A DNA stretch of 64,000 nucleotides from Massilibacillus massiliensis (GCF_900086705.1 NZ_LT575483.1:187166-251165); one strand, 5' to 3'; positions 1-64,000 are shown, counted from the stretch's first letter. Notes: a model not told the origin generated them from the letters alone. Made by a program: numbers and translations.

Positions 1-452
1 AATTGATTTGTAGTTGCAATAGCATTCAATCGATGTTCGATCCAGTCGGGTGTTCTACCTTGCTTAGTCCATGTCTTAACTGCACGTTCATGGCTACGGC
101 TAATACCAAGTTCTGGGTTAGCATCTTCTTCGAGTCTTTCAAAGAATACCTGGTTGACATACATATGTAATTCTGGTGACAGGTACTTGGCATACGCCAG
201 TGCAATTTGAGGATGTGCGAAGGTGCCTCCTGTGCGTCCACGTTTGGTGTTTAAAACAGTATTCACAGTACTGTTTTCTGCTTTAACTAGTGTTTTAATA
301 AATTCCTGACTTGCTTCTTGGCTAATCCAAAATCTTACCTGTTGGTTAGGATTCTTTCCGCTTGCTTTCCATAGGTCAGTCATTGATACTCTGTCTTTGT
401 CATCTACTCTTATTTTTGTACTGTTGAATTCTAATGGTTGTAGGTTGGTCAT
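1..452 (-). CDS. KilA-N domain protein, 3' part outside window
   Basis: Partial gene of 150 codons that runs off the left edge. The N terminus begins MTNLQPLEF, and the stretch around residues 75-95 has the GRTGGTFAHPQIALAYAKYL signature of the phage KilA-N DNA-binding domain, followed by PELHMYVNQVFFERLEE. KilA-N proteins are phage or large-DNA-virus proteins, often found beside antirepressors, as here (an AntA fragment lies 0.6 kb upstream). No good Shine-Dalgarno sequence is visible before the ATG; instead an inverted repeat of AACGCA/TGCGTT type lies directly in front of it. The domain call is firm, but the exact role is unknown. Confidence 0.85.
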   Translation of the reverse strand, partial: MTNLQPLEFNSTKIRVDDKDRVSMTDLWKASGKNPNQQVRFWISQEASQEFIKTLVKAENSTVNTVLNTKRGRTGGTFAHPQIALAYAKYLSPELHMYVNQVFFERLEEDANPELGISRSHERAVKTWTKQGRTPDWIEHRLNAIATTNQ

Positions 453-456
453 AGGT

Positions 457-474
457 AAACGCAATTTTGCGTTT
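457..474. promoter_or_regulatory. inverted repeat in front of KilA-N gene (copy 1)
   Basis: AAACGCAATTTTGCGTTT forms two 8-base arms around TT, immediately upstream of the KilA-N start codon. A second, slightly degenerate copy lies at 580-595. The paired arrangement fits an operator or an RNA hairpin that masks the start of translation. This is inference only. Confidence 0.4.
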
Positions 475-518
475 AGTAGTTACCAAAGTGACCAGCACGG
501 AGCCGGAAAATCGTTTTA

Positions 519-550
519 GAGAATCCAAAAGTGGATTCTCATTTTTTTTT
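519..550 (+). terminator. intrinsic terminator
   Basis: GAGAATCC and GGATTCTC pair around a 6-base loop and are followed by a run of nine T on the plus strand. No plus-strand gene is visible to its left in the window, so it may block transcription arriving from outside or terminate a small RNA. Confidence 0.6.
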
Positions 551-579
551 GCAGTTGCTTAAGATAAAGAAATCATGAG

Positions 580-595
580 AACGCAGTTTTGCGTT
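580..595. promoter_or_regulatory. inverted repeat (copy 2 of the AACGCA/TGCGTT element)
   Basis: AACGCA, a 4-base loop, then TGCGTT. The same arms occur at 457-474, about 120 bases away and directly in front of the KilA-N gene. Two matching copies in one upstream region suggest a protein-binding site; nothing in the window shows what binds. Confidence 0.3.
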
Positions 596-623
596 TTCTA
601 AAACGATCTTCACAAATGAAAAT

Positions 624-1007
624 CTAGATAGAACACAGTTCATTATTCCCATAAATGTGCAACACCAATAATATCGGGTTCACTCTTAATTGTTTTTTAC
701 AAGTACTAATGAAGAAATCGGTGAGTCCAAAATTGGACTGTCCTAATATTTCCATATACCCCTGAATATCTCTCAGTAGCTGCTTATTTTGTTTTCTTAA
801 AGCAATTAATTCTTTTTCTTCAGGGGTTCGGTTGTCGGCTTCTTTAAAAGAGCCGGTTTTATTGAATTGCTTTACCCATTTATGAAAAGTTGAAGCTGTT
901 AATTCATATTCGCGAATGATTTCACTCGCTGGTTTACCACTGGCATGTAAGGTTACCATTTGTTGCTTAAATTCTTTTGTGTATTCTCGTCTAATCCGTT
1001 TTTCCAT
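624..1007 (-). pseudogene. IS3-family transposase OrfA, degenerate
   Basis: The first 77 or so residues are a helix-turn-helix IS3-family OrfA (MEKRIRREYTKEFKQQMV, then IIREYELTASTFHKWVKQ and GSFKEADN). They are clearly related to OrfA of the intact element at 24215-25436. After LRKQNKQL the reading frame continues in unrelated sequence for about 50 residues, and no OrfB follows. The catalytic integrase half is therefore missing and the gene cannot encode a working transposase by itself. Confidence 0.75.
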
Positions 1008-1081
1008 ATCACTGCCTCTTTTCTTTTTTCTATTTTAGCAGCTCCTTAAAAAAAACTGTCCAGTTTATTGTAGCCTATCCA
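734..1081 (-). mobile_element. remnant of an IS3-family insertion sequence
   Basis: The right boundary is well supported: the end reads TGGATAGGCTACAAT on the minus strand, nearly the same terminal inverted repeat as the intact IS at 24215-25436. At 734 a TGGACTG end is seen, resembling the other terminal repeat of that IS. If both are true ends, the element has an internal deletion to about 350 bases. No matching target duplication is visible. The left edge is uncertain, because another IS-end-like sequence lies in opposite orientation just before it (AGTCCAAAATTGGACT). Confidence 0.55.
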
Positions 1082-1233
1082 CCCCACCAGTCTATACATT
1101 CTGTATAGTAAATATTGTTTTCTATGTTCTGTTTTGCCCATCTTGAAAATTGGCTCTTGTTCAGCTCTAGAAACTCATATAATTCTCTTGCTGTAATCTT
1201 GCCATCTTCTGAAATCTTAATTAGTTGATTCAT
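1082..1233 (-). pseudogene. AntA/AntB-type phage antirepressor, 5' fragment
   Basis: This fragment of about 50 codons starts with ATG behind a strong AAAGGAGGAAACA ribosome binding site. It reads MNQLIKISEDGKITARELYE, then FLELNKSQFSRWAKQNI and a TECIDWW stretch, which is the N terminus of the AntA/AntB antirepressor domain. The coding sequence stops being recognisable exactly at the terminal repeat of the IS remnant. I read it as a phage antirepressor gene disrupted by insertion and later deletion; the C-terminal part is not found in the window. Confidence 0.75.
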
Positions 1234-1250
1234 TGTTTCCTCCTTTTGAT

Positions 1251-1430
1251 TGACTAAAGTAAATCACTTTTCCTACACACCAAAGTGACGGCAACTGAAC
1301 TTTCATACGCTAAAGTAATACCCGCCCCTATTGCTCACAAAGTACCCGCTTTGGAATCAGCTCATTAGTGTCCAGTACTTTCGCTCAAATTTGCGCTAAA
1401 GTCTACATCGGTACTTATGGGCGGGTATCA
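1251..1430. promoter_or_regulatory. repeat-rich region upstream of the antirepressor fragment
   Basis: This gene-free stretch carries several copies of an AAAGT core (near 1256, 1282, 1311, 1340 and 1399), some preceded by CTA or CCA, plus an inverted pair ATACCCGCCC (1318-1327) and GGGCGGGTAT (1420-1429). It lies where the promoter of the antirepressor gene would be. Repeated cores suggest repressor binding sites, and the inverted pair could also fold in RNA. Evidence is by eye only. Confidence 0.3.
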
Positions 1431-1456
1431 GTACTCCTCACTTCAGGTAACTCAAT

Positions 1457-1485
1457 AAAAAAAGGAGCGTCATTTTCGACGCCCC
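1457..1485 (-). terminator. intrinsic terminator of the zinc-ribbon gene
   Basis: On the minus strand GGGGCGTC and GACGCTCC pair (one mismatch) around GAAAAT and are followed by a run of seven T. It lies a few bases after the stop codon of the minus-strand gene 1492-1809. Confidence 0.8.
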
Positions 1486-1491
1486 ATCAAT

Positions 1492-1809
1492 TTAAATTTG
1501 ATTATACTTTTTTTCATATGGTGATAGTGATCTATGTTTCTCCTCTGGTAAGTCTCTACCACAATATCTACAAACCTTTGCGTCTGGCTTTATCATCTCA
1601 GCACACAAAGGACATTTCTTCATGCCATCGTCTAGCATTGCTTGTTCATTAGGTTTGATAAGGATAGCATGTACTAGGGCAATGATTGAAAATGTAAATC
1701 CATACAGCCACCACCAAAAGAAACTTCTACCTTTTGATCCTGCAATATAACTAACAATACAACCTAAGATAATTCCTTGCATTAAAACTAGCCATTCCAT
1801 TATTGACAC
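1492..1809 (-). CDS. small membrane protein with C-terminal zinc ribbon
   Basis: About 105 residues. Two hydrophobic segments come first (MEWLVLMQGIILGCIVSYI, then FFWWWLYGFTFSIIALVHAIL), followed by a cytoplasmic double-knuckle zinc ribbon CPLCAEMIKPDAKVCRYCG. I chose the GTG at 1809 because GAGGTGG stands 5 bases before it; an ATG nine bases further in is also possible. The arrangement resembles small zinc-ribbon membrane proteins found in phages and plasmids, some with superinfection-immunity-like domains. The function is unknown. It is followed by its own terminator and appears monocistronic. Confidence 0.65.
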   Translation of the reverse strand: MSIMEWLVLMQGIILGCIVSYIAGSKGRSFFWWWLYGFTFSIIALVHAILIKPNEQAMLDDGMKKCPLCAEMIKPDAKVCRYCGRDLPEEKHRSLSPYEKKYNQI

Positions 1810-2530
1810 ATTGACCACCTCATTATTTTTATATTGTATCCCAAAGGGATGAAGTTATAGAAAGCACTAAAATTGAGCCATGGTTTATAAGGCTTTACAC
1901 TATATAAAATGTTCAAAAACAATGGGGTATGATAGAAAACCTTAGTCCCCTTAATTCTGGACATTTTATCACCTGGCTTTCATAGTAGTAGATCATTGAT
2001 AATAAAATTTCTCCATTTAACTTCCCATATCCTGCCAAGACAATTTATATATTTACAAAATATATTATGTGGGACAGGATAGAATGGTATTTAAGAGATT
2101 TTGGTTTACACATAAGTGTGGAAAGAACAGAATCCTTATTTTACGGTGGATTAAGTTAAAATAATACTATTGCTTTACTAATCAATGTAATAAATTAAGT
2201 CTTGAGGTAATACCGCAAGTCCGGATAATCCTATACTTGCATTTGGAATAAAAAAAAGACACCCCATTTCTAATGTGATACCACAAAATATATAGATATG
2301 AAAGTTCAATATATCCAAAAATCAGCCCTTATAAATCAAGGCTTCACACCCTCTAAAATGTATCAAAAATGCTTTTCGCTTATAATTGTATCAAAAGCAT
2401 AATTTTGGTCATTTTAGCTATTAAGGCACCTCAGAAGCTTATAGAGCGTTTTCCACTGTTTTTCTTACTTTATAATCGTCCACTAATGGAAAATCACCAT
2501 CAAAAATGGCGTTATTTATATATACTTTTA
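1810..2530. other. AT-rich region without a recognisable gene
   Basis: No convincing coding sequence. Two imperfect copies of a stretch with the core AAGGCTT-ACAC-AAAATGT occur near 1890-1915 and 2338-2365, each followed by a run of A, which hints at an old duplication or decayed mobile element. A plus-strand promoter-like sequence at the right end belongs to the toxin locus. Confidence 0.4.
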
Positions 2531-2532
2531 CC

Positions 2533-2552
2533 TTGACAAATAATGTTATAAT
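2533..2552 (+). promoter_or_regulatory. probable promoter of the small toxin gene
   Basis: TTGACA at 2533-2538 and TGTTATAAT (an extended -10) at 2544-2552. These two boxes are too close (8 bases) to work together. Either the extended -10 acts with a weak -35 upstream, or TTGACA pairs with TATAGA at 2557-2562 (spacing 18). Either way a promoter firing into 2570-2690 is likely. Confidence 0.5.
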
Positions 2553-2616
2553 CAAATATAGACGTACTGAAACGGAAGCGGTTTGCTTAATCTGCCCTAA
2601 AAGGCAGGTGTTGCCA

Positions 2617-2685
2617 ATGGATAATATAATCATGATACTTATTATGATTTTTTTAATCCTTGCTGTAACGCAAAACAACCGCTAA
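2617..2685 (+). CDS. candidate type I toxin, 22-residue hydrophobic peptide
   Basis: An ATG at 2617 follows GGCAGGTG at a 6-base spacing and opens a 22-codon frame beginning MDNIIMILIM. It continues as one uninterrupted hydrophobic helix (IFLILAV) and ends in a polar tail TQNNR, which is the usual form of Fst/TxpA/holin-like type I toxins that insert in the membrane. The stop codon lies inside the left arm of a strong terminator. A consensus promoter on the opposite strand downstream would produce an RNA complementary to the 3' part of this message. No family match could be tested here. Confidence 0.6.
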   Translation: MDNIIMILIMIFLILAVTQNNR

Positions 2686-2715
2686 CTCCCTCGAAAAGTT
2701 TTAGCGGTTGTTTTT
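2674..2715. terminator. bidirectional terminator shared by toxin mRNA and antisense RNA
   Basis: AACAACCGCTAA and TTAGCGGTTGTT pair around a loop of about 15 bases and are followed by TTTTT on the plus strand. On the minus strand the same stem is followed by a shorter T-rich sequence (TTTTGCG). The two convergent transcripts would therefore overlap across this hairpin. Confidence 0.75.
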
Positions 2716-2768
2716 CTTAAAACTACTCTATACTTTTTGCTAGGCGAACTGTTTCCAGTGCGTCTTTA
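2674..2768 (-). ncRNA. candidate antisense RNA (antitoxin of the type I system)
   Basis: Predicted transcript of about 95 nucleotides. It starts 7-8 bases after the -10 box at 2776-2781 and ends in the shared hairpin at 2674-2715. Its 3' half is fully complementary to the end of the toxin message. This geometry, with convergent genes overlapping at a bidirectional terminator, is the known layout of Fst, TxpA and BsrG type systems. The ends are inferred from promoter and hairpin only. Confidence 0.5.
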
Positions 2769-2775
2769 TATATTT

Positions 2776-2804
2776 ATTATAACCACAATATTAATAAATA
2801 TCAA
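2776..2804 (-). promoter_or_regulatory. consensus promoter of the antisense RNA
   Basis: On the minus strand TTGATA (plus 2799-2804) is separated by exactly 17 bases from TATAAT (plus 2776-2781). This is one of the closest matches to a housekeeping sigma promoter in the window, and no protein gene follows it, only the 3' end of the toxin gene in antisense. Confidence 0.65.
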
Positions 2805-2824
2805 TATGAATCCACAAAAAACAA

Positions 2825-2856
2825 AGCAGGGCTAAATTATAGCTCTGCTTTTCTTA
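2825..2856. terminator. intrinsic terminator, possibly bidirectional
   Basis: AGCAGGGCTA and TAGCTCTGCT pair around a short AT loop. TTTTCTT follows on the plus strand, and a T-rich run follows on the minus strand after GCTTTG. It probably insulates the toxin locus from its right side. Confidence 0.55.
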
Positions 2857-3084
2857 TGTCATAACGATCTGTTAATAATAACTATTATTGTTTGCCCACA
2901 AACTCTCAATTTGCCCACAAGATTTCACTAGTTATATTCTGGTTAATCTCAGGTGAACCCTTGATAACGCGGGCTATACCGCCGGTAAGGAATTAAAAGA
3001 ATTTCTCTTTTTCACCTTGCCCCAAAGACTGCTGTTCTGTTGTTTTACGCGTTAAGACTAACATATTTAATATAAAATGTCAAG

Positions 3085-4200
3085 CTATTCATTTATCTCT
3101 GCAAAAATATCATCCATTGCCGGGCGTTCTTGTGACAGTCCAAAAGTTTCAATTATTAGTTGATCAAGTGTTAAAATTTGATTTTCCTCTTCCACACAAC
3201 ATCGTTGCAAATTTTTGAATAAAAAATTAAACAATTTAGGTGTTACTTCTTCTGCTGCTATTTTAATATAAGCTGCTCTGATCCATTGTGGAAACTTCGG
3301 AGTTTGTTGTTTAAAAAAATTCGACAATATATTAAATCGATATTGATGATCTGATAATGCAAAATCACGTTCTTCCATCTCTACTTCATTAAATATGTTC
3401 GCACACACCCATTCTTTTTCTACTAATTTATTGCATATTTTTTGTCGGTCAGTTGCTACATATTTTTCAATTATAATTGCTTCTATTGTTTTTGTATGCT
3501 CTTTATTATGAAAAAAGCCCATTAACTTCTCTATATCGACTTTAGCTTGATCAGATAAATATAGATCTAACGTATCTTTAAATAATTTATATAGATCTAA
3601 ACTAATACCTACATCGCGTAATACGTATAATGGATTCATGTAATAATGTCCCTTTATATCTAATCGTATAATCCCTTTTACATCCATCAATTTTATAAAT
3701 GCTCTAGTCCTTTTCAAACATAAATCTATAATATCTGCAATATCATGAATTGATACACAGACTAAACCTAATCTCGTTTGTTTTACAATGCAATTATTTT
3801 TATCAATATAATCAATCAATGCAGTAATTCTTCCTAACGTCATGTAATCAACCTTTTCTGCATCAAATTTGCAAATTTCCACTAAGGTTGGTCTTGGTTT
3901 ATTTCTTGCGGACATAAATATTTTAGCAAATTTGGTCGAACCGCCAAACACTTTATACTTTAACTTATCAGAATCCCACATATTGAATTCGTGCTGTTGA
4001 TTTATAAAATATTCTTTGCTTTTTTTATTTGACTGTAGAACTCCAAATGAATTGTTATTTTTAGTAATTATTTTGTTTTTTACCGATGCAATATTTTCAA
4101 ACTCATTATAAATAGATTTTTCAATTTCTGCTGGATTAAGTATCGGATTTGTCTGCAAAACTTCTAAAGCTTTTTCCGTTATAAAATCTTCTAAATTCAT
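3085..4200 (-). CDS. RepL-like winged-helix protein
   Basis: 371 residues. The centre (about 130-220) has a winged-helix pattern: SIHDIADIIDLCLKRTRAFI, then a GIIRLD-type wing and a YYMNPLYV strand. The same plan occurs in the prophage protein at 50790-51311 (YYMNPIFFF) and is typical of plasmid RepL-like replication proteins. The N-terminal 90 and C-terminal 150 residues are not recognised. The start is supported by AAGAAGGATGATATAAA before the ATG. It stands alone, with the divergent TA locus on one side and the aro terminator on the other. It may be a relic of an integrated plasmid or phage; function unproven. Confidence 0.5.
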   Translation of the reverse strand: MNLEDFITEKALEVLQTNPILNPAEIEKSIYNEFENIASVKNKIITKNNNSFGVLQSNKKSKEYFINQQHEFNMWDSDKLKYKVFGGSTKFAKIFMSARNKPRPTLVEICKFDAEKVDYMTLGRITALIDYIDKNNCIVKQTRLGLVCVSIHDIADIIDLCLKRTRAFIKLMDVKGIIRLDIKGHYYMNPLYVLRDVGISLDLYKLFKDTLDLYLSDQAKVDIEKLMGFFHNKEHTKTIEAIIIEKYVATDRQKICNKLVEKEWVCANIFNEVEMEERDFALSDHQYRFNILSNFFKQQTPKFPQWIRAAYIKIAAEEVTPKLFNFLFKNLQRCCVEEENQILTLDQLIIETFGLSQERPAMDDIFAEINE

Positions 4201-4511
4201 TTTATATCATCCTTCTTAATTGCTTTATTTAGTTTTATATTCCAATTCAGATTTTGTTGTCATCCTTATATTTTAAAAATATTACTATAGAAATTTAAAT
4301 ACAGCTTTATCTCTTGTCTCGAACTCTACCTAAAGTCTTTATCATTTTAAAAATTTCTACCTTATAAATAAAATCTTTTCTCTACTATATTCGCATTAAA
4401 ATGCCGCTTTAGTAGATTAAAGGATATTAATAAATCCAGCTCATTACATTCTATACCCCCGGCACAAAATTGTTCCTTAAAAAGATTTCTTAGCACTACA
4501 TTGTACCGTTG
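4201..4511. other. intergenic region, no gene seen
   Basis: AT-rich, with no open frame behind a ribosome binding site. A weak hairpin (CTACTA / TAGTAG with an inner GCATT / AATGC pair) lies near 4381-4415. The promoter of the RepL-like gene should be in the first 100 bases, but no clear boxes were found. Confidence 0.4.
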
Positions 4512-4538
4512 AAAACAAAAACAGGGCTAGCCCTGTTT
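4512..4538 (-). terminator. terminator of the pilus-aro operon
   Basis: AACAGGG-CTAG-CCCTGTT is a near-perfect palindrome, followed on the minus strand by TTTTGTTTT. It lies 22 bases after the aroB stop codon and is the natural end of the long minus-strand cluster. Confidence 0.85.
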
Positions 4539-4560
4539 ATATAAATTTAAACTACATTAT

Positions 4561-5646
4561 TTATTCAATGATTTCTTTTAATATATCTTTTACTAATTCA
4601 TCAGGTACATTATTATGTACTATTACACTACCAATATGATTGATTAAGACCCAATTTATTTTACCATTGACGGCTTTTTTATCTCGGAACAATATTTCAA
4701 AAATCTTCTGTTCAGAACAACCTACAGCCTTTATCGGTAAATGAAATTTCTCGATTATAGCAGAAACTTTTCTGACAGTTTCTATTTCTATTAAACCGAG
4801 TCGATGACTTATTAGCACAGCCCCAAACATCCCTATCGCTACTGCCTCTCCATGATTATATTTCGTATAGCCAGTAACATTTTCGATAGCATGTGCAATC
4901 GTATGTCCAAAATTCAAAATAATCCTTGTCGATGATTCTTTCTCATCTTTACTTACAACATCCGCTTTTATTTCACAGGAACGTGCGACGATATGCGCCA
5001 TGACTTCTACATCTAGATTAAGAATTCGATCTGTATTGTTATCAAGATATTGAAAAAAATTCGCATCTGCAATCATGCCATATTTAATTACTTCTGCAAG
5101 CCCAGTGTAAATCTCACGTTTTGGCAAACTACTTAAAACGTTTAAATCAATACATACTAGTTTGGGCTGATAGAATGCACCAATTAAATTTTTTCCTAAA
5201 GGATGGTTAATTGCCACTTTTCCACCAACACTCGAATCAACTTGTGCCAATAGACTAGTTGGAAGCTGTATAAAAGGTACCCCTCTCAAATAGGTTGCAG
5301 CAACAAATCCGGTTAAATCACCAACCACGCCTCCTCCCAGTGCAAAAATCGGAGATTTTCTATCTAAACCTAAAGTTATCACTTTGGTATAAATCGCCTC
5401 AACAACTTCAAAGCACTTAGCCTTTTCCCCTGCATCAACGATAAAAAATTCAACTTTTAAACCAGCTTTGGATAAAATCCGAATAATTTTTTCACCGTAT
5501 AAAGGAAATACATTATTATCACAAACAATGAAAGCAGTATCAGAAAAGTTAAATTTTTTTATACTATAATCCAGCTTATCAAACATGGATTCTCCGATTC
5601 TAATATCATAACTAGTCTCCGGCAAATGTACTGTTACACTATGCAC
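4561..5646 (-). CDS. aroB: 3-dehydroquinate synthase
   Basis: Converts DAHP to 3-dehydroquinate, step two of the shikimate pathway (cytoplasmic, NAD- and metal-dependent). Visible family signatures: the GGGVVGDLTGFVAATYLRG loop, LPTSLLAQVDSSVGGK, the metal ligand region GLAEVIKYG and NFGHTIAHAIE with metal-binding His. From the GTG at 5646 (behind AGAGGAG) the protein is 361 residues, the normal AroB length; an upstream ATG at 5655 is also possible. It overlaps the end of aroK by a few bases, so the two are translationally coupled. Last gene of the operon. Confidence 0.95.
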   Translation of the reverse strand: MHSVTVHLPETSYDIRIGESMFDKLDYSIKKFNFSDTAFIVCDNNVFPLYGEKIIRILSKAGLKVEFFIVDAGEKAKCFEVVEAIYTKVITLGLDRKSPIFALGGGVVGDLTGFVAATYLRGVPFIQLPTSLLAQVDSSVGGKVAINHPLGKNLIGAFYQPKLVCIDLNVLSSLPKREIYTGLAEVIKYGMIADANFFQYLDNNTDRILNLDVEVMAHIVARSCEIKADVVSKDEKESSTRIILNFGHTIAHAIENVTGYTKYNHGEAVAIGMFGAVLISHRLGLIEIETVRKVSAIIEKFHLPIKAVGCSEQKIFEILFRDKKAVNGKINWVLINHIGSVIVHNNVPDELVKDILKEIIE

Positions 5647-6163
5647 GCAACTCATCTCCTCTCTTAAGAAATCTAATAATTTCATCTACAACTTGCAATG
5701 GAGATAATAGACTGGTATCAATCATACACTCTGATTGCTTATATAGATGTGCTCTATCATTTAATAAATCAATAATTTTTTTTCGTTTATCATTTTGATT
5801 TAATAAAGGTCTTGTATTTTTTCTCCTACTGGTTCGTTCTAAAATTACATCAACATCTGCTGTAAGTGTAATAATTATACTATTTTCCTTTAGTGCCATT
5901 AGATTCTCTTTCTTTAATACAACTCCACCGCCTGTAGAAATTACAGCACTACTAAATTTCGAAACTCTGCGAATTAATTCCACCTCTTTGTTTCGAAAAT
6001 ATATTTCACCATGTTGAACAAACATATCTGCTATACTCATTTGATTTTCAGCTTCAATTTTGCTATCCGTATCAATAAAAGAATACCCCAGTTTATTGGC
6101 AAGCAATTTTCCTGCACTCGTTTTTCCTGTTCCCATAAATCCTATTAAAACAATATTTTTCAT
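5639..6163 (-). CDS. aroK: shikimate kinase
   Basis: 174 residues. Phosphorylates shikimate at the 3-OH using ATP. The Walker A GFMGTGKTSAGK lies at residues 8-19, the shikimate-binding DTD motif follows (DTDSKIE), STGGGVVLK is the glycine-rich substrate loop, and the lid arginine region is RRKNTRPLL. It lies six bases after aroC and overlaps aroB. Could also be named aroL; the family is certain. Confidence 0.95.
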   Translation of the reverse strand: MKNIVLIGFMGTGKTSAGKLLANKLGYSFIDTDSKIEAENQMSIADMFVQHGEIYFRNKEVELIRRVSKFSSAVISTGGGVVLKKENLMALKENSIIITLTADVDVILERTSRRKNTRPLLNQNDKRKKIIDLLNDRAHLYKQSECMIDTSLLSPLQVVDEIIRFLKRGDELRA

Positions 6164-6169
6164 TCCTAT

Positions 6170-7315
6170 TCACCCATTAATTCTAGTTATATAGCTTTTA
6201 ATTGTACTCAATAAATCCTCCATACAATCTCCACCAAATTTTTGCAATATTGTTTCTACCAAAACAATAGCCACCATAGCTTCGCCTACAACTGAAGCCG
6301 CCGAAACTGCACATACATCACTACGTTCAGTATTTGCGGATACAGCTCTTTTACTTGCAATATCTACTGAGGCGAGAGGTTTCATCAAAGTTGGAATAGG
6401 TTTCATAGCAGCTCTAACCAAAATGGGTTCTCCATTGCTCATTCCCCCTTCTATACCTCCCGCATGATTGGTATTACGATAGTACTGATTTAATTCATTA
6501 ATAAAAATTTCATCATGTGCTTGGCTCCCTAGCAAATTTGCATATTCAAATCCTTCTCCAATTTCAACTCCCTTAATTGCCTGAATTGACATCATAGCCG
6601 CTGCCAAACGAGCATCTAACCTTCTATCCCATTGGATATGGCTCCCAATCCCCTCCATCATACCAGTAACAATGACTTCAAAAGCTCCCCCTATTGTGTC
6701 GCCGCTCTTTTTTACATCGTCAATTTTCATTTTCATTTTTTCTTCGGCTTTTGGATCATAACAATTTAATTCTGTATCTTTTTTGTTGAAAGCTGCAAAA
6801 TCAAGATTTGTTTTATCTATGACCACACCACCGATATTTACGACATGTGAAAAAACGTTAATACCACAAGAAAGAAGTAAATTTTTAGCTAAAGCACCAA
6901 CGGCAACTCTTATCGCCGTTTCTCTAGCACTCGCCCGTTCTAAAATATCACGAATATCTTTACGCCCGTATTTACGAACTCCGATTAAATCAGCATGTCC
7001 AGGTCTGGCTGCAGTAACCACAGGTCCAGTCGCTTCACCAAATGCAGACATTTTGTCCTGCCAATTTTCCCAGTCTTTATTTCTTATTCGCAAAGTAATT
7101 GGATCTCCTAAAGTTTCTCCAAAGCGAACACCAGAAATTATTTCAACCTTATCCGTTTCAATTTTCATCCGCCCACCGCGTCCATATCCTTGCTGACGAC
7201 GCGCTAAATCTTCATTTATCAAGTCAATATTTATTTTTAATCCCGCAGGAATTCCCTCTACGATTGCAGTTAGACATTGTCCATGCGATTCTCCAGAAGT
7301 TAAAAAACGAAACAT
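6170..7315 (-). CDS. aroC: chorismate synthase
   Basis: 381 residues. Makes chorismate from EPSP with reduced FMN, the last common step of aromatic biosynthesis. Signatures present: GESHGQCLTAIVEGIPAG at the start, RRQQGYGRGGRMKIE, and RASARETAIRVAVGALAK in the middle. GGTGGATGT precedes the ATG. It follows pilO after 50 bases, so pilus and aro genes are probably on one transcript, an arrangement typical of Negativicutes and related Firmicutes. Confidence 0.95.
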   Translation of the reverse strand: MFRFLTSGESHGQCLTAIVEGIPAGLKINIDLINEDLARRQQGYGRGGRMKIETDKVEIISGVRFGETLGDPITLRIRNKDWENWQDKMSAFGEATGPVVTAARPGHADLIGVRKYGRKDIRDILERASARETAIRVAVGALAKNLLLSCGINVFSHVVNIGGVVIDKTNLDFAAFNKKDTELNCYDPKAEEKMKMKIDDVKKSGDTIGGAFEVIVTGMMEGIGSHIQWDRRLDARLAAAMMSIQAIKGVEIGEGFEYANLLGSQAHDEIFINELNQYYRNTNHAGGIEGGMSNGEPILVRAAMKPIPTLMKPLASVDIASKRAVSANTERSDVCAVSAASVVGEAMVAIVLVETILQKFGGDCMEDLLSTIKSYITRING

Positions 7316-7365
7316 ACATCCACCCCACCCATTTTATTTTTTTAATAAACAATATACCTGCTTGT

Positions 7366-7959
7366 CTATTCATCGACTCTAAACTCAATATTTGACTGTT
7401 CTTTCATATTATTTTTTAAAGCACCATACGTATAGAGATTCAGTTCTATTTCTGTAATTAAAGAATCTTCTACGGTTTTAATCACCATTTTATTTATTGT
7501 ATTAAACCGCGCTAAACTTTCCAGCTTCTTTAAAAATATAAGTATTTTACTATAATCGCCTTTAATTTTTATATCTAATAATAAATATCTATAATTATCT
7601 TTATCAATTGTATTTTTGGGTTTTATGAATATTAACTCTACTTGAGTTTCTTCTGAAATTTTTCGTATATCCATAAGAAAATTACTTAAATCGTTTTGAC
7701 TAGGGAGTCTTTTATTTGCACTCTCCATTTTCTGCTTTATTTCCTGCTCATACTCGCTTATATCAGGATGCTGTATCGTAAACTCTTCTATCCTACGAAC
7801 TTTCTGCTCGTTTTCTTGTTTAATATTTCCTAATTCAAAGATTTCGATCTGCTGCAGATGATAAATGTAGTTATAGAATGAACTAACTATACAACAAATT
7901 ATCGTAATACACAATATTAATTGATATTTTAATTTATAATTTACTTTATTCATGATCAA
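7366..7959 (-). CDS. pilO: type IV pilus inner-membrane protein PilO
   Basis: 197 residues: one N-terminal transmembrane segment (YQLILCITIICCIVSSFYNY), a coiled-coil stretch (residues 35-90) and a ferredoxin-like C-terminal domain, the standard PilO plan. With PilM and PilN it forms the alignment complex between the cytoplasmic ATPases and the pilus channel. The start overlaps the end of pilN by four bases. The low sequence conservation of PilO makes the call depend on topology and gene order, which are both right. Confidence 0.8.
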   Translation of the reverse strand: MIMNKVNYKLKYQLILCITIICCIVSSFYNYIYHLQQIEIFELGNIKQENEQKVRRIEEFTIQHPDISEYEQEIKQKMESANKRLPSQNDLSNFLMDIRKISEETQVELIFIKPKNTIDKDNYRYLLLDIKIKGDYSKILIFLKKLESLARFNTINKMVIKTVEDSLITEIELNLYTYGALKNNMKEQSNIEFRVDE

Positions 7960-8495
7960 AATTCCTTAAAATAAACCATAATTTCAAATGTTGTAACATC
8001 TGCCCCGGCTATAACATCAGTCTTATTTTCCGAAGTTATCAATGAAACATTTTTAAATAGCACATCTTCTTCAAGTTTTCTTAAAAAAGCAGCTAACGAT
8101 TTATAATTGTATGCATTTCCTTTTAAAACTAAATTTGTCTCTTTCAATTGCAATTCTGTTAACCATACATTTTCAACAACTACGTTGCTTAAATGAACTA
8201 AAATTGCATATTTTGATATCGTATTACTAGTTATTCCTGCAAGAATATCATTTTTAATTTCTAATTGCTTAACATCTGCTTCTATTCTATTTTTTCTTTC
8301 CACCGTATGATTCAACAACGTATACTGTTCATCACCAGATTTTATATGTTGTCTTAATGTACTAATTGCAAATTCTCCTCTTACGTACACAAAAAAACAT
8401 AATAAGATAGTCAAGAAAACAAGTTTAATAAAAAAATTTTTCATCAGATACGTAGTGCATCGTTTTTCTGGTGGCAATAAATTAATTTTTATCAT
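7956..8495 (-). CDS. pilN: type IV pilus inner-membrane protein PilN
   Basis: 179 residues. Begins MIKINLLPPEKR, the conserved cytoplasmic INLLP motif by which PilN docks on PilM, then one transmembrane helix (FIKLVFLTILLCFFVYV), a coiled coil and a periplasmic ferredoxin-like domain. It overlaps pilM and pilO by four bases on each side. Confidence 0.88.
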   Translation of the reverse strand: MIKINLLPPEKRCTTYLMKNFFIKLVFLTILLCFFVYVRGEFAISTLRQHIKSGDEQYTLLNHTVERKNRIEADVKQLEIKNDILAGITSNTISKYAILVHLSNVVVENVWLTELQLKETNLVLKGNAYNYKSLAAFLRKLEEDVLFKNVSLITSENKTDVIAGADVTTFEIMVYFKEF

Positions 8496-9406
8496 ACATC
8501 GAAACCACGCTTAGCTGCAGAAATTGCTGTTAATATTTCTGCAGAAAATTTCTCTATATGTCTTTTATCAATAGAATCTATACAATCGATATCTTTAAAA
8601 CAATCTATTTTTTCAACCAAAAGATTTGTATGTAATTTTAAATTTTCTAAAAAATCTATAGTCAATATATCCCCGTTAATGTAGATTGTATGTGGTTCAA
8701 TTAAACTCTCTTGCATTTTGCACCATTCCATACTTTGCATGACTGCATTTACGACTTGTTCCGTAGAATCATGATTAACCGTAGTTATCTTTGACGGAAT
8801 ATGCTGATGAAAAACAATAATTTTTATAATATTTTCCTTGACATCCATGAATAAACAATCAGGATTGGATATAATTCTGGCCAACGAAAAAGAAGTACTC
8901 TCTATTGCTAAAATATTGATATTCATTTCTTTCATTATTTGAACAATACGATCAATTATGGCCTTATAAGCTGCTACAGCTAAAACAGTAGTAGTTTTAG
9001 CATTTCTTTCTTTATTCAAAATAAAAAAATCATAATAATATGTACCAGTTTCAAATGGGTTCAATTGATCAATTTCCCATTTAACAGCTTCTTCTATTTC
9101 TGTTTCACTCAAATTTGGTAAAATCAGCTTCTTAATAAAAACATTCGAGTCTTCAATAGCAATAATTGCAGCTTTACTTTTTACACCCCAATGCGTAATC
9201 ATAGTTTGTATACTACTTAATAAATGACTTCCTAATTCATCCATTAGCTGCTCTTTTACAAAAGCCGTTAGAACTGTTTTCTTATTATGTAAACTTAATT
9301 CTACTATCTGGATACTACTTCCTGTAATATCAATTCCCATTACACGTTTATACGATGGTATAATAAAACGTTTTATTACTGTTATCAAGTTATCTGAGAT
9401 CAACAT
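8492..9406 (-). CDS. pilM: type IV pilus assembly ATPase-fold protein PilM
   Basis: 304 residues, actin/FtsA-like fold. The N-terminal MGIDITGSSIQIVEL is the phosphate-1 region, followed by SHS2-type segments, with EIEEAVKWEIDQLNPF the usual PilM signature. It is a little shorter than typical PilM (about 350). Cytoplasmic partner of the PilN tail. The start lies inside the end of the ComFB gene. Confidence 0.88.
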   Translation of the reverse strand: MLISDNLITVIKRFIIPSYKRVMGIDITGSSIQIVELSLHNKKTVLTAFVKEQLMDELGSHLLSSIQTMITHWGVKSKAAIIAIEDSNVFIKKLILPNLSETEIEEAVKWEIDQLNPFETGTYYYDFFILNKERNAKTTTVLAVAAYKAIIDRIVQIMKEMNINILAIESTSFSLARIISNPDCLFMDVKENIIKIIVFHQHIPSKITTVNHDSTEQVVNAVMQSMEWCKMQESLIEPHTIYINGDILTIDFLENLKLHTNLLVEKIDCFKDIDCIDSIDKRHIEKFSAEILTAISAAKRGFDV

Positions 9407-9665
9407 GGTGAGGATTATCCCCTACTATTTTGATAGCTCTCCCAAGGGCACACATAATATTCACTTCATTATTTTTTTCATATAATGCAATATTGGTATA
9501 GATAGATCCTTTATCTGTTGATACATAATGCGGTTTTAAGTTATTTAATGCCAGCATAGCTACATCGATTCTACATTTATCACATTTACAAATCTTATCA
9601 TCACTATTTATCATTTTATCTAAATGCTTAAATACAAATTCTTCCATAACATTTTTAATTTCCAT
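9390..9665 (-). CDS. ComFB-type late competence/pilus-associated protein
   Basis: 91 residues from the ATG at 9665, which has AAAGGAG ten bases upstream. The protein starts MEIKNVMEEFVF and has the CKCDKCRIDVAMLALNNLKP block characteristic of the ComFB family, with the paired cysteines suggesting metal binding. ComFB proteins are linked to competence in Bacillus and to type IV pilus function in cyanobacteria. Here it sits between minor pilin genes and pilM in one operon, which supports a role in pilus assembly or its regulation. Confidence 0.8.
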   Translation of the reverse strand: MEIKNVMEEFVFKHLDKMINSDDKICKCDKCRIDVAMLALNNLKPHYVSTDKGSIYTNIALYEKNNEVNIMCALGRAIKIVGDNPHHVDLR

Positions 9666-9690
9666 ATTAACAAAACTCCTTTTTAGCAAC

Positions 9691-10095
9691 TTAATTTTTA
9701 AAATATATCATCTTAGTATCACGATTTACCATAGGTATTTTAAGTATAACCTTTATTGTTCTTTTGGCATGATGCACCTGTCCAACAGATAAAATAGTTC
9801 GCTGGTCGCCATCGCTTCTAATATAAACTCTACAGTCTCCACCTGAAAGCCCCGTTACCTCGGATTGAAAATCAGTATTAAATTGTGTCGCATTTATAAA
9901 ATTCGGATCTTCTCTTAGTTTTGTTGTTACATACTTAATCCCAGCCTCTGCAATATACTGTGCTTTAATACCATCTAAAAAAGAATTAGAAATATCCAAG
10001 CCTGTCATTGTAATCTTTAATAGAAAACTTCCTAAAAGTAAAATCAAACCAAAAACAATAAGTGCTACTATTAATCCACTTCCAGATTGTTTCAT
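9691..10095 (-). CDS. PilX-like pilus assembly protein
   Basis: 134 residues from the ATG at 10095 (GGTG six bases before). The short leader MKQSGSG is followed by a hydrophobic helix LIVALIVFGLILLLGSFLLK and YIAEAGIKY, the usual beginning of PilX/GspK-like proteins; the expected Glu at +5 of the mature pilin is absent, as is common in this group. It is part of the minor pilin block. The exact pilin class is uncertain. Confidence 0.7.
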   Translation of the reverse strand: MKQSGSGLIVALIVFGLILLLGSFLLKITMTGLDISNSFLDGIKAQYIAEAGIKYVTTKLREDPNFINATQFNTDFQSEVTGLSGGDCRVYIRSDGDQRTILSVGQVHHAKRTIKVILKIPMVNRDTKMIYFKN

Positions 10096-10116
10096 TCCTC
10101 TCACCTATTAAACGTT

Positions 10117-10617
10117 TTAATTTTCATTTAGCATTGAAGCTGCGGTATCAATCATAAACTTTTGCTTGGTCTCTACATCAATAAAGTTCATTTTAATCAA
10201 TATAGTCCTATCATTTATTTTATGAAAGCTCAAATTTTCCACTGAAAATTTTCCATGCATTGTTTGTCCAGTTACTGGCTGATTATCACGCATTAACCTA
10301 GATTGATTTAGCTGCGTGCTTACATAATATACAATTTTTGTGTCTCGTCGATTTTCTTGCTCTAGCAAAATTTCGAATTTATCTGGATAAATTTGAAATG
10401 ATTTTGCATAAGCTATATCGCGAACTATGCTATCTACAGAAAACTTAGCCTCCTGCTGTAATTCTAACATTTTGTTGTCATTGTACCATGCCCGTGTCGT
10501 AAATAGGAATAAATTGATTATTACACCAAAAACAACAACCATCAAACTCAAAGCAATTAACAGTTCAACTAAAAAATACCCTTTATTTTTAAAATTTACC
10601 CTTATCAAAGAATCCAT
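10117..10617 (-). CDS. minor pilin (PilW/ComGF-like)
   Basis: 166 residues with a type III signal: basic leader NKG, then YFLVELLIALSLMVVVFGVII with the conserved Glu at +5 and a hydrophobic helix. Mid-region QQEAKFSVDSIVRDIAYA is typical of PilW/GspJ-like minor pilins, which prime pilus assembly. The stop codon is one base from the next gene. Cleavage would be by the prepilin peptidase encoded at 11468-12235. Confidence 0.75.
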   Translation of the reverse strand: MDSLIRVNFKNKGYFLVELLIALSLMVVVFGVIINLFLFTTRAWYNDNKMLELQQEAKFSVDSIVRDIAYAKSFQIYPDKFEILLEQENRRDTKIVYYVSTQLNQSRLMRDNQPVTGQTMHGKFSVENLSFHKINDRTILIKMNFIDVETKQKFMIDTAASMLNEN

Positions 10618-10618
10618 T

Positions 10619-10999
10619 CTATGTTTTCTCCATTAATAAGAATGTAGATAAACTTATACTTTTCAATTGATGTAGTTCTCTCCAAGTCACTGAAACCTCT
10701 ACTTTTTGTAACTGTTTAAACTCATTATGAGTTTTCATATGTGTTTCAATTGTGAATTTCACACCATTTATATCTATTTCTTTTGAATCTTCCATCTGAA
10801 TCTCACTATGACTCAAACTATTTTCCTGTCCTTTTAAAATTTCGATCTCTTTTTGCGCTAGAAAAGTAGCAGTAACTAGATGATTAGAATATTCGATAGC
10901 GTGATGCGATACTATATACATAACAAGTATCGAGGAAATGACTGATAAAATAATTACAATAATCATTACTTCAATCATAAAAAAGCCTTTTTCCTTCAT
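10619..10999 (-). CDS. minor pilin (PilV/GspI-like)
   Basis: 126 residues. The leader MKEKG is cleaved before FFMIEVMIIVIILSVISSILV, with Glu at +5. The small C-terminal domain includes ATFLAQKEIEILKGQ, the helix seen in PilV/GspI proteins. It lies in the same operon as the other minor pilins, with only a one-base gap to the next. Confidence 0.72.
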   Translation of the reverse strand: MKEKGFFMIEVMIIVIILSVISSILVMYIVSHHAIEYSNHLVTATFLAQKEIEILKGQENSLSHSEIQMEDSKEIDINGVKFTIETHMKTHNEFKQLQKVEVSVTWRELHQLKSISLSTFLLMEKT

Positions 11000-11021
11000 A
11001 ATGCAATTAGATCCTTTTCAC

Positions 11022-11474
11022 TTATTGCGTTCTAATTCTTCCGACTCGATCGATGATAATCAATCGAGTTTTTTCACCATTTTCTAATCTAATCGTAATT
11101 GGCTGATTAATATAGCCATGTCTATTAAAATATATCGCAGAATACCCTCCAACAATTTTTATGTTTTTTGAAAAAGTTACACTTTTTATATTTTTAAGAC
11201 CTCTACTAATAATATAGCCACAATTTGCAGTTACTTTTAATGAAAGTTTAGGAAATTGATCCATCTCAGCTGGTGAAAATTCATTTTCTTCAACAGATGT
11301 GTTGATAGATAATTGCTGCACAAATTTTAAGTCCGTCGCTAATTGATACGCTGATGCATCTAAATCATATCTTTTTAAAACGGACGAGGTCACAACCGTT
11401 ATAGAAGAAACGATAGAAATTATTGCAATAACAATAATAAGTTCCATTAAAGAACTTCCTTCCTCTTTCACCAA
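11022..11474 (-). CDS. minor pilin (FimT/GspH-like)
   Basis: 150 residues. Leader MVKEEG, then SSLMELIIVIAIISIVSSITVV with Glu at +5, followed by LATDLKFVQQLS as in GspH/FimT. The C terminus GYINQPITIRLENGEKTRLIIID and GRIR is the typical beta end of this domain. It overlaps the prepilin peptidase gene by seven bases. Confidence 0.75.
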   Translation of the reverse strand: MVKEEGSSLMELIIVIAIISIVSSITVVTSSVLKRYDLDASAYQLATDLKFVQQLSINTSVEENEFSPAEMDQFPKLSLKVTANCGYIISRGLKNIKSVTFSKNIKIVGGYSAIYFNRHGYINQPITIRLENGEKTRLIIIDRVGRIRTQ

Positions 11475-12235
11475 AACAACTCTACATAATAAATCATATA
11501 CTGCATTCCGTAAAAATAACTCATAAACATTGCAATTGAAAGAAATGGACCAAATGGGATATACTCTTTGCGTTCCTTTAATTTAAAAACAATTAGAAAA
11601 ACGCCTACAACGCCGCCTAAAATAAATGCAAATAATAAAGTTAATAACGTATATTTCCAGCCAAGCCATATTCCGATTACCGCAGCAAATTTTATATCAC
11701 CCCAGCCAATTCCGCCCTTACTCAGCCAATGAATCAATAACAATAAACCTCCTCCAAGACAAAAACCCATAATCATATCTAAAACCTCGTAATATAAAAC
11801 ATTAATAAAAGGCAATATAATCATGACTTTTAATATAATGCCAATCCCCGCCATAGGAATTAATACTTTATCAAAAATTAATTGATGATCATAATCAATA
11901 GCAGCAATAACCATCAAAAACCCAACTAATATTACACCTTGAAAAAACTCTAAACTCAATCCAAAACGACTATATGTATATAAAAATAAAAATGAGGTTA
12001 GTAATTCTATACAAGGATACCGTATAGAAATAATAGCATGACAATATCGGCATCTTCTTTTTGAATATAGATAACTTAGAACAGGAATTAAATCTTTAAT
12101 AGATAAAAACCTCTCACAATAATCGCAAGTTGATCTAGGAACAAGTATTGATTTTTCTCTTGGAATCCTATAGACACACATATTTAAAAAGCTGCCTATA
12201 ATTAACCCAAACACTAAAATTAGCAATACATCCAA
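11468..12235 (-). CDS. pilD: prepilin peptidase / N-methyltransferase
   Basis: 255 residues, about eight transmembrane helices. It carries the cytoplasmic zinc site of the methylase domain (CDYC and CRYC), and the two catalytic aspartates of the TFPP aspartic protease in AAIDYD and GWGDIK (GxGD). It cleaves the leaders of all pilins in this cluster and methylates the new N terminus. Confidence 0.92.
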   Translation of the reverse strand: MDVLLILVFGLIIGSFLNMCVYRIPREKSILVPRSTCDYCERFLSIKDLIPVLSYLYSKRRCRYCHAIISIRYPCIELLTSFLFLYTYSRFGLSLEFFQGVILVGFLMVIAAIDYDHQLIFDKVLIPMAGIGIILKVMIILPFINVLYYEVLDMIMGFCLGGGLLLLIHWLSKGGIGWGDIKFAAVIGIWLGWKYTLLTLLFAFILGGVVGVFLIVFKLKERKEYIPFGPFLSIAMFMSYFYGMQYMIYYVELFW

Positions 12236-12273
12236 AAAATCATCCCCTTGTAAAAAACGAATCTATGTTCCAA

Positions 12274-12687
12274 TTATTTGCTCTTCAAAAAATCACTAGA
12301 CACATAAATTCCTAATTTCGCACGCCCTATAGTATCATTATTATTTGTTGTATTTATTTCTATTGTATAAGAAGTCGCCGGCACCTCCTTTCGTTCTGTA
12401 TCAATATAACATTTTCCTTTTGGAGGCTTAGGCAATTCTAATAATAAATTTTTTTCTACTAATTTTTGTACTGTGTCCGGAATAACCCCTTCTTGTGCTT
12501 GGTAAATGATAGATGCCGCATCAATGGTTCGTAAATCCGTTTGGATTTTAACCGTATTTGCTGCCACTGTTGATTCTGTAAATTTAGGAATCGCCAACGA
12601 TGCTAAAATTCCTAAAATTGCGATAACCACCATTAATTCTACTAAAGTAAACCCTTGCTGCTTTATTTTATCGTTCGTCTTTTTCAT
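12274..12687 (-). CDS. major pilin (PilA/ComGC-like)
   Basis: 137 residues with a textbook type IV pilin start: leader MKKTNDKIKQQG, then FTLVELMVVIAILGILASLAIP with Glu at +5. The globular part is small (about 90 residues) with one Cys. It is the first pilin gene after pilC and the best match to consensus, so it is probably the main pilus subunit. Confidence 0.88.
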   Translation of the reverse strand: MKKTNDKIKQQGFTLVELMVVIAILGILASLAIPKFTESTVAANTVKIQTDLRTIDAASIIYQAQEGVIPDTVQKLVEKNLLLELPKPPKGKCYIDTERKEVPATSYTIEINTTNNNDTIGRAKLGIYVSSDFLKSK

Positions 12688-12721
12688 AAAATAAAATCAC
12701 CTTCTAAAAATTTACTAAATT

Positions 12722-13939
12722 TCAAAGATAGACATGATCTATCATATCAAACATTGGTAATGCAATAGAGATCACTATGCCGCCTATTATAAAACCTACC
12801 ATAGTAATTAAAAAAGGTTCCAATAAATTATTCAATTTGGTAATAAATTCGTCAATTTCACTTTCATAAAAATCAGCAATCTTATTTAAAGTATCGTCTA
12901 AAAAGCCTGTTTCTTCACCTACTACAATCATTTGTAATACCATAGGCGAGAAAAATTGACTACTCTGAACAGAATTAGACAATGTTGCACCATTTTTTAT
13001 TTTATCCTGCGCCAAGCTCACAATACGATTCAGTACAAGATTTCCACTCACATTTTTACCAACTTCTAATGCAGTAATAATAGGTATCCCTGCATGTAAT
13101 AATGTCCCTAAAGTTCGACTAAATCTCACCATTGCAATTTCTACCCATATTTTCCCAAATACAGGAATTTTCAGCATTGCTTTATCAAATAAAAATTTAT
13201 AAGTTTCTACATTTTTCATCTTAAATACAATCCAAACACCAACACAAAAGCAGCATAAAATAATAAGTCCATAATCTTGCATAAAAGAACTGAAAAACAA
13301 CAACATTTTCGTTGCCAGCGGTAATTCTAAATTCATATGATCAAACATTTCAATAAAGTTCGGTATAACAAAAATCATAAAATAAATAATTACTAAAATA
13401 GCCAATATTAGAACAAACATCGGATAGATCATCGCAGTTTTAATTTTCTCTCTTGCTTTATAATCTTTTTCTAAATAATTTGCAAGTTTATCTAGCACAT
13501 GATCCAATATACCTCCTAGTTCACCGGCAGAAATCATATGAATTACAATGTTCGGAAAAATATGTTTATATCTCAATAAAGATTCTGTTAAAGTTTTTCC
13601 TTCTTCTATTTGTTTATAGATATTCTTTAAAACTTCTTTAAAAGCCAAATGTTGTGTTTGCATACCTAGAATATGTATGGAAGAACTTAAGGATAATCCA
13701 GCATTGATCATCATCGCTAACTGACGGCAAAATAGAATTATTTCTTTAAATGGGACATTATTCATTCTAAATAGTGTGTAATTTTTTAACGACTTCTTTT
13801 GAATTTCAACAATTTGAGTAACGAAATACCCTTTTCCTATAATATAATCCGCTACATCTTTTTCTGTTTCAGCTATCATTGTATCCTGTAATAGATCTCC
13901 CTCCAAGTTTTTTCCTTTATATGAAAACATTTTTTCCAT
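12722..13939 (-). CDS. pilC: type IV pilus platform protein PilC
   Basis: 405 residues from the ATG at 13939 (GGTG five bases before). Two GspF/T2SSF domains, each with the FCRQLAMMINAGLSL type helix and transmembrane helices near residues 165-190, 215-235 and 375-400; GELGGILDHVL and GEETGFLDDTL are the repeated signatures. The protein is the inner-membrane platform turned by the PilB and PilT ATPases. Confidence 0.93.
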   Translation of the reverse strand: MEKMFSYKGKNLEGDLLQDTMIAETEKDVADYIIGKGYFVTQIVEIQKKSLKNYTLFRMNNVPFKEIILFCRQLAMMINAGLSLSSSIHILGMQTQHLAFKEVLKNIYKQIEEGKTLTESLLRYKHIFPNIVIHMISAGELGGILDHVLDKLANYLEKDYKAREKIKTAMIYPMFVLILAILVIIYFMIFVIPNFIEMFDHMNLELPLATKMLLFFSSFMQDYGLIILCCFCVGVWIVFKMKNVETYKFLFDKAMLKIPVFGKIWVEIAMVRFSRTLGTLLHAGIPIITALEVGKNVSGNLVLNRIVSLAQDKIKNGATLSNSVQSSQFFSPMVLQMIVVGEETGFLDDTLNKIADFYESEIDEFITKLNNLLEPFLITMVGFIIGGIVISIALPMFDMIDHVYL

Positions 13940-13971
13940 AAAAACACCACACAATAAAATGATCTATTACG

Positions 13972-15030
13972 TTAAACCAGTTTTAAATCTTTTATATATT
14001 CTAATGCAATATCTTTTGTAATTAAATTCTTTTTTAATAGAATTTCAATTTCTCGATCAAAAATTTGCATACCTAATGAGGCCCCTGTTTGAATATGAGA
14101 TATTATTTGCTGCGTTTTCCCTTCCCTAATAATATTCCGAATTGCAGGTGTATTCATCATGATTTCAAATACCGCAATTCGACCTACACCACTTTTTTTA
14201 GGCAATAATTTTTGCGAAATAATTCCTTGCAAATTCATGGATAATTGTATACGTATTTGCTGTTGTTGCTGGCTGGGAAAAACATCAATAATTCTATCAA
14301 TTGTCTGTATTGAATCAGGTGTATGTAAGCTTGCAAAAACCAAATGGCCTGTTTCAGCCGCAGTAATTGCAATTGATATCGTTTCAAAATCTCTCATTTC
14401 ACCAATAAATATCAAATCCGGGTCTTCTCGTAGTGCGGCCCTCAATGCACTGTGAAAAGATTTTGAATCTATATAAATTTCACGTTGATTCACTATACTT
14501 TTTTTATGTTTATGTACATATTCAATAGGATCCTCCATTGTAATAATATGCAAGGCTTTCGATTGATTAATAAAATCAATCATAGCCGCAATTGTAGTTG
14601 ATTTTCCAGAACCTGCTGAACCGGTAAATAACACTAGTCCATTCTTTTTTAACGCTAGTGATTTTAATGTAGAAGCGCAATCTAATTCTTCCAAGGTTGG
14701 AATTTGATCGCTGATAATCCTCATTACAATGGCTATTGCGCCTCTTTGTTTAAAAACATTTACCCTAAATCGTCCACATGTATCTGAAGAATAGGAAAAA
14801 TCAACCTCTCCGTCCTCTTTAAGGTTATATTGCTGTGTTTTTGATGAAATAGATTCAAATAGACTTTTGGTATCTTCTGCTGTTAAAATGTTGAGTTTAG
14901 AAAATATTAGCCCTCCATCAATTCTAAAGGCCGGTGGTATTCCAACCGTCATATGCAAATCAGAAGCTTTTTTCTGGATTGCTTCTTTGAGTAAAATATC
15001 TATATATTTATTCTCATAAACTATCTTCAT
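13972..15030 (-). CDS. pilT: twitching motility ATPase PilT
   Basis: 352 residues. The retraction ATPase: the N-terminal domain begins ILLKEAIQKKASDLHMTVG, with Walker A GSAGSGKST, Walker B region EDPDLIFIGEMRD, a His box (GHLVFASLHT) and the PilT-specific C-terminal AIRNIIREGKTQQI. The start overlaps the end of the extension ATPase gene by 17 bases. Its presence means that the pilus is retractile. Confidence 0.93.
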   Translation of the reverse strand: MKIVYENKYIDILLKEAIQKKASDLHMTVGIPPAFRIDGGLIFSKLNILTAEDTKSLFESISSKTQQYNLKEDGEVDFSYSSDTCGRFRVNVFKQRGAIAIVMRIISDQIPTLEELDCASTLKSLALKKNGLVLFTGSAGSGKSTTIAAMIDFINQSKALHIITMEDPIEYVHKHKKSIVNQREIYIDSKSFHSALRAALREDPDLIFIGEMRDFETISIAITAAETGHLVFASLHTPDSIQTIDRIIDVFPSQQQQQIRIQLSMNLQGIISQKLLPKKSGVGRIAVFEIMMNTPAIRNIIREGKTQQIISHIQTGASLGMQIFDREIEILLKKNLITKDIALEYIKDLKLV

Positions 15031-16213
15031 ATGCTAACCTCAGTATTTCTTGTATTGTTGTCTGCCCAGTGAGAACTTTTTGCATACCATCTTGCTGCAT
15101 ACTTACAAAACCTTCTTCAACCGCAAATTCCTTTAACTGTTCAGCCGAAACTTGTCTATTAATACCGTTCCGTATTTTCTTTGTCATCGGCAACACTTCA
15201 TGAATCGCTGTTTGTCCATAATAACCTGTAAAATTGCAATCACAGCAACCACGCCCTTTATATAGAACAGTATTTGGATTCTTTATATATGGCTCTAATG
15301 TTTCTCTATCTTCTACGCTTTCATCTAACTTATAACTTATTTTGCATTTTGGACAAATCAATCGAACTAAACGTTGTGCAACAATTCCTAGAATAGATGA
15401 GGAAACTAAAAATGGCTCAATTCCGATATCAACCAATCGTGTTATTGCACCAATTGCATGATTGGTATGCAATGTGCTAAAAACTAAATGCCCAGTTTGT
15501 GCAGCATGAATAGCGATTCTTGCTGTTTCACGATCACGAATCTCTCCAATCATAATTATATTGGGGTCTTGTCGCAGAACAGATCGTAATGTTTTCGAAA
15601 AAGATAAATCTATTTTAGAATTTATTTGTATTTGGTTTATTCCGTCGAGTCGATACTCTACCGGATTTTCAATTGTAACAATATTTTTACTTGGATCATT
15701 CAATTCCGATAATGTTCCATAAAGCGTCGTAGTTTTCCCGGATCCAGTCGGTCCTGTATTTAAAATCATGCCGTAAGGCTTTTTATACAGGGATACATAT
15801 TTTCTTAAATTTCCTTCTGAAAAGCCCATCTTTTGAATATCAACGAACCGTAAACTTTTATCTAATATACGAAGTACGATTTTTTCGCCTAAAATTGTAG
15901 GCATTGTAGATATTCTCAAATCAATTGCTCTGTCATCTTCTTTGTATATAATTCTTCCATCCTGAGGTAATCTCTTTTCGGCAATATCAAGTTCACCCAT
16001 GATTTTTAATCGCGAAATAAATGGCAAGTGAAGTTTTAATGGAAAAGACGAAACTTCTCTCAACGCTCCATCAACACGAAAACGAATCCTTAAATACTGG
16101 TCCGTTGGTTCAATATGAATATCACTTGCTCGCGTACAGATCGCTTTTTTTATCATCTCATCAACAATCTCAATAATTGATCTATCATTAACGATTCTTT
16201 GATCTATCATCAT
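15014..16213 (-). CDS. type IV pilus extension ATPase, GspE/PilB family, short form
   Basis: 399 residues, about 150 fewer than usual PilB because the N-terminal MshEN/GSPII domain is absent. It starts directly in the linker (RASDIHIEPTDQYLRIRFRVDG). Walker A GPTGSGKTTTLYG, the Asp box and Walker B (DPNIIMIGEIRD), the His box (GHLVFSTLHTN) and the tetracysteine zinc element (CPKC, CCDC) are all present. The zinc element separates it from PilT. The lost domain often binds c-di-GMP, so regulation may differ. Confidence 0.88.
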   Translation of the reverse strand: MMIDQRIVNDRSIIEIVDEMIKKAICTRASDIHIEPTDQYLRIRFRVDGALREVSSFPLKLHLPFISRLKIMGELDIAEKRLPQDGRIIYKEDDRAIDLRISTMPTILGEKIVLRILDKSLRFVDIQKMGFSEGNLRKYVSLYKKPYGMILNTGPTGSGKTTTLYGTLSELNDPSKNIVTIENPVEYRLDGINQIQINSKIDLSFSKTLRSVLRQDPNIIMIGEIRDRETARIAIHAAQTGHLVFSTLHTNHAIGAITRLVDIGIEPFLVSSSILGIVAQRLVRLICPKCKISYKLDESVEDRETLEPYIKNPNTVLYKGRGCCDCNFTGYYGQTAIHEVLPMTKKIRNGINRQVSAEQLKEFAVEEGFVSMQQDGMQKVLTGQTTIQEILRLAYEDSL

Positions 16214-16222
16214 ACTACATTC

Positions 16223-16717
16223 CTATACTTTATAATAATTTAGAATCAATTTTTCAAGCATTCGCATAAATTTAGTTCCAAAAAATTCTTTTTTACTTAA
16301 AGGACTGACTAGTATCGTATATAAATTTAAATAATTTCCCCCAAGAACGTCTGTAAAAATTTGATCTCCAACAACAGCAACTTGTGAGGAAGGTACGTTA
16401 AATTTATGCAAGGCACGTTTAAACCCAAAACTTAATGGCTTATAACCTTTTGCTATATAGGCTATTTCTAATGTTGCTGCGATATTTTGCACCCGATCTG
16501 TCAAATTATTGGATACAATACAACATATAAATCCACTGCTCTTTAGGCTTTTTATCCACAACATTACATCCAACTCTACATTTTCACTTTCCCACGCGAT
16601 GATTGTATTATCCAAATCAAAAATAATCGCACGAATCCCTTTATTTTTCAATTCAAGTAATGGGATCTCAAATAAACTCGGCACAAATAAGTTTGGAAAT
16701 AATAAATCTTTTATCAT
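16223..16717 (-). CDS. YqeG-type HAD-IIIA phosphatase
   Basis: 164 residues. Begins LLFPNLFVPSLFEIPL then IRAIIFDLDNTI with the DxDxT nucleophile motif; SNN (motif II), KGYKP (motif III Lys) and VVGDQIFTDVLGGN (motif IV) follow. The family matches B. subtilis YqeG; the substrate is not certain and could be a lipid or nucleotide phosphate. The gene overlaps the end of the comM fragment by four bases. Confidence 0.85.
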   Translation of the reverse strand: MIKDLLFPNLFVPSLFEIPLLELKNKGIRAIIFDLDNTIIAWESENVELDVMLWIKSLKSSGFICCIVSNNLTDRVQNIAATLEIAYIAKGYKPLSFGFKRALHKFNVPSSQVAVVGDQIFTDVLGGNYLNLYTILVSPLSKKEFFGTKFMRMLEKLILNYYKV

Positions 16718-17250
16718 AGTGTAGTATTTATATTGCTACGAAGCTGCACTGCCTCGGCTATATGCCGCTCCGTAATCATCTCAGAATTATCCAAATCAGC
16801 AATCGTTCTCGCCACTTTTATAATTCGATCATAACTTCTCGCTGATAAACCCATTTTCACAAATACTTGTTCTAAAATACTTTGTGCCGTAGTTGTTAAT
16901 AAACAAGTTTTCTGAATATGCCTATGCCGCATTTGCGCATTACAAAATATATGATATTTATTTAATCTTTTTAGTTGTATTTTTCTAGCCTCTTCCACCC
17001 TGCTTCTAATTACACTTGAACTTTCAGATCGTTTATCACCCACCATTTCGGTATATTCTAGTCGAGGAACTGTAATATGAATATCAATTCGGTCTAACAA
17101 GGGCCCGGATATTTTTTTCGTGTATCGCTTAATTTCGTTCGGTGTACAAGTGCACTCCTTCAACGTGTCATTAAGATATCCGCACGGACAAACGTGCAGA
17201 AAGCAACTCAATATTTTATTTAACAAAAAACGTGTCTTATGATCCTTCAA
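16714..17250 (-). pseudogene. comM: comM/yifB (Mg-chelatase-like AAA ATPase), 3' fragment
   Basis: From about residue 20 the sequence matches the end of ComM/YifB: CPCGY, then CTC, ISGPLLDRIDIHITVP, the SSSVIRSRVEEARKIQ helix and the LSARSYDRIIKVARTIADL sensor region. Only the last 160 of about 500 residues are left; the P-loop and Walker B part is gone. The first 19 codons (MKDHKTRFLLNKILSCFLH) belong to foreign sequence. ComM is a helicase-like protein that extends strand exchange in natural transformation. The break falls at codons for the zinc-binding CPCG motif, and accessory genes begin right there. Confidence 0.85.
17188..17232. other. junction of truncated comM with accessory region (possible att site)
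   Basis: ComM similarity stops near 17193 and the next gene starts at 17232 in opposite orientation. comM is a recognised integration target of genomic islands in other bacteria (AbaR islands). This could be the left attachment site of the element or prophage to the right. The missing 5' part of comM should then lie beyond 64 kb; the window does not show it. Confidence 0.4.
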
Positions 17251-17660
17251 ATCTAAAGCCTCCTGGAAATAGTGTCGGTGAACGTGTTCGTTGGGCTAGA
17301 CAAAAAAAGAATCTTACCCAAGTTGAACTAGCGAAAAGAGTTAGTTGCGTAGCGACTACTATTATCATTATCGAAAAAACAGGACGTTATAACATCTCTA
17401 CGTTAAAAAAAATTAGTATAGTTGTAGATCAGCCAATCGAGTTCCTAGGCTGCTTTGAAAATATGCCTGAAACTACGTTTGGGGATCGATTAAAAAAGGC
17501 CAGGTATTATCACGGGTATGATAAAAAAGAAGCTGCAGAAATTGTTGGATTTAACCAGCGCACCTTGTATGATTGGGAAAGGGGGAAACGTGAACCTAGT
17601 GTCAAAGCATTGGATAAACTAGTCTCTTTTATTAACATTTTAAACCAAAATTCACAATAA
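17232..17660 (+). CDS. transcriptional regulator with two XRE-type HTH domains
   Basis: 142 residues. The first HTH is at 14-70 (VGERVRWARQKKNLTQVELA), the second at 80-135 (FGDRLKKARYYHGYDKKEAA, then RTLYDWERGKREPSVKALDKL). Two Cro/CI-type domains in one chain suggest a protein that binds inverted half-sites alone. The GTG start lacks a clear ribosome binding site, so the true start may differ. Being the first gene next to the comM break, it may regulate the accessory block. Confidence 0.7.
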   Translation: MSYDPSNLKPPGNSVGERVRWARQKKNLTQVELAKRVSCVATTIIIIEKTGRYNISTLKKISIVVDQPIEFLGCFENMPETTFGDRLKKARYYHGYDKKEAAEIVGFNQRTLYDWERGKREPSVKALDKLVSFINILNQNSQ

Positions 17661-17807
17661 ATACACTATATTTTTTATTAAAATTTTGTTAAAAATAATA
17701 AAAAACCTCGGCAAAGCATTATTATTCCAAACCAAAATTGTATTATTGAAGGTATTAATGTAAGATAAGTTATATGTAGTTTTACTTTAGAAGGAGTGTT
17801 TATTTAT

Positions 17808-18158
17808 ATGTCAACATTTATATATTGTCGTGGTAACGACGAGCAAGTGGAGAAACAATTAATTTTATGCAAAGAAAAAGCAAACTTATTAGGGTTTACA
17901 GATATAAAGTGTTATATAGATAAAAATTGCTCATCTAACGATCATCGCAAGGAATTTAGTAACATGATTAATGAACTTGAGAAAAATGATAATGAAAATA
18001 ATATTGTTGTCACAGTAGATGCTAGTAGGCTGTATAGAAATTTATCTAAATTAGTTGAATTTGAAAATAAATATAAGGTTTGTTATATTTCAGATGATTC
18101 ACCTATGATTCATAGCCTTATCGATGTTCTTGAAAAAGAACGAAATAGAGTTCAATAA
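17808..18158 (+). CDS. serine-recombinase-like catalytic domain, lacking the catalytic serine
   Basis: 116 residues from the ATG at 17808 (AAGGAG eleven bases before). The fold pattern of a resolvase/invertase N-terminal domain is visible: FIYCRGNDEQVEKQLI at the start where active enzymes have YxRVS, then a D..CSSNDHRKEF segment and VTVDASRLYRN with the conserved arginines. The nucleophilic Ser is replaced (RGN instead of RVS) and no DNA-binding domain follows. It is likely a degenerate or regulatory relative, not an active recombinase. It is followed by a strong terminator. Confidence 0.55.
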   Translation: MSTFIYCRGNDEQVEKQLILCKEKANLLGFTDIKCYIDKNCSSNDHRKEFSNMINELEKNDNENNIVVTVDASRLYRNLSKLVEFENKYKVCYISDDSPMIHSLIDVLEKERNRVQ

Positions 18159-18163
18159 ATAAT

Positions 18164-18207
18164 AAACCCCCGGAGCCTTTAAATATTGGGCTCCGGGGGT
18201 TTTATTT
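18164..18207. terminator. strong bidirectional terminator
   Basis: AAACCCCCGGAGCC pairs with GGCTCCGGGGGTTT, with T-rich runs on both outer sides. It serves the plus-strand gene 17808-18158 and the minus-strand gene 18214-18648, which converge here. Confidence 0.9.
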
Positions 18208-18213
18208 TATATT

Positions 18214-18648
18214 TCAACTTATTATTCTATACTGACATTCAGAATCAAGTATGTATCTTCCATCCATTAATTTTATTCGAGTTACAAAAGGAGGTTCTGT
18301 ATCATCCTGAACAATAGTTCCAGCAGTTACTATTGTTCTATCATAGTTAAAGCATACTTCAACCTTCTTCCCAATATTGCTTTCTTTTTGTACTCGAGAA
18401 TAGTCCGGTCTTGTTTTTGTCGAAATTCGATCGACTTTGCCGCTACAAAATGGACAGTATTTAAAATCAATGTTCTTATCCCCGTCATGAGGAATTATTT
18501 CTCCAACTTTAACATTCGTAATGCAGCCAATACATAGATTTTTCTTGCATTTTTTACAACTATATATTTGTTCCACACCTTTTTCCTCATCTTTGCAGCA
18601 ATTACACAAATATTTTTTATCAGCCGCGTCTACTCCCAAATAAATCAT
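18214..18648 (-). CDS. cysteine-rich zinc-binding protein, unknown function
   Basis: 144 residues. Eight or more Cys in the first 75 residues form two or three metal sites: CNCC, CKKC, CIGC and CPFC. The spacing resembles a RING/B-box-like or zinc-ribbon fold. The C-terminal half (residues 80-144) looks like a small beta barrel (GKKVEVCFNY ... GTIVQDDTEPPFVTRIKLMDGRYIL). Not recognised. Its neighbour upstream is a membrane protein, and both could be cargo of the accessory region. Confidence 0.55.
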   Translation of the reverse strand: MIYLGVDAADKKYLCNCCKDEEKGVEQIYSCKKCKKNLCIGCITNVKVGEIIPHDGDKNIDFKYCPFCSGKVDRISTKTRPDYSRVQKESNIGKKVEVCFNYDRTIVTAGTIVQDDTEPPFVTRIKLMDGRYILDSECQYRIIS

Positions 18649-18733
18649 CCTTTACTATATATTTTATAAATTAGTTTTTTAGTCAAAAGGAAACAAATTC
18701 CTGCAATAGAAAAAGCACCTCGAAGAGTGCTTT

Positions 18734-19363
18734 TTAGGATGTCGAATCATTTTTATTGTCATCACCCTTTTCCTTAAAAGATGATGCAATTCTAGTCACA
18801 ATACCAATACAAGTACCAAAAGTAGAAACTATAGCTGTAAACGTACAGGTTAGCAAGATGTTTACCATTAAATGAAAATCTTTGATCATTTTCATTTTTT
18901 CATCAGCATCATTAGAAACATCTACAGCAGCATAGTAAGATATCCAAAAACTAGAGATTACTAAAAACAAAATAGATACAATTAAAAGCACTAAATTTAT
19001 TTCTAGGTTTTTTAAAACTAATCTAAATTTTACATCACGATAATTATATTTTTTATCTAAATAAAAGATAATTACAACACAAGCAAAAAAGATAGCTATA
19101 CAACCCATATTTATACTAATAATATTAGATAAATTATTATAAATCGTTTTTCGGAAAAACTCTTCTTTTTTCATGAAATCATTTGATACCACTGTAAACA
19201 ATATCCCTAAAAAAAGTTCGCCACCAAATATTGCAAAGCTTTCATTTTTTTTAGTAAAGCATATTACTTTTTTTATAAATATTTTTACAGGAAAGCATAG
19301 TACCCAAGATAATATCTTAATATCGTTAATAAAATTTTTAACTTTCAATAAAAAAGCTATCAT
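18734..19363 (-). CDS. membrane protein with four predicted helices
   Basis: 209 residues. Hydrophobic segments near 45-62, 83-103, 122-143 and 165-190, with the last helix pair followed by a charged tail KEKGDDNKNDSTS. No family recognised. A short palindromic A/T stem lies just after the stop. It might act with the zinc protein downstream, but no evidence beyond adjacency is available. Confidence 0.5.
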   Translation of the reverse strand: MIAFLLKVKNFINDIKILSWVLCFPVKIFIKKVICFTKKNESFAIFGGELFLGILFTVVSNDFMKKEEFFRKTIYNNLSNIISINMGCIAIFFACVVIIFYLDKKYNYRDVKFRLVLKNLEINLVLLIVSILFLVISSFWISYYAAVDVSNDADEKMKMIKDFHLMVNILLTCTFTAIVSTFGTCIGIVTRIASSFKEKGDDNKNDSTS

Positions 19364-19500
19364 TTTTACCTCTTCTCTATAAAGATTCAGAACTATTAAA
19401 TTTTAATTCCATTTAGTATAATTCCCTATATGTATTAGATTTCCTGCCAAATTAATACATAGATATATATATAGCAACTACTGTATTCTTGAGAAATAAA

Positions 19501-19528
19501 AAAACCCTAAGAAAAACTTAGGGTTTTT
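19501..19528. terminator. bidirectional intrinsic terminator
   Basis: AAAACCCTAAG and CTTAGGGTTTT pair around AAAAA, with T runs on both sides. It ends the SOS polymerase operon (minus strand). Confidence 0.85.
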
Positions 19529-19532
19529 ATCA

Positions 19533-19760
19533 TTATTTATCCATGAACCAACGCCCATCATCGCAAAACAAATAAACCGCCTTACCACAAATTTTGCATG
19601 TATATCTGGTGCCTTGTCCCCCGCATTTTAGCGATGCAGCCTGGCGTATATCTAATATTTTATCAACACTCAAATTTCGTCCATCCCAATCAATTGCCAC
19701 CGGACGAATTGCTCCATCAGGATAATGCTCCGCAATTACTTTGATAAACTTCTTTTCCAT
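19533..19760 (-). CDS. small protein linked to Y-family polymerase
   Basis: 75 residues. Contains PDGAIRPVAIDWDGRNLSVD, then RQAASLKCGGQGTRYTCKIC and a YLFCDDGRWFMDK end. Small proteins of this kind often follow UmuC/DinB-type genes in Firmicutes; here it lies twelve bases after the polymerase stop codon in the same operon. The CKIC pair with other cysteines may bind zinc. Function unknown, but probably an accessory factor in the damage response. Confidence 0.65.
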   Translation of the reverse strand: MEKKFIKVIAEHYPDGAIRPVAIDWDGRNLSVDKILDIRQAASLKCGGQGTRYTCKICGKAVYLFCDDGRWFMDK

Positions 19761-19771
19761 ACTTTCTCCAC

Positions 19772-21010
19772 CTATCTAAAGAATGAGATTGGATGAATCA
19801 CATGATCGTCCTTGGGGTTAAAACTCGATAGCAATTTATCACTCAGCATTGCAGCTCTACAAATAGATCCATTTCCAAATCGTCTGCGTATTACATCAAC
19901 TACCTTATCTAATTTTTCATGCTTCTCTTTTGCTATATCAAATAAATCTATTTGCATATGCTCGGTTTCAGTGACTAAATTCGCCCCTCGAACAGCTAAA
20001 CTCCGAATTGGTTTATACCAAGTATAGTTTTTATTAAATAGTTCTATCGCTTTACTTGCTATATCATTCGACGTATAAGTTGGTTCACTTAGTTTGCTTT
20101 GCCTGTCAAATGAATATAATTCCTTGTCTCTTACTGAAATAGCAACTGTTGTACATTTTAATCCATGCTGACGCAATCTTGCAGCAACACTTTCAGAAAG
20201 TATATAAATAATTATCTTTACATCATTAATGTTGAGTAAATCACGCACTGTTGTTGTACTATTCCCAATTGACTTAATAATGCTTTCTTCTCCTACTTTA
20301 CGTACATGGGTATAATCAAATCCATTCGCAAAACTCCAAAGTGTCTCGCCCCATACACCTAATAATAGCTTTAAGTCATGAAGATTTTTATTGGCCAAGT
20401 CTCCAATTGTATTAACATTACGACTGTATAATTTGTTTTGTGTTGATCTGCCTACATATAATAATTCACGTACGTTTAAGGGCCATACAATTTCCTTAAA
20501 ATTTTCTTCTGCAATTACAGTTACAGCATCTGGCTTTTTCATGTCACTTCCTAATTTCGCAAAAATTTTATTAAAAGAAACTCCTATAGATACTGTTAAG
20601 CCTAATTCGTTTTTCATTCTTTGACGTATCATATTTGCGATACTCTCACCATCACCAAATATTTTTGCAGAACTCGTTACATCAAGCCACGCTTCGTCTA
20701 TACCAAACGGTTCGATCTGATCGGTATACGTTGCATATATTTCACGCGCCATCCGTGAAAATCGAAGATACTTTTTAAAATCCGGCGGTATAATTACCAA
20801 ATTCTTAGCCTTTTGTTTTGCTTGCCAAATTGCTTCTCCAGTTTGAATACCTAGCTGTTTTGCAGGATAGTTTTTTGCCAATACTATTCCGTGCCTAGCT
20901 TCCACATCTCCACACACAGCTACAGGAATACTTTTAAGTTCAGGTCTATACAAACATTCGACACTTGCATAGAAATTATTTAAATCGACATGCAAAATTG
21001 TACGAAACAT
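19772..21010 (-). CDS. dinB: Y-family DNA polymerase (Pol IV/UmuC-type)
   Basis: 412 residues. Translesion polymerase: the first catalytic Asp is in ILHVDLNNFYASVE, the second acidic pair in PFGIDEAWLDV, and the nucleotide-binding region YPAKQLGIQTGEAIWQAKQ follows. The little finger domain lies at about 240-350. A beta-clamp binding motif QIDLF is present near residue 370. The promoter region carries a LexA box at 21034-21047, so expression should be SOS-controlled. It could be a chromosomal gene or accessory cargo. Confidence 0.9.
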   Translation of the reverse strand: MFRTILHVDLNNFYASVECLYRPELKSIPVAVCGDVEARHGIVLAKNYPAKQLGIQTGEAIWQAKQKAKNLVIIPPDFKKYLRFSRMAREIYATYTDQIEPFGIDEAWLDVTSSAKIFGDGESIANMIRQRMKNELGLTVSIGVSFNKIFAKLGSDMKKPDAVTVIAEENFKEIVWPLNVRELLYVGRSTQNKLYSRNVNTIGDLANKNLHDLKLLLGVWGETLWSFANGFDYTHVRKVGEESIIKSIGNSTTTVRDLLNINDVKIIIYILSESVAARLRQHGLKCTTVAISVRDKELYSFDRQSKLSEPTYTSNDIASKAIELFNKNYTWYKPIRSLAVRGANLVTETEHMQIDLFDIAKEKHEKLDKVVDVIRRRFGNGSICRAAMLSDKLLSSFNPKDDHVIHPISFFR

Positions 21011-21033
21011 TGTTTATAACAGCTCCTTTAAAC

Positions 21034-21047
21034 CGAACATATGTTTT
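21034..21047. promoter_or_regulatory. LexA (SOS) box
   Basis: CGAACATATGTTTT fits the Firmicutes LexA consensus CGAACNNNNGTTYG/T. It lies in the 132-base divergent region, 24 bases from the polymerase start codon and 96 bases from the YedK start, so it can directly repress the polymerase and possibly both genes. Confidence 0.8.
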
Positions 21048-21142
21048 ATAATAATTCTATTATATAAAATAAACAACTGTTTTATTCTGGATAAAATACA
21101 TATTACTCTTGTATAATAGCGTTAAAGGAGTTGTTATAAGCA

Positions 21143-21715
21143 ATGTGCGGCAGATATGTAATTTTTACCGATCAGGAAAACAAAGAAATTATGGAAATCA
21201 TTCGGCAAGTGAATGAGAAACATCATGGTATTAAATTAGGTGAAATATATCCAACCAACGTGGCTCCTGTTATATTAAAAGATGATGTTACTGCATATAA
21301 ATGGGGGTTTCCTAACTTTGCGAAAAAAGGCGTAATAATCAACGCCCGATCAGAAACAGTAGAAGATAAACGCATGTTTAAAACTGCCTTTCATGAAAGA
21401 AGATGTGTCATTCCATCGACTGGTTTTTATGAATGGCAAGGAAAAGAAAAGTATCATTTTACTTTGCCAAATAGTCCGATCGTCTACATGGCTGGAATAT
21501 ATACTGAATTTGCAGATGAAAATTGCTTTGTTATTTTGACAACGAAGGCAAATCAATCCATGGAAGAAATACATGATAGAATGCCGTTGATTCTGGAACA
21601 AGATATGATTGAGGACTGGATAAATAATGATAGTGCTGCGATGCATATACTTCATCATGAACCGCCAGCGCTTCGACATAAACTTGCTGACCAGATAAAT
21701 ATGCCATTATTCTAA
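21143..21715 (+). CDS. yedK: SOS response-associated peptidase YedK/HMCES
   Basis: 190 residues. The family crosslinks to abasic sites in single-stranded DNA through Cys2. MCGRYVIF gives the nucleophile after Met removal; INARSETVEDKRMFKTAF, GFYEW and the active-site HDRMPLIL (His) are all present. It is divergent from the Y-family polymerase over a shared LexA box, a functional pairing in the damage response. An AAAGGAG site precedes the ATG. Confidence 0.93.
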   Translation: MCGRYVIFTDQENKEIMEIIRQVNEKHHGIKLGEIYPTNVAPVILKDDVTAYKWGFPNFAKKGVIINARSETVEDKRMFKTAFHERRCVIPSTGFYEWQGKEKYHFTLPNSPIVYMAGIYTEFADENCFVILTTKANQSMEEIHDRMPLILEQDMIEDWINNDSAAMHILHHEPPALRHKLADQINMPLF

Positions 21716-21731
21716 ACAATTCTGCAAAAAG

Positions 21732-21777
21732 AAAAGGCGGCAAACAAGTATATTTTTGTACTTGTTTGCCGCCTTTT
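21732..21777. terminator. strong intrinsic terminator after yedK
   Basis: AAAAGGCGGCAAACAAGTA and its complement TACTTGTTTGCCGCCTTTT form a stem of about 19 pairs with a short loop, starting 16 bases after the yedK stop codon. T runs occur on both sides. Confidence 0.88.
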
Positions 21778-21876
21778 GATTTACTTAATTAAAATTAATT
21801 TCTATATGAGTCTTTTCTTATTTTTCTAAATCCATATTTTCTACACTCCACATAAAAAATTAAGATTAGTTGATTA

Positions 21877-22416
21877 TTATTTTTCTATTTCTTTTACATC
21901 AATAACATAATTACTATTCGGCAAATATTCAACATGATAATATTTTTGCCTATTTTCTTTTTCTCTCATTATAGATTCATGAAAAAATTCGACTTCTTTC
22001 CCACCAATATCCGCGTGTACTGTACACGATTTGTAAGGCTGCCATACTTTTTTTGGTTGTCCTTCAACTGTCTCATATTTGCTCATCAATAAATTAGGTA
22101 TGTCCATAAACATAGATCCGAATAAATTTATGTAAATCAAAATTAATAGTACTATTACAAATAGGTTAGTACCCCATTTACCATCAGTATCATATTCTTG
22201 TTTACAGAAAAAAAGTATACAAACTATTACTAATAAACCCATAATGAGTTGAAACCAGAAGAAAAATATATAAATTTGCTTGGGACTAGGTAACGATTTG
22301 ATTAACCAACTAAGCCCCAAAAGCATTAAAACTCCAGTCGCTATTATCAAAATAAAACAAAATAAATATTGAAAATTTCTACCTAAATTTCGCTGATTAG
22401 ACCTTATTATCCTCAC
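21877..22416 (-). CDS. membrane protein with four helices and extracytoplasmic domain
   Basis: 179 residues. Transmembrane segments near 17-40, 48-70 and 83-103, plus a shorter one near 105; then a soluble C-terminal domain with KVWQPYKSCTVHADIGGKEVEFF and YYHVEYLPNSNYVIDV. Not recognised. It is alone between the SOS pair and the phage late operon and could belong to either; the AT-rich composition does not settle this. Confidence 0.5.
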   Translation of the reverse strand: MRIIRSNQRNLGRNFQYLFCFILIIATGVLMLLGLSWLIKSLPSPKQIYIFFFWFQLIMGLLVIVCILFFCKQEYDTDGKWGTNLFVIVLLILIYINLFGSMFMDIPNLLMSKYETVEGQPKKVWQPYKSCTVHADIGGKEVEFFHESIMREKENRQKYYHVEYLPNSNYVIDVKEIEK

Positions 22417-22534
22417 AAAATACCCCCACCTGAATTATTATATATAATAATTCAGCATATACAAAAAAACTAGAAATATTATATCATACCTTAGACTATA
22501 ATCAGTAAATTTTTACTATTCCAAATGAAAAAGC

Positions 22535-22574
22535 GGAATCTAAGTACGAGATTGTACCTAGATTCTACTTTTTT
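22535..22574. terminator. terminator at the end of the phage late region
   Basis: GGAATCTAAGTAC and GTACCTAGATTC pair (one mismatch), with TTTTTT on the plus side and GCTTTTTC on the minus side. It lies just after the stop codon of the last minus-strand phage gene. Confidence 0.78.
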
Positions 22575-22576
22575 GA

Positions 22577-23434
22577 TTATAAAATTTCAATTACCTCAAA
22601 GCTAATGATCTTTTCAAAGAACAAATATTCTTTACTGTTTTGTGATCCGACGGCTTTATCAAATACATAATATGCCTCTCCTGTATCAACAGTACGATCG
22701 CACCAAGTAATAAAGGCTTCTACCTCAGAAATACTTAATTCGTACTCACGTTCACTGGAATCGTTCATTGTGATACGCAATAAACAATTCTTTTTAACTG
22801 GTTTAGGATCGAAATCTCCTGTCCATCGAGCAATTTTTGAAATACGAAACTCATCAATAAAACCGTTGAATCCATAAGGTGCTCTTTTATAAACTTTCCC
22901 TAAAGATACAATATTATTGTTAAGATAAAAACTATCATTACTTGTAATTTGACCCGAGAGAATACCATTCTTAAATCCATAAAATTTATTACCATTTCTA
23001 ACTAAAGCAAAATGATTCCAAGTATTTAAATCTATTGTTCCTAATAAAAACGCATCCATAACATTCCACGATGCTCCGTTTGAGGATATGTAACAAACGT
23101 TTTTATTATCATTAGTAGAAAACGTATTTCCATGTCCTACAATAATTGATTGATAATCAACATCACCAATGCTAAACACTGTTGGATATCCAGATAAATT
23201 TGTTCTATATTCCCACCAATCAATAGTAAAATATCCAGAGTTAAAATCAAAATCAGAAAGATTAGAAATAGCTAAATTACTACTCCCATCCAAATATAAA
23301 CTTTTCCCTCCAAATTTACTCTGTTCAGAAGAAACTATTGGATTTCCATTGGTCGTCCAAACCTTTCCTGTTTCATCTTTAAAACCATCATCAAAATGTA
23401 ATAAAGATACTGTGTATTCATCTAATTTATACAT
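22577..23434 (-). CDS. phage receptor-binding-type protein with LamG-like domain
   Basis: 285 residues from the ATG at 23434 behind GGAGGGAATATTAC. Residues 1-205 form a concanavalin/LamG-like beta sandwich (VSLLHFDDGFKDETGKVW, then YLDGSSNLAI, FTIDWWEYR, WNHFALVRNG, FIDEFRISKIARW), a glycan-binding fold. The last 70 residues (NCLLRITMNDSSEREYELSI to FFEKIISFEVIEIL) form a separate module shared with the upstream gene product at 23475-24149. Probably a tail fibre or its tip protein. Confidence 0.75.
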   Translation of the reverse strand: MYKLDEYTVSLLHFDDGFKDETGKVWTTNGNPIVSSEQSKFGGKSLYLDGSSNLAISNLSDFDFNSGYFTIDWWEYRTNLSGYPTVFSIGDVDYQSIIVGHGNTFSTNDNKNVCYISSNGASWNVMDAFLLGTIDLNTWNHFALVRNGNKFYGFKNGILSGQITSNDSFYLNNNIVSLGKVYKRAPYGFNGFIDEFRISKIARWTGDFDPKPVKKNCLLRITMNDSSEREYELSISEVEAFITWCDRTVDTGEAYYVFDKAVGSQNSKEYLFFEKIISFEVIEIL

Positions 23435-23474
23435 GTAATATTCCCTCCAAAATTTAATATTTTTATTAAATGGT

Positions 23475-24149
23475 TTATTTAAGTTCAAGCACTTTAAAAC
23501 TAATGATTTTTTCAAAAATCAAATATTCCATACTTTCATCAACTACATCAGTAAATTTGTAACAGTTATCACCCGCTCTGCCAGCTCCATTGATCCACTG
23601 AATGAATTTATCAACTTCAGTATGCGTTACTTTGTATTCTCGTTCACTAGAATCGTTCATTGTAATACGTAGTAATACTTGGTTTGTTTTAATATCTGGA
23701 TTGTAGGGTAAAAGTTCTCCTGTTTCATCAATGTCAATTGCATCAAAATCCCAATTACCACTCAATAAATTAGAATAGCTTATTTTTACACTATGTTCTT
23801 TATTTTCCAAATCAATTTTTTCAAAACACACTCTTTGAAAATCCTGCTGAATTGTACCATACTCCGAAAATGTATACGCCACATCATCTATATAAATATT
23901 TATGTCTGATGGTTTATTACTATATCGATTAGCTATCACACGCAACATGGTTCCCTTAAAATTAAATGATACCATTGCAAATTCACTAGTCGCAAATAAA
24001 AGGCTTTTATTATACGCTGCTACATAAATATCACTTGTTTTTTCATCGTACCTAGTCCACGTTCCTGTATAAGTAAAATTTGTATCAGTATCATCATATC
24101 GTTTCCACCCTTTCTCTGGCGCTGTTAATCTATCTCCTACTGTTGTCAT
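23475..24149 (-). CDS. phage tail-associated protein with shared C-terminal module
   Basis: 224 residues from the ATG at 24149 (GGAGG nine bases before). The N-terminal 150 residues look like a beta-sandwich carbohydrate-binding module (WKRYDDTDTNFTYTGTW ... FDAIDIDETGELLPYNPDI). The C-terminal 70 residues (VLLRITMNDSSEREYKVTHT to IFEKIISFKVLELK) are nearly the same as the end of the next gene product. Its normal promoter is now separated from it by the IS at 24215-25436. Confidence 0.65.
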   Translation of the reverse strand: MTTVGDRLTAPEKGWKRYDDTDTNFTYTGTWTRYDEKTSDIYVAAYNKSLLFATSEFAMVSFNFKGTMLRVIANRYSNKPSDINIYIDDVAYTFSEYGTIQQDFQRVCFEKIDLENKEHSVKISYSNLLSGNWDFDAIDIDETGELLPYNPDIKTNQVLLRITMNDSSEREYKVTHTEVDKFIQWINGAGRAGDNCYKFTDVVDESMEYLIFEKIISFKVLELK

Positions 24150-24232
24150 TTTACATTCCTCCATAAATAATTTATTTTGAAAACCAACATAACTACCGAA
24201 CCTCATATTTTCACTGGACTGTCAACAGTTTT

Positions 24233-25066
24233 TTAGACAACTTTTTTAAGGGTATTTATTCTATACTTCACCGGTGTTAGATATCCTAGTGAAGAATGAA
24301 TCCTATGATTGTTGAACCAATTTACATAATCAGCTAACTCAATCTGCAGATGGTTTAAGCTGTGAAAAGTCTGGTTCCTGATAAATTCTGTTTTGATTAT
24401 TTTAAATGTTGCTTCTGCCACTGCATTATCATAAGGACACCCTTTATGACTGAGAGAACGCTGAATTTCAAATGCTTCCAAGATTTCTTCAATGGTCCGA
24501 TTTTTAAATTCGTTGCCACGGTCCGTGTGAAATATCTGGATATCTTTCAGATTTCCCCTTACAGTCTGAAATGCCTGTTTTACAAGGTCTGCTGTTTTAT
24601 TACGTCCGGCACTGTAACCAATTATTTCTCTATTAAAGAGGTCAATAAGCACACAAATGTAGTTCCAGCTCATGCCGACTCTGACATATGTTAAATCGCT
24701 TACAATAGCATTTCTATATGGTTGTTCACTGAACTGGCGGTCAACAACATTTTTGGTTTTTGATTCATTACAAGTATCCTTTTGAGGACGGAACTGGGCA
24801 GTCGTATAACTTGAAATCAGTCCTTCCTGCCTCATGATTCTGCCGATGCGGCGGCGTGAAGCAATGATATTTCTATCTTTTAAATCTGATTTTATTTTTC
24901 GGGTTCCATAATTATTTCGGCTTGCTTTAAATATATCAACAATATTTGCCACCAGCTTAGATTCATCTGGATTTGCTTTTGCCTCATAATAATAGGTGCT
25001 TCTTGGAATTTGTAGGACTTTACACATTGCTGATACAGAGTATTTGTGGATATTGGCTTTAATCAC
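24233..25066 (-). CDS. IS3-family transposase OrfB (DDE integrase)
   Basis: 277 residues. HTH_21-type N terminus (CKVLQIPRSTYYY), then an integrase core with the catalytic triad Asp (SDLTYV), Asp (FHTDRGNEF) and Glu (NAVAEATFKIIKTE), and the C-terminal NNHRIHSSLGYLTPVKY. The GTG start is next to the OrfA stop; in this family OrfAB is often made by frameshifting, but no classic A6G slip site is obvious here. Confidence 0.93.
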   Translation of the reverse strand: MIKANIHKYSVSAMCKVLQIPRSTYYYEAKANPDESKLVANIVDIFKASRNNYGTRKIKSDLKDRNIIASRRRIGRIMRQEGLISSYTTAQFRPQKDTCNESKTKNVVDRQFSEQPYRNAIVSDLTYVRVGMSWNYICVLIDLFNREIIGYSAGRNKTADLVKQAFQTVRGNLKDIQIFHTDRGNEFKNRTIEEILEAFEIQRSLSHKGCPYDNAVAEATFKIIKTEFIRNQTFHSLNHLQIELADYVNWFNNHRIHSSLGYLTPVKYRINTLKKVV

Positions 25067-25068
25067 AT

Positions 25069-25359
25069 TTACTTTCGTCCTAAGATCAGCGCTGCTTGCT
25101 TTAAAATATCATTCTCCATTTCAAGATATTTGTTCCGTTTGCGAAGCTCAATCAGTTCTATCTGTTCAGTTGTAAGATTATCTTTCTCCTTGAAAGAGCC
25201 ACTATTGTTAGCTTGCTGAATCCATTTGTCAAGCAAGGACGATGCGATATCATATTCACGAATAATGTCACACTTACGTTTTCCGTTATTATATAATTGT
25301 ACAACTTGTTTTTTGAATTCGTCCGTATAGCTACGACGAGGGCGTTTTTCAACAGTCAT
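25069..25359 (-). CDS. IS3-family transposase OrfA
   Basis: 96 residues. HTH protein RRSYTDEFKKQVVQLYNNG, then IIREYDIASSLLDKWI and the leucine zipper LRKRNKYLEMENDILKQAALILGRK typical of IS3 OrfA. It binds the terminal repeats. Confidence 0.92.
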   Translation of the reverse strand: MTVEKRPRRSYTDEFKKQVVQLYNNGKRKCDIIREYDIASSLLDKWIQQANNSGSFKEKDNLTTEQIELIELRKRNKYLEMENDILKQAALILGRK

Positions 25360-25452
25360 GGGCCTAGCTCCTTTTGTTTTATTATTTTATTTTACATGCC
25401 CTTATAATAACTGTCCAATTAATTGTAGCCTATCCACACTCTTGTTTGTCCT

Positions 25453-25503
25453 GTATATTGGCTCTCACCTATATACATTCTTTTAACGTCTATTTTTAAA
25501 CAC
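25453..25503. repeat. 51-base direct repeat, copy B
   Basis: Matches 27758-27808 over 51 bases with about six differences. On the minus strand the conserved core reads AAAAGAATGTATATAGGTGA with a GTTTAAAAAT block about 20 bases upstream. Before the IS inserted, this copy lay in the leader of the fibre-type gene 23475-24149; copy A lies upstream of the tail collar gene. It could be a late promoter or a recombination hot spot. Confidence 0.6.
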
Positions 25504-25510
25504 ATAAAAT

Positions 25511-25559
25511 AAAAAAAATCCGTCATCGATACATTTTGCTGTATCAATGGCGGATTTTT
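25511..25559 (-). terminator. terminator of the lysis cassette
   Basis: On the minus strand AAATCCGCCATTGATACA pairs with TGTATCGATGACGGATTT (one mismatch), then a run of eight T. It follows the stop codon of the last lysis gene immediately. Confidence 0.88.
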
Positions 25560-25560
25560 A

Positions 25561-25998
25561 TCATTTCAATATTCCATATATTGCAGCAATCGCGAATAAA
25601 TTTCGTTGCCACGTTAATTTTGTAATCTTACTTTTTTCCTCTTTGGCGAATTGTTGCAAGGATTGATTCGCCTCGTTCAATGAGTTGTTCGCTTGATCCA
25701 GTGAGCTTTTCGCTTTCGTCGATTCGATCTGTAGCTGAATCAACTGATTCTTTAGCGCTGTCAACTCCGTCTTCGATATTATCAACTGACTTTGCGCTGC
25801 TTTCAAGTCCTCTTTTGATTGTTTCAATTGATTCTGCAGCTCGTTGTTGCTGCTCTTTAGCTGACTGAAGATCCCTTGCAACTCTGTCAGTTCCGTTTCT
25901 GACATCTGATACATCGGTTCTTGGGCCGAACAGATACCATATCCCGAAGCTGATAATAAGAATACTGCAGACACCAATAATAATAGTTTTTTTATCAA
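25561..25998 (-). CDS. secreted coiled-coil protein, candidate outer spanin subunit
   Basis: 145 residues from a TTG at 25998, which has GGAGG nine bases before it. An N-terminal signal peptide (MIKKLLLLVSAVFLLSASGYG) ends in ICSAQEP; cleavage after CSA is plausible, and the Cys is near the position of a lipobox but is preceded by Ile, so it is not a standard lipoprotein site. Residues 35-125 are a long coiled coil rich in Q, N, S and K. A short hydrophobic end (NLFAIAAIYGILK) follows. It overlaps the previous gene in another frame over 371 bases, as with Rz1 inside Rz. Confidence 0.65.
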   Translation of the reverse strand: MIKKLLLLVSAVFLLSASGYGICSAQEPMYQMSETELTELQGIFSQLKSSNNELQNQLKQSKEDLKAAQSQLIISKTELTALKNQLIQLQIESTKAKSSLDQANNSLNEANQSLQQFAKEEKSKITKLTWQRNLFAIAAIYGILK

Positions 25999-26014
25999 TT
26001 TTTGACACCTCCAT
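25628..26014 (-). CDS. membrane-anchored coiled-coil protein, candidate inner spanin
   Basis: 128 residues from the ATG at 26014 (GGAGG eight bases before). One N-terminal transmembrane helix (TIIIGVCSILIISFGIWYLF), then a continuous coiled coil (RVARDLQSAKEQQQRAAES and VDSAKESVDSATDRIDESEK) that would span the periplasm. This is the Rz (inner spanin) plan. Location after holin and endolysin genes fits. The frame is +1 relative to the overlapping gene; both have their own ribosome binding sites. Confidence 0.7.
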   Translation of the reverse strand: MEVSKIDKKTIIIGVCSILIISFGIWYLFGPRTDVSDVRNGTDRVARDLQSAKEQQQRAAESIETIKRGLESSAKSVDNIEDGVDSAKESVDSATDRIDESEKLTGSSEQLIERGESILATIRQRGKK

Positions 26015-26039
26015 AAATTTAACCTCCACTTAAGATTTT

Positions 26040-26552
26040 TTAAGCAAAATAATCAGTCACGCCTCTTGCAATTGCATGCGCAAAATCAGCTTGTCTATTT
26101 GCAAGCAATTGTTCATCGTCATAGTTACTGATAAATGCAGTTTCAACTAACACAGCCGGGCAATCGGTATGTTTTAATACATATAAGCCCTGCGAGTATT
26201 TGACACCACGATCAACAGTACCAAGTGAATTTACAATTTGATTTTGAATGCAAGGAGCTAAGGATTCACCTGCTCCGGATCCATAGCAAAATGTTTCTGT
26301 CCCCTGTGCGGATAAATTTGTCGCTGCATTACAATGAATTGATACAAACAGATCGGCACCAAATGAATTGCTGGCATTCGTGATATCCACAAGCTCATTT
26401 TCTTGTACGAATAAAACTTCATAACCAACTGCTTCTAGGTCCCTACATACGATTTCTCCTATATTTTTTACTACGTCTGCCTCCTGCAGAAATGTTCCTA
26501 CTGCGCCGCTATCTAGCCCAGGGTAATGCCCTGCATTAATACAAATTTTCAT
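26040..26552 (-). CDS. endolysin, N-acetylmuramoyl-L-alanine amidase (Amidase_3)
   Basis: 170 residues from the ATG at 26552 (AGGAG eight bases before). Zinc ligands and catalytic residues of the Amidase_3 family: His in ICINAGHYPGLDSGAVG, Glu in LQEADVVKNIG, His in LFVSIHCNAA, and Glu in VLVETAFISN. It has no signal peptide and no cell-wall binding domain, as usual for endolysins of phages of diderm hosts, which are released by the holin. Confidence 0.92.
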   Translation of the reverse strand: MKICINAGHYPGLDSGAVGTFLQEADVVKNIGEIVCRDLEAVGYEVLFVQENELVDITNASNSFGADLFVSIHCNAATNLSAQGTETFCYGSGAGESLAPCIQNQIVNSLGTVDRGVKYSQGLYVLKHTDCPAVLVETAFISNYDDEQLLANRQADFAHAIARGVTDYFA

Positions 26553-26563
26553 TTTCAACACTC

Positions 26564-27100
26564 CTATCTGTTTTTAAATTTATTTAAAGTAAGACTTGCT
26601 TTATCACGTAAGAAATTAAGTAAATCATTTGCCTGTTCTATCCCTGCGTCTCTTAAATTTTCAAGGATACTTATTGCTTCGGTGATAGCCAAGTACACCC
26701 ATGTTGCTTTTAGCAGAACAGGGCTTTCAGATGATATAACGATTAATTCATCTGCTTTCACTGCGACAATTGTTAAGATTACGTACACTAAGATTTTACC
26801 GACAAATCTATGTTTCATTGCAGATGAGTTAATATACCCCTCGCGAATCGCAGTAGGTATGTCTTTTATGCAGCTAAATAGATCCGTTGATTGCCCATTT
26901 TTAGACAAGTGCTCGTAACATATTGCGATCCATCTCGTTATTAAGTCGATAAATACTAGTGTGATAAACGCAGTTAAAGCACTACCGTGAATGCCAGTTA
27001 AAATCGGCACTATAAAAGCTATCATTGCTTTGATCACCCACGCATCCAATAAAGTATTAAACGCCTTACATATTGATATCCATAGTTCGTTAAAATTCAA
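26564..27100 (-). CDS. phage holin (holin_4/TcdE-like family)
   Basis: About 178 residues. Hydrophobic helices near 25-45 (IKAMIAFIVPILTGIHG), 50-68 (ALTAFITLVFIDLITRWIAI) and 105-122 (LVYVILTIVAVKADEL), with the family pattern LVFID then a basic loop, and the conserved end ISILENLRDAGI. Start ambiguous: TTG at 27100 fits the GGAG spacing better than GTG at 27109. It forms the membrane holes that release the amidase encoded next. Confidence 0.78.
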   Translation of the reverse strand: MNFNELWISICKAFNTLLDAWVIKAMIAFIVPILTGIHGSALTAFITLVFIDLITRWIAICYEHLSKNGQSTDLFSCIKDIPTAIREGYINSSAMKHRFVGKILVYVILTIVAVKADELIVISSESPVLLKATWVYLAITEAISILENLRDAGIEQANDLLNFLRDKASLTLNKFKNR

Positions 27101-27152
27101 AATAACCACTCTCCAATTTTTTAGTTCCTACTTTTATTACAACTTTTAGACA

Positions 27153-27181
27153 TAAAAAGAGTGAAGATTTCTCTCCACTCA
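27153..27181 (-). terminator. terminator after the tail collar gene
   Basis: On the minus strand GAGTG and CACTC pair around about 12 bases, followed by TTTTTATG. The short stem makes it weak to moderate. It separates tail and lysis genes. Confidence 0.6.
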
Positions 27182-27189
27182 AAGTGATA

Positions 27190-27684
27190 TTAATATTTGA
27201 TACAGGCTAGTAAAGCTACATTACGAGGGCGAGTTTCTTTATCACCATCTAATGAAGTAGCTACTTCATTAGTACATTTACTTCCGGCTTTGATTGATTC
27301 ACCTGGCATTTTTCCTGAATATACATTTACCCCATCTTGTTCAGCAGGCAAAACATATCCCGATGTATTAGACCGAAAAGGATAAGATAAAACTGCGTGA
27401 TCATGTTTCTTTATTGCATCTTGTTGCCCACTTCCAAATACCCGATCATTATCTACTCCGCGCCCTTCGTCAAGTCCACGAATAAATTCACTACGCAGAT
27501 CAGGTAAGTTAAACGTGGTTTTTCCATCACCCGTCCCAAATGATGTTCCTACCATATTGTACAAATCGGCAAACACATCTCTCGATACTTCACGGCCATC
27601 ACACAATAACCAACCTTCTGGTGGGAATTGCCTAGCAAAATAATTAACTGTTCCTACTGGATTTTTTTCATTACAACAACACAT
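27190..27684 (-). CDS. phage tail collar domain protein
   Basis: 164 residues. Collar fold signature GTVNYFARQFPPEGWLLCDG followed by DLYNMVGTSFGTGDGKTTF and NLPDLRSEFIRGLDEGRG, then HDH motif (KKHDHAV) and the ending RPRNVALLACIKY. This domain occurs at tail fibre tips, often for receptor contact. GGAGG precedes the ATG by ten bases, and a 51-base repeat (27758-27808) lies in the upstream region. Confidence 0.92.
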   Translation of the reverse strand: MCCCNEKNPVGTVNYFARQFPPEGWLLCDGREVSRDVFADLYNMVGTSFGTGDGKTTFNLPDLRSEFIRGLDEGRGVDNDRVFGSGQQDAIKKHDHAVLSYPFRSNTSGYVLPAEQDGVNVYSGKMPGESIKAGSKCTNEVATSLDGDKETRPRNVALLACIKY

Positions 27685-27757
27685 AAATAAATTTCCTCCT
27701 AAATTTTATTGAAGATCGATATATCCAAAGACCTCTCATTTTGTTTATTTATATCTC

Positions 27758-27808
27758 GTATATCGGCTCTCACCTATATACATTCTTTTAGAATCGATTT
27801 TTAAACAC
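27758..27808. repeat. 51-base direct repeat, copy A
   Basis: See 25453-25503. On the minus strand this copy lies 74 bases before the ATG of the tail collar gene and directly after a terminator, so a promoter function for the collar gene is reasonable. TATATA in the core may be a -10 box; the -35 side is poor, suggesting activator dependence. Confidence 0.6.
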
Positions 27809-27831
27809 CTAAACAGAAAAATTTTTAAACA

Positions 27832-27857
27832 TAAAAAATAGAGCCTCTTTCAGCTCT
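27832..27857 (-). terminator. terminator after the LamG-type tail fibre gene
   Basis: On the minus strand AGAGC and GCTCT pair around TGAAAGAG, followed by ATTTTTTATG. Stem of five to six pairs. Confidence 0.6.
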
Positions 27858-27873
27858 TTCTAATTTACAATAT

Positions 27874-29316
27874 TTAAATTTCCTTAACACCCTCCCTGTA
27901 ATTGATTTTGTAGTCTCCATTAGTCAACAGAATAACACGAAGTAAATTATTCTTTGGGTAACCATAATTATAATCTGTGCCATGTACCGCTTTATCCCAT
28001 GATCCATCACTAGGATCCTCCACAATTCCGCCAAAAATATTGATAGATAACAAATCCAATTTACAGTCATCGGTAACAGCTTCCTGTGATAACAGAATGG
28101 CAAAGCCTACTCCATCTACTCCTTCAATTAGAGATTTCCATTTTTCATTTGTGATCTTAGATATCGACTCTGAATCAATGCCTGCAGTTTTTACTGTGCT
28201 TAAATTTTTATGATCTATCGTTTCCCATGTATTACTCGTAAAGTTAAATGTTTTATAAGCCAATAAGTCTGTTGTAATAATAAACTTTATTGCACTACTA
28301 CCATTTACGATTTTTTCAACAGTCACACTATCTATATCATTAAAATCACTAATTGATACTAATGCCTTAGGCAACAATAATTTATCTTTAGGTACTGCCT
28401 TTAATTTAACTACCGGTAATTCATCTGTGGCACTTTCTTGCAAGCAGCAACGCCTTGGACGATCTACACCAACCCCTAATTCTTCTAGTTGCCCCTGTGT
28501 TGGATAATCTTGCATTCCATAAGTTTTAAATAGATCAACCAATGCAGAATCATTTGCTGGTACACCGAGCCGAGTCCATTTTTCATCTTTACGATAGTAA
28601 TACCCATTTGTAGAAAAGTCTGTTGTTGCTGGATCAAAATCCGCTAGGTATCTCGCTACGTTTTTTGAAATACGTACATCGCTAATATTACAATTAGGAT
28701 TAAGATTAAAAGAATTTACTCCAATATCAAGCGTATTCGGAGATTTGGGAAATGATTTTGAATTTGAATATCTGTATATAGCTTTTCCGTTTAAGTAAAG
28801 AACAAATGAGTTTACCATTCTAATAAGTGCAACATGATACCATGTTCCAACTACAAGAGTAAGTGGAATCAATTGCGATACTGCCCATCCATCTTCACTA
28901 AACGCTATCTGTAGTGCTATTCCCTCAGTTTTTGGTTCATAAGGAGTATCACTTCCACGTAACCCTATAGCAAATGGGCAATATTCACCATATCCCCGTC
29001 GAATCAACGTACATGTCGTTGCCTTTGTATTTGGTTTAAACCAAAATTCGACAGTAAAATTAGAATTTCCAAAATCGAAATCTTCATTAGCCGCACATGA
29101 AATACCATTATTATTTCCACCTGTATTTCCTACAACTAAACAACCTCCGCTAAATCTCCCACCTGAAACGTTAACTCCTATTCCTTTCCTAGTCCATATT
29201 TTCCCCGTTGCATCTACAATGCTCCCGTTTTTCATAACTGATATCTGACTTATTGTATTTTGAGCAACAATGCTTTTATCTGATTTAGCTAAAAATAATT
29301 TACTGCCGTTAGCCAT
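27874..29316 (-). CDS. phage tail fibre protein with LamG/concanavalin-like domain
   Basis: 480 residues. An N-terminal stretch of about 30 residues is followed by a LamG-like domain at about 35-220 (DFDFGNSNFTVEFWFKP, GTWYHVALIRMVNSFVLYLNG, ISDVRISKNVARY), then a mixed region with YYYRKDEKWTRLG and a C-terminal domain. The last residues, NLLRVILLTNGDYKINY, echo the LLRITMND module of the proteins at 22.6-24.1 kb. It begins at the stop of the previous fibre gene (ATAATG). Likely receptor recognition. Confidence 0.78.
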   Translation of the reverse strand: MANGSKLFLAKSDKSIVAQNTISQISVMKNGSIVDATGKIWTRKGIGVNVSGGRFSGGCLVVGNTGGNNNGISCAANEDFDFGNSNFTVEFWFKPNTKATTCTLIRRGYGEYCPFAIGLRGSDTPYEPKTEGIALQIAFSEDGWAVSQLIPLTLVVGTWYHVALIRMVNSFVLYLNGKAIYRYSNSKSFPKSPNTLDIGVNSFNLNPNCNISDVRISKNVARYLADFDPATTDFSTNGYYYRKDEKWTRLGVPANDSALVDLFKTYGMQDYPTQGQLEELGVGVDRPRRCCLQESATDELPVVKLKAVPKDKLLLPKALVSISDFNDIDSVTVEKIVNGSSAIKFIITTDLLAYKTFNFTSNTWETIDHKNLSTVKTAGIDSESISKITNEKWKSLIEGVDGVGFAILLSQEAVTDDCKLDLLSINIFGGIVEDPSDGSWDKAVHGTDYNYGYPKNNLLRVILLTNGDYKINYREGVKEI

Positions 29317-30362
29317 TATTCTACTACCCCTTCCTCAATAATCTTAAAAATTGTATCGTCTATATTGCTGTCTTCCGAATATTGACCTTCGCCAGTGAAA
29401 GTTGTGATTTTAAGCATTCGATATTCATAATCAGTTTTAAGATGTACCGTACCATCAAAAGCAATATAGGAATCTTGTTCAGCCGAAACATCATCTACAG
29501 TAAATTTTTCTCCATCCGTTGCCGAAAAATCAAATAAAGTGCGCTGATTCTTATTGCCGTCAGACGAATTATCAGCAGGCGCAAATTTAAGAATTTCCAC
29601 TGGAGGCAATTTAAAGTCTGCTGCATTCACAGAAATTTCTAAAGTTGTTTTACCTGTCACACCTAATTTAGTAATTTGCTTTAGTTCACTTCTCGGCTCA
29701 CCAGTAATTGTTTTACCCTTGTAAATAAAATTTCCATCGTCATCCTCAGAAAATTTATCTAGTTTTTCTTTATCTGCATTTGTATAGTCATTAGTAGATA
29801 AGTCTTTCCCTGCTACTTTATCCACTTTTTTAGCCAACGCATTCAAAATTGCAGCAATTGAATTTTCATCATTAGACAACACATCAGCAATCTCTTTAAG
29901 AGTATCGAATGCCTCTGGAGCACCATTGATTAAATTCGATATTTTAGTATCTGCATACGCTTTTGCATCTGCTGTAGTTATCAGAGTATCCAGTAATTCC
30001 TTTAATCCTGTAATTGCTGTTATTGGATGCTGATCGGATAAATCTCTTCCAGATAAATCGCCATGTTTAACATCAGTGCTGGATCCATTTCCCGTAGTCG
30101 AAGCACCAAAATTAAAATTAACTACAGCAACATAAGAATTTTCATCTTCATCTCTTAGCCCGAGAAATCTTACATAAGCGTTTTTATTTGATTCAGTTAT
30201 TGAAAAAGTAAATTTTTCGCCTGGTGCAATATGTATTCCCGTATTAACTTCGGGAACCTTATCACCTGTTGCAAATTCAGCCGTTGCATAGGTACTTGGA
30301 TTTTGAATTACACCGGACTTTTCATTGAGTAAAACAAACTTTTCACCTGTTGAATAAATCAT
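29316..30362 (-). CDS. phage tail fibre protein
   Basis: 348 residues. Residues 1-90 are a beta domain; then DVKHGDLSGRDLSDQHPI, a motif common in phage fibres, and a helical spacer DTKISNLINGAPEAFDTLKE followed by IAAILNALAKKV typical of trimeric fibre shafts. C-terminal 120 residues are beta rich. It directly follows the terminator after the polyvalent protein gene and is coupled to the next fibre gene. Confidence 0.78.
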   Translation of the reverse strand: MIYSTGEKFVLLNEKSGVIQNPSTYATAEFATGDKVPEVNTGIHIAPGEKFTFSITESNKNAYVRFLGLRDEDENSYVAVVNFNFGASTTGNGSSTDVKHGDLSGRDLSDQHPITAITGLKELLDTLITTADAKAYADTKISNLINGAPEAFDTLKEIADVLSNDENSIAAILNALAKKVDKVAGKDLSTNDYTNADKEKLDKFSEDDDGNFIYKGKTITGEPRSELKQITKLGVTGKTTLEISVNAADFKLPPVEILKFAPADNSSDGNKNQRTLFDFSATDGEKFTVDDVSAEQDSYIAFDGTVHLKTDYEYRMLKITTFTGEGQYSEDSNIDDTIFKIIEEGVVE

Positions 30363-30392
30363 TCATTTTCATTCCTTTCTAAATTTAAACAT

Positions 30393-30421
30393 AAGAAAAG
30401 ACAGCTCAAAAATGAACTGTC
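30393..30421 (-). terminator. terminator after the polyvalent protein gene
   Basis: On the minus strand GACAG and CTGTC pair around 12 bases and are followed by TTTTCTTATG. It separates internal virion proteins from the fibre genes. Confidence 0.6.
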
Positions 30422-30443
30422 CCAATCAGTAATATTAAGTTAT

Positions 30444-33400
30444 CTATCTTACTTTACTCAGCGCATCTTGTGCTAAACGTAGTTGCCGTCTATTTAATTC
30501 ATTTACTTTCTCTTTATCTCCATCTTGGACAGCTTTTCTCTCCCATTTATTTAGATTTTGCATAATTTTATTTGCCGCTTTTAATCTGTTGTAGTTACGT
30601 AAATCATCACTACTCGGTCTTTCTTTGGCGATCTTAGCCCCATTATAGACTTTCTCTGACTCATTCAACTTTTCATAGAAATCTTGAATAGATTGAGGAC
30701 TTTTTAATGGATCAACGACAAACGCTTTACTGAATGGATTTTGATATTCTCTCTTCCCCATGAGCGCATCAGCAGCATTCAGTGTCTGATTTGCCATACC
30801 GGCGCCATACCCAGAGATAAGATTATCTATTTTTCTTGGCGATAAATCAAAATGTTTTCCAATGATTTTTGCAAGTTCAGAGGTATTCGGACCAAATTGC
30901 ATAGCATCAGGAAGTTTTTGCTCTTTTTGTGGAACAATATCCCGCCCTGAAAAAAATGAATAATTTGTAACCCATTCAAGCAAAGGTGCTGCTGCAGTTG
31001 GCATGAAGTTAGGAACAAATGCATCCTTAGCAGCTACTGCCCATTTTTTCATTGCATCCGGCCGTTTATCTATCATCCAGTCAAGAGTTCTTTCTGGTAA
31101 GGATCCAAACACAACACCTAACCCAAAAGGTTTTGGAATTCTACAAACAGTATCCCCAGCTTTAAAAATCCAAAATAAATTTTTCTGATAATCCGGCAAT
31201 TCTTTATACCATTCTTGATCATGATTCATAGTCCACAAAACAACAGACGGTAATGTTATATATAAGCCGATTCTTGCACTTGTCCCTGCCGGGTCCTCTT
31301 TAAAAGCCTGTATGATTCTGGCTGGCTCCTGAACTCCTGCATTAAAAAAAGCCACGGCTTTATTAACAGTTTTACCATATACACCATGCTTGCTAAAATC
31401 AAGAGAGATATCTCTAGCAGATAAAGCCGCGTCTTCAATAGAAACGCCTTTGCTTTTAGCTCTGCTATATTCACCTAATCTTGTTGCTGTTTCTAATGCT
31501 TCGGAAAATCCTCTGAGCATCTGTACAGGATTATAATGGTGCCAGTAATGCGCCATATCTTTTTTATATAAACCTTTCAATGAACCTTGAATATAATTAC
31601 GATCAAGGCCTACCATTGTACTCATCAAAGCACCTGAAGCTTTGTACTCATGAAATAATTGGTCTTGTTTCGCCATGTGGAATAACCCAATTGCATGGTC
31701 GACAACTGGTCTAAATCCATAACGTGAAAATACAGCTGCACCAAAAGTATCACGCATAATATTTTTGATTGCGAAATCTGGCATAAGAGTTGCACCAGCA
31801 CGCAATAAACTAGCTGGCGGACCTAATAACTTTGTAATAATATTCGCACTATCTTTGTTAACGGACATAATCGCACGATAAACCTCTGGCGTAGTTTGAT
31901 ATACTTTCTTTTCACCATCTACCCATACAGAAAATGTACTATCTTTGGTTGCCGCGGTGCCATTTACTTCTTCTATTAATCTGCCAACTCGGTCACTTTC
32001 GGCAAGGCGTGTAAATGTTTGTCCAACTCTATTTCTTTCCACAAGATTTAAAAGTGCATATGTATTCTTAACCATGCTTTCTAACGGACTTACAACCTGT
32101 CTTGTAGAACCTGCTTCTGAAATAGATTTTAAAGCACTTCTCACATTTCCAAAACTGCTTCCCATTCCAAAACCTTTTTCTATTCCAGCTTCATCGGCAA
32201 AATCTCTAGCCATTGGAACATAGTTTTTATATTTCTTTACAAGTGCATCATAAACAACCTTCTTAACCATTCCCGAATGCATTAAAATACGCAATATATT
32301 ATCGTTATATTTATATATTTTCTGTGCTGCCTCATGAAGTTCCTTAGGAGCGTTGTTAATAATCTTTTCTGCATCTTTCATATCAATCGGAGTTTTATAT
32401 TGCTTATTTTTCGCCTGTTCCAATTCTGATAACGTAGAATTTAATTCGCGCTTTGCTTGTTCTTCGAGTTCTTTGAATTTAGTTACAGCTGAATTTTTTT
32501 CAAAAATATTAGGATGATTTTGAGAAGTTTCTACTTTTAGACGTTCCTTTCTAGCTTCTACTAATTTTCGTTTTGCCTGCTCAACAGCTTCTTGGGCTTT
32601 CAAAGTAACATCTAAAACATTCACTTTATGCAATTCTATTTGTCTTCGCGCAACCAACAGTGAATCAAGTGCTTCATGCCAGTTTTTAAAATTGCCAGCT
32701 TTAAGATAATCTTTCGATTTTCCTTTCATAGCGTTATCTAAAGCAGATAAGGTACCTTTAATTGTTACAGCTTCATTAATTATATTGCCATAGATATTAT
32801 TTAGTGATTTTTTAACTAATTCAGGACGATCACTTTCAACAAGCATCTGTGCTCTTGCAACTGATGAATTTTGTGCTAATCTTGCCATCTTATAAGGATC
32901 ATCTTTCGTAACAAGTTTTTCACCGGTGGCACGTTCATAACTTTCAGTAACAGTTTTTAATCCGACTTTATCATCGATCCAATCCTCAACAAACTTGATT
33001 TTACCTTTTTCTATACGCTCTTTTATTGTTGGTTTCATTTCATCAGCATAAGATATACCACTGCGACCACGAGCTTCAGCAGATTGCTTATTCCATACAT
33101 TGATCATTGATTTTATTTCATTTACTCTTGCGTAAACATCTGGATTTTTAGCAATAGCTTCTTTGAATTTTTGATAATATTGGGGGAATTCAGCTTTAGC
33201 TATAGTTTCATTTGTTAAATAATCCTTCATAAATTCCGCAATGCCCTCAGCCCTGACTTGTTCCGGTGCATATGTACCTTCTCCAAAACGCTTATTTACA
33301 ATGCGTACAAATTCTCTATCATATAAACCAGCATTACTACGCAAACCGAGTGCTGCATCTGTAATATGCCCAATTTCATGCGCCATCGTGTTAAGATCTC

Positions 33401-36122
33401 CATAATCACGAGTTCGGACAACACCAGTATTATGATCAGCAAAGCCTTGTACGTCCTTTGCACCAATGCGCCCACTTCTAACAGGAACAAATAGTTCACC
33501 TGCCCTTTTAATAATTTGCTTCTTTGTAACCGTATCCCCTTCATAGTTGCCTTTAGGCTTCCCCTCTAATCGTGGAGCAATTGGCACTTGACCACCATTT
33601 GTATCAGCAAGTGATTTATAAGCACTGGCCCAATCTTCAGCACCTGCTTGTTTTGCCAACTCATATGCTTTTTGATAATCGCCATTATTCACAGCTTCAT
33701 ACGCCTTATCTAAAAGACCATCACGCATATTTTCAAGAATAGAAAAACCGCCTGGTTTGCCAGACGGTGAAAGCGAGTATTCTTTGCCATTGAATAATTT
33801 TTGATTTTGAGGTATATTATTAATATCAGTGGAAGAAGTCTGACTGCGTACGGGTAGTAAAGCGGAATCCGTTTTTTGCGGTAATCCGTTTGAATCGAAC
33901 GTTGGAACGTTACCGGATTCCGGTACGGATCGCGCAGGAGGCTTCTTCCACATTGATTTTATACGAAGAACTTTTCTTCCTGTTAAAATAACTTCTAAGT
34001 ATTCGTTTGTACCATCAGCGAATCCCTTTTTATAAATTACAGACTTAACACCGCCTCTTTCCTCACCAGGAAAAATTTCATCATATTGCTTTACAATTTC
34101 AGGTATTCTCTTAATATCATGATCTGTAATTGCTACTTGACCCCAATTCTTATGTTCAATAGCAGGGTCGCCATGTTCCATAAGCGCATGTCTTATATTA
34201 TCACTTGTTATGTTATGCTTGTAACCAGTAACATCAATTCCAGTAAGTTCTTTTATTCTTTTAATCTCACGTGGTTCTACTTCTCTGATATTCATCCAAG
34301 AATAATCTTTACTAGAAATAGCTTTATCAACAAAGTCATTAATTCTTTGCTGGACTAACCCATCTTCAACTCCAGAAACTAATTGTTGTTTAATTTCATC
34401 TACACTAAGCCCCTCGGTCACATCAGCCGTAGGAGCTTTTTTTATACCCGTATCCTCGGAAACTAAAGATTCATTTTCAGGTATAAGTTTTTTTGAGTTC
34501 TCTATTCCGGTTACTTCATCTTTATAACGTCCAAATATATCAGACTCCCCAAGAGCTGATATATTTGTTTTGTCCTGTGGTAAATCATATGACATATCTT
34601 CCACTGGATTTCTAGGTATATCTACCGAATCAAAAGATGTATCTTCAATCCGCGGCGCTCTCTGCCTGCTGCCACCTACAGATGCTTTACCTTCTAAAGC
34701 ATTTTTCAAGCCGTTTACATATACATTCAGATTATCAGTAAAATATCCTCCACGTTTTAATGCAGCAGCAAATTCATCAATATTTTTCGCATCAAACAAT
34801 CCATCTTCTCTATATGCTTCTAAGTTTCTTGCGGCATAATTTGCATATTCAGCATCAGAATCAAAATGTCTGTAATAGCCGCCATCCGGTGCTTTTGGAT
34901 CTATTCCCGGTCTTGGATTCGTCGCTTTAATACCAGCATAATTGTGATCTTCTCTGGCTAACGCACTACCGAAACCACCCGTCTCATGATTCATTTGCGC
35001 CCAAATCCAATCAGACGGCAATCCAGTGCGCTCAGCAATTAATGTTGCAACAGATCCACCTTCTCGGCCGTTTATATCCAAGCTACCTTCTGATACATTA
35101 TCAAGAATCTTTTCGTTCATAGAAGCATCAGGAAGTGAATCAATAAATTCATTTGAATACTTAGGTTCTGATGCCTTTAAAGGTTCTGCTTCGGGCAATG
35201 AATCAGATATATCTACATTTTCACCATACTTTTTATCATAAAGAGCTTTTCCTCCTTTAGCTACGCTATGCCCAACTGCGCCAGGTAAAAAAACATCTGT
35301 AAAAATTCTAGATGGATCGTCAACTATATTTTGAGCAAATTGTTTAGGATCTTCGTAAAGTCTTTTGACTGGATCCACAACAGGATCTACAAGTGTATCA
35401 TAAAGTGTTTTCTTTGTTGCACTTGCAAGGGATGGCTCACTACCGTCAACCGGATTCATATTATCAGCAAGAGATTCAGTCATATCCTTTGCCATGAAAG
35501 GCAAGAATAAAGCTCCTGCTACACCACGAACAGGAGCTGGTACAAACGGGGTTACGGCTATTTTACCTGCAGGATTCCCAACCGTATCATATAACGTATT
35601 ATATTCATCTGTTATGCGTTCAGGATTTGAAACACTATCATTAGAATATTGCTGTCCTACTTGATCACGGGCATAATAAGGATCAAGCCCAGGAACAGCA
35701 ACATCACCAACTTTATTTTGAAGTTCTTCGTTTCCTGATTGCAATTTTGAAAAATCATCTACAACTTTATCTTTATATTGGCTTAATTGCTCAGCTGTAT
35801 TTAGCACAAATTTATTTATGTTTGCCACTGAATTAGGATCATAATTTACATTGCGATCGACATAAGGCAAATTATTTTGATCATGAGCATAAAACGGATC
35901 AGCACCAGGTAAATTCTGTAGCGCCTGGCTGGGGTCACCTTGGCTTGGAGTAAAGAATTTCCCTACACCATTCTTTACATCTTCCCACAATGAAGTCTCT
36001 GGTATCCGAGGATCATCATAACTTATGGCTCTAGCTTGATTTAAGATATCATCAGGATCATCATCTATTATTTTTCTCCCCGTCGCTACATTTAAAATTT
36101 CATTAGGATCTTCGTTTATCAT
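30444..36122 (-). CDS. giant polyvalent ejection/internal virion protein
   Basis: 1,892 residues, the largest gene. Domains seen in order: a glucosaminidase/lysozyme-like domain near 350-480 (GLPSDWIWAQMNHETGGFGS, then REDHNYAGIKATNP); a nuclease-like domain near 620-735 of the PBECR type (NITSDNIRHALMEHGDPAIE, then RKVLRIKSMW); a zinc metallopeptidase near 860-1000 (LNTMAHEIGHITDAALG); a coiled coil near 1180-1260; and a large C-terminal domain from about 1450 with MPDFAIKNIMRDTFGAAVF, resembling LPD38 of polyvalent proteins. Polyvalent proteins are packed in the capsid and injected with DNA; lytic, nuclease and protease activities would act on cell wall and host defences. Domain names come from memory of the families. 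Confidence 0.75.
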   Translation of the reverse strand: MINEDPNEILNVATGRKIIDDDPDDILNQARAISYDDPRIPETSLWEDVKNGVGKFFTPSQGDPSQALQNLPGADPFYAHDQNNLPYVDRNVNYDPNSVANINKFVLNTAEQLSQYKDKVVDDFSKLQSGNEELQNKVGDVAVPGLDPYYARDQVGQQYSNDSVSNPERITDEYNTLYDTVGNPAGKIAVTPFVPAPVRGVAGALFLPFMAKDMTESLADNMNPVDGSEPSLASATKKTLYDTLVDPVVDPVKRLYEDPKQFAQNIVDDPSRIFTDVFLPGAVGHSVAKGGKALYDKKYGENVDISDSLPEAEPLKASEPKYSNEFIDSLPDASMNEKILDNVSEGSLDINGREGGSVATLIAERTGLPSDWIWAQMNHETGGFGSALAREDHNYAGIKATNPRPGIDPKAPDGGYYRHFDSDAEYANYAARNLEAYREDGLFDAKNIDEFAAALKRGGYFTDNLNVYVNGLKNALEGKASVGGSRQRAPRIEDTSFDSVDIPRNPVEDMSYDLPQDKTNISALGESDIFGRYKDEVTGIENSKKLIPENESLVSEDTGIKKAPTADVTEGLSVDEIKQQLVSGVEDGLVQQRINDFVDKAISSKDYSWMNIREVEPREIKRIKELTGIDVTGYKHNITSDNIRHALMEHGDPAIEHKNWGQVAITDHDIKRIPEIVKQYDEIFPGEERGGVKSVIYKKGFADGTNEYLEVILTGRKVLRIKSMWKKPPARSVPESGNVPTFDSNGLPQKTDSALLPVRSQTSSTDINNIPQNQKLFNGKEYSLSPSGKPGGFSILENMRDGLLDKAYEAVNNGDYQKAYELAKQAGAEDWASAYKSLADTNGGQVPIAPRLEGKPKGNYEGDTVTKKQIIKRAGELFVPVRSGRIGAKDVQGFADHNTGVVRTRDYGDLNTMAHEIGHITDAALGLRSNAGLYDREFVRIVNKRFGEGTYAPEQVRAEGIAEFMKDYLTNETIAKAEFPQYYQKFKEAIAKNPDVYARVNEIKSMINVWNKQSAEARGRSGISYADEMKPTIKERIEKGKIKFVEDWIDDKVGLKTVTESYERATGEKLVTKDDPYKMARLAQNSSVARAQMLVESDRPELVKKSLNNIYGNIINEAVTIKGTLSALDNAMKGKSKDYLKAGNFKNWHEALDSLLVARRQIELHKVNVLDVTLKAQEAVEQAKRKLVEARKERLKVETSQNHPNIFEKNSAVTKFKELEEQAKRELNSTLSELEQAKNKQYKTPIDMKDAEKIINNAPKELHEAAQKIYKYNDNILRILMHSGMVKKVVYDALVKKYKNYVPMARDFADEAGIEKGFGMGSSFGNVRSALKSISEAGSTRQVVSPLESMVKNTYALLNLVERNRVGQTFTRLAESDRVGRLIEEVNGTAATKDSTFSVWVDGEKKVYQTTPEVYRAIMSVNKDSANIITKLLGPPASLLRAGATLMPDFAIKNIMRDTFGAAVFSRYGFRPVVDHAIGLFHMAKQDQLFHEYKASGALMSTMVGLDRNYIQGSLKGLYKKDMAHYWHHYNPVQMLRGFSEALETATRLGEYSRAKSKGVSIEDAALSARDISLDFSKHGVYGKTVNKAVAFFNAGVQEPARIIQAFKEDPAGTSARIGLYITLPSVVLWTMNHDQEWYKELPDYQKNLFWIFKAGDTVCRIPKPFGLGVVFGSLPERTLDWMIDKRPDAMKKWAVAAKDAFVPNFMPTAAAPLLEWVTNYSFFSGRDIVPQKEQKLPDAMQFGPNTSELAKIIGKHFDLSPRKIDNLISGYGAGMANQTLNAADALMGKREYQNPFSKAFVVDPLKSPQSIQDFYEKLNESEKVYNGAKIAKERPSSDDLRNYNRLKAANKIMQNLNKWERKAVQDGDKEKVNELNRRQLRLAQDALSKVR

Positions 36123-36136
36123 ACAAACATTCGCCT

Positions 36137-37615
36137 CTATTCAACACTGTAATTCTGTGAAATATACGCTTTTATCTCTTCATCAGTAGCACTTGGATAT
36201 TTAGACATTATAGCATCGTAGACTTTATTAGCTTCATCTTGATTTATTGTTGTTTTTGCTTTAGCAATTCCTGCTGCATTGGCTATAATTTGTAAAGCTT
36301 GTAAATAATTATTATAGTTTGGATCTTTCTTGTCATCCGTTTCGCCTTGATTTTTCATCCATTGGTCATGGTGATTAATTATTTGTTTAGCTGCAGAAAC
36401 TTGCCCATTTCCATTGGTGCTATTCTCCGACTTTAACTTTGCAAGCGAGGTTTGTGTTTTTGCTCCTAATATAGCATTAGCAGACGGATTAGTATGTTCA
36501 TAACGCCGTTCTGCAAGCTGCGCTTTTGTATTTCCAGATACATTTTGGAATTCAAAACGTCTTTCATCAAGATTTGCCGCTGTATCTGGTGAAAGTGATT
36601 TTGTTTCTGCAAAAATTGGCTTAATGAAACTACCATCTGCAAAAGATCCGCCATTTTTAGGTGCTGCATAAAATTGAATAGAACCACCAATATCTTTTGC
36701 TGTAATAGCAACATCATTTGAAGCTAACATTTGGCCCATAAGATTCATATCCGCCCCATCTTTCCCCATTGACTTAGCAGCTCGATTATATTCTTGCAGT
36801 GCCCACATTGCTCTTTGTTTAGATTGTGGAGTTGATAAATCGCCAAGAATATATTGAGAAAGTTGCTGACGATTAGCCAAATCTTGTTGATCAGCATAAG
36901 TGCTCATTTTATCATTTATAGTTGATTCAATCATCGGCATAGCTAATTTAGCTGCATCCATTCCATATTTACTAACCAACTCTCTCATTGCTGCAGGTTT
37001 TGATTTCATAACATTTTGTTTATACTCTGCATAGCTTAATTGTCCAGAGGGTGTATATTCAATGGGATTATTAAACTGATATAATTGTGCTTCTGCGGCT
37101 TTAGTTTTTTCCTGTTGTTGCTCGGCATTTGCTTTTGCCTCTGGATCATTCCCCACATATGTAGCTCCAACAAACCATTCAGGGTGTTCATTCTTTGTTT
37201 TATCGAACGCAGCTTGCTTATCGTAATCCTGTTGCGTTATTTGTGGCTTTGAAACATTGTTAACTGGATTTAATTTTTGAAAAGATCCTAAGTCACTTAG
37301 TAAATTTGTTGGTTGATTCGACGGTGTGTTTTGCCCTAAATACTTTGCTAGTCCGAGAACCGCTGGATCCGCGGTGGGATTCGAACCTTTCCAATCTGTA
37401 TTAGGCATAAGCGCCTGCATTGTTTGTTGCCTTATAGAACTCCCCATCGGAGTATTATCTACTAAAGGTTTGATTGATTGTTCTTGTAATTGGTTTTCAT
37501 AATTGTTCGCATAATTCAAAGCGCCATCAATACTCTTCTTTTGAATATATGTGCCAACTATATCTGCCAATGCATTTGCAAATCCATAATTTCTATTTAA
37601 ATTTTGATTAAACAT
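36137..37615 (-). CDS. probable internal virion protein
   Basis: 492 residues from an ATG at 37615 that overlaps the previous stop (TGATATG); a GTG at 37627 is also possible. Mostly helical, rich in Q, N and A (NYENQLQEQSIKP ... NAILGAKTQTSLAKL), with no signal sequence or membrane segment. No family recognised. The place between Hint-domain protein and giant polyvalent protein is that of ejection proteins in T7- and P22-like phages. Confidence 0.6.
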   Translation of the reverse strand: MFNQNLNRNYGFANALADIVGTYIQKKSIDGALNYANNYENQLQEQSIKPLVDNTPMGSSIRQQTMQALMPNTDWKGSNPTADPAVLGLAKYLGQNTPSNQPTNLLSDLGSFQKLNPVNNVSKPQITQQDYDKQAAFDKTKNEHPEWFVGATYVGNDPEAKANAEQQQEKTKAAEAQLYQFNNPIEYTPSGQLSYAEYKQNVMKSKPAAMRELVSKYGMDAAKLAMPMIESTINDKMSTYADQQDLANRQQLSQYILGDLSTPQSKQRAMWALQEYNRAAKSMGKDGADMNLMGQMLASNDVAITAKDIGGSIQFYAAPKNGGSFADGSFIKPIFAETKSLSPDTAANLDERRFEFQNVSGNTKAQLAERRYEHTNPSANAILGAKTQTSLAKLKSENSTNGNGQVSAAKQIINHHDQWMKNQGETDDKKDPNYNNYLQALQIIANAAGIAKAKTTINQDEANKVYDAIMSKYPSATDEEIKAYISQNYSVE

Positions 37616-37616
37616 A

Positions 37617-38786
37617 TCAGTCACCAAACCCCTCTACCGCAATTTCATTGGCAAAGAAAATATTTCGGTCAGAAACAACAAAGTCATATACAAGATCTTG
37701 CCTTCCCGTATTCTCAACTTTTATAACTTTAACTTTTTTACCTTTAATATTGATTGCCGGCTTTTCCATTCTGCCTACATACTCAAACCAAGGAGAAGTA
37801 TAGAATCGCTGTGACTCAGTTGTTTCAATAACTGTACCATTTTCAAATATAATTCTAAGAATGTCACTCATATGTGCAGGTAGAACTTCAATGACTGTTT
37901 TCTCGCAAGGCAAATCATTATCATCAAGTGAATAAACCAAATCTCCTATATGAACATCACGAATATCTTTTTCACCATCTATTGTCTTTATTTTTGTTCC
38001 ACCAACAAAACATGCTATCATTGCAGAACCAAGAGATCCAACTGCGCCCCATGCAGATGCACCACCGTCATTTGAGGTTTGCGTAGTTGATCCAGTACCC
38101 ATACGACCACCATACATTGTGTTATACATGTTTTGTGAGGGAGTAGATAATTGAGAGGAATAAGATAAGAGTGCAGAAGGTTTATAATAAGAACTCTGCT
38201 CGGCTGCAGCATTATTACTTAACAAATTTCCTGCATTCCCAGCTTGCTGATTCAATATATTAGCGTACGTATTTAAGTCATTTGTATAATTATCTGCCAA
38301 GGTATTTGATACATTTTGACCAATGTTATTGAGTGCGTTGTTTGTCACGCTGCTGTTTAATATTCCACGACTACCTAAATTTGAAATCGCATTCCCTACA
38401 CTGGCATTCATATCATTGGTTAGTGCTTGTTGTCTAGCATTTGCGTATGAACTTGGCAAATTTCCATTGGCAAGATCATTATAACCAGAAGACACATTAT
38501 TCATGGTATCGTTATATGATTTGGACAATGAGTTCCAATCCGTGTTTACTGTATTACCAATTGCATTTATACCATTATTTAAAATGTTGCTGGCGTTGTT
38601 TAAGCCCGTAGTATTATACTTCATTAAACCATTTTCTAAGGTCGCTTCATTCTGCGTTTGAGCCGGAATGCTTCGCGTAGTAGTAGATGAACTTCCTTTA
38701 CCTTTGAAATGTACATGTTTCCCTGCTCCACTGGATACCCTGCTTAAATCAGTTTCTGTCCATACTTCTTTTCCTCGCATTACCAT
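37617..38786 (-). CDS. virion protein with C-terminal Hint (intein-like) domain
   Basis: 389 residues. The first 255 are low-complexity helical, rich in N, S, A and G (YANARQQALTNDMNASVGNA), like ejection proteins. From Cys259 a Hint domain runs to the end: ACFVGGTKIKTIDGEKDIRD, then VHIGDLVYSLDD, a block B region ETTESQRFYTSPWFEYVG and the last strand RNIFFANEIAVEGFGD. Cys259 would be the residue for N-terminal thioester formation and cleavage. The block B His is Gln here (TESQ instead of TxxH) and the C-terminal His-Asn of inteins is absent, so splicing is unlikely; autocleavage or none is possible. Confidence 0.8.
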   Translation of the reverse strand: MVMRGKEVWTETDLSRVSSGAGKHVHFKGKGSSSTTTRSIPAQTQNEATLENGLMKYNTTGLNNASNILNNGINAIGNTVNTDWNSLSKSYNDTMNNVSSGYNDLANGNLPSSYANARQQALTNDMNASVGNAISNLGSRGILNSSVTNNALNNIGQNVSNTLADNYTNDLNTYANILNQQAGNAGNLLSNNAAAEQSSYYKPSALLSYSSQLSTPSQNMYNTMYGGRMGTGSTTQTSNDGGASAWGAVGSLGSAMIACFVGGTKIKTIDGEKDIRDVHIGDLVYSLDDNDLPCEKTVIEVLPAHMSDILRIIFENGTVIETTESQRFYTSPWFEYVGRMEKPAINIKGKKVKVIKVENTGRQDLVYDFVVSDRNIFFANEIAVEGFGD

Positions 38787-39128
38787 TTAAATCACTTCCT
38801 TTTCAAAAACCCAATACATTTTTCCATTGTCACGAATACCACTTAAATCAATACGTATATTCCATTTGAGAAGCCGCATAAATACAGCCGGATCATGAAG
38901 TGTCTGCGTAACGATAACTTTGCAATTATGCTTTTTAGCCTTGTATTGTGCAACGGTAACTAAATGTTTAACATCATTTGTACAGGTATGATCAACCTCA
39001 AAAACATTGCCAGTTATTTTATAACAAAAAAAGCCTTTATCGGGCTCATAATAAATAGAAAATCCGGGAATTAAACTAAACTTCTCGGCTTTTTTTTCGT
39101 ATCTTTTTATCCAATCATCAAGAGTCAT
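38787..39128 (-). CDS. small virion-region protein, possibly acyltransferase-like
   Basis: 113 residues. Alternating beta and helix pattern with CTNDVKHLVTVAQYKAKKHN, CKVIVTQTLHDPAVFMRLLK and KMYWVFEKEV resembles a minimal GNAT fold, as in T7 gp13, but no acyl-CoA motif is convincing. It lies between structural genes; the stop codon touches the next gene. Confidence 0.5.
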   Translation of the reverse strand: MTLDDWIKRYEKKAEKFSLIPGFSIYYEPDKGFFCYKITGNVFEVDHTCTNDVKHLVTVAQYKAKKHNCKVIVTQTLHDPAVFMRLLKWNIRIDLSGIRDNGKMYWVFEKEVI

Positions 39129-39137
39129 CTTATCACC

Positions 39138-39743
39138 TTAAAATTTATTTGTTATCTTAACCCAACCAGCTGCCCAAGTCATGCCGTGCCATTTAGGTTT
39201 ATATCCCTGCCACATTACATCAAAATTTCCTTTACCAATATATACAATGGCCGTTGCATCAAAAGAATTATAAGAAACCTTAGAGCTTTTCACTTGCGTA
39301 GGACCAGCAACATTTCCTATTGCTATTCTTGTTCCAGTCGTTCCGCTGCGCGGTTCATTCGCCCTATATTCATAGTGGTAAGTGATTTCTAACTTTTGTA
39401 TTCCACTTGAAATAATTGTGCCTAACACAAAACTTGTCCCTGGAAAGCTGCCTCCATCACGAAACGTCTTCCCATCGAGTGAATAAGTTACGTCGATTGG
39501 CAAAATTGCTACCGATGAAATTTGATATATTTTTTGATCTGTAGTTTTATATACTCTTCCGTTGGTCTTGTTGTCGCTATCCAAGACGTTTAATTGTACA
39601 TAACCAATTCTTCCATCACTGATCTGAACTGTCATGTATGGCAGACCTGCAATCAAATCATCTAACGAATCATATATCGCCGCATATTGCAGTCCGTTGG
39701 CAGGTTTACTATAAATAGCTAATCGTTCAGTTAACTTACTCAT
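39138..39743 (-). CDS. phage structural protein, unknown
   Basis: 201 residues, predicted almost all beta (TYSLDGKTFRDGG, YHYEYRANEPRSGT, TAIVYIGKGNFDVMWQGY). No recognised domain. It is coupled by ATGA to the preceding gene and sits within the tail region. May be a head-tail or fibre-anchor protein. Confidence 0.5.
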   Translation of the reverse strand: MSKLTERLAIYSKPANGLQYAAIYDSLDDLIAGLPYMTVQISDGRIGYVQLNVLDSDNKTNGRVYKTTDQKIYQISSVAILPIDVTYSLDGKTFRDGGSFPGTSFVLGTIISSGIQKLEITYHYEYRANEPRSGTTGTRIAIGNVAGPTQVKSSKVSYNSFDATAIVYIGKGNFDVMWQGYKPKWHGMTWAAGWVKITNKF

Positions 39744-40576
39744 ATTCCTGCACCGGCATCTTTCCCTAATTCATCATAAGTTTTTCTTGCTGTAGTTAAA
39801 ACATCATTGTTTGAAACAAGTTCTTTTTGTTGCTCTGTAAGCTTTGCGTAAGCTTCTTCTGCCACGACAATTAGCGCCAGACTTTCAGGTGAATAAGCTA
39901 CTGTTCCAATATCGTTAATTAATTTAATAACCTTATTAGCTTCAGTAGTATCGCTGTTACCGCTTTCATACCCTTCTTTGTATCCAGAACTATAGCCATT
40001 CGATGTACCAGCTCCATAGCCAGTGTCATAACCGGTGCTGTATGCTTTGGATATATCTGCTTCACTTGTATCCTTTACTGGTTCACTTTCAATCCACATC
40101 ATACTGCCATTAGGAAACAATAGTTTATTATCCGAGTTGAAAACTTTAATTTTAAGGGGAGTAATATTGATGGTTTGATTTACGGATCCATTAAACGGCT
40201 GTTCACTTGTCCCGTTTTGCTGAATGGTTAAAGCTCCTTTTGTTTTTCCTATTCCAATATCACCATTGATAATTTTATTAATCACATCAAGAATAGAAAA
40301 AACGCCATCCTTAAAAGTCCCGATCAAAATCCATTTTTCATTTTCTCCATCTCGAATATACCAATTGCCAGTATCGCTTTCTATTTTTAATTGCCATGAA
40401 ACTGCATCTACCAAATCAGTACCAGGGCTTGCATCCATCTGCCTAACTCTAGCAAAATAATGATAGATTTCTTTAAACTCAGCAATTATTTTTTGTGAAG
40501 CTGTAGCAATTGTTTCTTTTATTACAGGAGAGTAAAATATGGTATTTACTGTTTCCCAATACTTGTTTTTCGCCAT
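39740..40576 (-). CDS. tail-region protein with Gly-Tyr repeat segment
   Basis: 278 residues from the ATG at 40576 (GGAGG nine bases before). N-terminal helix (KYWETVNTIFYSPVIKETIA), a small beta domain (WQLKIESDTGNWYIRDGENE), then a repeated glycine-tyrosine stretch (STGYDTGYGAGTSNGYSSGY and on to GYESGN), and a helical C-terminal domain. The repeat spacing of four to six residues suggests a flexible or amyloid-like linker. Not recognised; likely a fibre or adaptor. Confidence 0.5.
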   Translation of the reverse strand: MAKNKYWETVNTIFYSPVIKETIATASQKIIAEFKEIYHYFARVRQMDASPGTDLVDAVSWQLKIESDTGNWYIRDGENEKWILIGTFKDGVFSILDVINKIINGDIGIGKTKGALTIQQNGTSEQPFNGSVNQTINITPLKIKVFNSDNKLLFPNGSMMWIESEPVKDTSEADISKAYSTGYDTGYGAGTSNGYSSGYKEGYESGNSDTTEANKVIKLINDIGTVAYSPESLALIVVAEEAYAKLTEQQKELVSNNDVLTTARKTYDELGKDAGAGI

Positions 40577-40580
40577 ATTC

Positions 40581-41999
40581 TTAAACCTCCACGATATCAA
40601 ACATAATCTTATTAAAAATAATACCGCTGCCACTACCTTTACCTTTTATATCTAAGTAGCGATTACGGTACACACATCTTGTATTTCCAAATTGACTTAC
40701 AATTGGATAGAGCAGACTATCATTGTTATAGATTAGATCGTTATTCTCATAAATAAGTGGACTTGCCGGCATTGGTTTTAGTTTTAATGTTACTGCTCCA
40801 ACTGTAACCTCTGCAGGATTATCTTCCTCCAATAATGATATATAACTAACTTGTACACGTTTTAAAAGGTATTCATAATACGATACTATCCGTTTGGCCA
40901 TAAAGCGCCATTCGAGAGGCTCAGCTTCATCTGAAAATACATTGGAGTCTAATACGTAAATACCGTTTTCTTTGATGACATATACGGTATCATTGACACT
41001 GATCACATCAATAACATTAGATGTAAATCTTCTTTCAAAAAAACAACTATAAGTTAAATCATATACAATAACGCTACCTATCTTTGAAAGTATCCAAACT
41101 TGATTTAGGGTAGGAACATATTTGCACCGAGGGTTTTTAGGTAAATGAGCAAACAAATTAATAACGTTATTCGCCACATTAGCCGCTTTCATATCGCCAT
41201 ATTCCTGTGTTGTAGAAATGAGCTGCAACTTATTTTCTCCAACGATAAATACGCCATTTGCTATACCGCAAAATGATAACCGGCCAGAGCAATCCACTTC
41301 ACGGCTAATTTCTCTTATGGACCATGCAGGGTATTCCCCACTTAAACGATATATCCGATTGTTGTCTTTAATGATGATAATATCGGAAGACAGATTTACA
41401 AGACCAATTACTTTGCCACCATCTTTATAACCAGCTTCAACAAACTTGCTTGCACTGTCTACATTGTCATCTTCTTTCCAATCAGTTTCATCCCCAACAG
41501 CACTGTAGCGAATTTCATTGTCATGATTAATAAAAACACGACCAGCACGAATATATACTGCATCACAAACAGCAGGCGAATCATTTAACGTAATGAGTTT
41601 TTTGCCATTATAATATTGCAGCTTTGCACCTGCAGCAATTAAAATACCATCTTCCCATTCAGTATACAAAGGATATAAGAATCCATTCAATTGTCCAATC
41701 TTTTCATGAATACGCCTCGTAAAATTTACAAGATAAACCGCTCGATTCTCACTAACAAAAAGCATCTCTTCGTTAATCTTATCCCACATTGCCGCATAGA
41801 TCGGAATGTCTGGCGCATAAGAAAGTTTTGTACCAGAACAAGTACGAAGTGTTCCAGTAGAAGTATCTACTTCCATATTAACGGCTTCAGACAATTGATT
41901 GTCACCAATCATTTCAGGAATTGTCGTTGAGTTTAAACCACCTGTGAAATTCGATACTGTAATTGTAGTTTGATTTGCGTGTTTTGTTGAAAGCAGCAT
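40581..41999 (-). CDS. tail hub protein, P22 gp10-like (packaged DNA stabilisation)
   Basis: 472 residues, close to P22 gp10. Starts with TTITVSNFTGGLNSTTIPEM and has repeated beta-propeller blades (MEVDTSTGTLRTCSG, AGRVFINHDNEIRYSAVGDE, TLNQVWILSKIGSVIVYDLTY). In P22, gp10 joins connector gp4 to the tail needle and closes the capsid; the gene order here (capsid, connector, this gene) supports that. Confidence 0.72.
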   Translation of the reverse strand: MLLSTKHANQTTITVSNFTGGLNSTTIPEMIGDNQLSEAVNMEVDTSTGTLRTCSGTKLSYAPDIPIYAAMWDKINEEMLFVSENRAVYLVNFTRRIHEKIGQLNGFLYPLYTEWEDGILIAAGAKLQYYNGKKLITLNDSPAVCDAVYIRAGRVFINHDNEIRYSAVGDETDWKEDDNVDSASKFVEAGYKDGGKVIGLVNLSSDIIIIKDNNRIYRLSGEYPAWSIREISREVDCSGRLSFCGIANGVFIVGENKLQLISTTQEYGDMKAANVANNVINLFAHLPKNPRCKYVPTLNQVWILSKIGSVIVYDLTYSCFFERRFTSNVIDVISVNDTVYVIKENGIYVLDSNVFSDEAEPLEWRFMAKRIVSYYEYLLKRVQVSYISLLEEDNPAEVTVGAVTLKLKPMPASPLIYENNDLIYNNDSLLYPIVSQFGNTRCVYRNRYLDIKGKGSGSGIIFNKIMFDIVEV

Positions 42000-42003
42000 T
42001 TAC

Positions 42004-42648
42004 CTAATAACCTCCAACGTTATACTTCGTTCCAGGTAGCGGATCAAAATAACCAGAAACTAGATTTGCAACATTATCGAAACCTAGAAGATTTTTTTTG
42101 ATCTGTTCATGAATTGTAGACATGAGTTCTGTTTCCTGTGCCATGTTAAACTCATTACCTAGACCTAATCTAATAACGGCATATTCAATTAAAAAGTCAT
42201 CAAAATCATTAGGATACGGTGAAGAATCTTCTAGCCCAACTTCTTTAAAATCACCAACTACAAGGATCCTATAGCTTACTTCTCGGTTTGGAGTTGGATA
42301 AAAGTGAATCGTACTAAGTCCTGTTTGATAATATCCTACCGGTGTTCCTTTTCTATCTAGGTCCTCAATGAGAACCATATTAATAGAATTTATTCGTTCA
42401 TTGTTAATACGTACATCAATAAATTTTGTTGGTATCACATCTAAGTCAATATAATTGTCTCCTGCTTGCAAGGTACCAATGATTGGAGATTCAACCAACA
42501 TCGACGGCCTGTAATCTTTTATCGTTCTACGTAAAAATCGAATACCACCATTAATACAGGTAAGAATTGTTTCATCCTCGTAGCCGATCTCCCTTTCATC
42601 ATGTACAGCTTCACGTATACGTTTAATAATTGTTTCTATTGATAACAT
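42004..42648 (-). CDS. head-tail connector/adaptor protein (P22 gp4 / tail tube A-like)
   Basis: 214 residues from the ATG at 42648 (AAGGTG eight bases before). Begins LSIETIIKRIREAVHDERE and has ILTCINGGIRFLRR and FYPTPNREVSYRILVVGDF, then a helical end (DFDDFLIEYAVIRLG), the plan of connector proteins that bind the portal ring. Follows the capsid gene and its terminator. Confidence 0.7.
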   Translation of the reverse strand: MLSIETIIKRIREAVHDEREIGYEDETILTCINGGIRFLRRTIKDYRPSMLVESPIIGTLQAGDNYIDLDVIPTKFIDVRINNERINSINMVLIEDLDRKGTPVGYYQTGLSTIHFYPTPNREVSYRILVVGDFKEVGLEDSSPYPNDFDDFLIEYAVIRLGLGNEFNMAQETELMSTIHEQIKKNLLGFDNVANLVSGYFDPLPGTKYNVGGY

Positions 42649-42662
42649 CTTTATCACACCTT

Positions 42663-42695
42663 ATAAAAAATGCAGGGAAAAATCCCTGCATTTTT
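42663..42695 (-). terminator. terminator after the capsid gene
   Basis: AAAATGCAGGG and CCCTGCATTTT pair around a short loop, with TTTTTTATAAGG on the minus strand. It begins a few bases after the capsid stop codon and would reduce expression of the tail genes relative to capsid. Confidence 0.85.
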
Positions 42696-42697
42696 GT

Positions 42698-43699
42698 TTA
42701 GTCAGCAATAGCGGAAGTTAAAAGTTGTACAGTTGCAAAATCTGTTTCGTTAAATACCGCTTTTTCAACACCTAAAATTGTATCAACTTCAAAACCGACT
42801 CTTTTATTATAATTGAATTTCTTTTCTTCCCAGTTGGCTTCTTGTGCAACGGCCATAGCTGCCGCTTGTGCGCCTAGTAATAATGAATGCCCAACCGGAG
42901 TTCCATTAGCGCCCGTTTTAGTGATTGCAATGTTTTCATGTTCATGAATAACAATGTCATCATAGATACCTAACGCACCAGAGAAAATCGGATTTTCACT
43001 ACCACGAACACCGGCATTTTCTTGCGCACTAATCCAAACTGGATCGTTTTTCAAGTCACGAGACTGATACGGATGAATAATCATTACCCAATGTTTTTTA
43101 CCATTCACCATGACAGGACGGATCTTAGGATTAGACAATTGAGCAAGACGTTTCGCCTTACCTATCATTGCAGCACTAAACACATCGCCAGCAACAACTG
43201 CGCCTTCTGCTGTTTTACCACCAGCCAAAAGTAGTCTATCTGTTGTAGGATCTTTCGTTAATGCTGCAAAAATCATAGCATCTAACTTTTCTTGCAGCCA
43301 TGTCTGTAGACCAGTTTTGGCAGCCTTTCTTAAATCAATTTGCGTTTTTTGTTCTTCGAATTTCCCTTTTAGCCGAACGGCATGTGCAATTTCATGAACT
43401 TCAACCATAAAATCATGGAATCGTAATTCTTCTTCGTTGCCTTCCACATCAGCATCATCATATACACCTTCACCTGTAAGTTTTAATAGTAAAGGTATAA
43501 TGATCCTGTCTCCAGCTTCTTTCTTTAAATTGGTCAGTTTGTGAATAATGAATTCAGGTCCCTCACCCATGAACTTATTGAAGTAAAGTTCTTTCATTGC
43601 GGCAGTCCATAAATCTTTTGCCCAGGCTTTCTGGATTAAAGAAACTGGTACTGTTGTATCTTTAAAAAGTTGTAAATCGATTTTATAAGCAAGATTCAT
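42698..43699 (-). CDS. major capsid protein, N4-gp56 family
   Basis: 333 residues. Signatures of the N4-gp56 family: VSLIQKAWAKDLWTAAMKEL, then FMGEGPEFIIHKLTNLKKEAG, GDRIIIPLLLKL, HDFMVEVHEIAHAVRLKG and the DDIVIHEH region. The first residues MNLAYKIDLQLF resemble the Prp cleavage motif of bL27 (LNLQFF) and of phage 80alpha capsid; cleavage after Phe12 is predicted, by the Prp-type protease encoded at 48059-48358. Confidence 0.92.
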   Translation of the reverse strand: MNLAYKIDLQLFKDTTVPVSLIQKAWAKDLWTAAMKELYFNKFMGEGPEFIIHKLTNLKKEAGDRIIIPLLLKLTGEGVYDDADVEGNEEELRFHDFMVEVHEIAHAVRLKGKFEEQKTQIDLRKAAKTGLQTWLQEKLDAMIFAALTKDPTTDRLLLAGGKTAEGAVVAGDVFSAAMIGKAKRLAQLSNPKIRPVMVNGKKHWVMIIHPYQSRDLKNDPVWISAQENAGVRGSENPIFSGALGIYDDIVIHEHENIAITKTGANGTPVGHSLLLGAQAAAMAVAQEANWEEKKFNYNKRVGFEVDTILGVEKAVFNETDFATVQLLTSAIAD

Positions 43700-43728
43700 T
43701 TAATATCTATCCTTTCGAATAGAAGGCA

Positions 43729-44925
43729 TTATTTTAGCCCTAAAGCTAAGTCTCGAATATCTTTCGGCAAGTCTTCCCAATTAGTTTCTTGAATCATGCG
43801 TTCAAGATCGGCAATACTTGTACCGCCTTGGGAATTTGCCCCCGATATCTGGCTGACTTTAGGGTGTGCCTCCATTTGTTTAATTTTTTCTTTTGTTTTC
43901 TCTATTTTGTCGACAGGTTGTATAACTGGTTGAACTATCGGAACTTCAGCTGCTGCCTTATCATTACTTTGTTTTTCTCTAAATTTTTGTTGTGCATTTA
44001 TGAAATGATTTTTAACAATCAAAATATCCTGCAGGCTACCTTGCCCTGATTCAGTACGCGAAAAAGCTTCACTTACGGCACGCTGCTCAATCGGTTGCAA
44101 TGAAGAAAAAGCTTCAGTGCAAGCATATTGATAAACATCATTAAAATCGTTTTGTCCTCTTAGGTCATTGACCAAACGATTATATTCATAATTTACTTGC
44201 TGTTGGTCTTGCTGCTTTTGTACATATTCGCGCTGTTGGCGTTCAACCAGGTTGTTTGCTTCCTGTGTTAATCTAACAAGCTCGATGTTATATGCAGCTT
44301 CCCATTCTCTCTTTTTTACCGGATCGGCATAATCAATAGAATTAATGTCTTCATCCGATAAACCAAGATTCTTTTTGGCTCTCTCATATGCAGTTGTCGC
44401 AACCTGCCTAAACAAAGTTTGATCAACTTCTGGCGACTGATTTAAATTGTTATTTGTAACTTGTTGATATGGTGGTTGCTGTACTTGATTTGCAGGCGGC
44501 TGTTGAGGGACCGCTATATTTTGCTGTGCTCTCAATGCATTTAACTCTGCCTGAAGTTTAGCCAGTTCTGCATCCTTTGCTTTTGCTTTGTCGTTGACTT
44601 CCTTAAAACGTTTATACGGGATATGTGCTGGTTCCTGGCCTTCTTCTGCTGATTCTTGATTTTCGGGTTCAACTGTTTCATCATCTACTTGTTTGGTATC
44701 GGTGTCAGCTTCACCGTTTGATGCAGCAGTACCCTCCGTTGATTCTTCTGATTCTTGAACTTCTTCAGTAGTCTGTTCTTCAGATTCAACAGTTTCAGGC
44801 TCATTATTCAATCCAGCTTCTTTCAAAATTGAAAGTGCAATATCTTTATCAACACCTTCTAATTCCGCTGGTATTTCTGGTTCATTATCCGAAAATAGTT
44901 TTAAATCAATAAGCATATTTTGCAT
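43729..44925 (-). CDS. phage scaffold protein
   Basis: 398 residues. Acidic, Q-rich and coiled (HIPYKRFKEVNDKAKAKDAEL, KREWEAAYNIELVRLTQEA), the usual nature of scaffolds, and placed directly upstream of the capsid gene. The start MQNMLIDLKLFSD contains an IDLKLF motif that matches the capsid start and fits Prp cleavage after Phe11. GGAG stands eight bases before the ATG. Confidence 0.82.
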   Translation of the reverse strand: MQNMLIDLKLFSDNEPEIPAELEGVDKDIALSILKEAGLNNEPETVESEEQTTEEVQESEESTEGTAASNGEADTDTKQVDDETVEPENQESAEEGQEPAHIPYKRFKEVNDKAKAKDAELAKLQAELNALRAQQNIAVPQQPPANQVQQPPYQQVTNNNLNQSPEVDQTLFRQVATTAYERAKKNLGLSDEDINSIDYADPVKKREWEAAYNIELVRLTQEANNLVERQQREYVQKQQDQQQVNYEYNRLVNDLRGQNDFNDVYQYACTEAFSSLQPIEQRAVSEAFSRTESGQGSLQDILIVKNHFINAQQKFREKQSNDKAAAEVPIVQPVIQPVDKIEKTKEKIKQMEAHPKVSQISGANSQGGTSIADLERMIQETNWEDLPKDIRDLALGLK

Positions 44926-44989
44926 TTTATATTCTCCTCTTTAACGTCCTTAGACGAATATTACGACCTTATCGTTGTCGGCACGAAAT

Positions 44990-45023
44990 AGAAAAGCACC
45001 TTACTTTAAAAAGCAGGGTGCTT
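44990..45023 (-). terminator. terminator between small acidic gene and scaffold
   Basis: On the minus strand AAGCACCC and GGTGCTT pair around about 15 bases and are followed by TTCTATTT. The stem overlaps the stop codon of gene 45022-45348. Confidence 0.7.
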
Positions 45024-45348
45024 ATTGAGATTCGTATTTTTTTGAAACTTCTTGATACAAGCTATTTAAACATTCGATTGTGCTCACTTCATGCTGATTC
45101 ATCGGAATGGATTGATTTAAAAGATTGTCAGCACTTTTTAAACCTAACTGAATCAGAGTTTTTCTAAATTGAATTAACTCTTCCTCTACCTCATCAGGTA
45201 ATGATTCTTGCTCTACAGCTTCTTCTTTTACTTCTTCAGGAACAACATCTTCTACTTTCTCAGGCTCATTATTTATGTTTTCCTTCGGTTGTTCAGGTTC
45301 AGTTGGAATCAATGTTTCCTCAACTTTGGTTGTTTTTGCTCTTGCCAT
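45022..45348 (-). CDS. small acidic phage protein between portal and scaffold
   Basis: 108 residues. The N-terminal two thirds are highly acidic and rich in E, P and V (EPEKVEDVVPEEVKEEAVEQ); the rest is helical (EELIQFRKTLIQLGLKSADN). GGAGGTGAGAAC is directly before the ATG. May be a portal-associated or head assembly factor; not recognised. Confidence 0.55.
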   Translation of the reverse strand: MARAKTTKVEETLIPTEPEQPKENINNEPEKVEDVVPEEVKEEAVEQESLPDEVEEELIQFRKTLIQLGLKSADNLLNQSIPMNQHEVSTIECLNSLYQEVSKKYESQ

Positions 45349-45360
45349 GTTCTCACCTCC

Positions 45361-47490
45361 TTACATCGTGGCCGGCGCTTGTCCAGCCATTAAACTTTGC
45401 ATAGCCGCCTGTGTCATTTGTTGTGGCTGCGGCGTTAGACTCTCTCCACCTTGCCCCTGCATTGTTTGCAACTGCTGTGCTTGTTGTTGCGTAAGCATTT
45501 GCTGTTGCATTTCTGGCGGTAAATTGCCTTGCTGTTCCCCTTGCGCTAAATGCGGTAAATACATATCCATAAACTTTTTAAGTACTTCATCGGCAACTTG
45601 TTGTGGAAGTAAATTAGCTTTAGCTGCAAGCTGTAATTGAATAGGTAAAGGTAAATCCTTGTAATTAACTGTTTCATTAATCTTAGGCATTGCCTGTTGT
45701 GCTTGAGAAGCCTGTTGCTGTTGCTGCTCTTGCCTTTGGGTCCATCGCTGCTTAATTTCATCTTTGCTTGGAACATCTGATAAATCAAGCAAGATATCAA
45801 ATACCATATCCCCTGGAATACCTAATTTGCTTACTGCATCAACTAAGGACCAGAACTGGCTAATACGCTGTGTTGCCGTCGCAGGAGTATCAGCAATAAC
45901 AATATCAAATTCGCCTTGTGATAAATCATTCAGCGTAGTTTGAATTACACCCTTGATTGGATCATTGACAACTGCAGGTTGATTTACATTAATAAATTGC
46001 TGTTGCCCATTGGTCCCGACAATACGATAACATTTTGCATCGGTATAGTATTGTGGTATCAATCCTTTCCGCCCACGTTTCCCCCAAAGCAAATACGTAA
46101 TTTTCTTCTTGGCCTTACGTAAGTTATCAAAGAGTGGTGCAATTTGCGTAACAGCCTGCTTTTGTTTTAATTCAATAGCACGACCGGAAGAACTGGCCGG
46201 CATATCAGTCCCCATTAAAGCCTCATTGATTCCACTGATTGACGGTATATCTTGTTCAGCTTCAGCAACCGCTTGTAATAAATTGTTTGGCGGATTACTT
46301 GGTTGGATACGTTGTACCCTGCCACCAGTTAAGGCTCCAGGTGCAACTGTTATAATTGCACCCGGCATAGCACCAATATTGCGCACATTGTTTTCCTGCT
46401 CCGGTGTCATTGCACCTTCTTCTTTCATCCAACCGCTATTAGACTGGGTATTTAAAACATGCATGGACTGACTACGTCTCTTATTGATCTCACGTTGCGG
46501 ATCCTTTAAATCTCTAACAACACCAGCTGGCGTATCGTTTTCACCGTAATAATAAGTGACAAAAGGAACAAAAGGAATTTCGCCATGATCATATGGACTG
46601 TTGACATGCTCCAATTCAATTTCACCAAAGAATACACAAACACGAACCTTATCTACTGGAATTGTAATAGGTTTTATAATCGAACCATTTGCAAGCATTT
46701 CAATTTTAAATTCTTTCTTCGGGATTTTACTGCCATCGGCTAACAGATAGAAAGTTTCTCGTTTTCGCTCTTTATACCAGCATTCAACAAGGCGCAACTT
46801 CTTCGTATCCTTCTGATACCAAAGAGGCTCTAAACTTGCATACTCTTGCTCTTCTCTATCATACAAATCAGTCTGCGCTTCTATTTCTTCCGCATGTTCT
46901 TTGTAAATTAACTTTAATTCTTCTTTATCAACCCACTTTGCACGTATGATGAATTTAGCATCAGAAAAATCAATTTTTCTAGCTTCGGGATCCACATAAA
47001 TATTGAATGGACTTTCCCGAATTATTTTTACTTCGCCATCCATCGTGTCGTAATCCCAATCATAACGAACTTCGAACCAGCCTATTCCAGAGATAGCACC
47101 ATCTATAAACACTTGTGATTCGTTATATTCGTAATCACATTCATCCATAATGAACTTTGTAACCCCTTTACGGACATCACATAATTTCTGATCGTCAGGT
47201 GTACGAGGAAGAAAATCTATATCATAGCGATTAAGCCGCTGATAGCCAGATAGAACATTAATCTGTGGTTTGATTTTGTTAATCGTAATTGCTGGCCGTC
47301 CTTGTTCAGCTAGAGCTTCCTTATCCGCCTTACTCCATTGCCCTTGACCAGTTACAAAACTGTAATCTTCCCTTGCTTCTTTTCGCCAATCATTGCTTTT
47401 GTCTACTGCAGCTCTAAACCACTCTCGAAATTTTGTAAGATTTTGATTGCTTCCAATAACGGTTGTTGCTCCTACTGAAAAATAATCCAA
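45361..47490 (-). CDS. portal protein, P22-like
   Basis: 709 residues, close to the P22 portal (725). Contains TKFREWFRAAVDKSNDWRKE, QGRPAITINKIKPQINVLSG, NVLSGYQRLNRYDIDFLPR, RESPFNIYVDPEA and the helical PISGINEALMGTDMP stretch; these match P22-type portals (DUF4055/phage_P22_portal type). The last 130 residues are Gln-rich (QRQEQQQQQASQAQQAMPK; MQQQMLTQQQAQQLQTMQ), like the barrel of P22 portal. It starts with TTG behind GGAGGTGATATA. Confidence 0.88.
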   Translation of the reverse strand: MDYFSVGATTVIGSNQNLTKFREWFRAAVDKSNDWRKEAREDYSFVTGQGQWSKADKEALAEQGRPAITINKIKPQINVLSGYQRLNRYDIDFLPRTPDDQKLCDVRKGVTKFIMDECDYEYNESQVFIDGAISGIGWFEVRYDWDYDTMDGEVKIIRESPFNIYVDPEARKIDFSDAKFIIRAKWVDKEELKLIYKEHAEEIEAQTDLYDREEQEYASLEPLWYQKDTKKLRLVECWYKERKRETFYLLADGSKIPKKEFKIEMLANGSIIKPITIPVDKVRVCVFFGEIELEHVNSPYDHGEIPFVPFVTYYYGENDTPAGVVRDLKDPQREINKRRSQSMHVLNTQSNSGWMKEEGAMTPEQENNVRNIGAMPGAIITVAPGALTGGRVQRIQPSNPPNNLLQAVAEAEQDIPSISGINEALMGTDMPASSSGRAIELKQKQAVTQIAPLFDNLRKAKKKITYLLWGKRGRKGLIPQYYTDAKCYRIVGTNGQQQFINVNQPAVVNDPIKGVIQTTLNDLSQGEFDIVIADTPATATQRISQFWSLVDAVSKLGIPGDMVFDILLDLSDVPSKDEIKQRWTQRQEQQQQQASQAQQAMPKINETVNYKDLPLPIQLQLAAKANLLPQQVADEVLKKFMDMYLPHLAQGEQQGNLPPEMQQQMLTQQQAQQLQTMQGQGGESLTPQPQQMTQAAMQSLMAGQAPATM

Positions 47491-47514
47491 TATATCACCT
47501 CCTTAAAAAAGGGT

Positions 47515-47549
47515 ATAAAAATAGCGACTATGCTTAATTGCTAGTCGCT
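47515..47549 (-). terminator. terminator before the portal gene
   Basis: On the minus strand GCGACTA and TAGTCGC pair around 11 bases, followed by TATTTTTATA. It starts directly after the stop codon of the Tad2-domain gene. Confidence 0.75.
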
Positions 47550-47550
47550 T

Positions 47551-48033
47551 TTATTCTACGATCATCCAATCTTCTGCTAACATGTCAACTTGCGTTGCAT
47601 TCCAACCAATTGTAATAGTTCCATCAGCTGCTTTCATATCAATATGACTTTTAATTTCAATTGTTTGATCACATTCCAAAAGCCGTTCACCGAACAAAGC
47701 TTTAGATGTTTCTGGCTTTAAGTTAACAATCGGAACAATACTTCCACTTGTTAGATACAGAAACATACCTTTACCATTCCACCCTTTGCGGCAAACTCTA
47801 AAACCTTTCTTCAGAGCTTCCACAGCCAGTCCAAAGGTCATGCCATCAGTTTTACGATTGGCTTCTTCAAATATGCCTTTAGGGCTCCAAGATAAATAGC
47901 CATCTTCATACTTTACAAGATAACCTTCCTGATTTTGCGCTGATTGACTTATTTTCCTTTGTAATTTTTCTTCTGCTTCAAATAGATTCATAGGTTTAGC
48001 TTGAACTATTTTCACACCAATATACTTTTCCAT
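47551..48033 (-). CDS. Tad2-domain (DUF2829) protein, candidate anti-Thoeris factor
   Basis: 160 residues from the ATG at 48033. Residues 1-65 are a common phage N-terminal module (MEKYIGVKIVQAKPMNLFEA ... EGYLVKYEDGYLSWSPKGIF). Residues 66-160 are a Tad2/DUF2829 domain: MTFGLAVEALKKGFRVCRKG, GKGMFLYLTSGSIVP, then MKAADGTITIGWNATQVDML and AEDWMIVE. Tad2 proteins sequester the cyclic nucleotide-like signal of Thoeris. The fusion of the two modules and the place among head genes are notable. Function is inferred from the family. Confidence 0.72.
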   Translation of the reverse strand: MEKYIGVKIVQAKPMNLFEAEEKLQRKISQSAQNQEGYLVKYEDGYLSWSPKGIFEEANRKTDGMTFGLAVEALKKGFRVCRKGWNGKGMFLYLTSGSIVPIVNLKPETSKALFGERLLECDQTIEIKSHIDMKAADGTITIGWNATQVDMLAEDWMIVE

Positions 48034-48058
48034 CTCATTCATCCTTCTTTCATAAAAT

Positions 48059-48358
48059 TTAATAAAAACATTGTGGATACTGCTTTCTGATGTTATCCAA
48101 GCCGAGGAACGCAGCTTCAATTATGGCTTGTGTCACTTCGCTTTTTTGACATGTAAATGAGAAATGTCCTTTTTGGCAACACCTGATATTTGTATTTGCA
48201 TCATACTGCTGACACCCAAGCATTGCAGTTTGCACAATAGCAGATACTGCTGAACAAACAATATCATCACCCTTCTTTACATAGTTGGCATGTCCTCTAC
48301 TCCAGAGTCCAATACGATTTTTATCTTCAAAAGGTTTCATCTTTCCAAAACTAATCAA
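48059..48358 (-). CDS. prp: ribosomal-processing cysteine protease Prp homologue (phage morphogenetic protease)
   Basis: 99 residues from a TTG at 48358 (GGAG seven bases before, just after the terminase stop); an ATG at 48340 is an alternative. The catalytic His is in WSRGHANYVKKG and Cys in GDDIVCSAVSAIVQTAMLG; the C-terminal half ends QAIIEAAFLGLDNIRKQYP. Prp removes the N-terminal extension of bL27 in Firmicutes and, in staphylococcal phage 80alpha, cuts scaffold and capsid. Here the phage has its own copy in the position usual for head proteases, and capsid and scaffold start with matching motifs. Confidence 0.88.
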   Translation of the reverse strand: MISFGKMKPFEDKNRIGLWSRGHANYVKKGDDIVCSAVSAIVQTAMLGCQQYDANTNIRCCQKGHFSFTCQKSEVTQAIIEAAFLGLDNIRKQYPQCFY

Positions 48359-48368
48359 TTTACCACTC

Positions 48369-49754
48369 CTAAACCGCCCATGCAGATGGACGTTCCTTTT
48401 CTTTATATCTTGTTTTATCTGATTTTGATTTCTTAGGTGTATCTGGTGTCCAAGGGCGGGATAAGCAAGCGTATCCAAGTTCATCATAAGGATGATCTTC
48501 ACCAGTAGTATCAACTTTTTCAGGATGAATTTTATCATGTGTGAGCATTGGTATTGTTCTAATTGCATGATAACAGGTACTAAAAAAGCGTACAGCAGGT
48601 ATCTGTACGCCATCGGTGTTTGTATGACCAACTAATCTAAGTTTCACTTGTTCAGCCATTTGCTCTCGTCCTTTTTCACATTCCATGAAAGGTATCTTCT
48701 TATGCTTTATTAATGTATTGTTAATTTCCTCTGCAATACTAGGACCCGATGTACCAGTTCTAGCCCAACAAGCATTATCCAAAACACCATAAGATATATT
48801 ATCGTCTCTTTCATATGCTGCAATTTTCTCGGCAACTTGAATAGCTGTTTCTTTTGTACCAACATTCGGTTTACCCCCATAGCCATACAATTCACGATAT
48901 CGCCAAAGATTACCGTCATAATCAACTGCGTACCATCCAACTGAATAAGGATGATAACTCCCCCAGTCCATTGATCTAAAGCGCATCCATCCTTCTGGTA
49001 TCTTAAACGGTTGTACAACATGTAGTGAATCTCGCCACATAGAAAAGAATTGTCCTTCAGCAATACCCCACTCACCAAGTCCAGCAACTTTATAACGTCC
49101 AGGATCATTCTTTTTCATATCTTCAAATACTTGTTTGTCTGCTTCATCTAGAAATTCATTACAAAGATAATTCGTCGTTTTAGCCAATACATTTATATTT
49201 GGTTCATCAAAAAAACGTCTCTTAAGCCAATGTGAAGCCGACCAAGGATTAAAAGTAAGTGTGAATTGTTTAAAATAACCTTCTGGAACTTCACCACGTA
49301 TTGATTCATCAAGGCGATTAAATGTTTCTTCATCTTCTAATTCATACGCTTCTTCAATCCATGCCCAACATAAACAACCATACTCAACCGTTATAGAAGT
49401 AATCTTTAAAGGATCATCAAGACCACGAAAATATATTTTTTGGCCTGTTGGTTTATATGTGATTTCCAGCGGCGATTCTTTTACCTGCCAAAATTCATCT
49501 ACCTGCAATCTATGTATTGCCCATTTTAATTCAGTAAAACAACTATCCTTTAGCGTTCTAAACGTTCTACGCATGACAATGAGGTTAGCTAACGGATATT
49601 GCATCATTTTACTGATATACCAAAGCGCAGTAGTTTTTGATTTCTTACTTGCACGTGAACCTTTACAAACTCGATATCTACCGCGGAAATTCCAGTAGTC
49701 AGCATATCCTTTGCCGACTATTTGTTGTAATGATAACTTATTCTTCGATGTCAT
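48369..49754 (-). CDS. terL: terminase large subunit
   Basis: 461 residues from the ATG at 49754, overlapping the small subunit by 17 bases. ATPase domain: GSRASKKSKTTALWYI (P-loop-like), coupling region MRRTFRTLKDS, Walker B CLCWAWIEEAYEL (IEE); nuclease domain from about 260 with DWGSYHPYSVGW and a late Asp in DHPYDELGYAC. It resembles PBSX-type terminases. It cuts and packages DNA into the head. Confidence 0.92.
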   Translation of the reverse strand: MTSKNKLSLQQIVGKGYADYWNFRGRYRVCKGSRASKKSKTTALWYISKMMQYPLANLIVMRRTFRTLKDSCFTELKWAIHRLQVDEFWQVKESPLEITYKPTGQKIYFRGLDDPLKITSITVEYGCLCWAWIEEAYELEDEETFNRLDESIRGEVPEGYFKQFTLTFNPWSASHWLKRRFFDEPNINVLAKTTNYLCNEFLDEADKQVFEDMKKNDPGRYKVAGLGEWGIAEGQFFSMWRDSLHVVQPFKIPEGWMRFRSMDWGSYHPYSVGWYAVDYDGNLWRYRELYGYGGKPNVGTKETAIQVAEKIAAYERDDNISYGVLDNACWARTGTSGPSIAEEINNTLIKHKKIPFMECEKGREQMAEQVKLRLVGHTNTDGVQIPAVRFFSTCYHAIRTIPMLTHDKIHPEKVDTTGEDHPYDELGYACLSRPWTPDTPKKSKSDKTRYKEKERPSAWAV

Positions 49755-50130
49755 CTGCAATAACCACCGGGATCGCACCGTTGATTTCTTTCTTATCAAT
49801 AAACAGCGCATATCTTTTACCAAGAAGTTCAGCAGCTTTTGTTCGATCCGTTATTGTAGCATCTAAATCGAATTGATCTTTTTCTTCTCCGCGCATAACA
49901 CGAGTAAGGTACTGCAATACTTCTTCACCTTTTGCGATACGTTTGTCGGCTATTTGTTGTAGTCGCTCATCTATATATTGACGCAAGTAAGGTTTATTTA
50001 AGTTCTCATTGGCAATAACCTTTGCTGTCTTCTTACTGTAACCAGCTCTAATCGCCGCTTCTGTCCCATTTCCTAACTCTATATAATAATCAGCAAAAGC
50101 CTGCTGTTTAACCGTCATTTTTTTAACCAC
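49738..50130 (-). CDS. terS: terminase small subunit
   Basis: 130 residues from the GTG at 50130 (AGGTGG five bases before); the ATG at 50118 is also possible. Terminase_2 signature MTVKQQAFADYYIELGNGTE, then AAIRAGYSKKTAKVIANENL and RQYIDERLQQI: a helix-turn-helix DNA-recognition part followed by a coiled oligomerisation helix. It recognises the pac or cos site. Confidence 0.88.
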   Translation of the reverse strand: MVKKMTVKQQAFADYYIELGNGTEAAIRAGYSKKTAKVIANENLNKPYLRQYIDERLQQIADKRIAKGEEVLQYLTRVMRGEEKDQFDLDATITDRTKAAELLGKRYALFIDKKEINGAIPVVIADDIEE

Positions 50131-50416
50131 TTGAACCACCTGCCTTATAAATTTCAGCTAAACAAAGCAAAATATCAATCTCCCTAAATGATTCTGTAAC
50201 TGGTACTTTGACAAAATCATACTTATTAGGATTTTTCTTTTTATCCGGATACAGCTTGTTGTATTCTTTAACATTCATTAAGTGAGATACTTTATTGATC
50301 GTGCATATCTTTTCTAACTTAGAGCTATATACTTGTTCTCTCGAATATAAATATATTTCTCCGCGCATTTCTAAAGCTTTAATCAATTTTCTTATTTTTG
50401 ATGATATATTTTGCAA
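50123..50416 (-). CDS. conserved phage protein upstream of terminase
   Basis: 97 residues. Begins with a basic helix SSKIRKLIKALEMRGEIYLY and has KVSHLMNVKEYNKLYPDKKK, which is found in small phage proteins before terminase genes. Function unknown. The stop codon overlaps the start of the small terminase. Confidence 0.5.
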   Translation of the reverse strand: MQNISSKIRKLIKALEMRGEIYLYSREQVYSSKLEKICTINKVSHLMNVKEYNKLYPDKKKNPNKYDFVKVPVTESFREIDILLCLAEIYKAGGSSG

Positions 50417-50440
50417 TTATCTCACCTACTTTTGCGCATT

Positions 50441-50467
50441 AAAAAAGCACCCCACGTGAGGTGCTGA
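50441..50467 (-). terminator. terminator before the terminase operon
   Basis: On the minus strand AGCACC and GGTGCT pair around TCACGTGG, then TTTTTTA. It lies just after the stop of gene 50471-50800 and would separate early and late transcription unless read through. Confidence 0.8.
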
Positions 50468-50470
50468 ATA

Positions 50471-50800
50471 TTACCATTCCAATGGACCTGTTATTCCTTT
50501 TTTTAATCGATATTCTTCAATTTCTTTTCGCTCTTGTTCACTTAATTTATCCCACACCTTCCCAAGATCTTGATCTGGAATTCCATGTTCATCAAGAAAT
50601 GCCCGGTGACGCAATCCCCAATATTTCTGTCTAATCTCACGTAACTCATAATCTTCTATTTTCGTAAGTTCTTCATTGTTTAAACTTTTTTTATATTGTT
50701 CTTTTTCATTTAAATATTCTCTTTCCGCAACAATCATCTCCTTTTTTATTTGTCCTATCATCTTCGACAAATATTTTCCACATCCTGCATTATTTCTCAT
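50471..50800 (-). CDS. phage protein, helical, unknown
   Basis: 109 residues from an ATG at 50800 that overlaps the end of the previous gene. Charged helical protein (KKEMIVAEREYLNEKEQYKK, DLGKVWDKLSEQERKEIEEY). Not recognised. RBS weak, probably coupled. Confidence 0.5.
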   Translation of the reverse strand: MRNNAGCGKYLSKMIGQIKKEMIVAEREYLNEKEQYKKSLNNEELTKIEDYELREIRQKYWGLRHRAFLDEHGIPDQDLGKVWDKLSEQERKEIEEYRLKKGITGPLEW

Positions 50801-51311
50801 TAAACCTACCAATCACCCAACTAGGCAAATAACAATCTAACTCTTTTTTAAACAGCAAATACAAATTAACATTCAACCATTTACCAGAGAAAAAGAATAT
50901 CGGATTCATATAATACTGCACCTGTATATCATTACTAATCTTCACTTCAACCCTAGCAATAATCTTACGTGCAATCATATTCCTCATGAATGTTTTAACT
51001 TGCCTATCAGACATATTTAAATACTTTGCTACATGCTCTATCTGCATAGCCTTCATCACATTTCCACTTCGATACATAATCATATTACTATTCTTATATA
51101 TCCTTTTAGACAGCCTATACAGTTTCGCAACTTCATAGTCCTTAAGATCATTCGGTAAGTCCATCCCTTCAAATGATTTAGTTGCGGCCTTACTACGCCA
51201 AAACAAGTAGCCTTTCTCATCATCCCAATAAGTTACGCTATATTCATTTTTGTTTAAAATTTGACCTGTAGAACTATCTACAGTCTTTGAAATATGCATA
51301 ACATTACTCAT
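50790..51311 (-). CDS. RepL-like winged-helix phage protein
   Basis: 173 residues from the ATG at 51311 (AGGTAG seven bases before). N-terminal strands YSVTYWDDEKGYLFWRSKAA, then helix-turn-helix QIEHVAKYLNMSDRQVKTFM and the wing with VQYYMNPIFFFSGKWL. It shares this plan with the chromosomal protein at 3085-4200. RepL-like proteins initiate plasmid replication; in a phage the role may be replication or gene control. Confidence 0.6.
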   Translation of the reverse strand: MSNVMHISKTVDSSTGQILNKNEYSVTYWDDEKGYLFWRSKAATKSFEGMDLPNDLKDYEVAKLYRLSKRIYKNSNMIMYRSGNVMKAMQIEHVAKYLNMSDRQVKTFMRNMIARKIIARVEVKISNDIQVQYYMNPIFFFSGKWLNVNLYLLFKKELDCYLPSWVIGRFNEK

Positions 51312-51682
51312 GATAAAACTACCTGACTTTCGCATGGTTTTATACACTATCTTTGTAAATAACAAATCGCCTATACGTCCTTGTTCTATAAGACTTTATA
51401 AACACTCTAACCTTTATTTTTGATACGACTTCTATATTAATAATATATATCTCGTATCAAACCATCTCCATTTGCTGCAATCATTTCCCAGAAAATAACA
51501 ATGCACTGCGCAAATAGCAAGAGGGAACTACTTACGCAGCATTGTCCTATAAAAAGAAAAAACACACGATTTCTCATGTGTTTTTTTGTAAATTGCTTAA
51601 GAGAATTATTTAATTTTTCTTATTATAGCATATAAAATTGAGGTGTGATTCCCGGAATAGAATTATATTATATTATATTATA
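51312..51682. other. gap with structured element, terminator and pentanucleotide repeat
   Basis: No gene. At 51498-51545 a hairpin is predicted: ACAATGC ... GCATTGT enclosing TGCG/CGCA and further short pairs, loop CAAGAGGGAA. At 51558-51588 ACACACGA/TCATGTGT with T runs forms a terminator-like stem. At 51661-51690 about five copies of ATATT form a short tandem repeat that reaches the dUTPase stop codon. Confidence 0.45.
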
Positions 51683-52111
51683 TTATATTCCTGTAGATCC
51701 AAATCCTCCGGTTTCTCTTTCTGTTTCAGTTAAATCACTTTTCTCTAAAATTTTCACATGAATAACTTCATTTATGACCATTTGTGCTATTTTCATACCT
51801 CTTTCAACTTTAAACGCTTCTTTTCCATGATTTATTAGTATCACACCAATTTCGCCACGATATCCTTCATCAATAGTCCCTGGAGTATTTAAAACTGTAA
51901 TTCCATATTTTAATGCAAGACCGCTACGTGGTCGAATTTGTGCTTCTGTATTTTTAGGCAACTCAATTTGAATTCCAGTATTAATTAGTTTAATTTCTCC
52001 TGGATTTATTAGCAAATCATCTATTGAAAATAAATCTAACCCGGCATCGCTTTGATGAGCATAGCTAGGCAATATTGCACACTCGCTTATCTTATTTATT
52101 TTTAATTCCAA
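51683..52111 (-). CDS. dut: dUTP diphosphatase
   Basis: 142 residues. All five trimeric dUTPase motifs: SDAGLDLFS (1), [11 protein letters not shown] (2), [18 protein letters not shown] (3), [10 protein letters not shown] (4) and a C-terminal [10 protein letters not shown] (5). Hydrolyses dUTP to dUMP and PPi to keep uracil out of DNA. The TTG start lies within the end of the upstream dCTP-deaminase-like gene; the stop lies in an ATATT repeat. Confidence 0.93.
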
Positions 52112-52974
52112 TTGTCCTCATCCTCTTCCTTAAATAAATTAATAAAAACATAAGTAGCTTTTCCTATCCATCCAGACAAACCACATAAAGCAGGGAACAA
52201 AATTGCATTTTTAGAATTTGCAATTGATAAATTACTGTCATTATATAATATAATAATAGATATTATCACAATAAAAATGGGCAAAACACCTGTGCACATT
52301 TTTCTTAGAAAAGATCTGTTTTTTATTTTATTCTTTTCTCTCACTTTTCTTTTAACTATATCAATTAAATGATCTTTTTCAATCCTCCACTCAGCTTCTT
52401 TCCATTTCTTAATTTCGCATAATAGTTTTTCTTTATTCGCAGGAGTAATTTCATCTTTAATATGTTTATCAGTGAAATTTAATGGCAGAATATCAGATCG
52501 AAAAGCTTGGTTATCATGTAATAATTTACTTGATGATGCCATTTTATAAAATATTAATGATGCAAACGTATCATTAACATCTATGACTATATCTTTCTTA
52601 GAATGATTTGTAACTGCAATTAATGATGTCCCAAAAAAATATGGATCTAATGTTGTCGATATATGAGATAATCCTTTAGAAACCAATTTTACTTTTGAGT
52701 GATAAGTACCACAAATATCTTTTTCGACGTATATAGCCTCATTAGTTTGAATCAATACAGTATCATTAGAGGCAATGGGTAATTTACCCTCCCCATTATT
52801 TATGATTTTTTCTTCAGTAATAGACCAAGCTATAGGGCTAGCCGTTAAATTATACGTTGATCCTTTTAAATTTTTATTACTAAAAGGCCAAATATATATT
52901 TTATCACCTAATAAATTTTTAATTTCTCTATCACTTAATATTCCTGTTTTTCGCCAAATAAATGACCAATTTAT
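52102..52974 (-). CDS. dCTP-deaminase-like protein with C-terminal membrane segments, ATA start
   Basis: 290 residues if started at ATA 52974, which has GGAGG eight bases upstream; no ATG, GTG or TTG occurs in frame until 52755, which would cut the domain. N-terminal similarity to dCTP deaminase: [31 protein letters not shown], and the beta barrel core [20 protein letters not shown] then [11 protein letters not shown]. The Glu that is catalytic in Dcd (GxITLE) is Ala here (GTSLIA), so deamination is doubtful. Two transmembrane segments follow at about 225-245 and 255-280. Overlaps dut. It may bind nucleotides as a sensor. Confidence 0.6.
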
Positions 52975-52999
52975 TTTTAATTCCTCCCATCATCAAAAA

Positions 53000-53464
53000 T
53001 TAAAACACTCTCACCAGCCCCACCTGACAAGCACAAGCCAATGCATAATGTTGTGCCTCAGTAATCATCTGATAATATGTACTACTGCTTATATGTAATT
53101 CTCGGCATGTCTTTTGGTAATGTTCACCACTATACCTTGACTTTAGCATATCATAAACAATTCCATTTTTATAGTATAAATACGTTTGTTCTACAATTTT
53201 CAGCCATTTTTCCGGTTGCTTAATAACTTCTGTTTCGTTCTTAGCAACTTCAATAATTACACTTGGTAAAGGCATAACTTCTTTCATTGCAACATTAGCG
53301 GTTGGATCACTAACAAAAGCATGCCCGCTACCGTTGCCGCCCGTTTTACAAGCAGCAGGATCTTTTCGAGCTTCAAATACAGCCTTCTTAATCTTTTCAT
53401 ATTGGTAAAATCGTTTCTCTATATATGCGGTTAATCCGCCTTTTTTAGTTCTTCCCTCACCCAC
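53000..53464 (-). CDS. RinA/ArpU-like late transcription regulator
   Basis: 154 residues from a GTG at 53464 (GGGGTG six bases before). The second half has a sigma-70 region-4-like helix-turn-helix: KWLKIVEQTYLYYKNGIVYD, then SRYSGEHYQKTCRELHISSS and TYYQMITEAQHYALACA. RinA/ArpU proteins activate late phage operons in Firmicutes and lie just before the terminase region, as here. The target site is not obvious. Confidence 0.65.
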   Translation of the reverse strand: MGEGRTKKGGLTAYIEKRFYQYEKIKKAVFEARKDPAACKTGGNGSGHAFVSDPTANVAMKEVMPLPSVIIEVAKNETEVIKQPEKWLKIVEQTYLYYKNGIVYDMLKSRYSGEHYQKTCRELHISSSTYYQMITEAQHYALACACQVGLVRVF

Positions 53465-53499
53465 AAAATTCACCCCATTAAAAATAAATCTAAACGCAC

Positions 53500-53531
53500 A
53501 AATAGGACGGTCAAAAAGCCGTCCTTTTTAT
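53500..53531 (-). terminator. intrinsic terminator
   Basis: GGACGG and CCGTCC pair around TCAAAAAG; the minus strand continues TATTTG and the plus strand TTTTTA. It follows gene 53534-53806. Confidence 0.65.
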
Positions 53532-53533
53532 AG

Positions 53534-53806
53534 TTAATTCAGCACTTCTGATGTGCCATAATCTGCTTCATTCATTTTCTTTTCGTATTCTTCATTGCTT
53601 ATTGGAATTACATACTTACTATCTACATTAAATGTATCTGCAACACAACTGACCAACTCTCTATGATGTTTATTTAATTCCTCTTGTGACATTTCATTCT
53701 CAGCTTCTTCAAATCTAATTTGAGAATAACACTCATATGGAATCTCGCTTTCATCCTCGGCCACTTCCGCCCCAGCTCCTATTTTGTACGAAAAAAATAT
53801 GTCCAT
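53534..53806 (-). CDS. small phage protein, unknown
   Basis: 90 residues, acidic (EVAEDESEIPYECYSQIRFE) with a helical tail. AGGAG precedes the ATG by ten bases. No family recognised. Part of the middle gene block. Confidence 0.5.
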   Translation of the reverse strand: MDIFFSYKIGAGAEVAEDESEIPYECYSQIRFEEAENEMSQEELNKHHRELVSCVADTFNVDSKYVIPISNEEYEKKMNEADYGTSEVLN

Positions 53807-53886
53807 CTACATCACACTCCTTTTTTTAATACGCTACCCAAATATACGATTTAAATCCAGAAACATGCTGAAATTTCCATTGAATT

Positions 53887-54252
53887 CTAAGGCGTTATTA
53901 TAACTTCAACACGTGGATTATTTTTATCAACATAGAATTCATCACGAAAATATCGTATTTGTGACCAGCCGTCATTAACAAGAATCCGCCCTTTTTGCAT
54001 CGCATCTAATATAAACTTCTTAGCGAAACATATGTTGTCCTTATCCCTTTTACGATCTTTTTCAAACCAGTTGAATGTGATACCTATACTACTAAATTTG
54101 CGACCTCTTAAATCCGCTTTAATGAAGATTAAGCAATCATCTTCAATTTGCTGTTTAAACTCTGAAGCTGCGTACTTATTACCTCTGCAAACATCTATAT
54201 ATTCATTTAGTCCCGGTAATCGTATTGGAATTGTAATTTTTATTTGTTCCAT
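53887..54252 (-). CDS. rusA: RusA-family Holliday junction resolvase
   Basis: 121 residues from the ATG at 54252 (AGGAG eight bases before). RusA signature: IPIRLPGLNEYI, then WFEKDRKRDKDNICFAKKFI with catalytic aspartates, and ILVNDGWSQI. It cuts four-way junctions during phage recombination and before packaging, which fits the RecT and SMC-like proteins upstream. Confidence 0.88.
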   Translation of the reverse strand: MEQIKITIPIRLPGLNEYIDVCRGNKYAASEFKQQIEDDCLIFIKADLRGRKFSSIGITFNWFEKDRKRDKDNICFAKKFILDAMQKGRILVNDGWSQIRYFRDEFYVDKNNPRVEVIITP

Positions 54253-54429
54253 CCACATAACTCCTTAGAAAAATAATATCTAATTATTTTTATCTGCTTG
54301 TATAAAATCTTGAAATAAGGGCAAAATAAAATATAGGAACTCTATTCTGGCAAGATTAGCACAACCTACTTAATCTTGCTCCTCTCTTCAATGTTTTATA
54401 AGACCAGTTTACATTTTTCATTACTCCCT

Positions 54430-54462
54430 AATAAGACAGGCTAAAAGCTTGTCTTATTTTTT
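54430..54462 (+). terminator. plus-strand terminator-like hairpin
   Basis: AATAAGACAGGCT and AGCTTGTCTTATT pair and are followed by TTTTTTT on the plus strand only. All genes here are on the minus strand, so this could limit antisense transcription. It lies in the 230-base gap between rusA and the methyltransferase. Confidence 0.55.
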
Positions 54463-54483
54463 TTGTTCTTTACCTTGTCGATA

Positions 54484-55158
54484 TTAATTTATTACTTCAC
54501 CCGCCCACTGCATTGCCATTGCTTTGGCTATTCCGGGGAATGTTTTTGATCTAATTTTTGAATTCCTATTTGAAGATAACTCGTACTTACTGTATATAGC
54601 TGCGTCACGCCTAGAACTTGTACTCCCTACCCAAAGCCCTTTTGGTTCTACTTTTTTGGTTGCTTTGAGTTGCGGCAGCCCACGTAGCCAAAGACACGTT
54701 CTTTTTTTCCACGGGTCCCCAAACATATATGGTTCAATAATTTGTGAATACGGAGGAAGTCCATGAATTTTACCAGGCAAAGGATTTTCTATTGCAATTA
54801 GTGGAGAGTCTGCATTATAGAATTGCATGAAAAATGTTTTTGCAGCTCTAGCCTTTTCCATTCTATTCTCTTGAATTACTCCGTTTACGCGCAGCCGTAC
54901 AGCTCCTGCATTAGTTAGATAAGTACACGGAGGAAATGCTATGATCATATCCCACCGACTATATATTGCGTGCATAATATAATCATCGGTAAAAAATTCT
55001 GATTTACCGTTTATTATTGCTAATGCATCTTTTCTTATATGCCATTCCGGATGTCCACCACTACACGGTTCAACATCGCAACTATATGCTTCATGACCTA
55101 ATTTTCTTAACTCAATCGTTACAGCTTGACTTTCCTCGCAAGCTACTAATATTTTCAT
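54484..55158 (-). CDS. phage DNA (cytosine-5)-methyltransferase-like protein
   Basis: 224 residues. Begins with a Rossmann-like MKILVACEESQAVTIELRKL, then GHEAYSCDVEPCSGGHPEWH and a FPPCTYLTNAG segment with the PPC motif of C5-cytosine methyltransferases. The usual ENV and QxRxR motifs are present only in part (LIAIENPLP), and the protein is short, so activity on DNA is not certain. Phages use such enzymes to evade restriction. Confidence 0.65.
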   Translation of the reverse strand: MKILVACEESQAVTIELRKLGHEAYSCDVEPCSGGHPEWHIRKDALAIINGKSEFFTDDYIMHAIYSRWDMIIAFPPCTYLTNAGAVRLRVNGVIQENRMEKARAAKTFFMQFYNADSPLIAIENPLPGKIHGLPPYSQIIEPYMFGDPWKKRTCLWLRGLPQLKATKKVEPKGLWVGSTSSRRDAAIYSKYELSSNRNSKIRSKTFPGIAKAMAMQWAGEVIN

Positions 55159-55275
55159 TTTTGTTACTTAGAGTAAACAGCTGTTTCCGGTCGACCAAAC
55201 CTCTTACTCCTTTCACTTTTACATTTTATTTTTGGATAATTATTGGACACAGATTGAATTATGTTACTATATCCT

Positions 55276-56070
55276 TTACCCTTGAGCAAATAAGCTCATT
55301 TCTTTCGCGCATGCTTGATTTAGATATATAGTCTCTGTCCGAGTACCACGAGTAATTGCAACATTCATCGATCTTTTTACCCAACCATCAAGTCTGGCAT
55401 TGTATAAATCATTTTCATAACTAGATATGATGCATGGTCCCGTATGCTTCCTGCAAAGCTCTAAAAGTTCAAAGTGTTTTTCTTTTGAGCTAAATTCACA
55501 TTTATAATGTAGCTGGGTTCGTGTTTCGATCAGATACGGTGGATCGATATAAAACAACGCATTTCTATGGTTATACATTTCGATCACGTCCAGTGCATCC
55601 GCATGTTCAATCTGCGCCATCTTGAGACGAGTAACTGTTTCTAGTATTCTTTGCGGCAAGATTGCCCAATATCGCGGCATAAAACGTTGATTCGTGCGGT
55701 CGTTATTCCATCCGCTCATGTTTGCAGTCTTTGCTCCAAATCCTTGCCAGGTACGCACCAAGAACCGCCGAGCTTGTTCTATTTCATCCACACTGTCTAT
55801 TTGACTTGCTTTATACTCCTCGCGACTGTATGGAGTCATTTCTAATACTCGAGCCAGCTCATCTGCTGAGTTACGCACAACCCTAAAAAGGTTCACCACA
55901 TCTCTATCTATATCATTTATAGTTTCCGTTCCAGACGGATTCTTTGTAAAAAAAACTGCTCCTGATCCAAAAAAAGGCTCACAGTAAACATCGTGCCGTG
56001 GTATCTTACGGCAGATGAAATTTGCCATACGCCACTTACTGCCCGGCCATCGAAGAATAGGTTTCATCAT
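55276..56070 (-). CDS. dam: DNA adenine methyltransferase (Dam, D12 class)
   Basis: 264 residues. Motif I region ILRWPGSKWRMANFI (FxGxK type) and EPFFGSGAVFF, IDRDVVNLFRVVR, and catalytic DPPY in LFYIDPPYLIE. Group alpha N6-adenine methylase, GATC being the common target; specificity not shown. Overlaps the next upstream gene by four bases. Confidence 0.92.
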   Translation of the reverse strand: MMKPILRWPGSKWRMANFICRKIPRHDVYCEPFFGSGAVFFTKNPSGTETINDIDRDVVNLFRVVRNSADELARVLEMTPYSREEYKASQIDSVDEIEQARRFLVRTWQGFGAKTANMSGWNNDRTNQRFMPRYWAILPQRILETVTRLKMAQIEHADALDVIEMYNHRNALFYIDPPYLIETRTQLHYKCEFSSKEKHFELLELCRKHTGPCIISSYENDLYNARLDGWVKRSMNVAITRGTRTETIYLNQACAKEMSLFAQG

Positions 56071-56624
56071 GTTATACCACCTTGTACCAGTTTCAATTTA
56101 TCACTTACCGATCCAACTAATTTTTTAACATAATTTTCTGGCAAAGAATTTAAAACTTCAATATTTATTTTTCGATCTTTCGTGCGATTAAGTACACTTT
56201 CATAAAATCTTACAAACTGTGCTCTGGCTGTATTCATATCATCTGTTTCAAGATTGCAAAGTGCAGTCCATCCCATGTTTAACGCTGCCATTTCAACCTC
56301 TTTTGAGCTAAACACTGGCTTGCGATAAATAAATGCATCATGTACCTCTTGCAATACTTCACGCCATGCTTCATCAGAAGATTTAATTTCACAACGACTT
56401 GCAAAGTTCTTCACATTTTCAACCTGGTCAAATATCTCTGCTACACTTGGAAAGAATTTTACTGTTCGCATCAGCTTTAGCATTGCTGCATCAATTTCAG
56501 CGATTGACAAACTACTTAATGCTCTAGAATAAACAATCAAGCTACCTTCATTCATTTTCGACTGAGGAAATGCCATAAGATATGGGGTTAGAGTTTGAAT
56601 TATTTCAGCTTCATGATTCATCAT
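56067..56624 (-). CDS. phage replication protein, helicase-loader-like
   Basis: 185 residues. N-terminal helical domain LTPYLMAFPQSKMNEGSLIV followed by YSRALSSLSIAEIDAAMLKL and RTVKFFPSVAEIFDQVENVK, a pattern known from small phage proteins near helicase loaders (G39P-like). Located just after the replisome organiser gene. Tentative. Confidence 0.55.
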   Translation of the reverse strand: MMNHEAEIIQTLTPYLMAFPQSKMNEGSLIVYSRALSSLSIAEIDAAMLKLMRTVKFFPSVAEIFDQVENVKNFASRCEIKSSDEAWREVLQEVHDAFIYRKPVFSSKEVEMAALNMGWTALCNLETDDMNTARAQFVRFYESVLNRTKDRKINIEVLNSLPENYVKKLVGSVSDKLKLVQGGIT

Positions 56625-57465
56625 CTTGCCCTTTCTGCTGCTTCAGCATTTCTATTGCCCGTCTTGCCATTTCAGCTTGAGGATTTAATCCTCCACCGGA
56701 AGTTTTTTGATTATATGTATTTAGTCTATTCTCTCGCTGTTTTTCCTCTTCATAACGATCAATAACCCACGTAAGAATAGCTCTGTAATCACTCTTGTAC
56801 TTCTTACCATTAGCCCCTTTCCAGTTGTCCAAAATCTCAATGCAGCGATTTACTGCGGTGTGCGTTCCCAGACGCTCGTTGTCTACGAGTGCTTGATATT
56901 CAGCATTGGTCATAGCCACAAATTCTGCGTACTGGTGCTTTTGCACCGTTGGAGTTTCAAGCTGTTTTTTTGATTTTCGTTTTTTAGGGAGCTTTGGGGG
57001 TTCTAACTCTAACTCTGTATCTATCTCTTTCTCTAACTCTATATCTTTCTCTATCTCTGTGTTACCAATTGTTACAGGTGCGTTACATTGTAACAATTTC
57101 TTACCTTGTCGATGCTTACGAACTCTTTCAGCACTTGTACTTTCACTGCCTATGCATTTTACGGTTTCAGTAAGCAAAAATTCATTAGTTTCGACTTTTT
57201 CAATTAATTTATATCTTTCTAAAAACGATAATGTAACGGTCACATTTTCAACATCTTCATCTAGTTCTAAGGCGAGTTCTTCCGCAAAGCTATCTTCCAC
57301 ATGATCAAAAAGTATTTTCCCACCATTTTGTAGACTTAACAGTTGAATTTTTAAGTAAATGACGGTGTATGTATCACCACCAGCGATTTTGCGAAGCTTC
57401 TTGATTTCTTTTTGAGTGAAGAAGTCATTTTTTAACTTGAGCCAATAATATTTTTTCTCTGCCAC
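56611..57465 (-). CDS. phage replisome organiser (N-terminal domain family)
   Basis: 284 residues. Starts GTG after AGGTGAAACA. The N terminus YYWLKLKNDFFTQKEIKKLR and TYTVIYLKIQLLSLQNGG is the replisome organiser winged-helix domain; the middle is an acidic and basic linker (EIEKDIELEKEIDTELELEP, coded by TCTATC/TCTAAC-type repeats on the other strand), and the end has CIEILDNWKGANGKKYKSDY and RAILTWVIDRYEE as in DnaD-like C termini. It binds the origin and loads helicase. Confidence 0.85.
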   Translation of the reverse strand: MAEKKYYWLKLKNDFFTQKEIKKLRKIAGGDTYTVIYLKIQLLSLQNGGKILFDHVEDSFAEELALELDEDVENVTVTLSFLERYKLIEKVETNEFLLTETVKCIGSESTSAERVRKHRQGKKLLQCNAPVTIGNTEIEKDIELEKEIDTELELEPPKLPKKRKSKKQLETPTVQKHQYAEFVAMTNAEYQALVDNERLGTHTAVNRCIEILDNWKGANGKKYKSDYRAILTWVIDRYEEEKQRENRLNTYNQKTSGGGLNPQAEMARRAIEMLKQQKGQDDES

Positions 57466-57473
57466 TGTTTCAC

Positions 57474-58184
57474 CTACTTCTGCGCAACATATACCGGTCT
57501 ACCACTTACAGCCGTAATTTCTTTCTTAAACCTTTCTTCATCGCTGTTATGATCCGATAAATGTAGCAAGTGTATTTCTTTAACTCCACTTAAATCATTC
57601 GATCTTAAAAACTCTTTTACGTTATCTAAACTAAAATGAGAACGTAATATTCTACTTCTCATGCTTTCAGCAACAAGACCATCAATAACATTTTGATTCA
57701 TAATATCAGCAGCATAATTACACTCAACCATGATGTAATTTAGATCCTTAAATTTATGCTTTACGTAGTAACTATCAGTTATAAATACAAGGCGTTCACC
57801 AGTCACTTGACTAAGTAATAAATAACCAAGCGGTTCAGCGCAATCATGATTTACTTCGAACGCAAGGACTTTCCATGTACCTATATTAAAAACTTCACCA
57901 GCTGATATTATTTTCACCTTATTGTCGTTAACTCCTAAAGCCTTTGCCGTCCCTTCACTCATATAACACTCGACACCTAGTGTAATAATGTCCTGTACTG
58001 CCTGTGCATGGTCTTTATGCTCATGCGTAACCAAACATGCCCGGATATGACTTACAGTGAAATATAGGGCCTGCTGTATCTTTTTAATTGGTAAGCCTGC
58101 CTCTAGGAGCAGGGATGTTTGTCCATCTTCAACACGATAGCAATTCCCTGCGCTACTAGATGCAATTACCTTTATATTAATCAT
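57474..58184 (-). CDS. MBL-fold metallohydrolase linked to RecT
   Basis: 236 residues from the ATG at 58184, overlapping the RecT stop (TGATG). The metal site THEHKDHAQAV (HxHxDH) is followed by FEVNHDCAEPLGYLL and FITDSYYVKHKF, and HLLHLSDHNSDEERF near the end. Similar to YycJ-like proteins. In many Firmicutes phages it follows recT, which suggests a nuclease role in recombination in place of RecE; this is inference. Confidence 0.78.
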   Translation of the reverse strand: MINIKVIASSSAGNCYRVEDGQTSLLLEAGLPIKKIQQALYFTVSHIRACLVTHEHKDHAQAVQDIITLGVECYMSEGTAKALGVNDNKVKIISAGEVFNIGTWKVLAFEVNHDCAEPLGYLLLSQVTGERLVFITDSYYVKHKFKDLNYIMVECNYAADIMNQNVIDGLVAESMRSRILRSHFSLDNVKEFLRSNDLSGVKEIHLLHLSDHNSDEERFKKEITAVSGRPVYVAQK

Positions 58185-59215
58185 CACCAATTACCACGAG
58201 CGGGCGCTTCTTCTTGAAAAAGTCGCCGCGTTTCTTCAACTGTTTGCGGATCCGATGGTAAAGCCTGTTCAATCTTCTCTGGTTCAATAGGTTTATCAGG
58301 TGTAATGTTAAGAGGCTCTTTATTGGCTTTTTCGGCAATTTCATTGTGAATTTCAACATCTTTATATTCAGCTTCACGTTGTTGAATATATTTAAAATCA
58401 TCATCAATCTTTTTCGGATCAAGCGGCAATTTACCATATACATGACGAATTAATGATTTAGTAACCATTTCATCCTTCCAGCCATCAACTTCAATTTTAT
58501 TACCAGTCTTTCTGCCATTTTTATATTCGTCTTTTTCACCGCCCCAAAACTCGGCAGCAGCATATTGAGGTTTACGTTTTTCAATATCTCTCATAGTCAT
58601 TGTAAAAAGTTTATTAAGTGATGGATCATCATACTCTACATACCCAAAACCACCAACAATCTCACCACGATCAAAAGGATTATCTACTTCAAAAAGATAA
58701 CTTTCTACTGCATTATCTCGGCACTTTTTAAGAGGTTTAAATGAATCATTTTTATACACTACTTCAATCGTTACAGCTTTTGGTGTAATCAGCGCATACT
58801 TTTCAACGAGCATCTTAATTCCTTCATAACCTTTGATAAAACCAAGATCATATTTCCTAGTCTTACTATTCTTATAAGGGATAGCGAATAGATGATTAGC
58901 TGCCAACATATCTAGGCCCATTTTTGAATGACACATTACATCCCGTGCAAGAGTAGCCATATTGATGTTAGCCCATGTATAAGCAATCGTATTGTCATAT
59001 TTATGGTCCGTATTTTTTTCATTCTTGCGGATACGATCGGCTTCTAAATCATTCAGCATTCGATCAATTGCAATAAAGTAACCTTGGACTAAATTCCTTT
59101 GGTAGTCAGTGGCTTGTACTGCACCACTGACACTTGTTCCAAATTCTTTTAACACCGCTGTTGTAAAACGTTCACTCATGTTTTCATGTACTTTTTCGAT
59201 CTCTTTTGTTGCCAT
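58184..59215 (-). CDS. recT: RecT single-strand annealing protein
   Basis: 343 residues from the ATG at 59215 (GGAGG nine bases before). RecT family hallmarks: FGTSVSGAVQATDYQRNLVQ, TIAYTWANINMATLARDVMC, MGLDMLAANHLFAIPYKNSK and the LGFIKGYEGIKMLVEKYA region; VDGWKDEMVTKSLIRHVYGK near the C terminus. It anneals complementary single strands and promotes strand invasion during phage replication. Confidence 0.92.
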   Translation of the reverse strand: MATKEIEKVHENMSERFTTAVLKEFGTSVSGAVQATDYQRNLVQGYFIAIDRMLNDLEADRIRKNEKNTDHKYDNTIAYTWANINMATLARDVMCHSKMGLDMLAANHLFAIPYKNSKTRKYDLGFIKGYEGIKMLVEKYALITPKAVTIEVVYKNDSFKPLKKCRDNAVESYLFEVDNPFDRGEIVGGFGYVEYDDPSLNKLFTMTMRDIEKRKPQYAAAEFWGGEKDEYKNGRKTGNKIEVDGWKDEMVTKSLIRHVYGKLPLDPKKIDDDFKYIQQREAEYKDVEIHNEIAEKANKEPLNITPDKPIEPEKIEQALPSDPQTVEETRRLFQEEAPARGNW

Positions 59216-59216
59216 C

Positions 59217-59393
59217 TTAGATAGCCTCCTTTTTGAATTTCTCAATCAGATCTCCGCAAAAACATCCCTCACCACGAAACTTCTTATGTTTCCAACCTGC
59301 TGAACATTTATCATTAGCAGAACCATTTCCGCCACGATCACATTCACTACAAGCTACCCACAAATGACCTCGTGAATCTTTAAAACTGTTCAT
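59217..59393 (-). CDS. small cysteine-rich protein between SMC-like ATPase and recT
   Basis: 58 residues. ATG at 59393 has GGAGG nine bases before it, and the stop codon overlaps the ribosome binding site of recT. Cys at 15, 18, 30, 44 and 46 (VACSECDRGGNGSANDKC ... GEGCFCGD) suggest a zinc finger. Tightly packed in the recombination operon; not recognised. Confidence 0.65.
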   Translation of the reverse strand: MNSFKDSRGHLWVACSECDRGGNGSANDKCSAGWKHKKFRGEGCFCGDLIEKFKKEAI

Positions 59394-59394
59394 T

Positions 59395-61398
59395 TTAGAT
59401 AGCCTCCTTCAGTACATTATCTTTACAATCAATCCGAAGCACTTTATCTTGTTCACTTACTACCAACCGAATGATTTGCGTATCTCCCAAGCTAATGAGT
59501 TTTGTTACTGCTTCGGCATTATCAACAAATATTGGTGCTTCAAACTTATAATAAGCAGCTAATGTACGGATGATATCTAATCCAACATTAATTTTTGCAG
59601 CATTGTTTAAATCTTTATAGGAAACTCCATTGAATGTTGTTTCGCAGCATTCCGCAATACCATCATTTGTAACATTTTCTTTAAACATCTTAAAACGTGC
59701 TAACGCAAACTTACTGTTTATTCTCTCTTGCAGCATATCTACCTTACGTTTTGTAAATTCTTCAGTTAAATAAATTTGTTGTGTAAGCTGCTCATATTCA
59801 ACAGCTAATTTCACCTGTTGTTCTTCAAGTTCTTTTATGCGTTTATTAACACTCTGAAATTGATTGAATGAAGCTAAACGACCTTCTAATGCAACAATGT
59901 TATTTTGTAATTTAATACGATCCGATTTAAGATTTTCAATTACTTCCACTTGTGTATTTTGAATATCGTTAATCTTTATACGAATTTCATCTTGCTGGCG
60001 TTTAAGTGCTCCAGCTGCTGGTGAAGTAGTTACAATTGAGTTTTTTACGGACTCAAGCTCTGTAGAGATTTGACTTATTTCTTTTTCTACTAATTCTAAT
60101 TTAGATTTTAAAACTGCTAATTCTCCTGCTAACTGGGCTAACTGTTGATTGCTATCAGCAATTTTCTCAGAATTATTTTTGCCTCGTTCATTGATACTTT
60201 GTAATCTGTTAGCCTTATTTAGATTAAAACCTTCACGCTCTTTTTCTACTTTTTCACGACTAGCTTCAATCATTTCACTTGGCAATGCTTGTCCACAAAA
60301 ACCACAAGTACAATCATTTGTATTTTCTGCTACCAAAAATTCCTGACAATTAATCTGATTCCATTCAGCAAGTAATTCATTCCGAGTATCTTCAGCCTTT
60401 TTAATTGCATCATTAAGCTGATTTTGTTTATATTCATTACTTGATATTAAGTTACTAAGCTCATTTTTCTTATTATTTAAGTTAAAAAATTGTTCTTGTA
60501 ACTGCTCTTTCTTTTCGTTGTTTACAGCATTTAAATTATTGATTAAACCTTGTATTTGACTATCAATCTGTTTGATTTCAATTTGAAACTGTGTAACTGC
60601 TCCACCATTTTCAGCAAGTAGAATTTCTTGGTTTTTACTTTCTAGTAACTGTCTAGCATTCCCAAGATCCGCTTGAAGTTTAATTTCATTTACATTTTCG
60701 GTAGAAACTTCTTGTAAACTGTTTTGCAATTCACTAATACGAACTGGTATCATCTTTAATTCAGCATTGATTTTTGATTGTTTAGCGCTTGCCATTGCTT
60801 TTAAATCTGCAATACTTTTACCCTCATTCAGATACTGTTTTAAACTTACTAGCATTTCATTTTTTTCAAGAACTTCATCTGCAGAAACATCACCGCAAAT
60901 TTCAAGAATAATATTTCTTCGTTCACCCCATTCAATATTTTCATTGAAGAAGAGTGGATTCGTAAGAAGTTTAAATACTTTTTCATCGACCAAATTAGAA
61001 ATAAAAGAATCGTATTCCCGTTTTGTCTTAAGCGGCACATCATCGATAAAATAATCGGTTGTATGACCGTCAAAATTTTCAATAGCCTGTCCACGCCTAC
61101 GGGTCCATTTCTCTTTATAAACTTTACGAAGAGTAACAGCCCTGCCGTCAATTAAAAATTTGCCTTCAACTTCATGCTCTAAACGATGAATGGCAGAACC
61201 AGCTTGATCTAAGGTTTTTATTTCAAAATCGTTTCTGTTTTGACTATCCTTATTAAATAAAAGCCAAATTAAAGCATCAAATATTGTAGTTTTACCAGTT
61301 GCATTATCACCGAAGATATCAATATTCGTACCATTTGTAATTAGTTCAAATTCACGAATTCCTTTAAAATTTTTAAGTTTTAAAGATAGTAATTTCAT
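59395..61398 (-). CDS. SMC/Rad50-like AAA ATPase
   Basis: 667 residues. Walker A in DIFGDNATGKTTIFDALIW, a long coiled coil at 190-580 with a zinc-hook-like CTCGFCGQALP near 370, and C-terminal Walker B region APIFVDNAEAVTKL. It lacks the full ABC signature. Rad50/SbcC-like proteins act on DNA ends with a nuclease partner; no SbcD is next to it, but an MBL protein two genes away could serve. GGAG lies ten bases before the ATG. Confidence 0.85.
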   Translation of the reverse strand: MKLLSLKLKNFKGIREFELITNGTNIDIFGDNATGKTTIFDALIWLLFNKDSQNRNDFEIKTLDQAGSAIHRLEHEVEGKFLIDGRAVTLRKVYKEKWTRRRGQAIENFDGHTTDYFIDDVPLKTKREYDSFISNLVDEKVFKLLTNPLFFNENIEWGERRNIILEICGDVSADEVLEKNEMLVSLKQYLNEGKSIADLKAMASAKQSKINAELKMIPVRISELQNSLQEVSTENVNEIKLQADLGNARQLLESKNQEILLAENGGAVTQFQIEIKQIDSQIQGLINNLNAVNNEKKEQLQEQFFNLNNKKNELSNLISSNEYKQNQLNDAIKKAEDTRNELLAEWNQINCQEFLVAENTNDCTCGFCGQALPSEMIEASREKVEKEREGFNLNKANRLQSINERGKNNSEKIADSNQQLAQLAGELAVLKSKLELVEKEISQISTELESVKNSIVTTSPAAGALKRQQDEIRIKINDIQNTQVEVIENLKSDRIKLQNNIVALEGRLASFNQFQSVNKRIKELEEQQVKLAVEYEQLTQQIYLTEEFTKRKVDMLQERINSKFALARFKMFKENVTNDGIAECCETTFNGVSYKDLNNAAKINVGLDIIRTLAAYYKFEAPIFVDNAEAVTKLISLGDTQIIRLVVSEQDKVLRIDCKDNVLKEAI

Positions 61399-61593
61399 CT
61401 AGCACACTCTCCTTTTAATCCCTAGCATTCTTTTTAAACCGTTCAATTCACTTTCCCATCTTGCCAATTTACCTTTTAAAATCCGTATATAAACACAATC
61501 CGTTTCCGTCGCAATGTAGGACTTGTACATCTCAACAATGCAATTGACCTTATATAAGCGTTGAAATCTAACCATACGCTGTGTTCTTTTCAA
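61399..61593 (-). CDS. small basic phage protein
   Basis: 64 residues, TTG start coupled to the previous small gene (GAGGTAGTTG). Very basic (RMVRFQRLYKVNC ... KGKLARWESELNGLKRM) with a leucine-rich helix. Not recognised. Confidence 0.5.
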   Translation of the reverse strand: MKRTQRMVRFQRLYKVNCIVEMYKSYIATETDCVYIRILKGKLARWESELNGLKRMLGIKRRVC

Positions 61594-61683
61594 CTACCTC
61601 ACCAACCATTCGACAACATAGCCACTAAGCACAAGCAATGAAATTAAAGCTAAATGATCAATAAGTACGTCCCAATTTAGCAT
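61594..61683 (-). CDS. 29-residue membrane peptide
   Basis: ATG at 61683 preceded by AAAGGGGC; reads MLNWDVLIDHLALISLLVLS and continues GYVVEWLVR, a single hydrophobic helix with a charged end. The stop codon is next to the start of the following gene. Probably expressed as part of the early operon. Confidence 0.45.
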   Translation of the reverse strand: MLNWDVLIDHLALISLLVLSGYVVEWLVR

Positions 61684-61762
61684 TCTTATTTGCCCCTTTC
61701 GCTCTCGATGCTTTAATAAGACCTTTAATTGTTCCAACATAATAAAATTGAATTTTTCTCAT
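61658..61762 (-). CDS. 34-residue basic peptide
   Basis: ATG at 61762 with AGGGGAG nine bases before. Begins MRKIQFYYVGTIKGLIKASR and ends in a lysine-rich tail. Overlaps the next small frame. Short early phage genes of this type are common but poorly known. Confidence 0.45.
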   Translation of the reverse strand: MRKIQFYYVGTIKGLIKASRAKGANKNAKLGRTY

Positions 61763-61768
61763 GAGTTT

Positions 61769-62071
61769 CTACTCCCCTCGAATTTCAATTTCCAAAACCT
61801 TTTCAATTTCGTCGTAATATTTTTCAATTGCAATGAATTGACTTGACTCTACCTCAACATCAATAACACTTCCGGCACTTGCACAAAGACTCAAATGCAG
61901 CGAAATTACACAACTTTCACAAGGCCCTTTATTAAAACTAAAATCTCTAACGTGTTTTGCGTTGATATTTATTCCATTTATAATTATGAGATCAATATCT
62001 TTACTTAGAACTTTAACTAGTTCATTCGTTTCATAAAGGGATTGCGTTCCAAAATCTTTAACAATAATCAT
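61769..62071 (-). CDS. early phage protein, unknown
   Basis: 100 residues, ATG behind GCGAGGTAAAAAAC. Alternating beta and helix (DLIIINGININAKHVRDF; CVISLHLSLCASAGSVIDVE). Three Cys in the middle. Not recognised. Confidence 0.5.
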   Translation of the reverse strand: MIIVKDFGTQSLYETNELVKVLSKDIDLIIINGININAKHVRDFSFNKGPCESCVISLHLSLCASAGSVIDVEVESSQFIAIEKYYDEIEKVLEIEIRGE

Positions 62072-62132
62072 GTTTTTTACCTCGCTTTATTTTTTAATAG
62101 GTACATGCTATAATCTAGATGTAAATTATTTT

Positions 62133-62486
62133 CTATACGACCGTTTGCATTGCAGTGCAAGCGGTTTTTTCTTTTCTCTTGCAAAGCTCTATCGCTTCTA
62201 TTCTTAGCTGAATTATTTCAGGCTTGCTCAGTACTCTCGCCAAGGCTACCGTTGACTCAATCTGCGGTATTCCTAAACCTCGTTCCCAACGAAGTAGCGA
62301 TTCATAAGATATAATCTGATTTCCCTTACTGCTTAATTGATTCACATTCATATAGAGCTGTATAATTGTCCAGCCTTTTGCTTCTCTTGCTGATTTCAAT
62401 ATCACTCCAAACTCACTATACTTTCTTTTGGGACTGTCCAATTCGTAATTATTTACGCTATTGTAATCATTTACGTGGCAATTCAT
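62133..62486 (-). CDS. XRE-type HTH early regulator
   Basis: 117 residues. HTH region FGVILKSAREAKGWTIIQLY followed by ISYESLLRWERGLGIPQIES, a Cro/CI-type domain with an insertion. GGGGGTGACATGTA precedes the ATG. Likely controls early genes or the switch. Confidence 0.65.
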   Translation of the reverse strand: MNCHVNDYNSVNNYELDSPKRKYSEFGVILKSAREAKGWTIIQLYMNVNQLSSKGNQIISYESLLRWERGLGIPQIESTVALARVLSKPEIIQLRIEAIELCKRKEKTACTAMQTVV

Positions 62487-62583
62487 TACATGTCACCCCC
62501 TTCCATAACGAGTAAAATAATACTTAAGGAGTTACCTCACCTAATAATTAGTCCGTCATTTGATGGGCTTTTCTTTTTGATAA

Positions 62584-62742
62584 TTACTTTTGTCTTATAC
62601 ATTCACCATCGGTAATATTGCGACACTTTACTTTAACACCCAAAACTTTTTCAATAATCGTGCTCATTAATTTTGGATTGTTGCTATTATCAGGATGAAA
62701 ATTTCGAATTACTTTCGGCATTTTTCTTGGTCTTGTGGCCAT
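62584..62742 (-). CDS. small early phage protein, 52 residues
   Basis: ATG at 62742 behind GGGAGGTGTTAGT. Reads MATRPRKMPKVIRNFHPDNS, then NNPKLMSTIIEKVLGVKVK and a CRNITDGECIRQK end. Basic, with two cysteines. Not recognised; the strong ribosome binding site supports it. Confidence 0.6.
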   Translation of the reverse strand: MATRPRKMPKVIRNFHPDNSNNPKLMSTIIEKVLGVKVKCRNITDGECIRQK

Positions 62743-62778
62743 ACTAACACCTCCCTTCATTGCTCTTTGAAAACCAAA

Positions 62779-62793
62779 AGGAAATTGTTTCCT
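62779..62793. promoter_or_regulatory. palindrome in the divergent region
   Basis: AGGAAATTGTTTCCT is a perfect 6-base inverted repeat with a 3-base centre, between the divergent genes at 62584-62742 and 62835-63305. Possible operator. Confidence 0.35.
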
Positions 62794-62834
62794 CCTGTCG
62801 AAATATATTAATTTATATCAAAGGAGGAATTCAT

Positions 62835-63305
62835 ATGTCAGAATTTATAAAATCATTATTTACTTCAACAGCTCTCGTTACTGTTGTGATTTTTGCTTAT
62901 AACCAATATCGGGAATGGAGACATCTTCGTATTTCCTGTTTATCACTACTTATTGAAATTAATCGCCACAAAACATGGCTTACAATTCTTCTCCAAGATC
63001 TTGCCCCTGAAGATCGTAAAAATGCTTTAGATGTAATATCCACTGCCGATTTCGTGAATAACGATTGGAATAAAATTAAATTTGATGCCATGTTTACAAG
63101 AATTCCGGCTAAAGACTTTAACATGATTGCCCTTCATTACAACGAAATGTTTTCATTGCAAAAATCAGTAGAGAAATGTTACCAAAGAAACGAAGCAATA
63201 GACGAAAAATCATTTGCTAAATCAAGAATTCAAATATGTAAACAGGCCTACAACATTGTCTATAAACGGGCTGGCAAGCCCCTAGGATATAAACCAGAAA
63301 TTTAA
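62835..63305 (+). CDS. membrane-anchored protein on the opposite strand (candidate lysogenic cargo gene)
   Basis: 156 residues from the ATG at 62835, which has AAAGGAGG seven bases before it. One N-terminal transmembrane helix (FTSTALVTVVIFAYNQYREW) and a helical cytoplasmic domain (LLIEINRHKTWLTILLQDLA). It is the only plus-strand gene within the lytic gene block, so it could be expressed in the lysogen, for example as superinfection exclusion. Not recognised. Confidence 0.6.
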   Translation: MSEFIKSLFTSTALVTVVIFAYNQYREWRHLRISCLSLLIEINRHKTWLTILLQDLAPEDRKNALDVISTADFVNNDWNKIKFDAMFTRIPAKDFNMIALHYNEMFSLQKSVEKCYQRNEAIDEKSFAKSRIQICKQAYNIVYKRAGKPLGYKPEI

Positions 63306-63307
63306 TA

Positions 63308-63469
63308 TTATCGATGACCCATTAAGTACAAGGCAATCATGGATACACTAAATACTGTTGGACATGACCAGCTCCAAGCCAAATAGTAATCGCCTATGTT
63401 GCCGTAATATATATCTAGTACACAAGAAACGCCTCCTAAGATTGCTATGCCAAGCATGAGTTTTTGCAT
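63308..63469 (-). CDS. 53-residue membrane protein
   Basis: ATG at 63469 with GAGAGGAAGT upstream. Two hydrophobic segments: MLGIAILGGVSCVLDIYY and SCPTVFSVSMIALYLMG, separated by a short polar turn. Follows the Cro-like gene directly, so it is the first gene after the switch in the lytic operon. Confidence 0.55.
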   Translation of the reverse strand: MQKLMLGIAILGGVSCVLDIYYGNIGDYYLAWSWSCPTVFSVSMIALYLMGHR

Positions 63470-63484
63470 ACTTCCTCTCACTCC

Positions 63485-63712
63485 CTACGCTGTGGTTTTT
63501 GTATCTTTTAAAGATACTTCGTTTTCAAAAAAAATATCATAAAGACTATGACCTAAAATATCTGATATTTTTTTTGCATCCTCTAAAGATATTTTTGTTT
63601 GCCCTAATTCTTTTTTACTATAGGCTGACTTGGTCTCCAGTCCCATCAATTCAGCCATTTTTTCACAAGTATAACCTTTTTCGAGTCTTAATTCTCTTAA
63701 CCTTTCAAACAT
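63485..63712 (-). CDS. Cro-like HTH regulator
   Basis: 75 residues. XRE HTH: MFERLRELRLEKGYTCEKMA, then SAYSKKELGQTKISLEDAKK. GAAGGTG before the ATG. It is the first gene of the minus-strand (lytic) direction and divergent from the gene at 63872, so I read it as Cro-like. One operator-like repeat lies inside its 3' end (63501-63517). Confidence 0.75.
   Translation of the reverse strand: MFERLRELRLEKGYTCEKMAELMGLETKSAYSKKELGQTKISLEDAKKISDILGHSLYDIFFENEVSLKDTKTTA
63501..63517. promoter_or_regulatory. operator-like repeat inside the Cro-like gene
   Basis: GTATCTTTTAAAGATAC has the same GTATC-N7-GATAC form as the three sites between the divergent regulator genes. Being inside the coding region, it may act as a distant or roadblock site. 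Confidence 0.5.
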
Positions 63713-63733
63713 CTTTTCACCTTCTTCACTTTT

Positions 63734-63844
63734 GTGTCTTGTTAAGATACTTCAATTATATATTCGAATATGTATCTTGTCAAGATACATATTCGAATTT
63801 TATATCCATAATAGATACTTTTGTTGTGTATCCTATTCAGATAC
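63734..63844. promoter_or_regulatory. switch region with three operators
   Basis: Three inverted repeats: GTGTCTTGTTAAGATAC (63734-63750), GTATCTTGTCAAGATAC (63772-63788, extended to a 12-base perfect arm on each side) and GTATCCTATTCAGATAC (63828-63844). All share arms GTATC-N7-GATAC; centre spacings are 38 and 56 bases. They lie between the Cro-like and CI-like genes and cover their promoters. This is the layout of a lambda-like genetic switch. Confidence 0.8.
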
Positions 63845-63871
63845 TTTATTATAAGATCAAGGAGTGGTTAT

Positions 63872-64000
63872 ATGAATGTAATTAGGCGATTACGAAACAT
63901 GAAAGGTATTAGTCAAGCTGAATTAGGTACTATTTTAAACGTTCAAAAAGCAGCTATTTCTAAATATGAATTAGGCCGAGCACAACCTAGTCCTGATGTA
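63872..64000 (+). CDS. CI-like HTH repressor, 3' part outside window
   Basis: First 43 codons only: ATG at 63872 behind AAGGAGTGGTTAT; MNVIRRLRNMKGISQAELGT then AAISKYELGRAQPSPDV, a canonical XRE DNA-binding domain. Orientation away from the lytic genes suggests the lysogeny repressor, with integrase expected downstream. Confidence 0.8.
   Translation, partial: MNVIRRLRNMKGISQAELGTILNVQKAAISKYELGRAQPSPDV

Follow-up and report, generated by a model that had tools for sequence, protein, structure and literature searches.

Prp is a cysteine protease that normally trims a ribosomal protein; ribosome assembly in Bacillota requires it, as is known from Staphylococcus aureus, and it is under discussion as an antibiotic target. 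The locus described here raises the question of whether a phage carries a Prp of its own for the maturation of its head. The DNA analysed (the window) is a stretch of 64,000 nucleotides, 187166-251165 of contig C6 of the 4.0 Mb genome of Massilibacillus massiliensis, and it contains a prophage. The head genes of this prophage, all on the minus strand, follow the order TerS, TerL, a 99-residue protein, a Tad2-like protein, a P22-type portal, a small acidic protein, a 398-residue putative scaffold, a Phage_capsid_3 capsid and an SU10-type adaptor (Table 1). The 398-residue protein has no family match in Pfam and PHROG profile searches, and its probable role as scaffold is deduced from its position and length. 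The prophage provides a testable case of probable co-evolution between a head-maturation enzyme and its targets. The answer proposed here is that the phage's own Prp very probably trims both its capsid and its scaffold, a proposal in which we infer the cleavage, its timing and its importance from the sequences.

Table 1. Features of the prophage head operon, with positions counted from the first letter of the window.
Feature	Coordinates	Strand	Evidence and remarks
Terminase large subunit	48369..49823	(-)	PF04466
Phage-encoded Prp cysteine protease, 99 aa, TTG start, His23/Cys35	48059..48358	(-)	PF04327, 61.7 bits; PHROG 4478; invariant active-site residues
Tad2-like gene in the interval between Prp and portal	47551..48120	(-)	PF11195, 85 bits; real start probably ~48049
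P22-type portal protein	45361..47490	(-)	PF16510, 496 bits
Putative scaffolding protein, 398 aa, N-terminus MQNMLIDLKLF-S	43729..44925	(-)	Lies between portal and capsid; homologues at the equivalent position
Scaffold Prp-type site IDLKLF	44893..44910	(-)	Sequence; predicted cut after Phe11; Lys at P3 atypical
Major capsid protein (Phage_capsid_3), N-terminal extension MNLAYKIDLQLF	42698..43699	(-)	PF13252, 162 bits; extension upstream of where extension-less relatives start
Capsid Prp-type site IDLQLF	43664..43681	(-)	Sequence; predicted cut after Phe12

The 99-residue protein is, by its sequence, a Prp-family cysteine protease, and it is predicted to be proteolytic. It matches the Pfam family Peptidase_Prp (PF04327) with 61.7 bits (8e-17) against a curated cut-off of 27, and it also matches PHROG 4478, described as 'peptidase'. 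Prp is the sole protease family matched in the Pfam and PHROG searches, in which the HK97-type and ClpP-like prohead protease families gave no match. The reading frame is open over 48059-48358 on the minus strand, with a TTG start at 48358 and an AGGAG at 48366-48370. The protein contains GHANY...DIVCSAVS, and when it is aligned with Prps of the host and of other phages the residues G22, H23, D32, C35 and S39 are invariant, their equivalents in the S. aureus enzyme (SaPrp) being G21, H22, D31, C34 and S38 (PMC9405229). The assignment to the Prp family with a catalytic His and Cys, made in the initial annotation, is thereby borne out by the profile search and by the invariant residues. A fold prediction from the single sequence was too poor for use (mean pLDDT 47), and a PDB sequence search with the phage Prp gave no match at E 0.01. 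Recent capture of the host gene is ruled out as an origin because the Prps of the window clade form a supported separate lineage, and this lineage is conserved in five phages.

The gene had been placed between terminase and portal; the interval is right, although a Tad2-like gene separates the Prp from the portal. In the window and in three related phages (L041, L048 and L107) the Prp gene belongs to the head operon, close to terminase and portal. The Tad2-like (Thoeris anti-defence) gene directly after the phage Prp within the head operon (47551-48120, minus strand) is an observation in its own right, and a Tad2-like homologue likewise follows the Prp in L187 (9326-9785).

The candidate targets are recognised at their N-termini, the capsid beginning with MNLAYKIDLQLF-K and the scaffold with MQNMLIDLKLF-S (a hyphen directly after the Phe of a site marks the predicted cut, here and below). 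Both carry the I-D-L-(Q/K)-L-F motifs originally pointed out, and these are the only two N-terminal Prp-type sites of the window: an unbiased scan over 229 stop-to-stop frames, each 60 codons or longer (896 candidate starts, any start counted), places the pattern [DNE][LI][QKR]xF within the first ~20 residues of no proteins other than capsid and scaffold. With a background expectation of ~0.003 per protein for an N-terminal site, the placement of two sites on scaffold and capsid is far beyond chance. Peptides spanning the phage sites are AYKIDLQLFKDTT and NMLIDLKLFSDNE, and the host bL27 peptide is FNFELQLFAHKKG. Judged against the Prp consensus, (D/N)LQ(F/L)F followed by a small residue, P1, P2, P4 and P5 fit in both sites, and the misfits are the Lys at P3 of the scaffold and the Lys at P1' of the capsid. 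The solved structure of the SaPrp complex shows the P3 Gln touching loop L2 (Gly29, Asp31), and P1' is restricted to small residues in known Prp substrates (PMC9405229). The capsid P1' Lys is odd because of this restriction, and it is the chief weak point of the cleavage claim. Aligned with extension-less relatives, the capsid shows an extension that ends where those relatives start (e.g. MALTTIP..., MAETVIPAAL...), and therefore a cut after the Phe would recreate that N-terminus. The mechanism proposed is that the phage Prp would recognise [I/V]-[D/N]-[L/I]-[Q/K]-L-F, use a Cys35/His23 dyad and remove residues 1-12 of the capsid, whose mature form would then begin KDTTVPVS, and residues 1-11 of the scaffold during head assembly.

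Relatives with the same capsid type were sought in 380 genomes of the class, with portal and capsid as queries, and in viral contigs. Four distinct phages have a Prp between terminase and portal, namely the window phage, L041, L048 (also found as L105/L116) and L107, and sites are present on both scaffold and capsid in 4/4; none of the three Prp-bearing relatives of the window phage has kept the protease and lost the motif. At least seven relatives without a Prp in the fetched stretch still carry capsid sites, absence of the enzyme not being proven for each contig as the terminase-portal stretch is missing in some, and the scaffolds of most relatives carry sites. A strict tie between capsid extension and phage Prp, seen in a portal-based set (3/3 versus 0/~15), is ruled out by these site-bearing relatives, which came from a capsid-based search. 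Sites alone thus need no phage enzyme, and the relatives without detected Prp presumably depend, by analogy with phage 80alpha, on the host Prp. A phylum-wide search did not find this capsid beyond the class in the sampled genomes, scans for close relatives with single proteins gave few or no matches, and the window-clade Prp alignment, run against genome contigs, produced a single match, partial and spurious. A small HExxH (metallopeptidase-like) protein is encoded in the head region of some relatives (L037 2324-2654, L038 4143-4473, L044 6691-7027), and in L037 and L038 it lies in the interval between terminase and portal, which is the place of the Prp in the window phage.

Some sites of the Prp-bearing relatives differ from the others at P3. 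Lys or Arg occupies this position in 3/8 sites of the Prp-bearing relatives (window scaffold, L048 scaffold and L107 capsid), against 0/25 sites in relatives without detected Prp and 0/25 bL27 variants, the site lists being transcribed from the separate surveys. The contrast gives a Fisher p of 0.010, or 0.0018 with bL27 included, and both values are optimistic because the rows share kinship. It is a hint that specificity may have been altered in the Prp-bearing relatives of the window.

The same genome encodes an ordinary host prp adjoining rpmA, and the host bL27 begins MSMFNFELQLF-AHKK, giving the site FELQLF-A for the comparison that had been called for. The DLQLF at P5-P1 of the window capsid is close to the ELQLF of host bL27. 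This resemblance, the host prp itself, the capsid sites in at least seven relatives without Prp in the fetched stretch and the dependence of 80alpha on host Prp (PMC5744158) would all suit a host Prp that cuts the phage sites, with the phage gene redundant or otherwise employed. Against it stand the Lys at P3 of the scaffold and the Lys at P1' of the capsid, as Lys is absent from both positions in all bL27 surveyed, and the separate lineage of the window-clade Prps, which makes the phage gene no recent host copy. The host Prp, which trims bL27, may also cut some phage sites, and a phage with its own enzyme could use a code unmatched by the host Prp, such as Lys or Arg at P3.

The most telling new evidence, a covariation of enzyme and site, comes from viral contigs (IMG/VR) scanned with the window-clade Prp alignment, at least 255 of which encode a relative; 80 were fetched. 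No rpmA-like gene was found in any of these 80 Prp-bearing contigs, and an N-terminal site is encoded in 69 of them, with 133 sites observed versus 6.6 expected. The site-bearing proteins are typically one of ~200 residues and one of ~320, as expected of scaffold and capsid. Loop L2, taken as the stretch from GH to the Asp preceding the catalytic Cys, usually has 8 residues. In 10 unique phages it has 7 residues and ends in PGN, and in 10/10 of these, at all 19 sites, P3 is Lys or Arg and P1' is Asp; the 19 sites cover both substrates and two unrelated capsid types. Where the loop has 8 residues and sites were detected, Gln is the sole P3 residue in 38/41 phages and P1' is for the most part Ala, Thr, Ser, Asn or Gly, the sites of this comparison having been collected by a regular expression with mechanical choice of starts, which leaves a few noise entries. 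The Prps of L253 and L269 are sisters (support 100/98 when the loop is left out), and the capsids of the two phages are 75% identical; L253 combines the loop AGFYPGN with the site KMDLRLF-D and L269 the loop AGYDKHGH with the site YKMDLQLF-A. Phylogenetically independent loop/site pairs number two on supported branches, both in agreement, and five on the best tree; the sign test is not significant, and the tree test is not statistically decisive because the supported branches give only two such pairs. In the window clade (the window and L187-L190) the loops have 7, 8 or 9 residues, and each phage with a readable scaffold or capsid has one substrate with Lys or Arg at P3. The loop of the window Prp itself is of ordinary length, with Gln at P3 of the capsid and Lys at P3 of the scaffold.

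That the loop predicts the residues around the scaffold and capsid cuts is what cutting by the phage enzyme would lead one to expect, and it suggests that phage Prps and their cut sites change together; in many phages other than that of the window, loop L2 and the P3 and P1' residues of both substrates would have changed jointly. We lean towards a wider interpretation, in which phage Prps would be widespread maturation proteases of heads, and sometimes tails, with L2 setting a private code. Loops of the PGN-D type would go with (N/D)L(R/K)xF-D, ordinary loops with (N/D)LQxF-A and very short loops perhaps with L(N/D)LF-(N/D), while the window lineage would be intermediate, with mixed Lys and Gln at P3. 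Such orthogonal pairs would free phages from the host Prp.

The very short L2 loops occur in viral contigs L275 and L285-L303 (e.g. GHAEGDTDQVC), together with capsids starting ...L(N/D)LF-(N/D). Their Prps possibly represent a third site code, with a loop like that of orf13 of Streptococcus phage Cp-1.

Cutting by the host enzyme instead of the phage enzyme is best regarded as unlikely, as the site code tracks the loop of the phage enzyme, not that of the host. The proposal that the phage brings its own enzyme for capsid and scaffold is supported by the profile match, by the presence of both sites in 4/4 phages and by the covariation of loop and site; it is tempered by the host Prp, by sites in relatives without detected Prp and by the capsid P1' Lys. 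In 80alpha the phage is viable with CP or SP cleavage blocked, and the scaffold N-terminus itself is required (PMC5744158), so that having the peptide may count for more than trimming it off. Laboratory E. coli reportedly leaves the 80alpha homologues uncut (PMC9405229). Action of the phage Prp mainly on another target, such as bL27 or a tail protein, with incidental motifs on capsid and scaffold, seems distinctly improbable: several Prp-bearing phages also carry sites on major tail proteins and host bL27 has a similar site, but both motifs lie exactly on scaffold and capsid, recur in every Prp-bearing relative with this capsid and covary with the enzyme elsewhere. A catalytically dead enzyme or vestigial gene, for which the unusable single-sequence fold model could be cited, can practically be dismissed, as the active-site residues, frame, start and ribosome-binding site are intact and the lineage is kept in five phages.

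The proposed cleavage by the phage's own Prp can be compared with known systems. The window enzyme shares with bacterial Prp (PF04327, MEROPS C108; S. aureus Prp) the family profile, the His/Asp/Cys/Ser positions, the P1 Phe and the general form of the predicted site, whereas its gene belongs to the head operon of a phage and does not lie between rplU and rpmA, its lineage is separate, and its predicted sites have the P3 Lys in the scaffold and the P1' Lys in the capsid. Phage 80alpha likewise has N-terminal Prp sites on scaffold and capsid; there the host enzyme is used, whereas the window phage has its own prp, a P22-like portal and a Phage_capsid_3 capsid. A parallel is given by phages with 'peptidase' Prps (phiFL3A, PLgT-1, TP712, BL3, phiS13 and phiS11; PHROG 4478), in which prp lies beside the head genes and scaffold and capsid carry N-terminal sites. 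The phiFL3A-type phages differ in having siphophage-type head genes, a Prp after the portal and Gln at P3 of all scaffold and capsid sites, and some isolated phages with a portal-adjacent 'peptidase' (the phiFL3A group and others) have an additional site on the major tail protein; no paper linking enzyme and sites of phiFL3A-type phages was found in the literature searched. Two records filed as phages (L072 and L074) are in fact host rplU-prp-rpmA DNA and were left out of the counts.

The maturation protease of Cp-1 (MEROPS clan CR) is also a phage-encoded distant Prp relative, reported to act as an endopeptidase on the major head protein, from which it takes off residues 1-48 (PMC12445089). 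Cp-1 orf13 matches the window-clade Prp profile at 1.5e-6 (Pfam 18.5 bits, under the cut-off) and is probably this endopeptidase. Cp-1 differs in its very short loop L2 and in its cut, which releases 48 residues and falls at a site lacking LQxF. Annotations of phage Prp genes close to head genes already exist ('peptidase', PHROG 4478), and the distant relative in Cp-1 is reported to cleave capsid, so that what is new is the general module and the covarying site code. A literature search found no paper on phage Prps paired with scaffold and capsid sites or on covariation of loop and site, the primary Prp papers lying outside its reach and a prior report being possible. If phages bring their own Prps with matched sites, Prp has a second and broad role in the building of virus heads. 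The covariation of L2 with P3 and P1' offers a direct handle on Prp specificity, which the single solved complex leaves open, and the natural enzyme-site pairs are testable with peptides.

Several other features of the prophage and its surroundings deserve mention. The window encodes a protein with a C-terminal Hint-like (intein/hedgehog-type) domain (37617-38786, minus strand; Hint_2 21.6 bits, under the cut-off). Its homologue in the viral relative L004 (13172-14908) is by eye without the Hint-like stretch and starts with a Prp-type site, FDLQRF-GG; the terminase large subunit of L004 (1988-3808) seems to bear an intein (CFIAGTLVTTKRG ... VHNC). A polyvalent virion protein of 1892 residues (30444-36122, minus strand) combines glucosaminidase, PBECR3 nuclease-like and LPD38 domains. 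An IS3-type transposase (rve, HTH_21) lies near the lysis end of the prophage (24233-25066, minus strand), and T2SSF and T2SSE (type II secretion/pilus) genes at 12722-16213 (minus strand) are apparently host DNA flanking the prophage.
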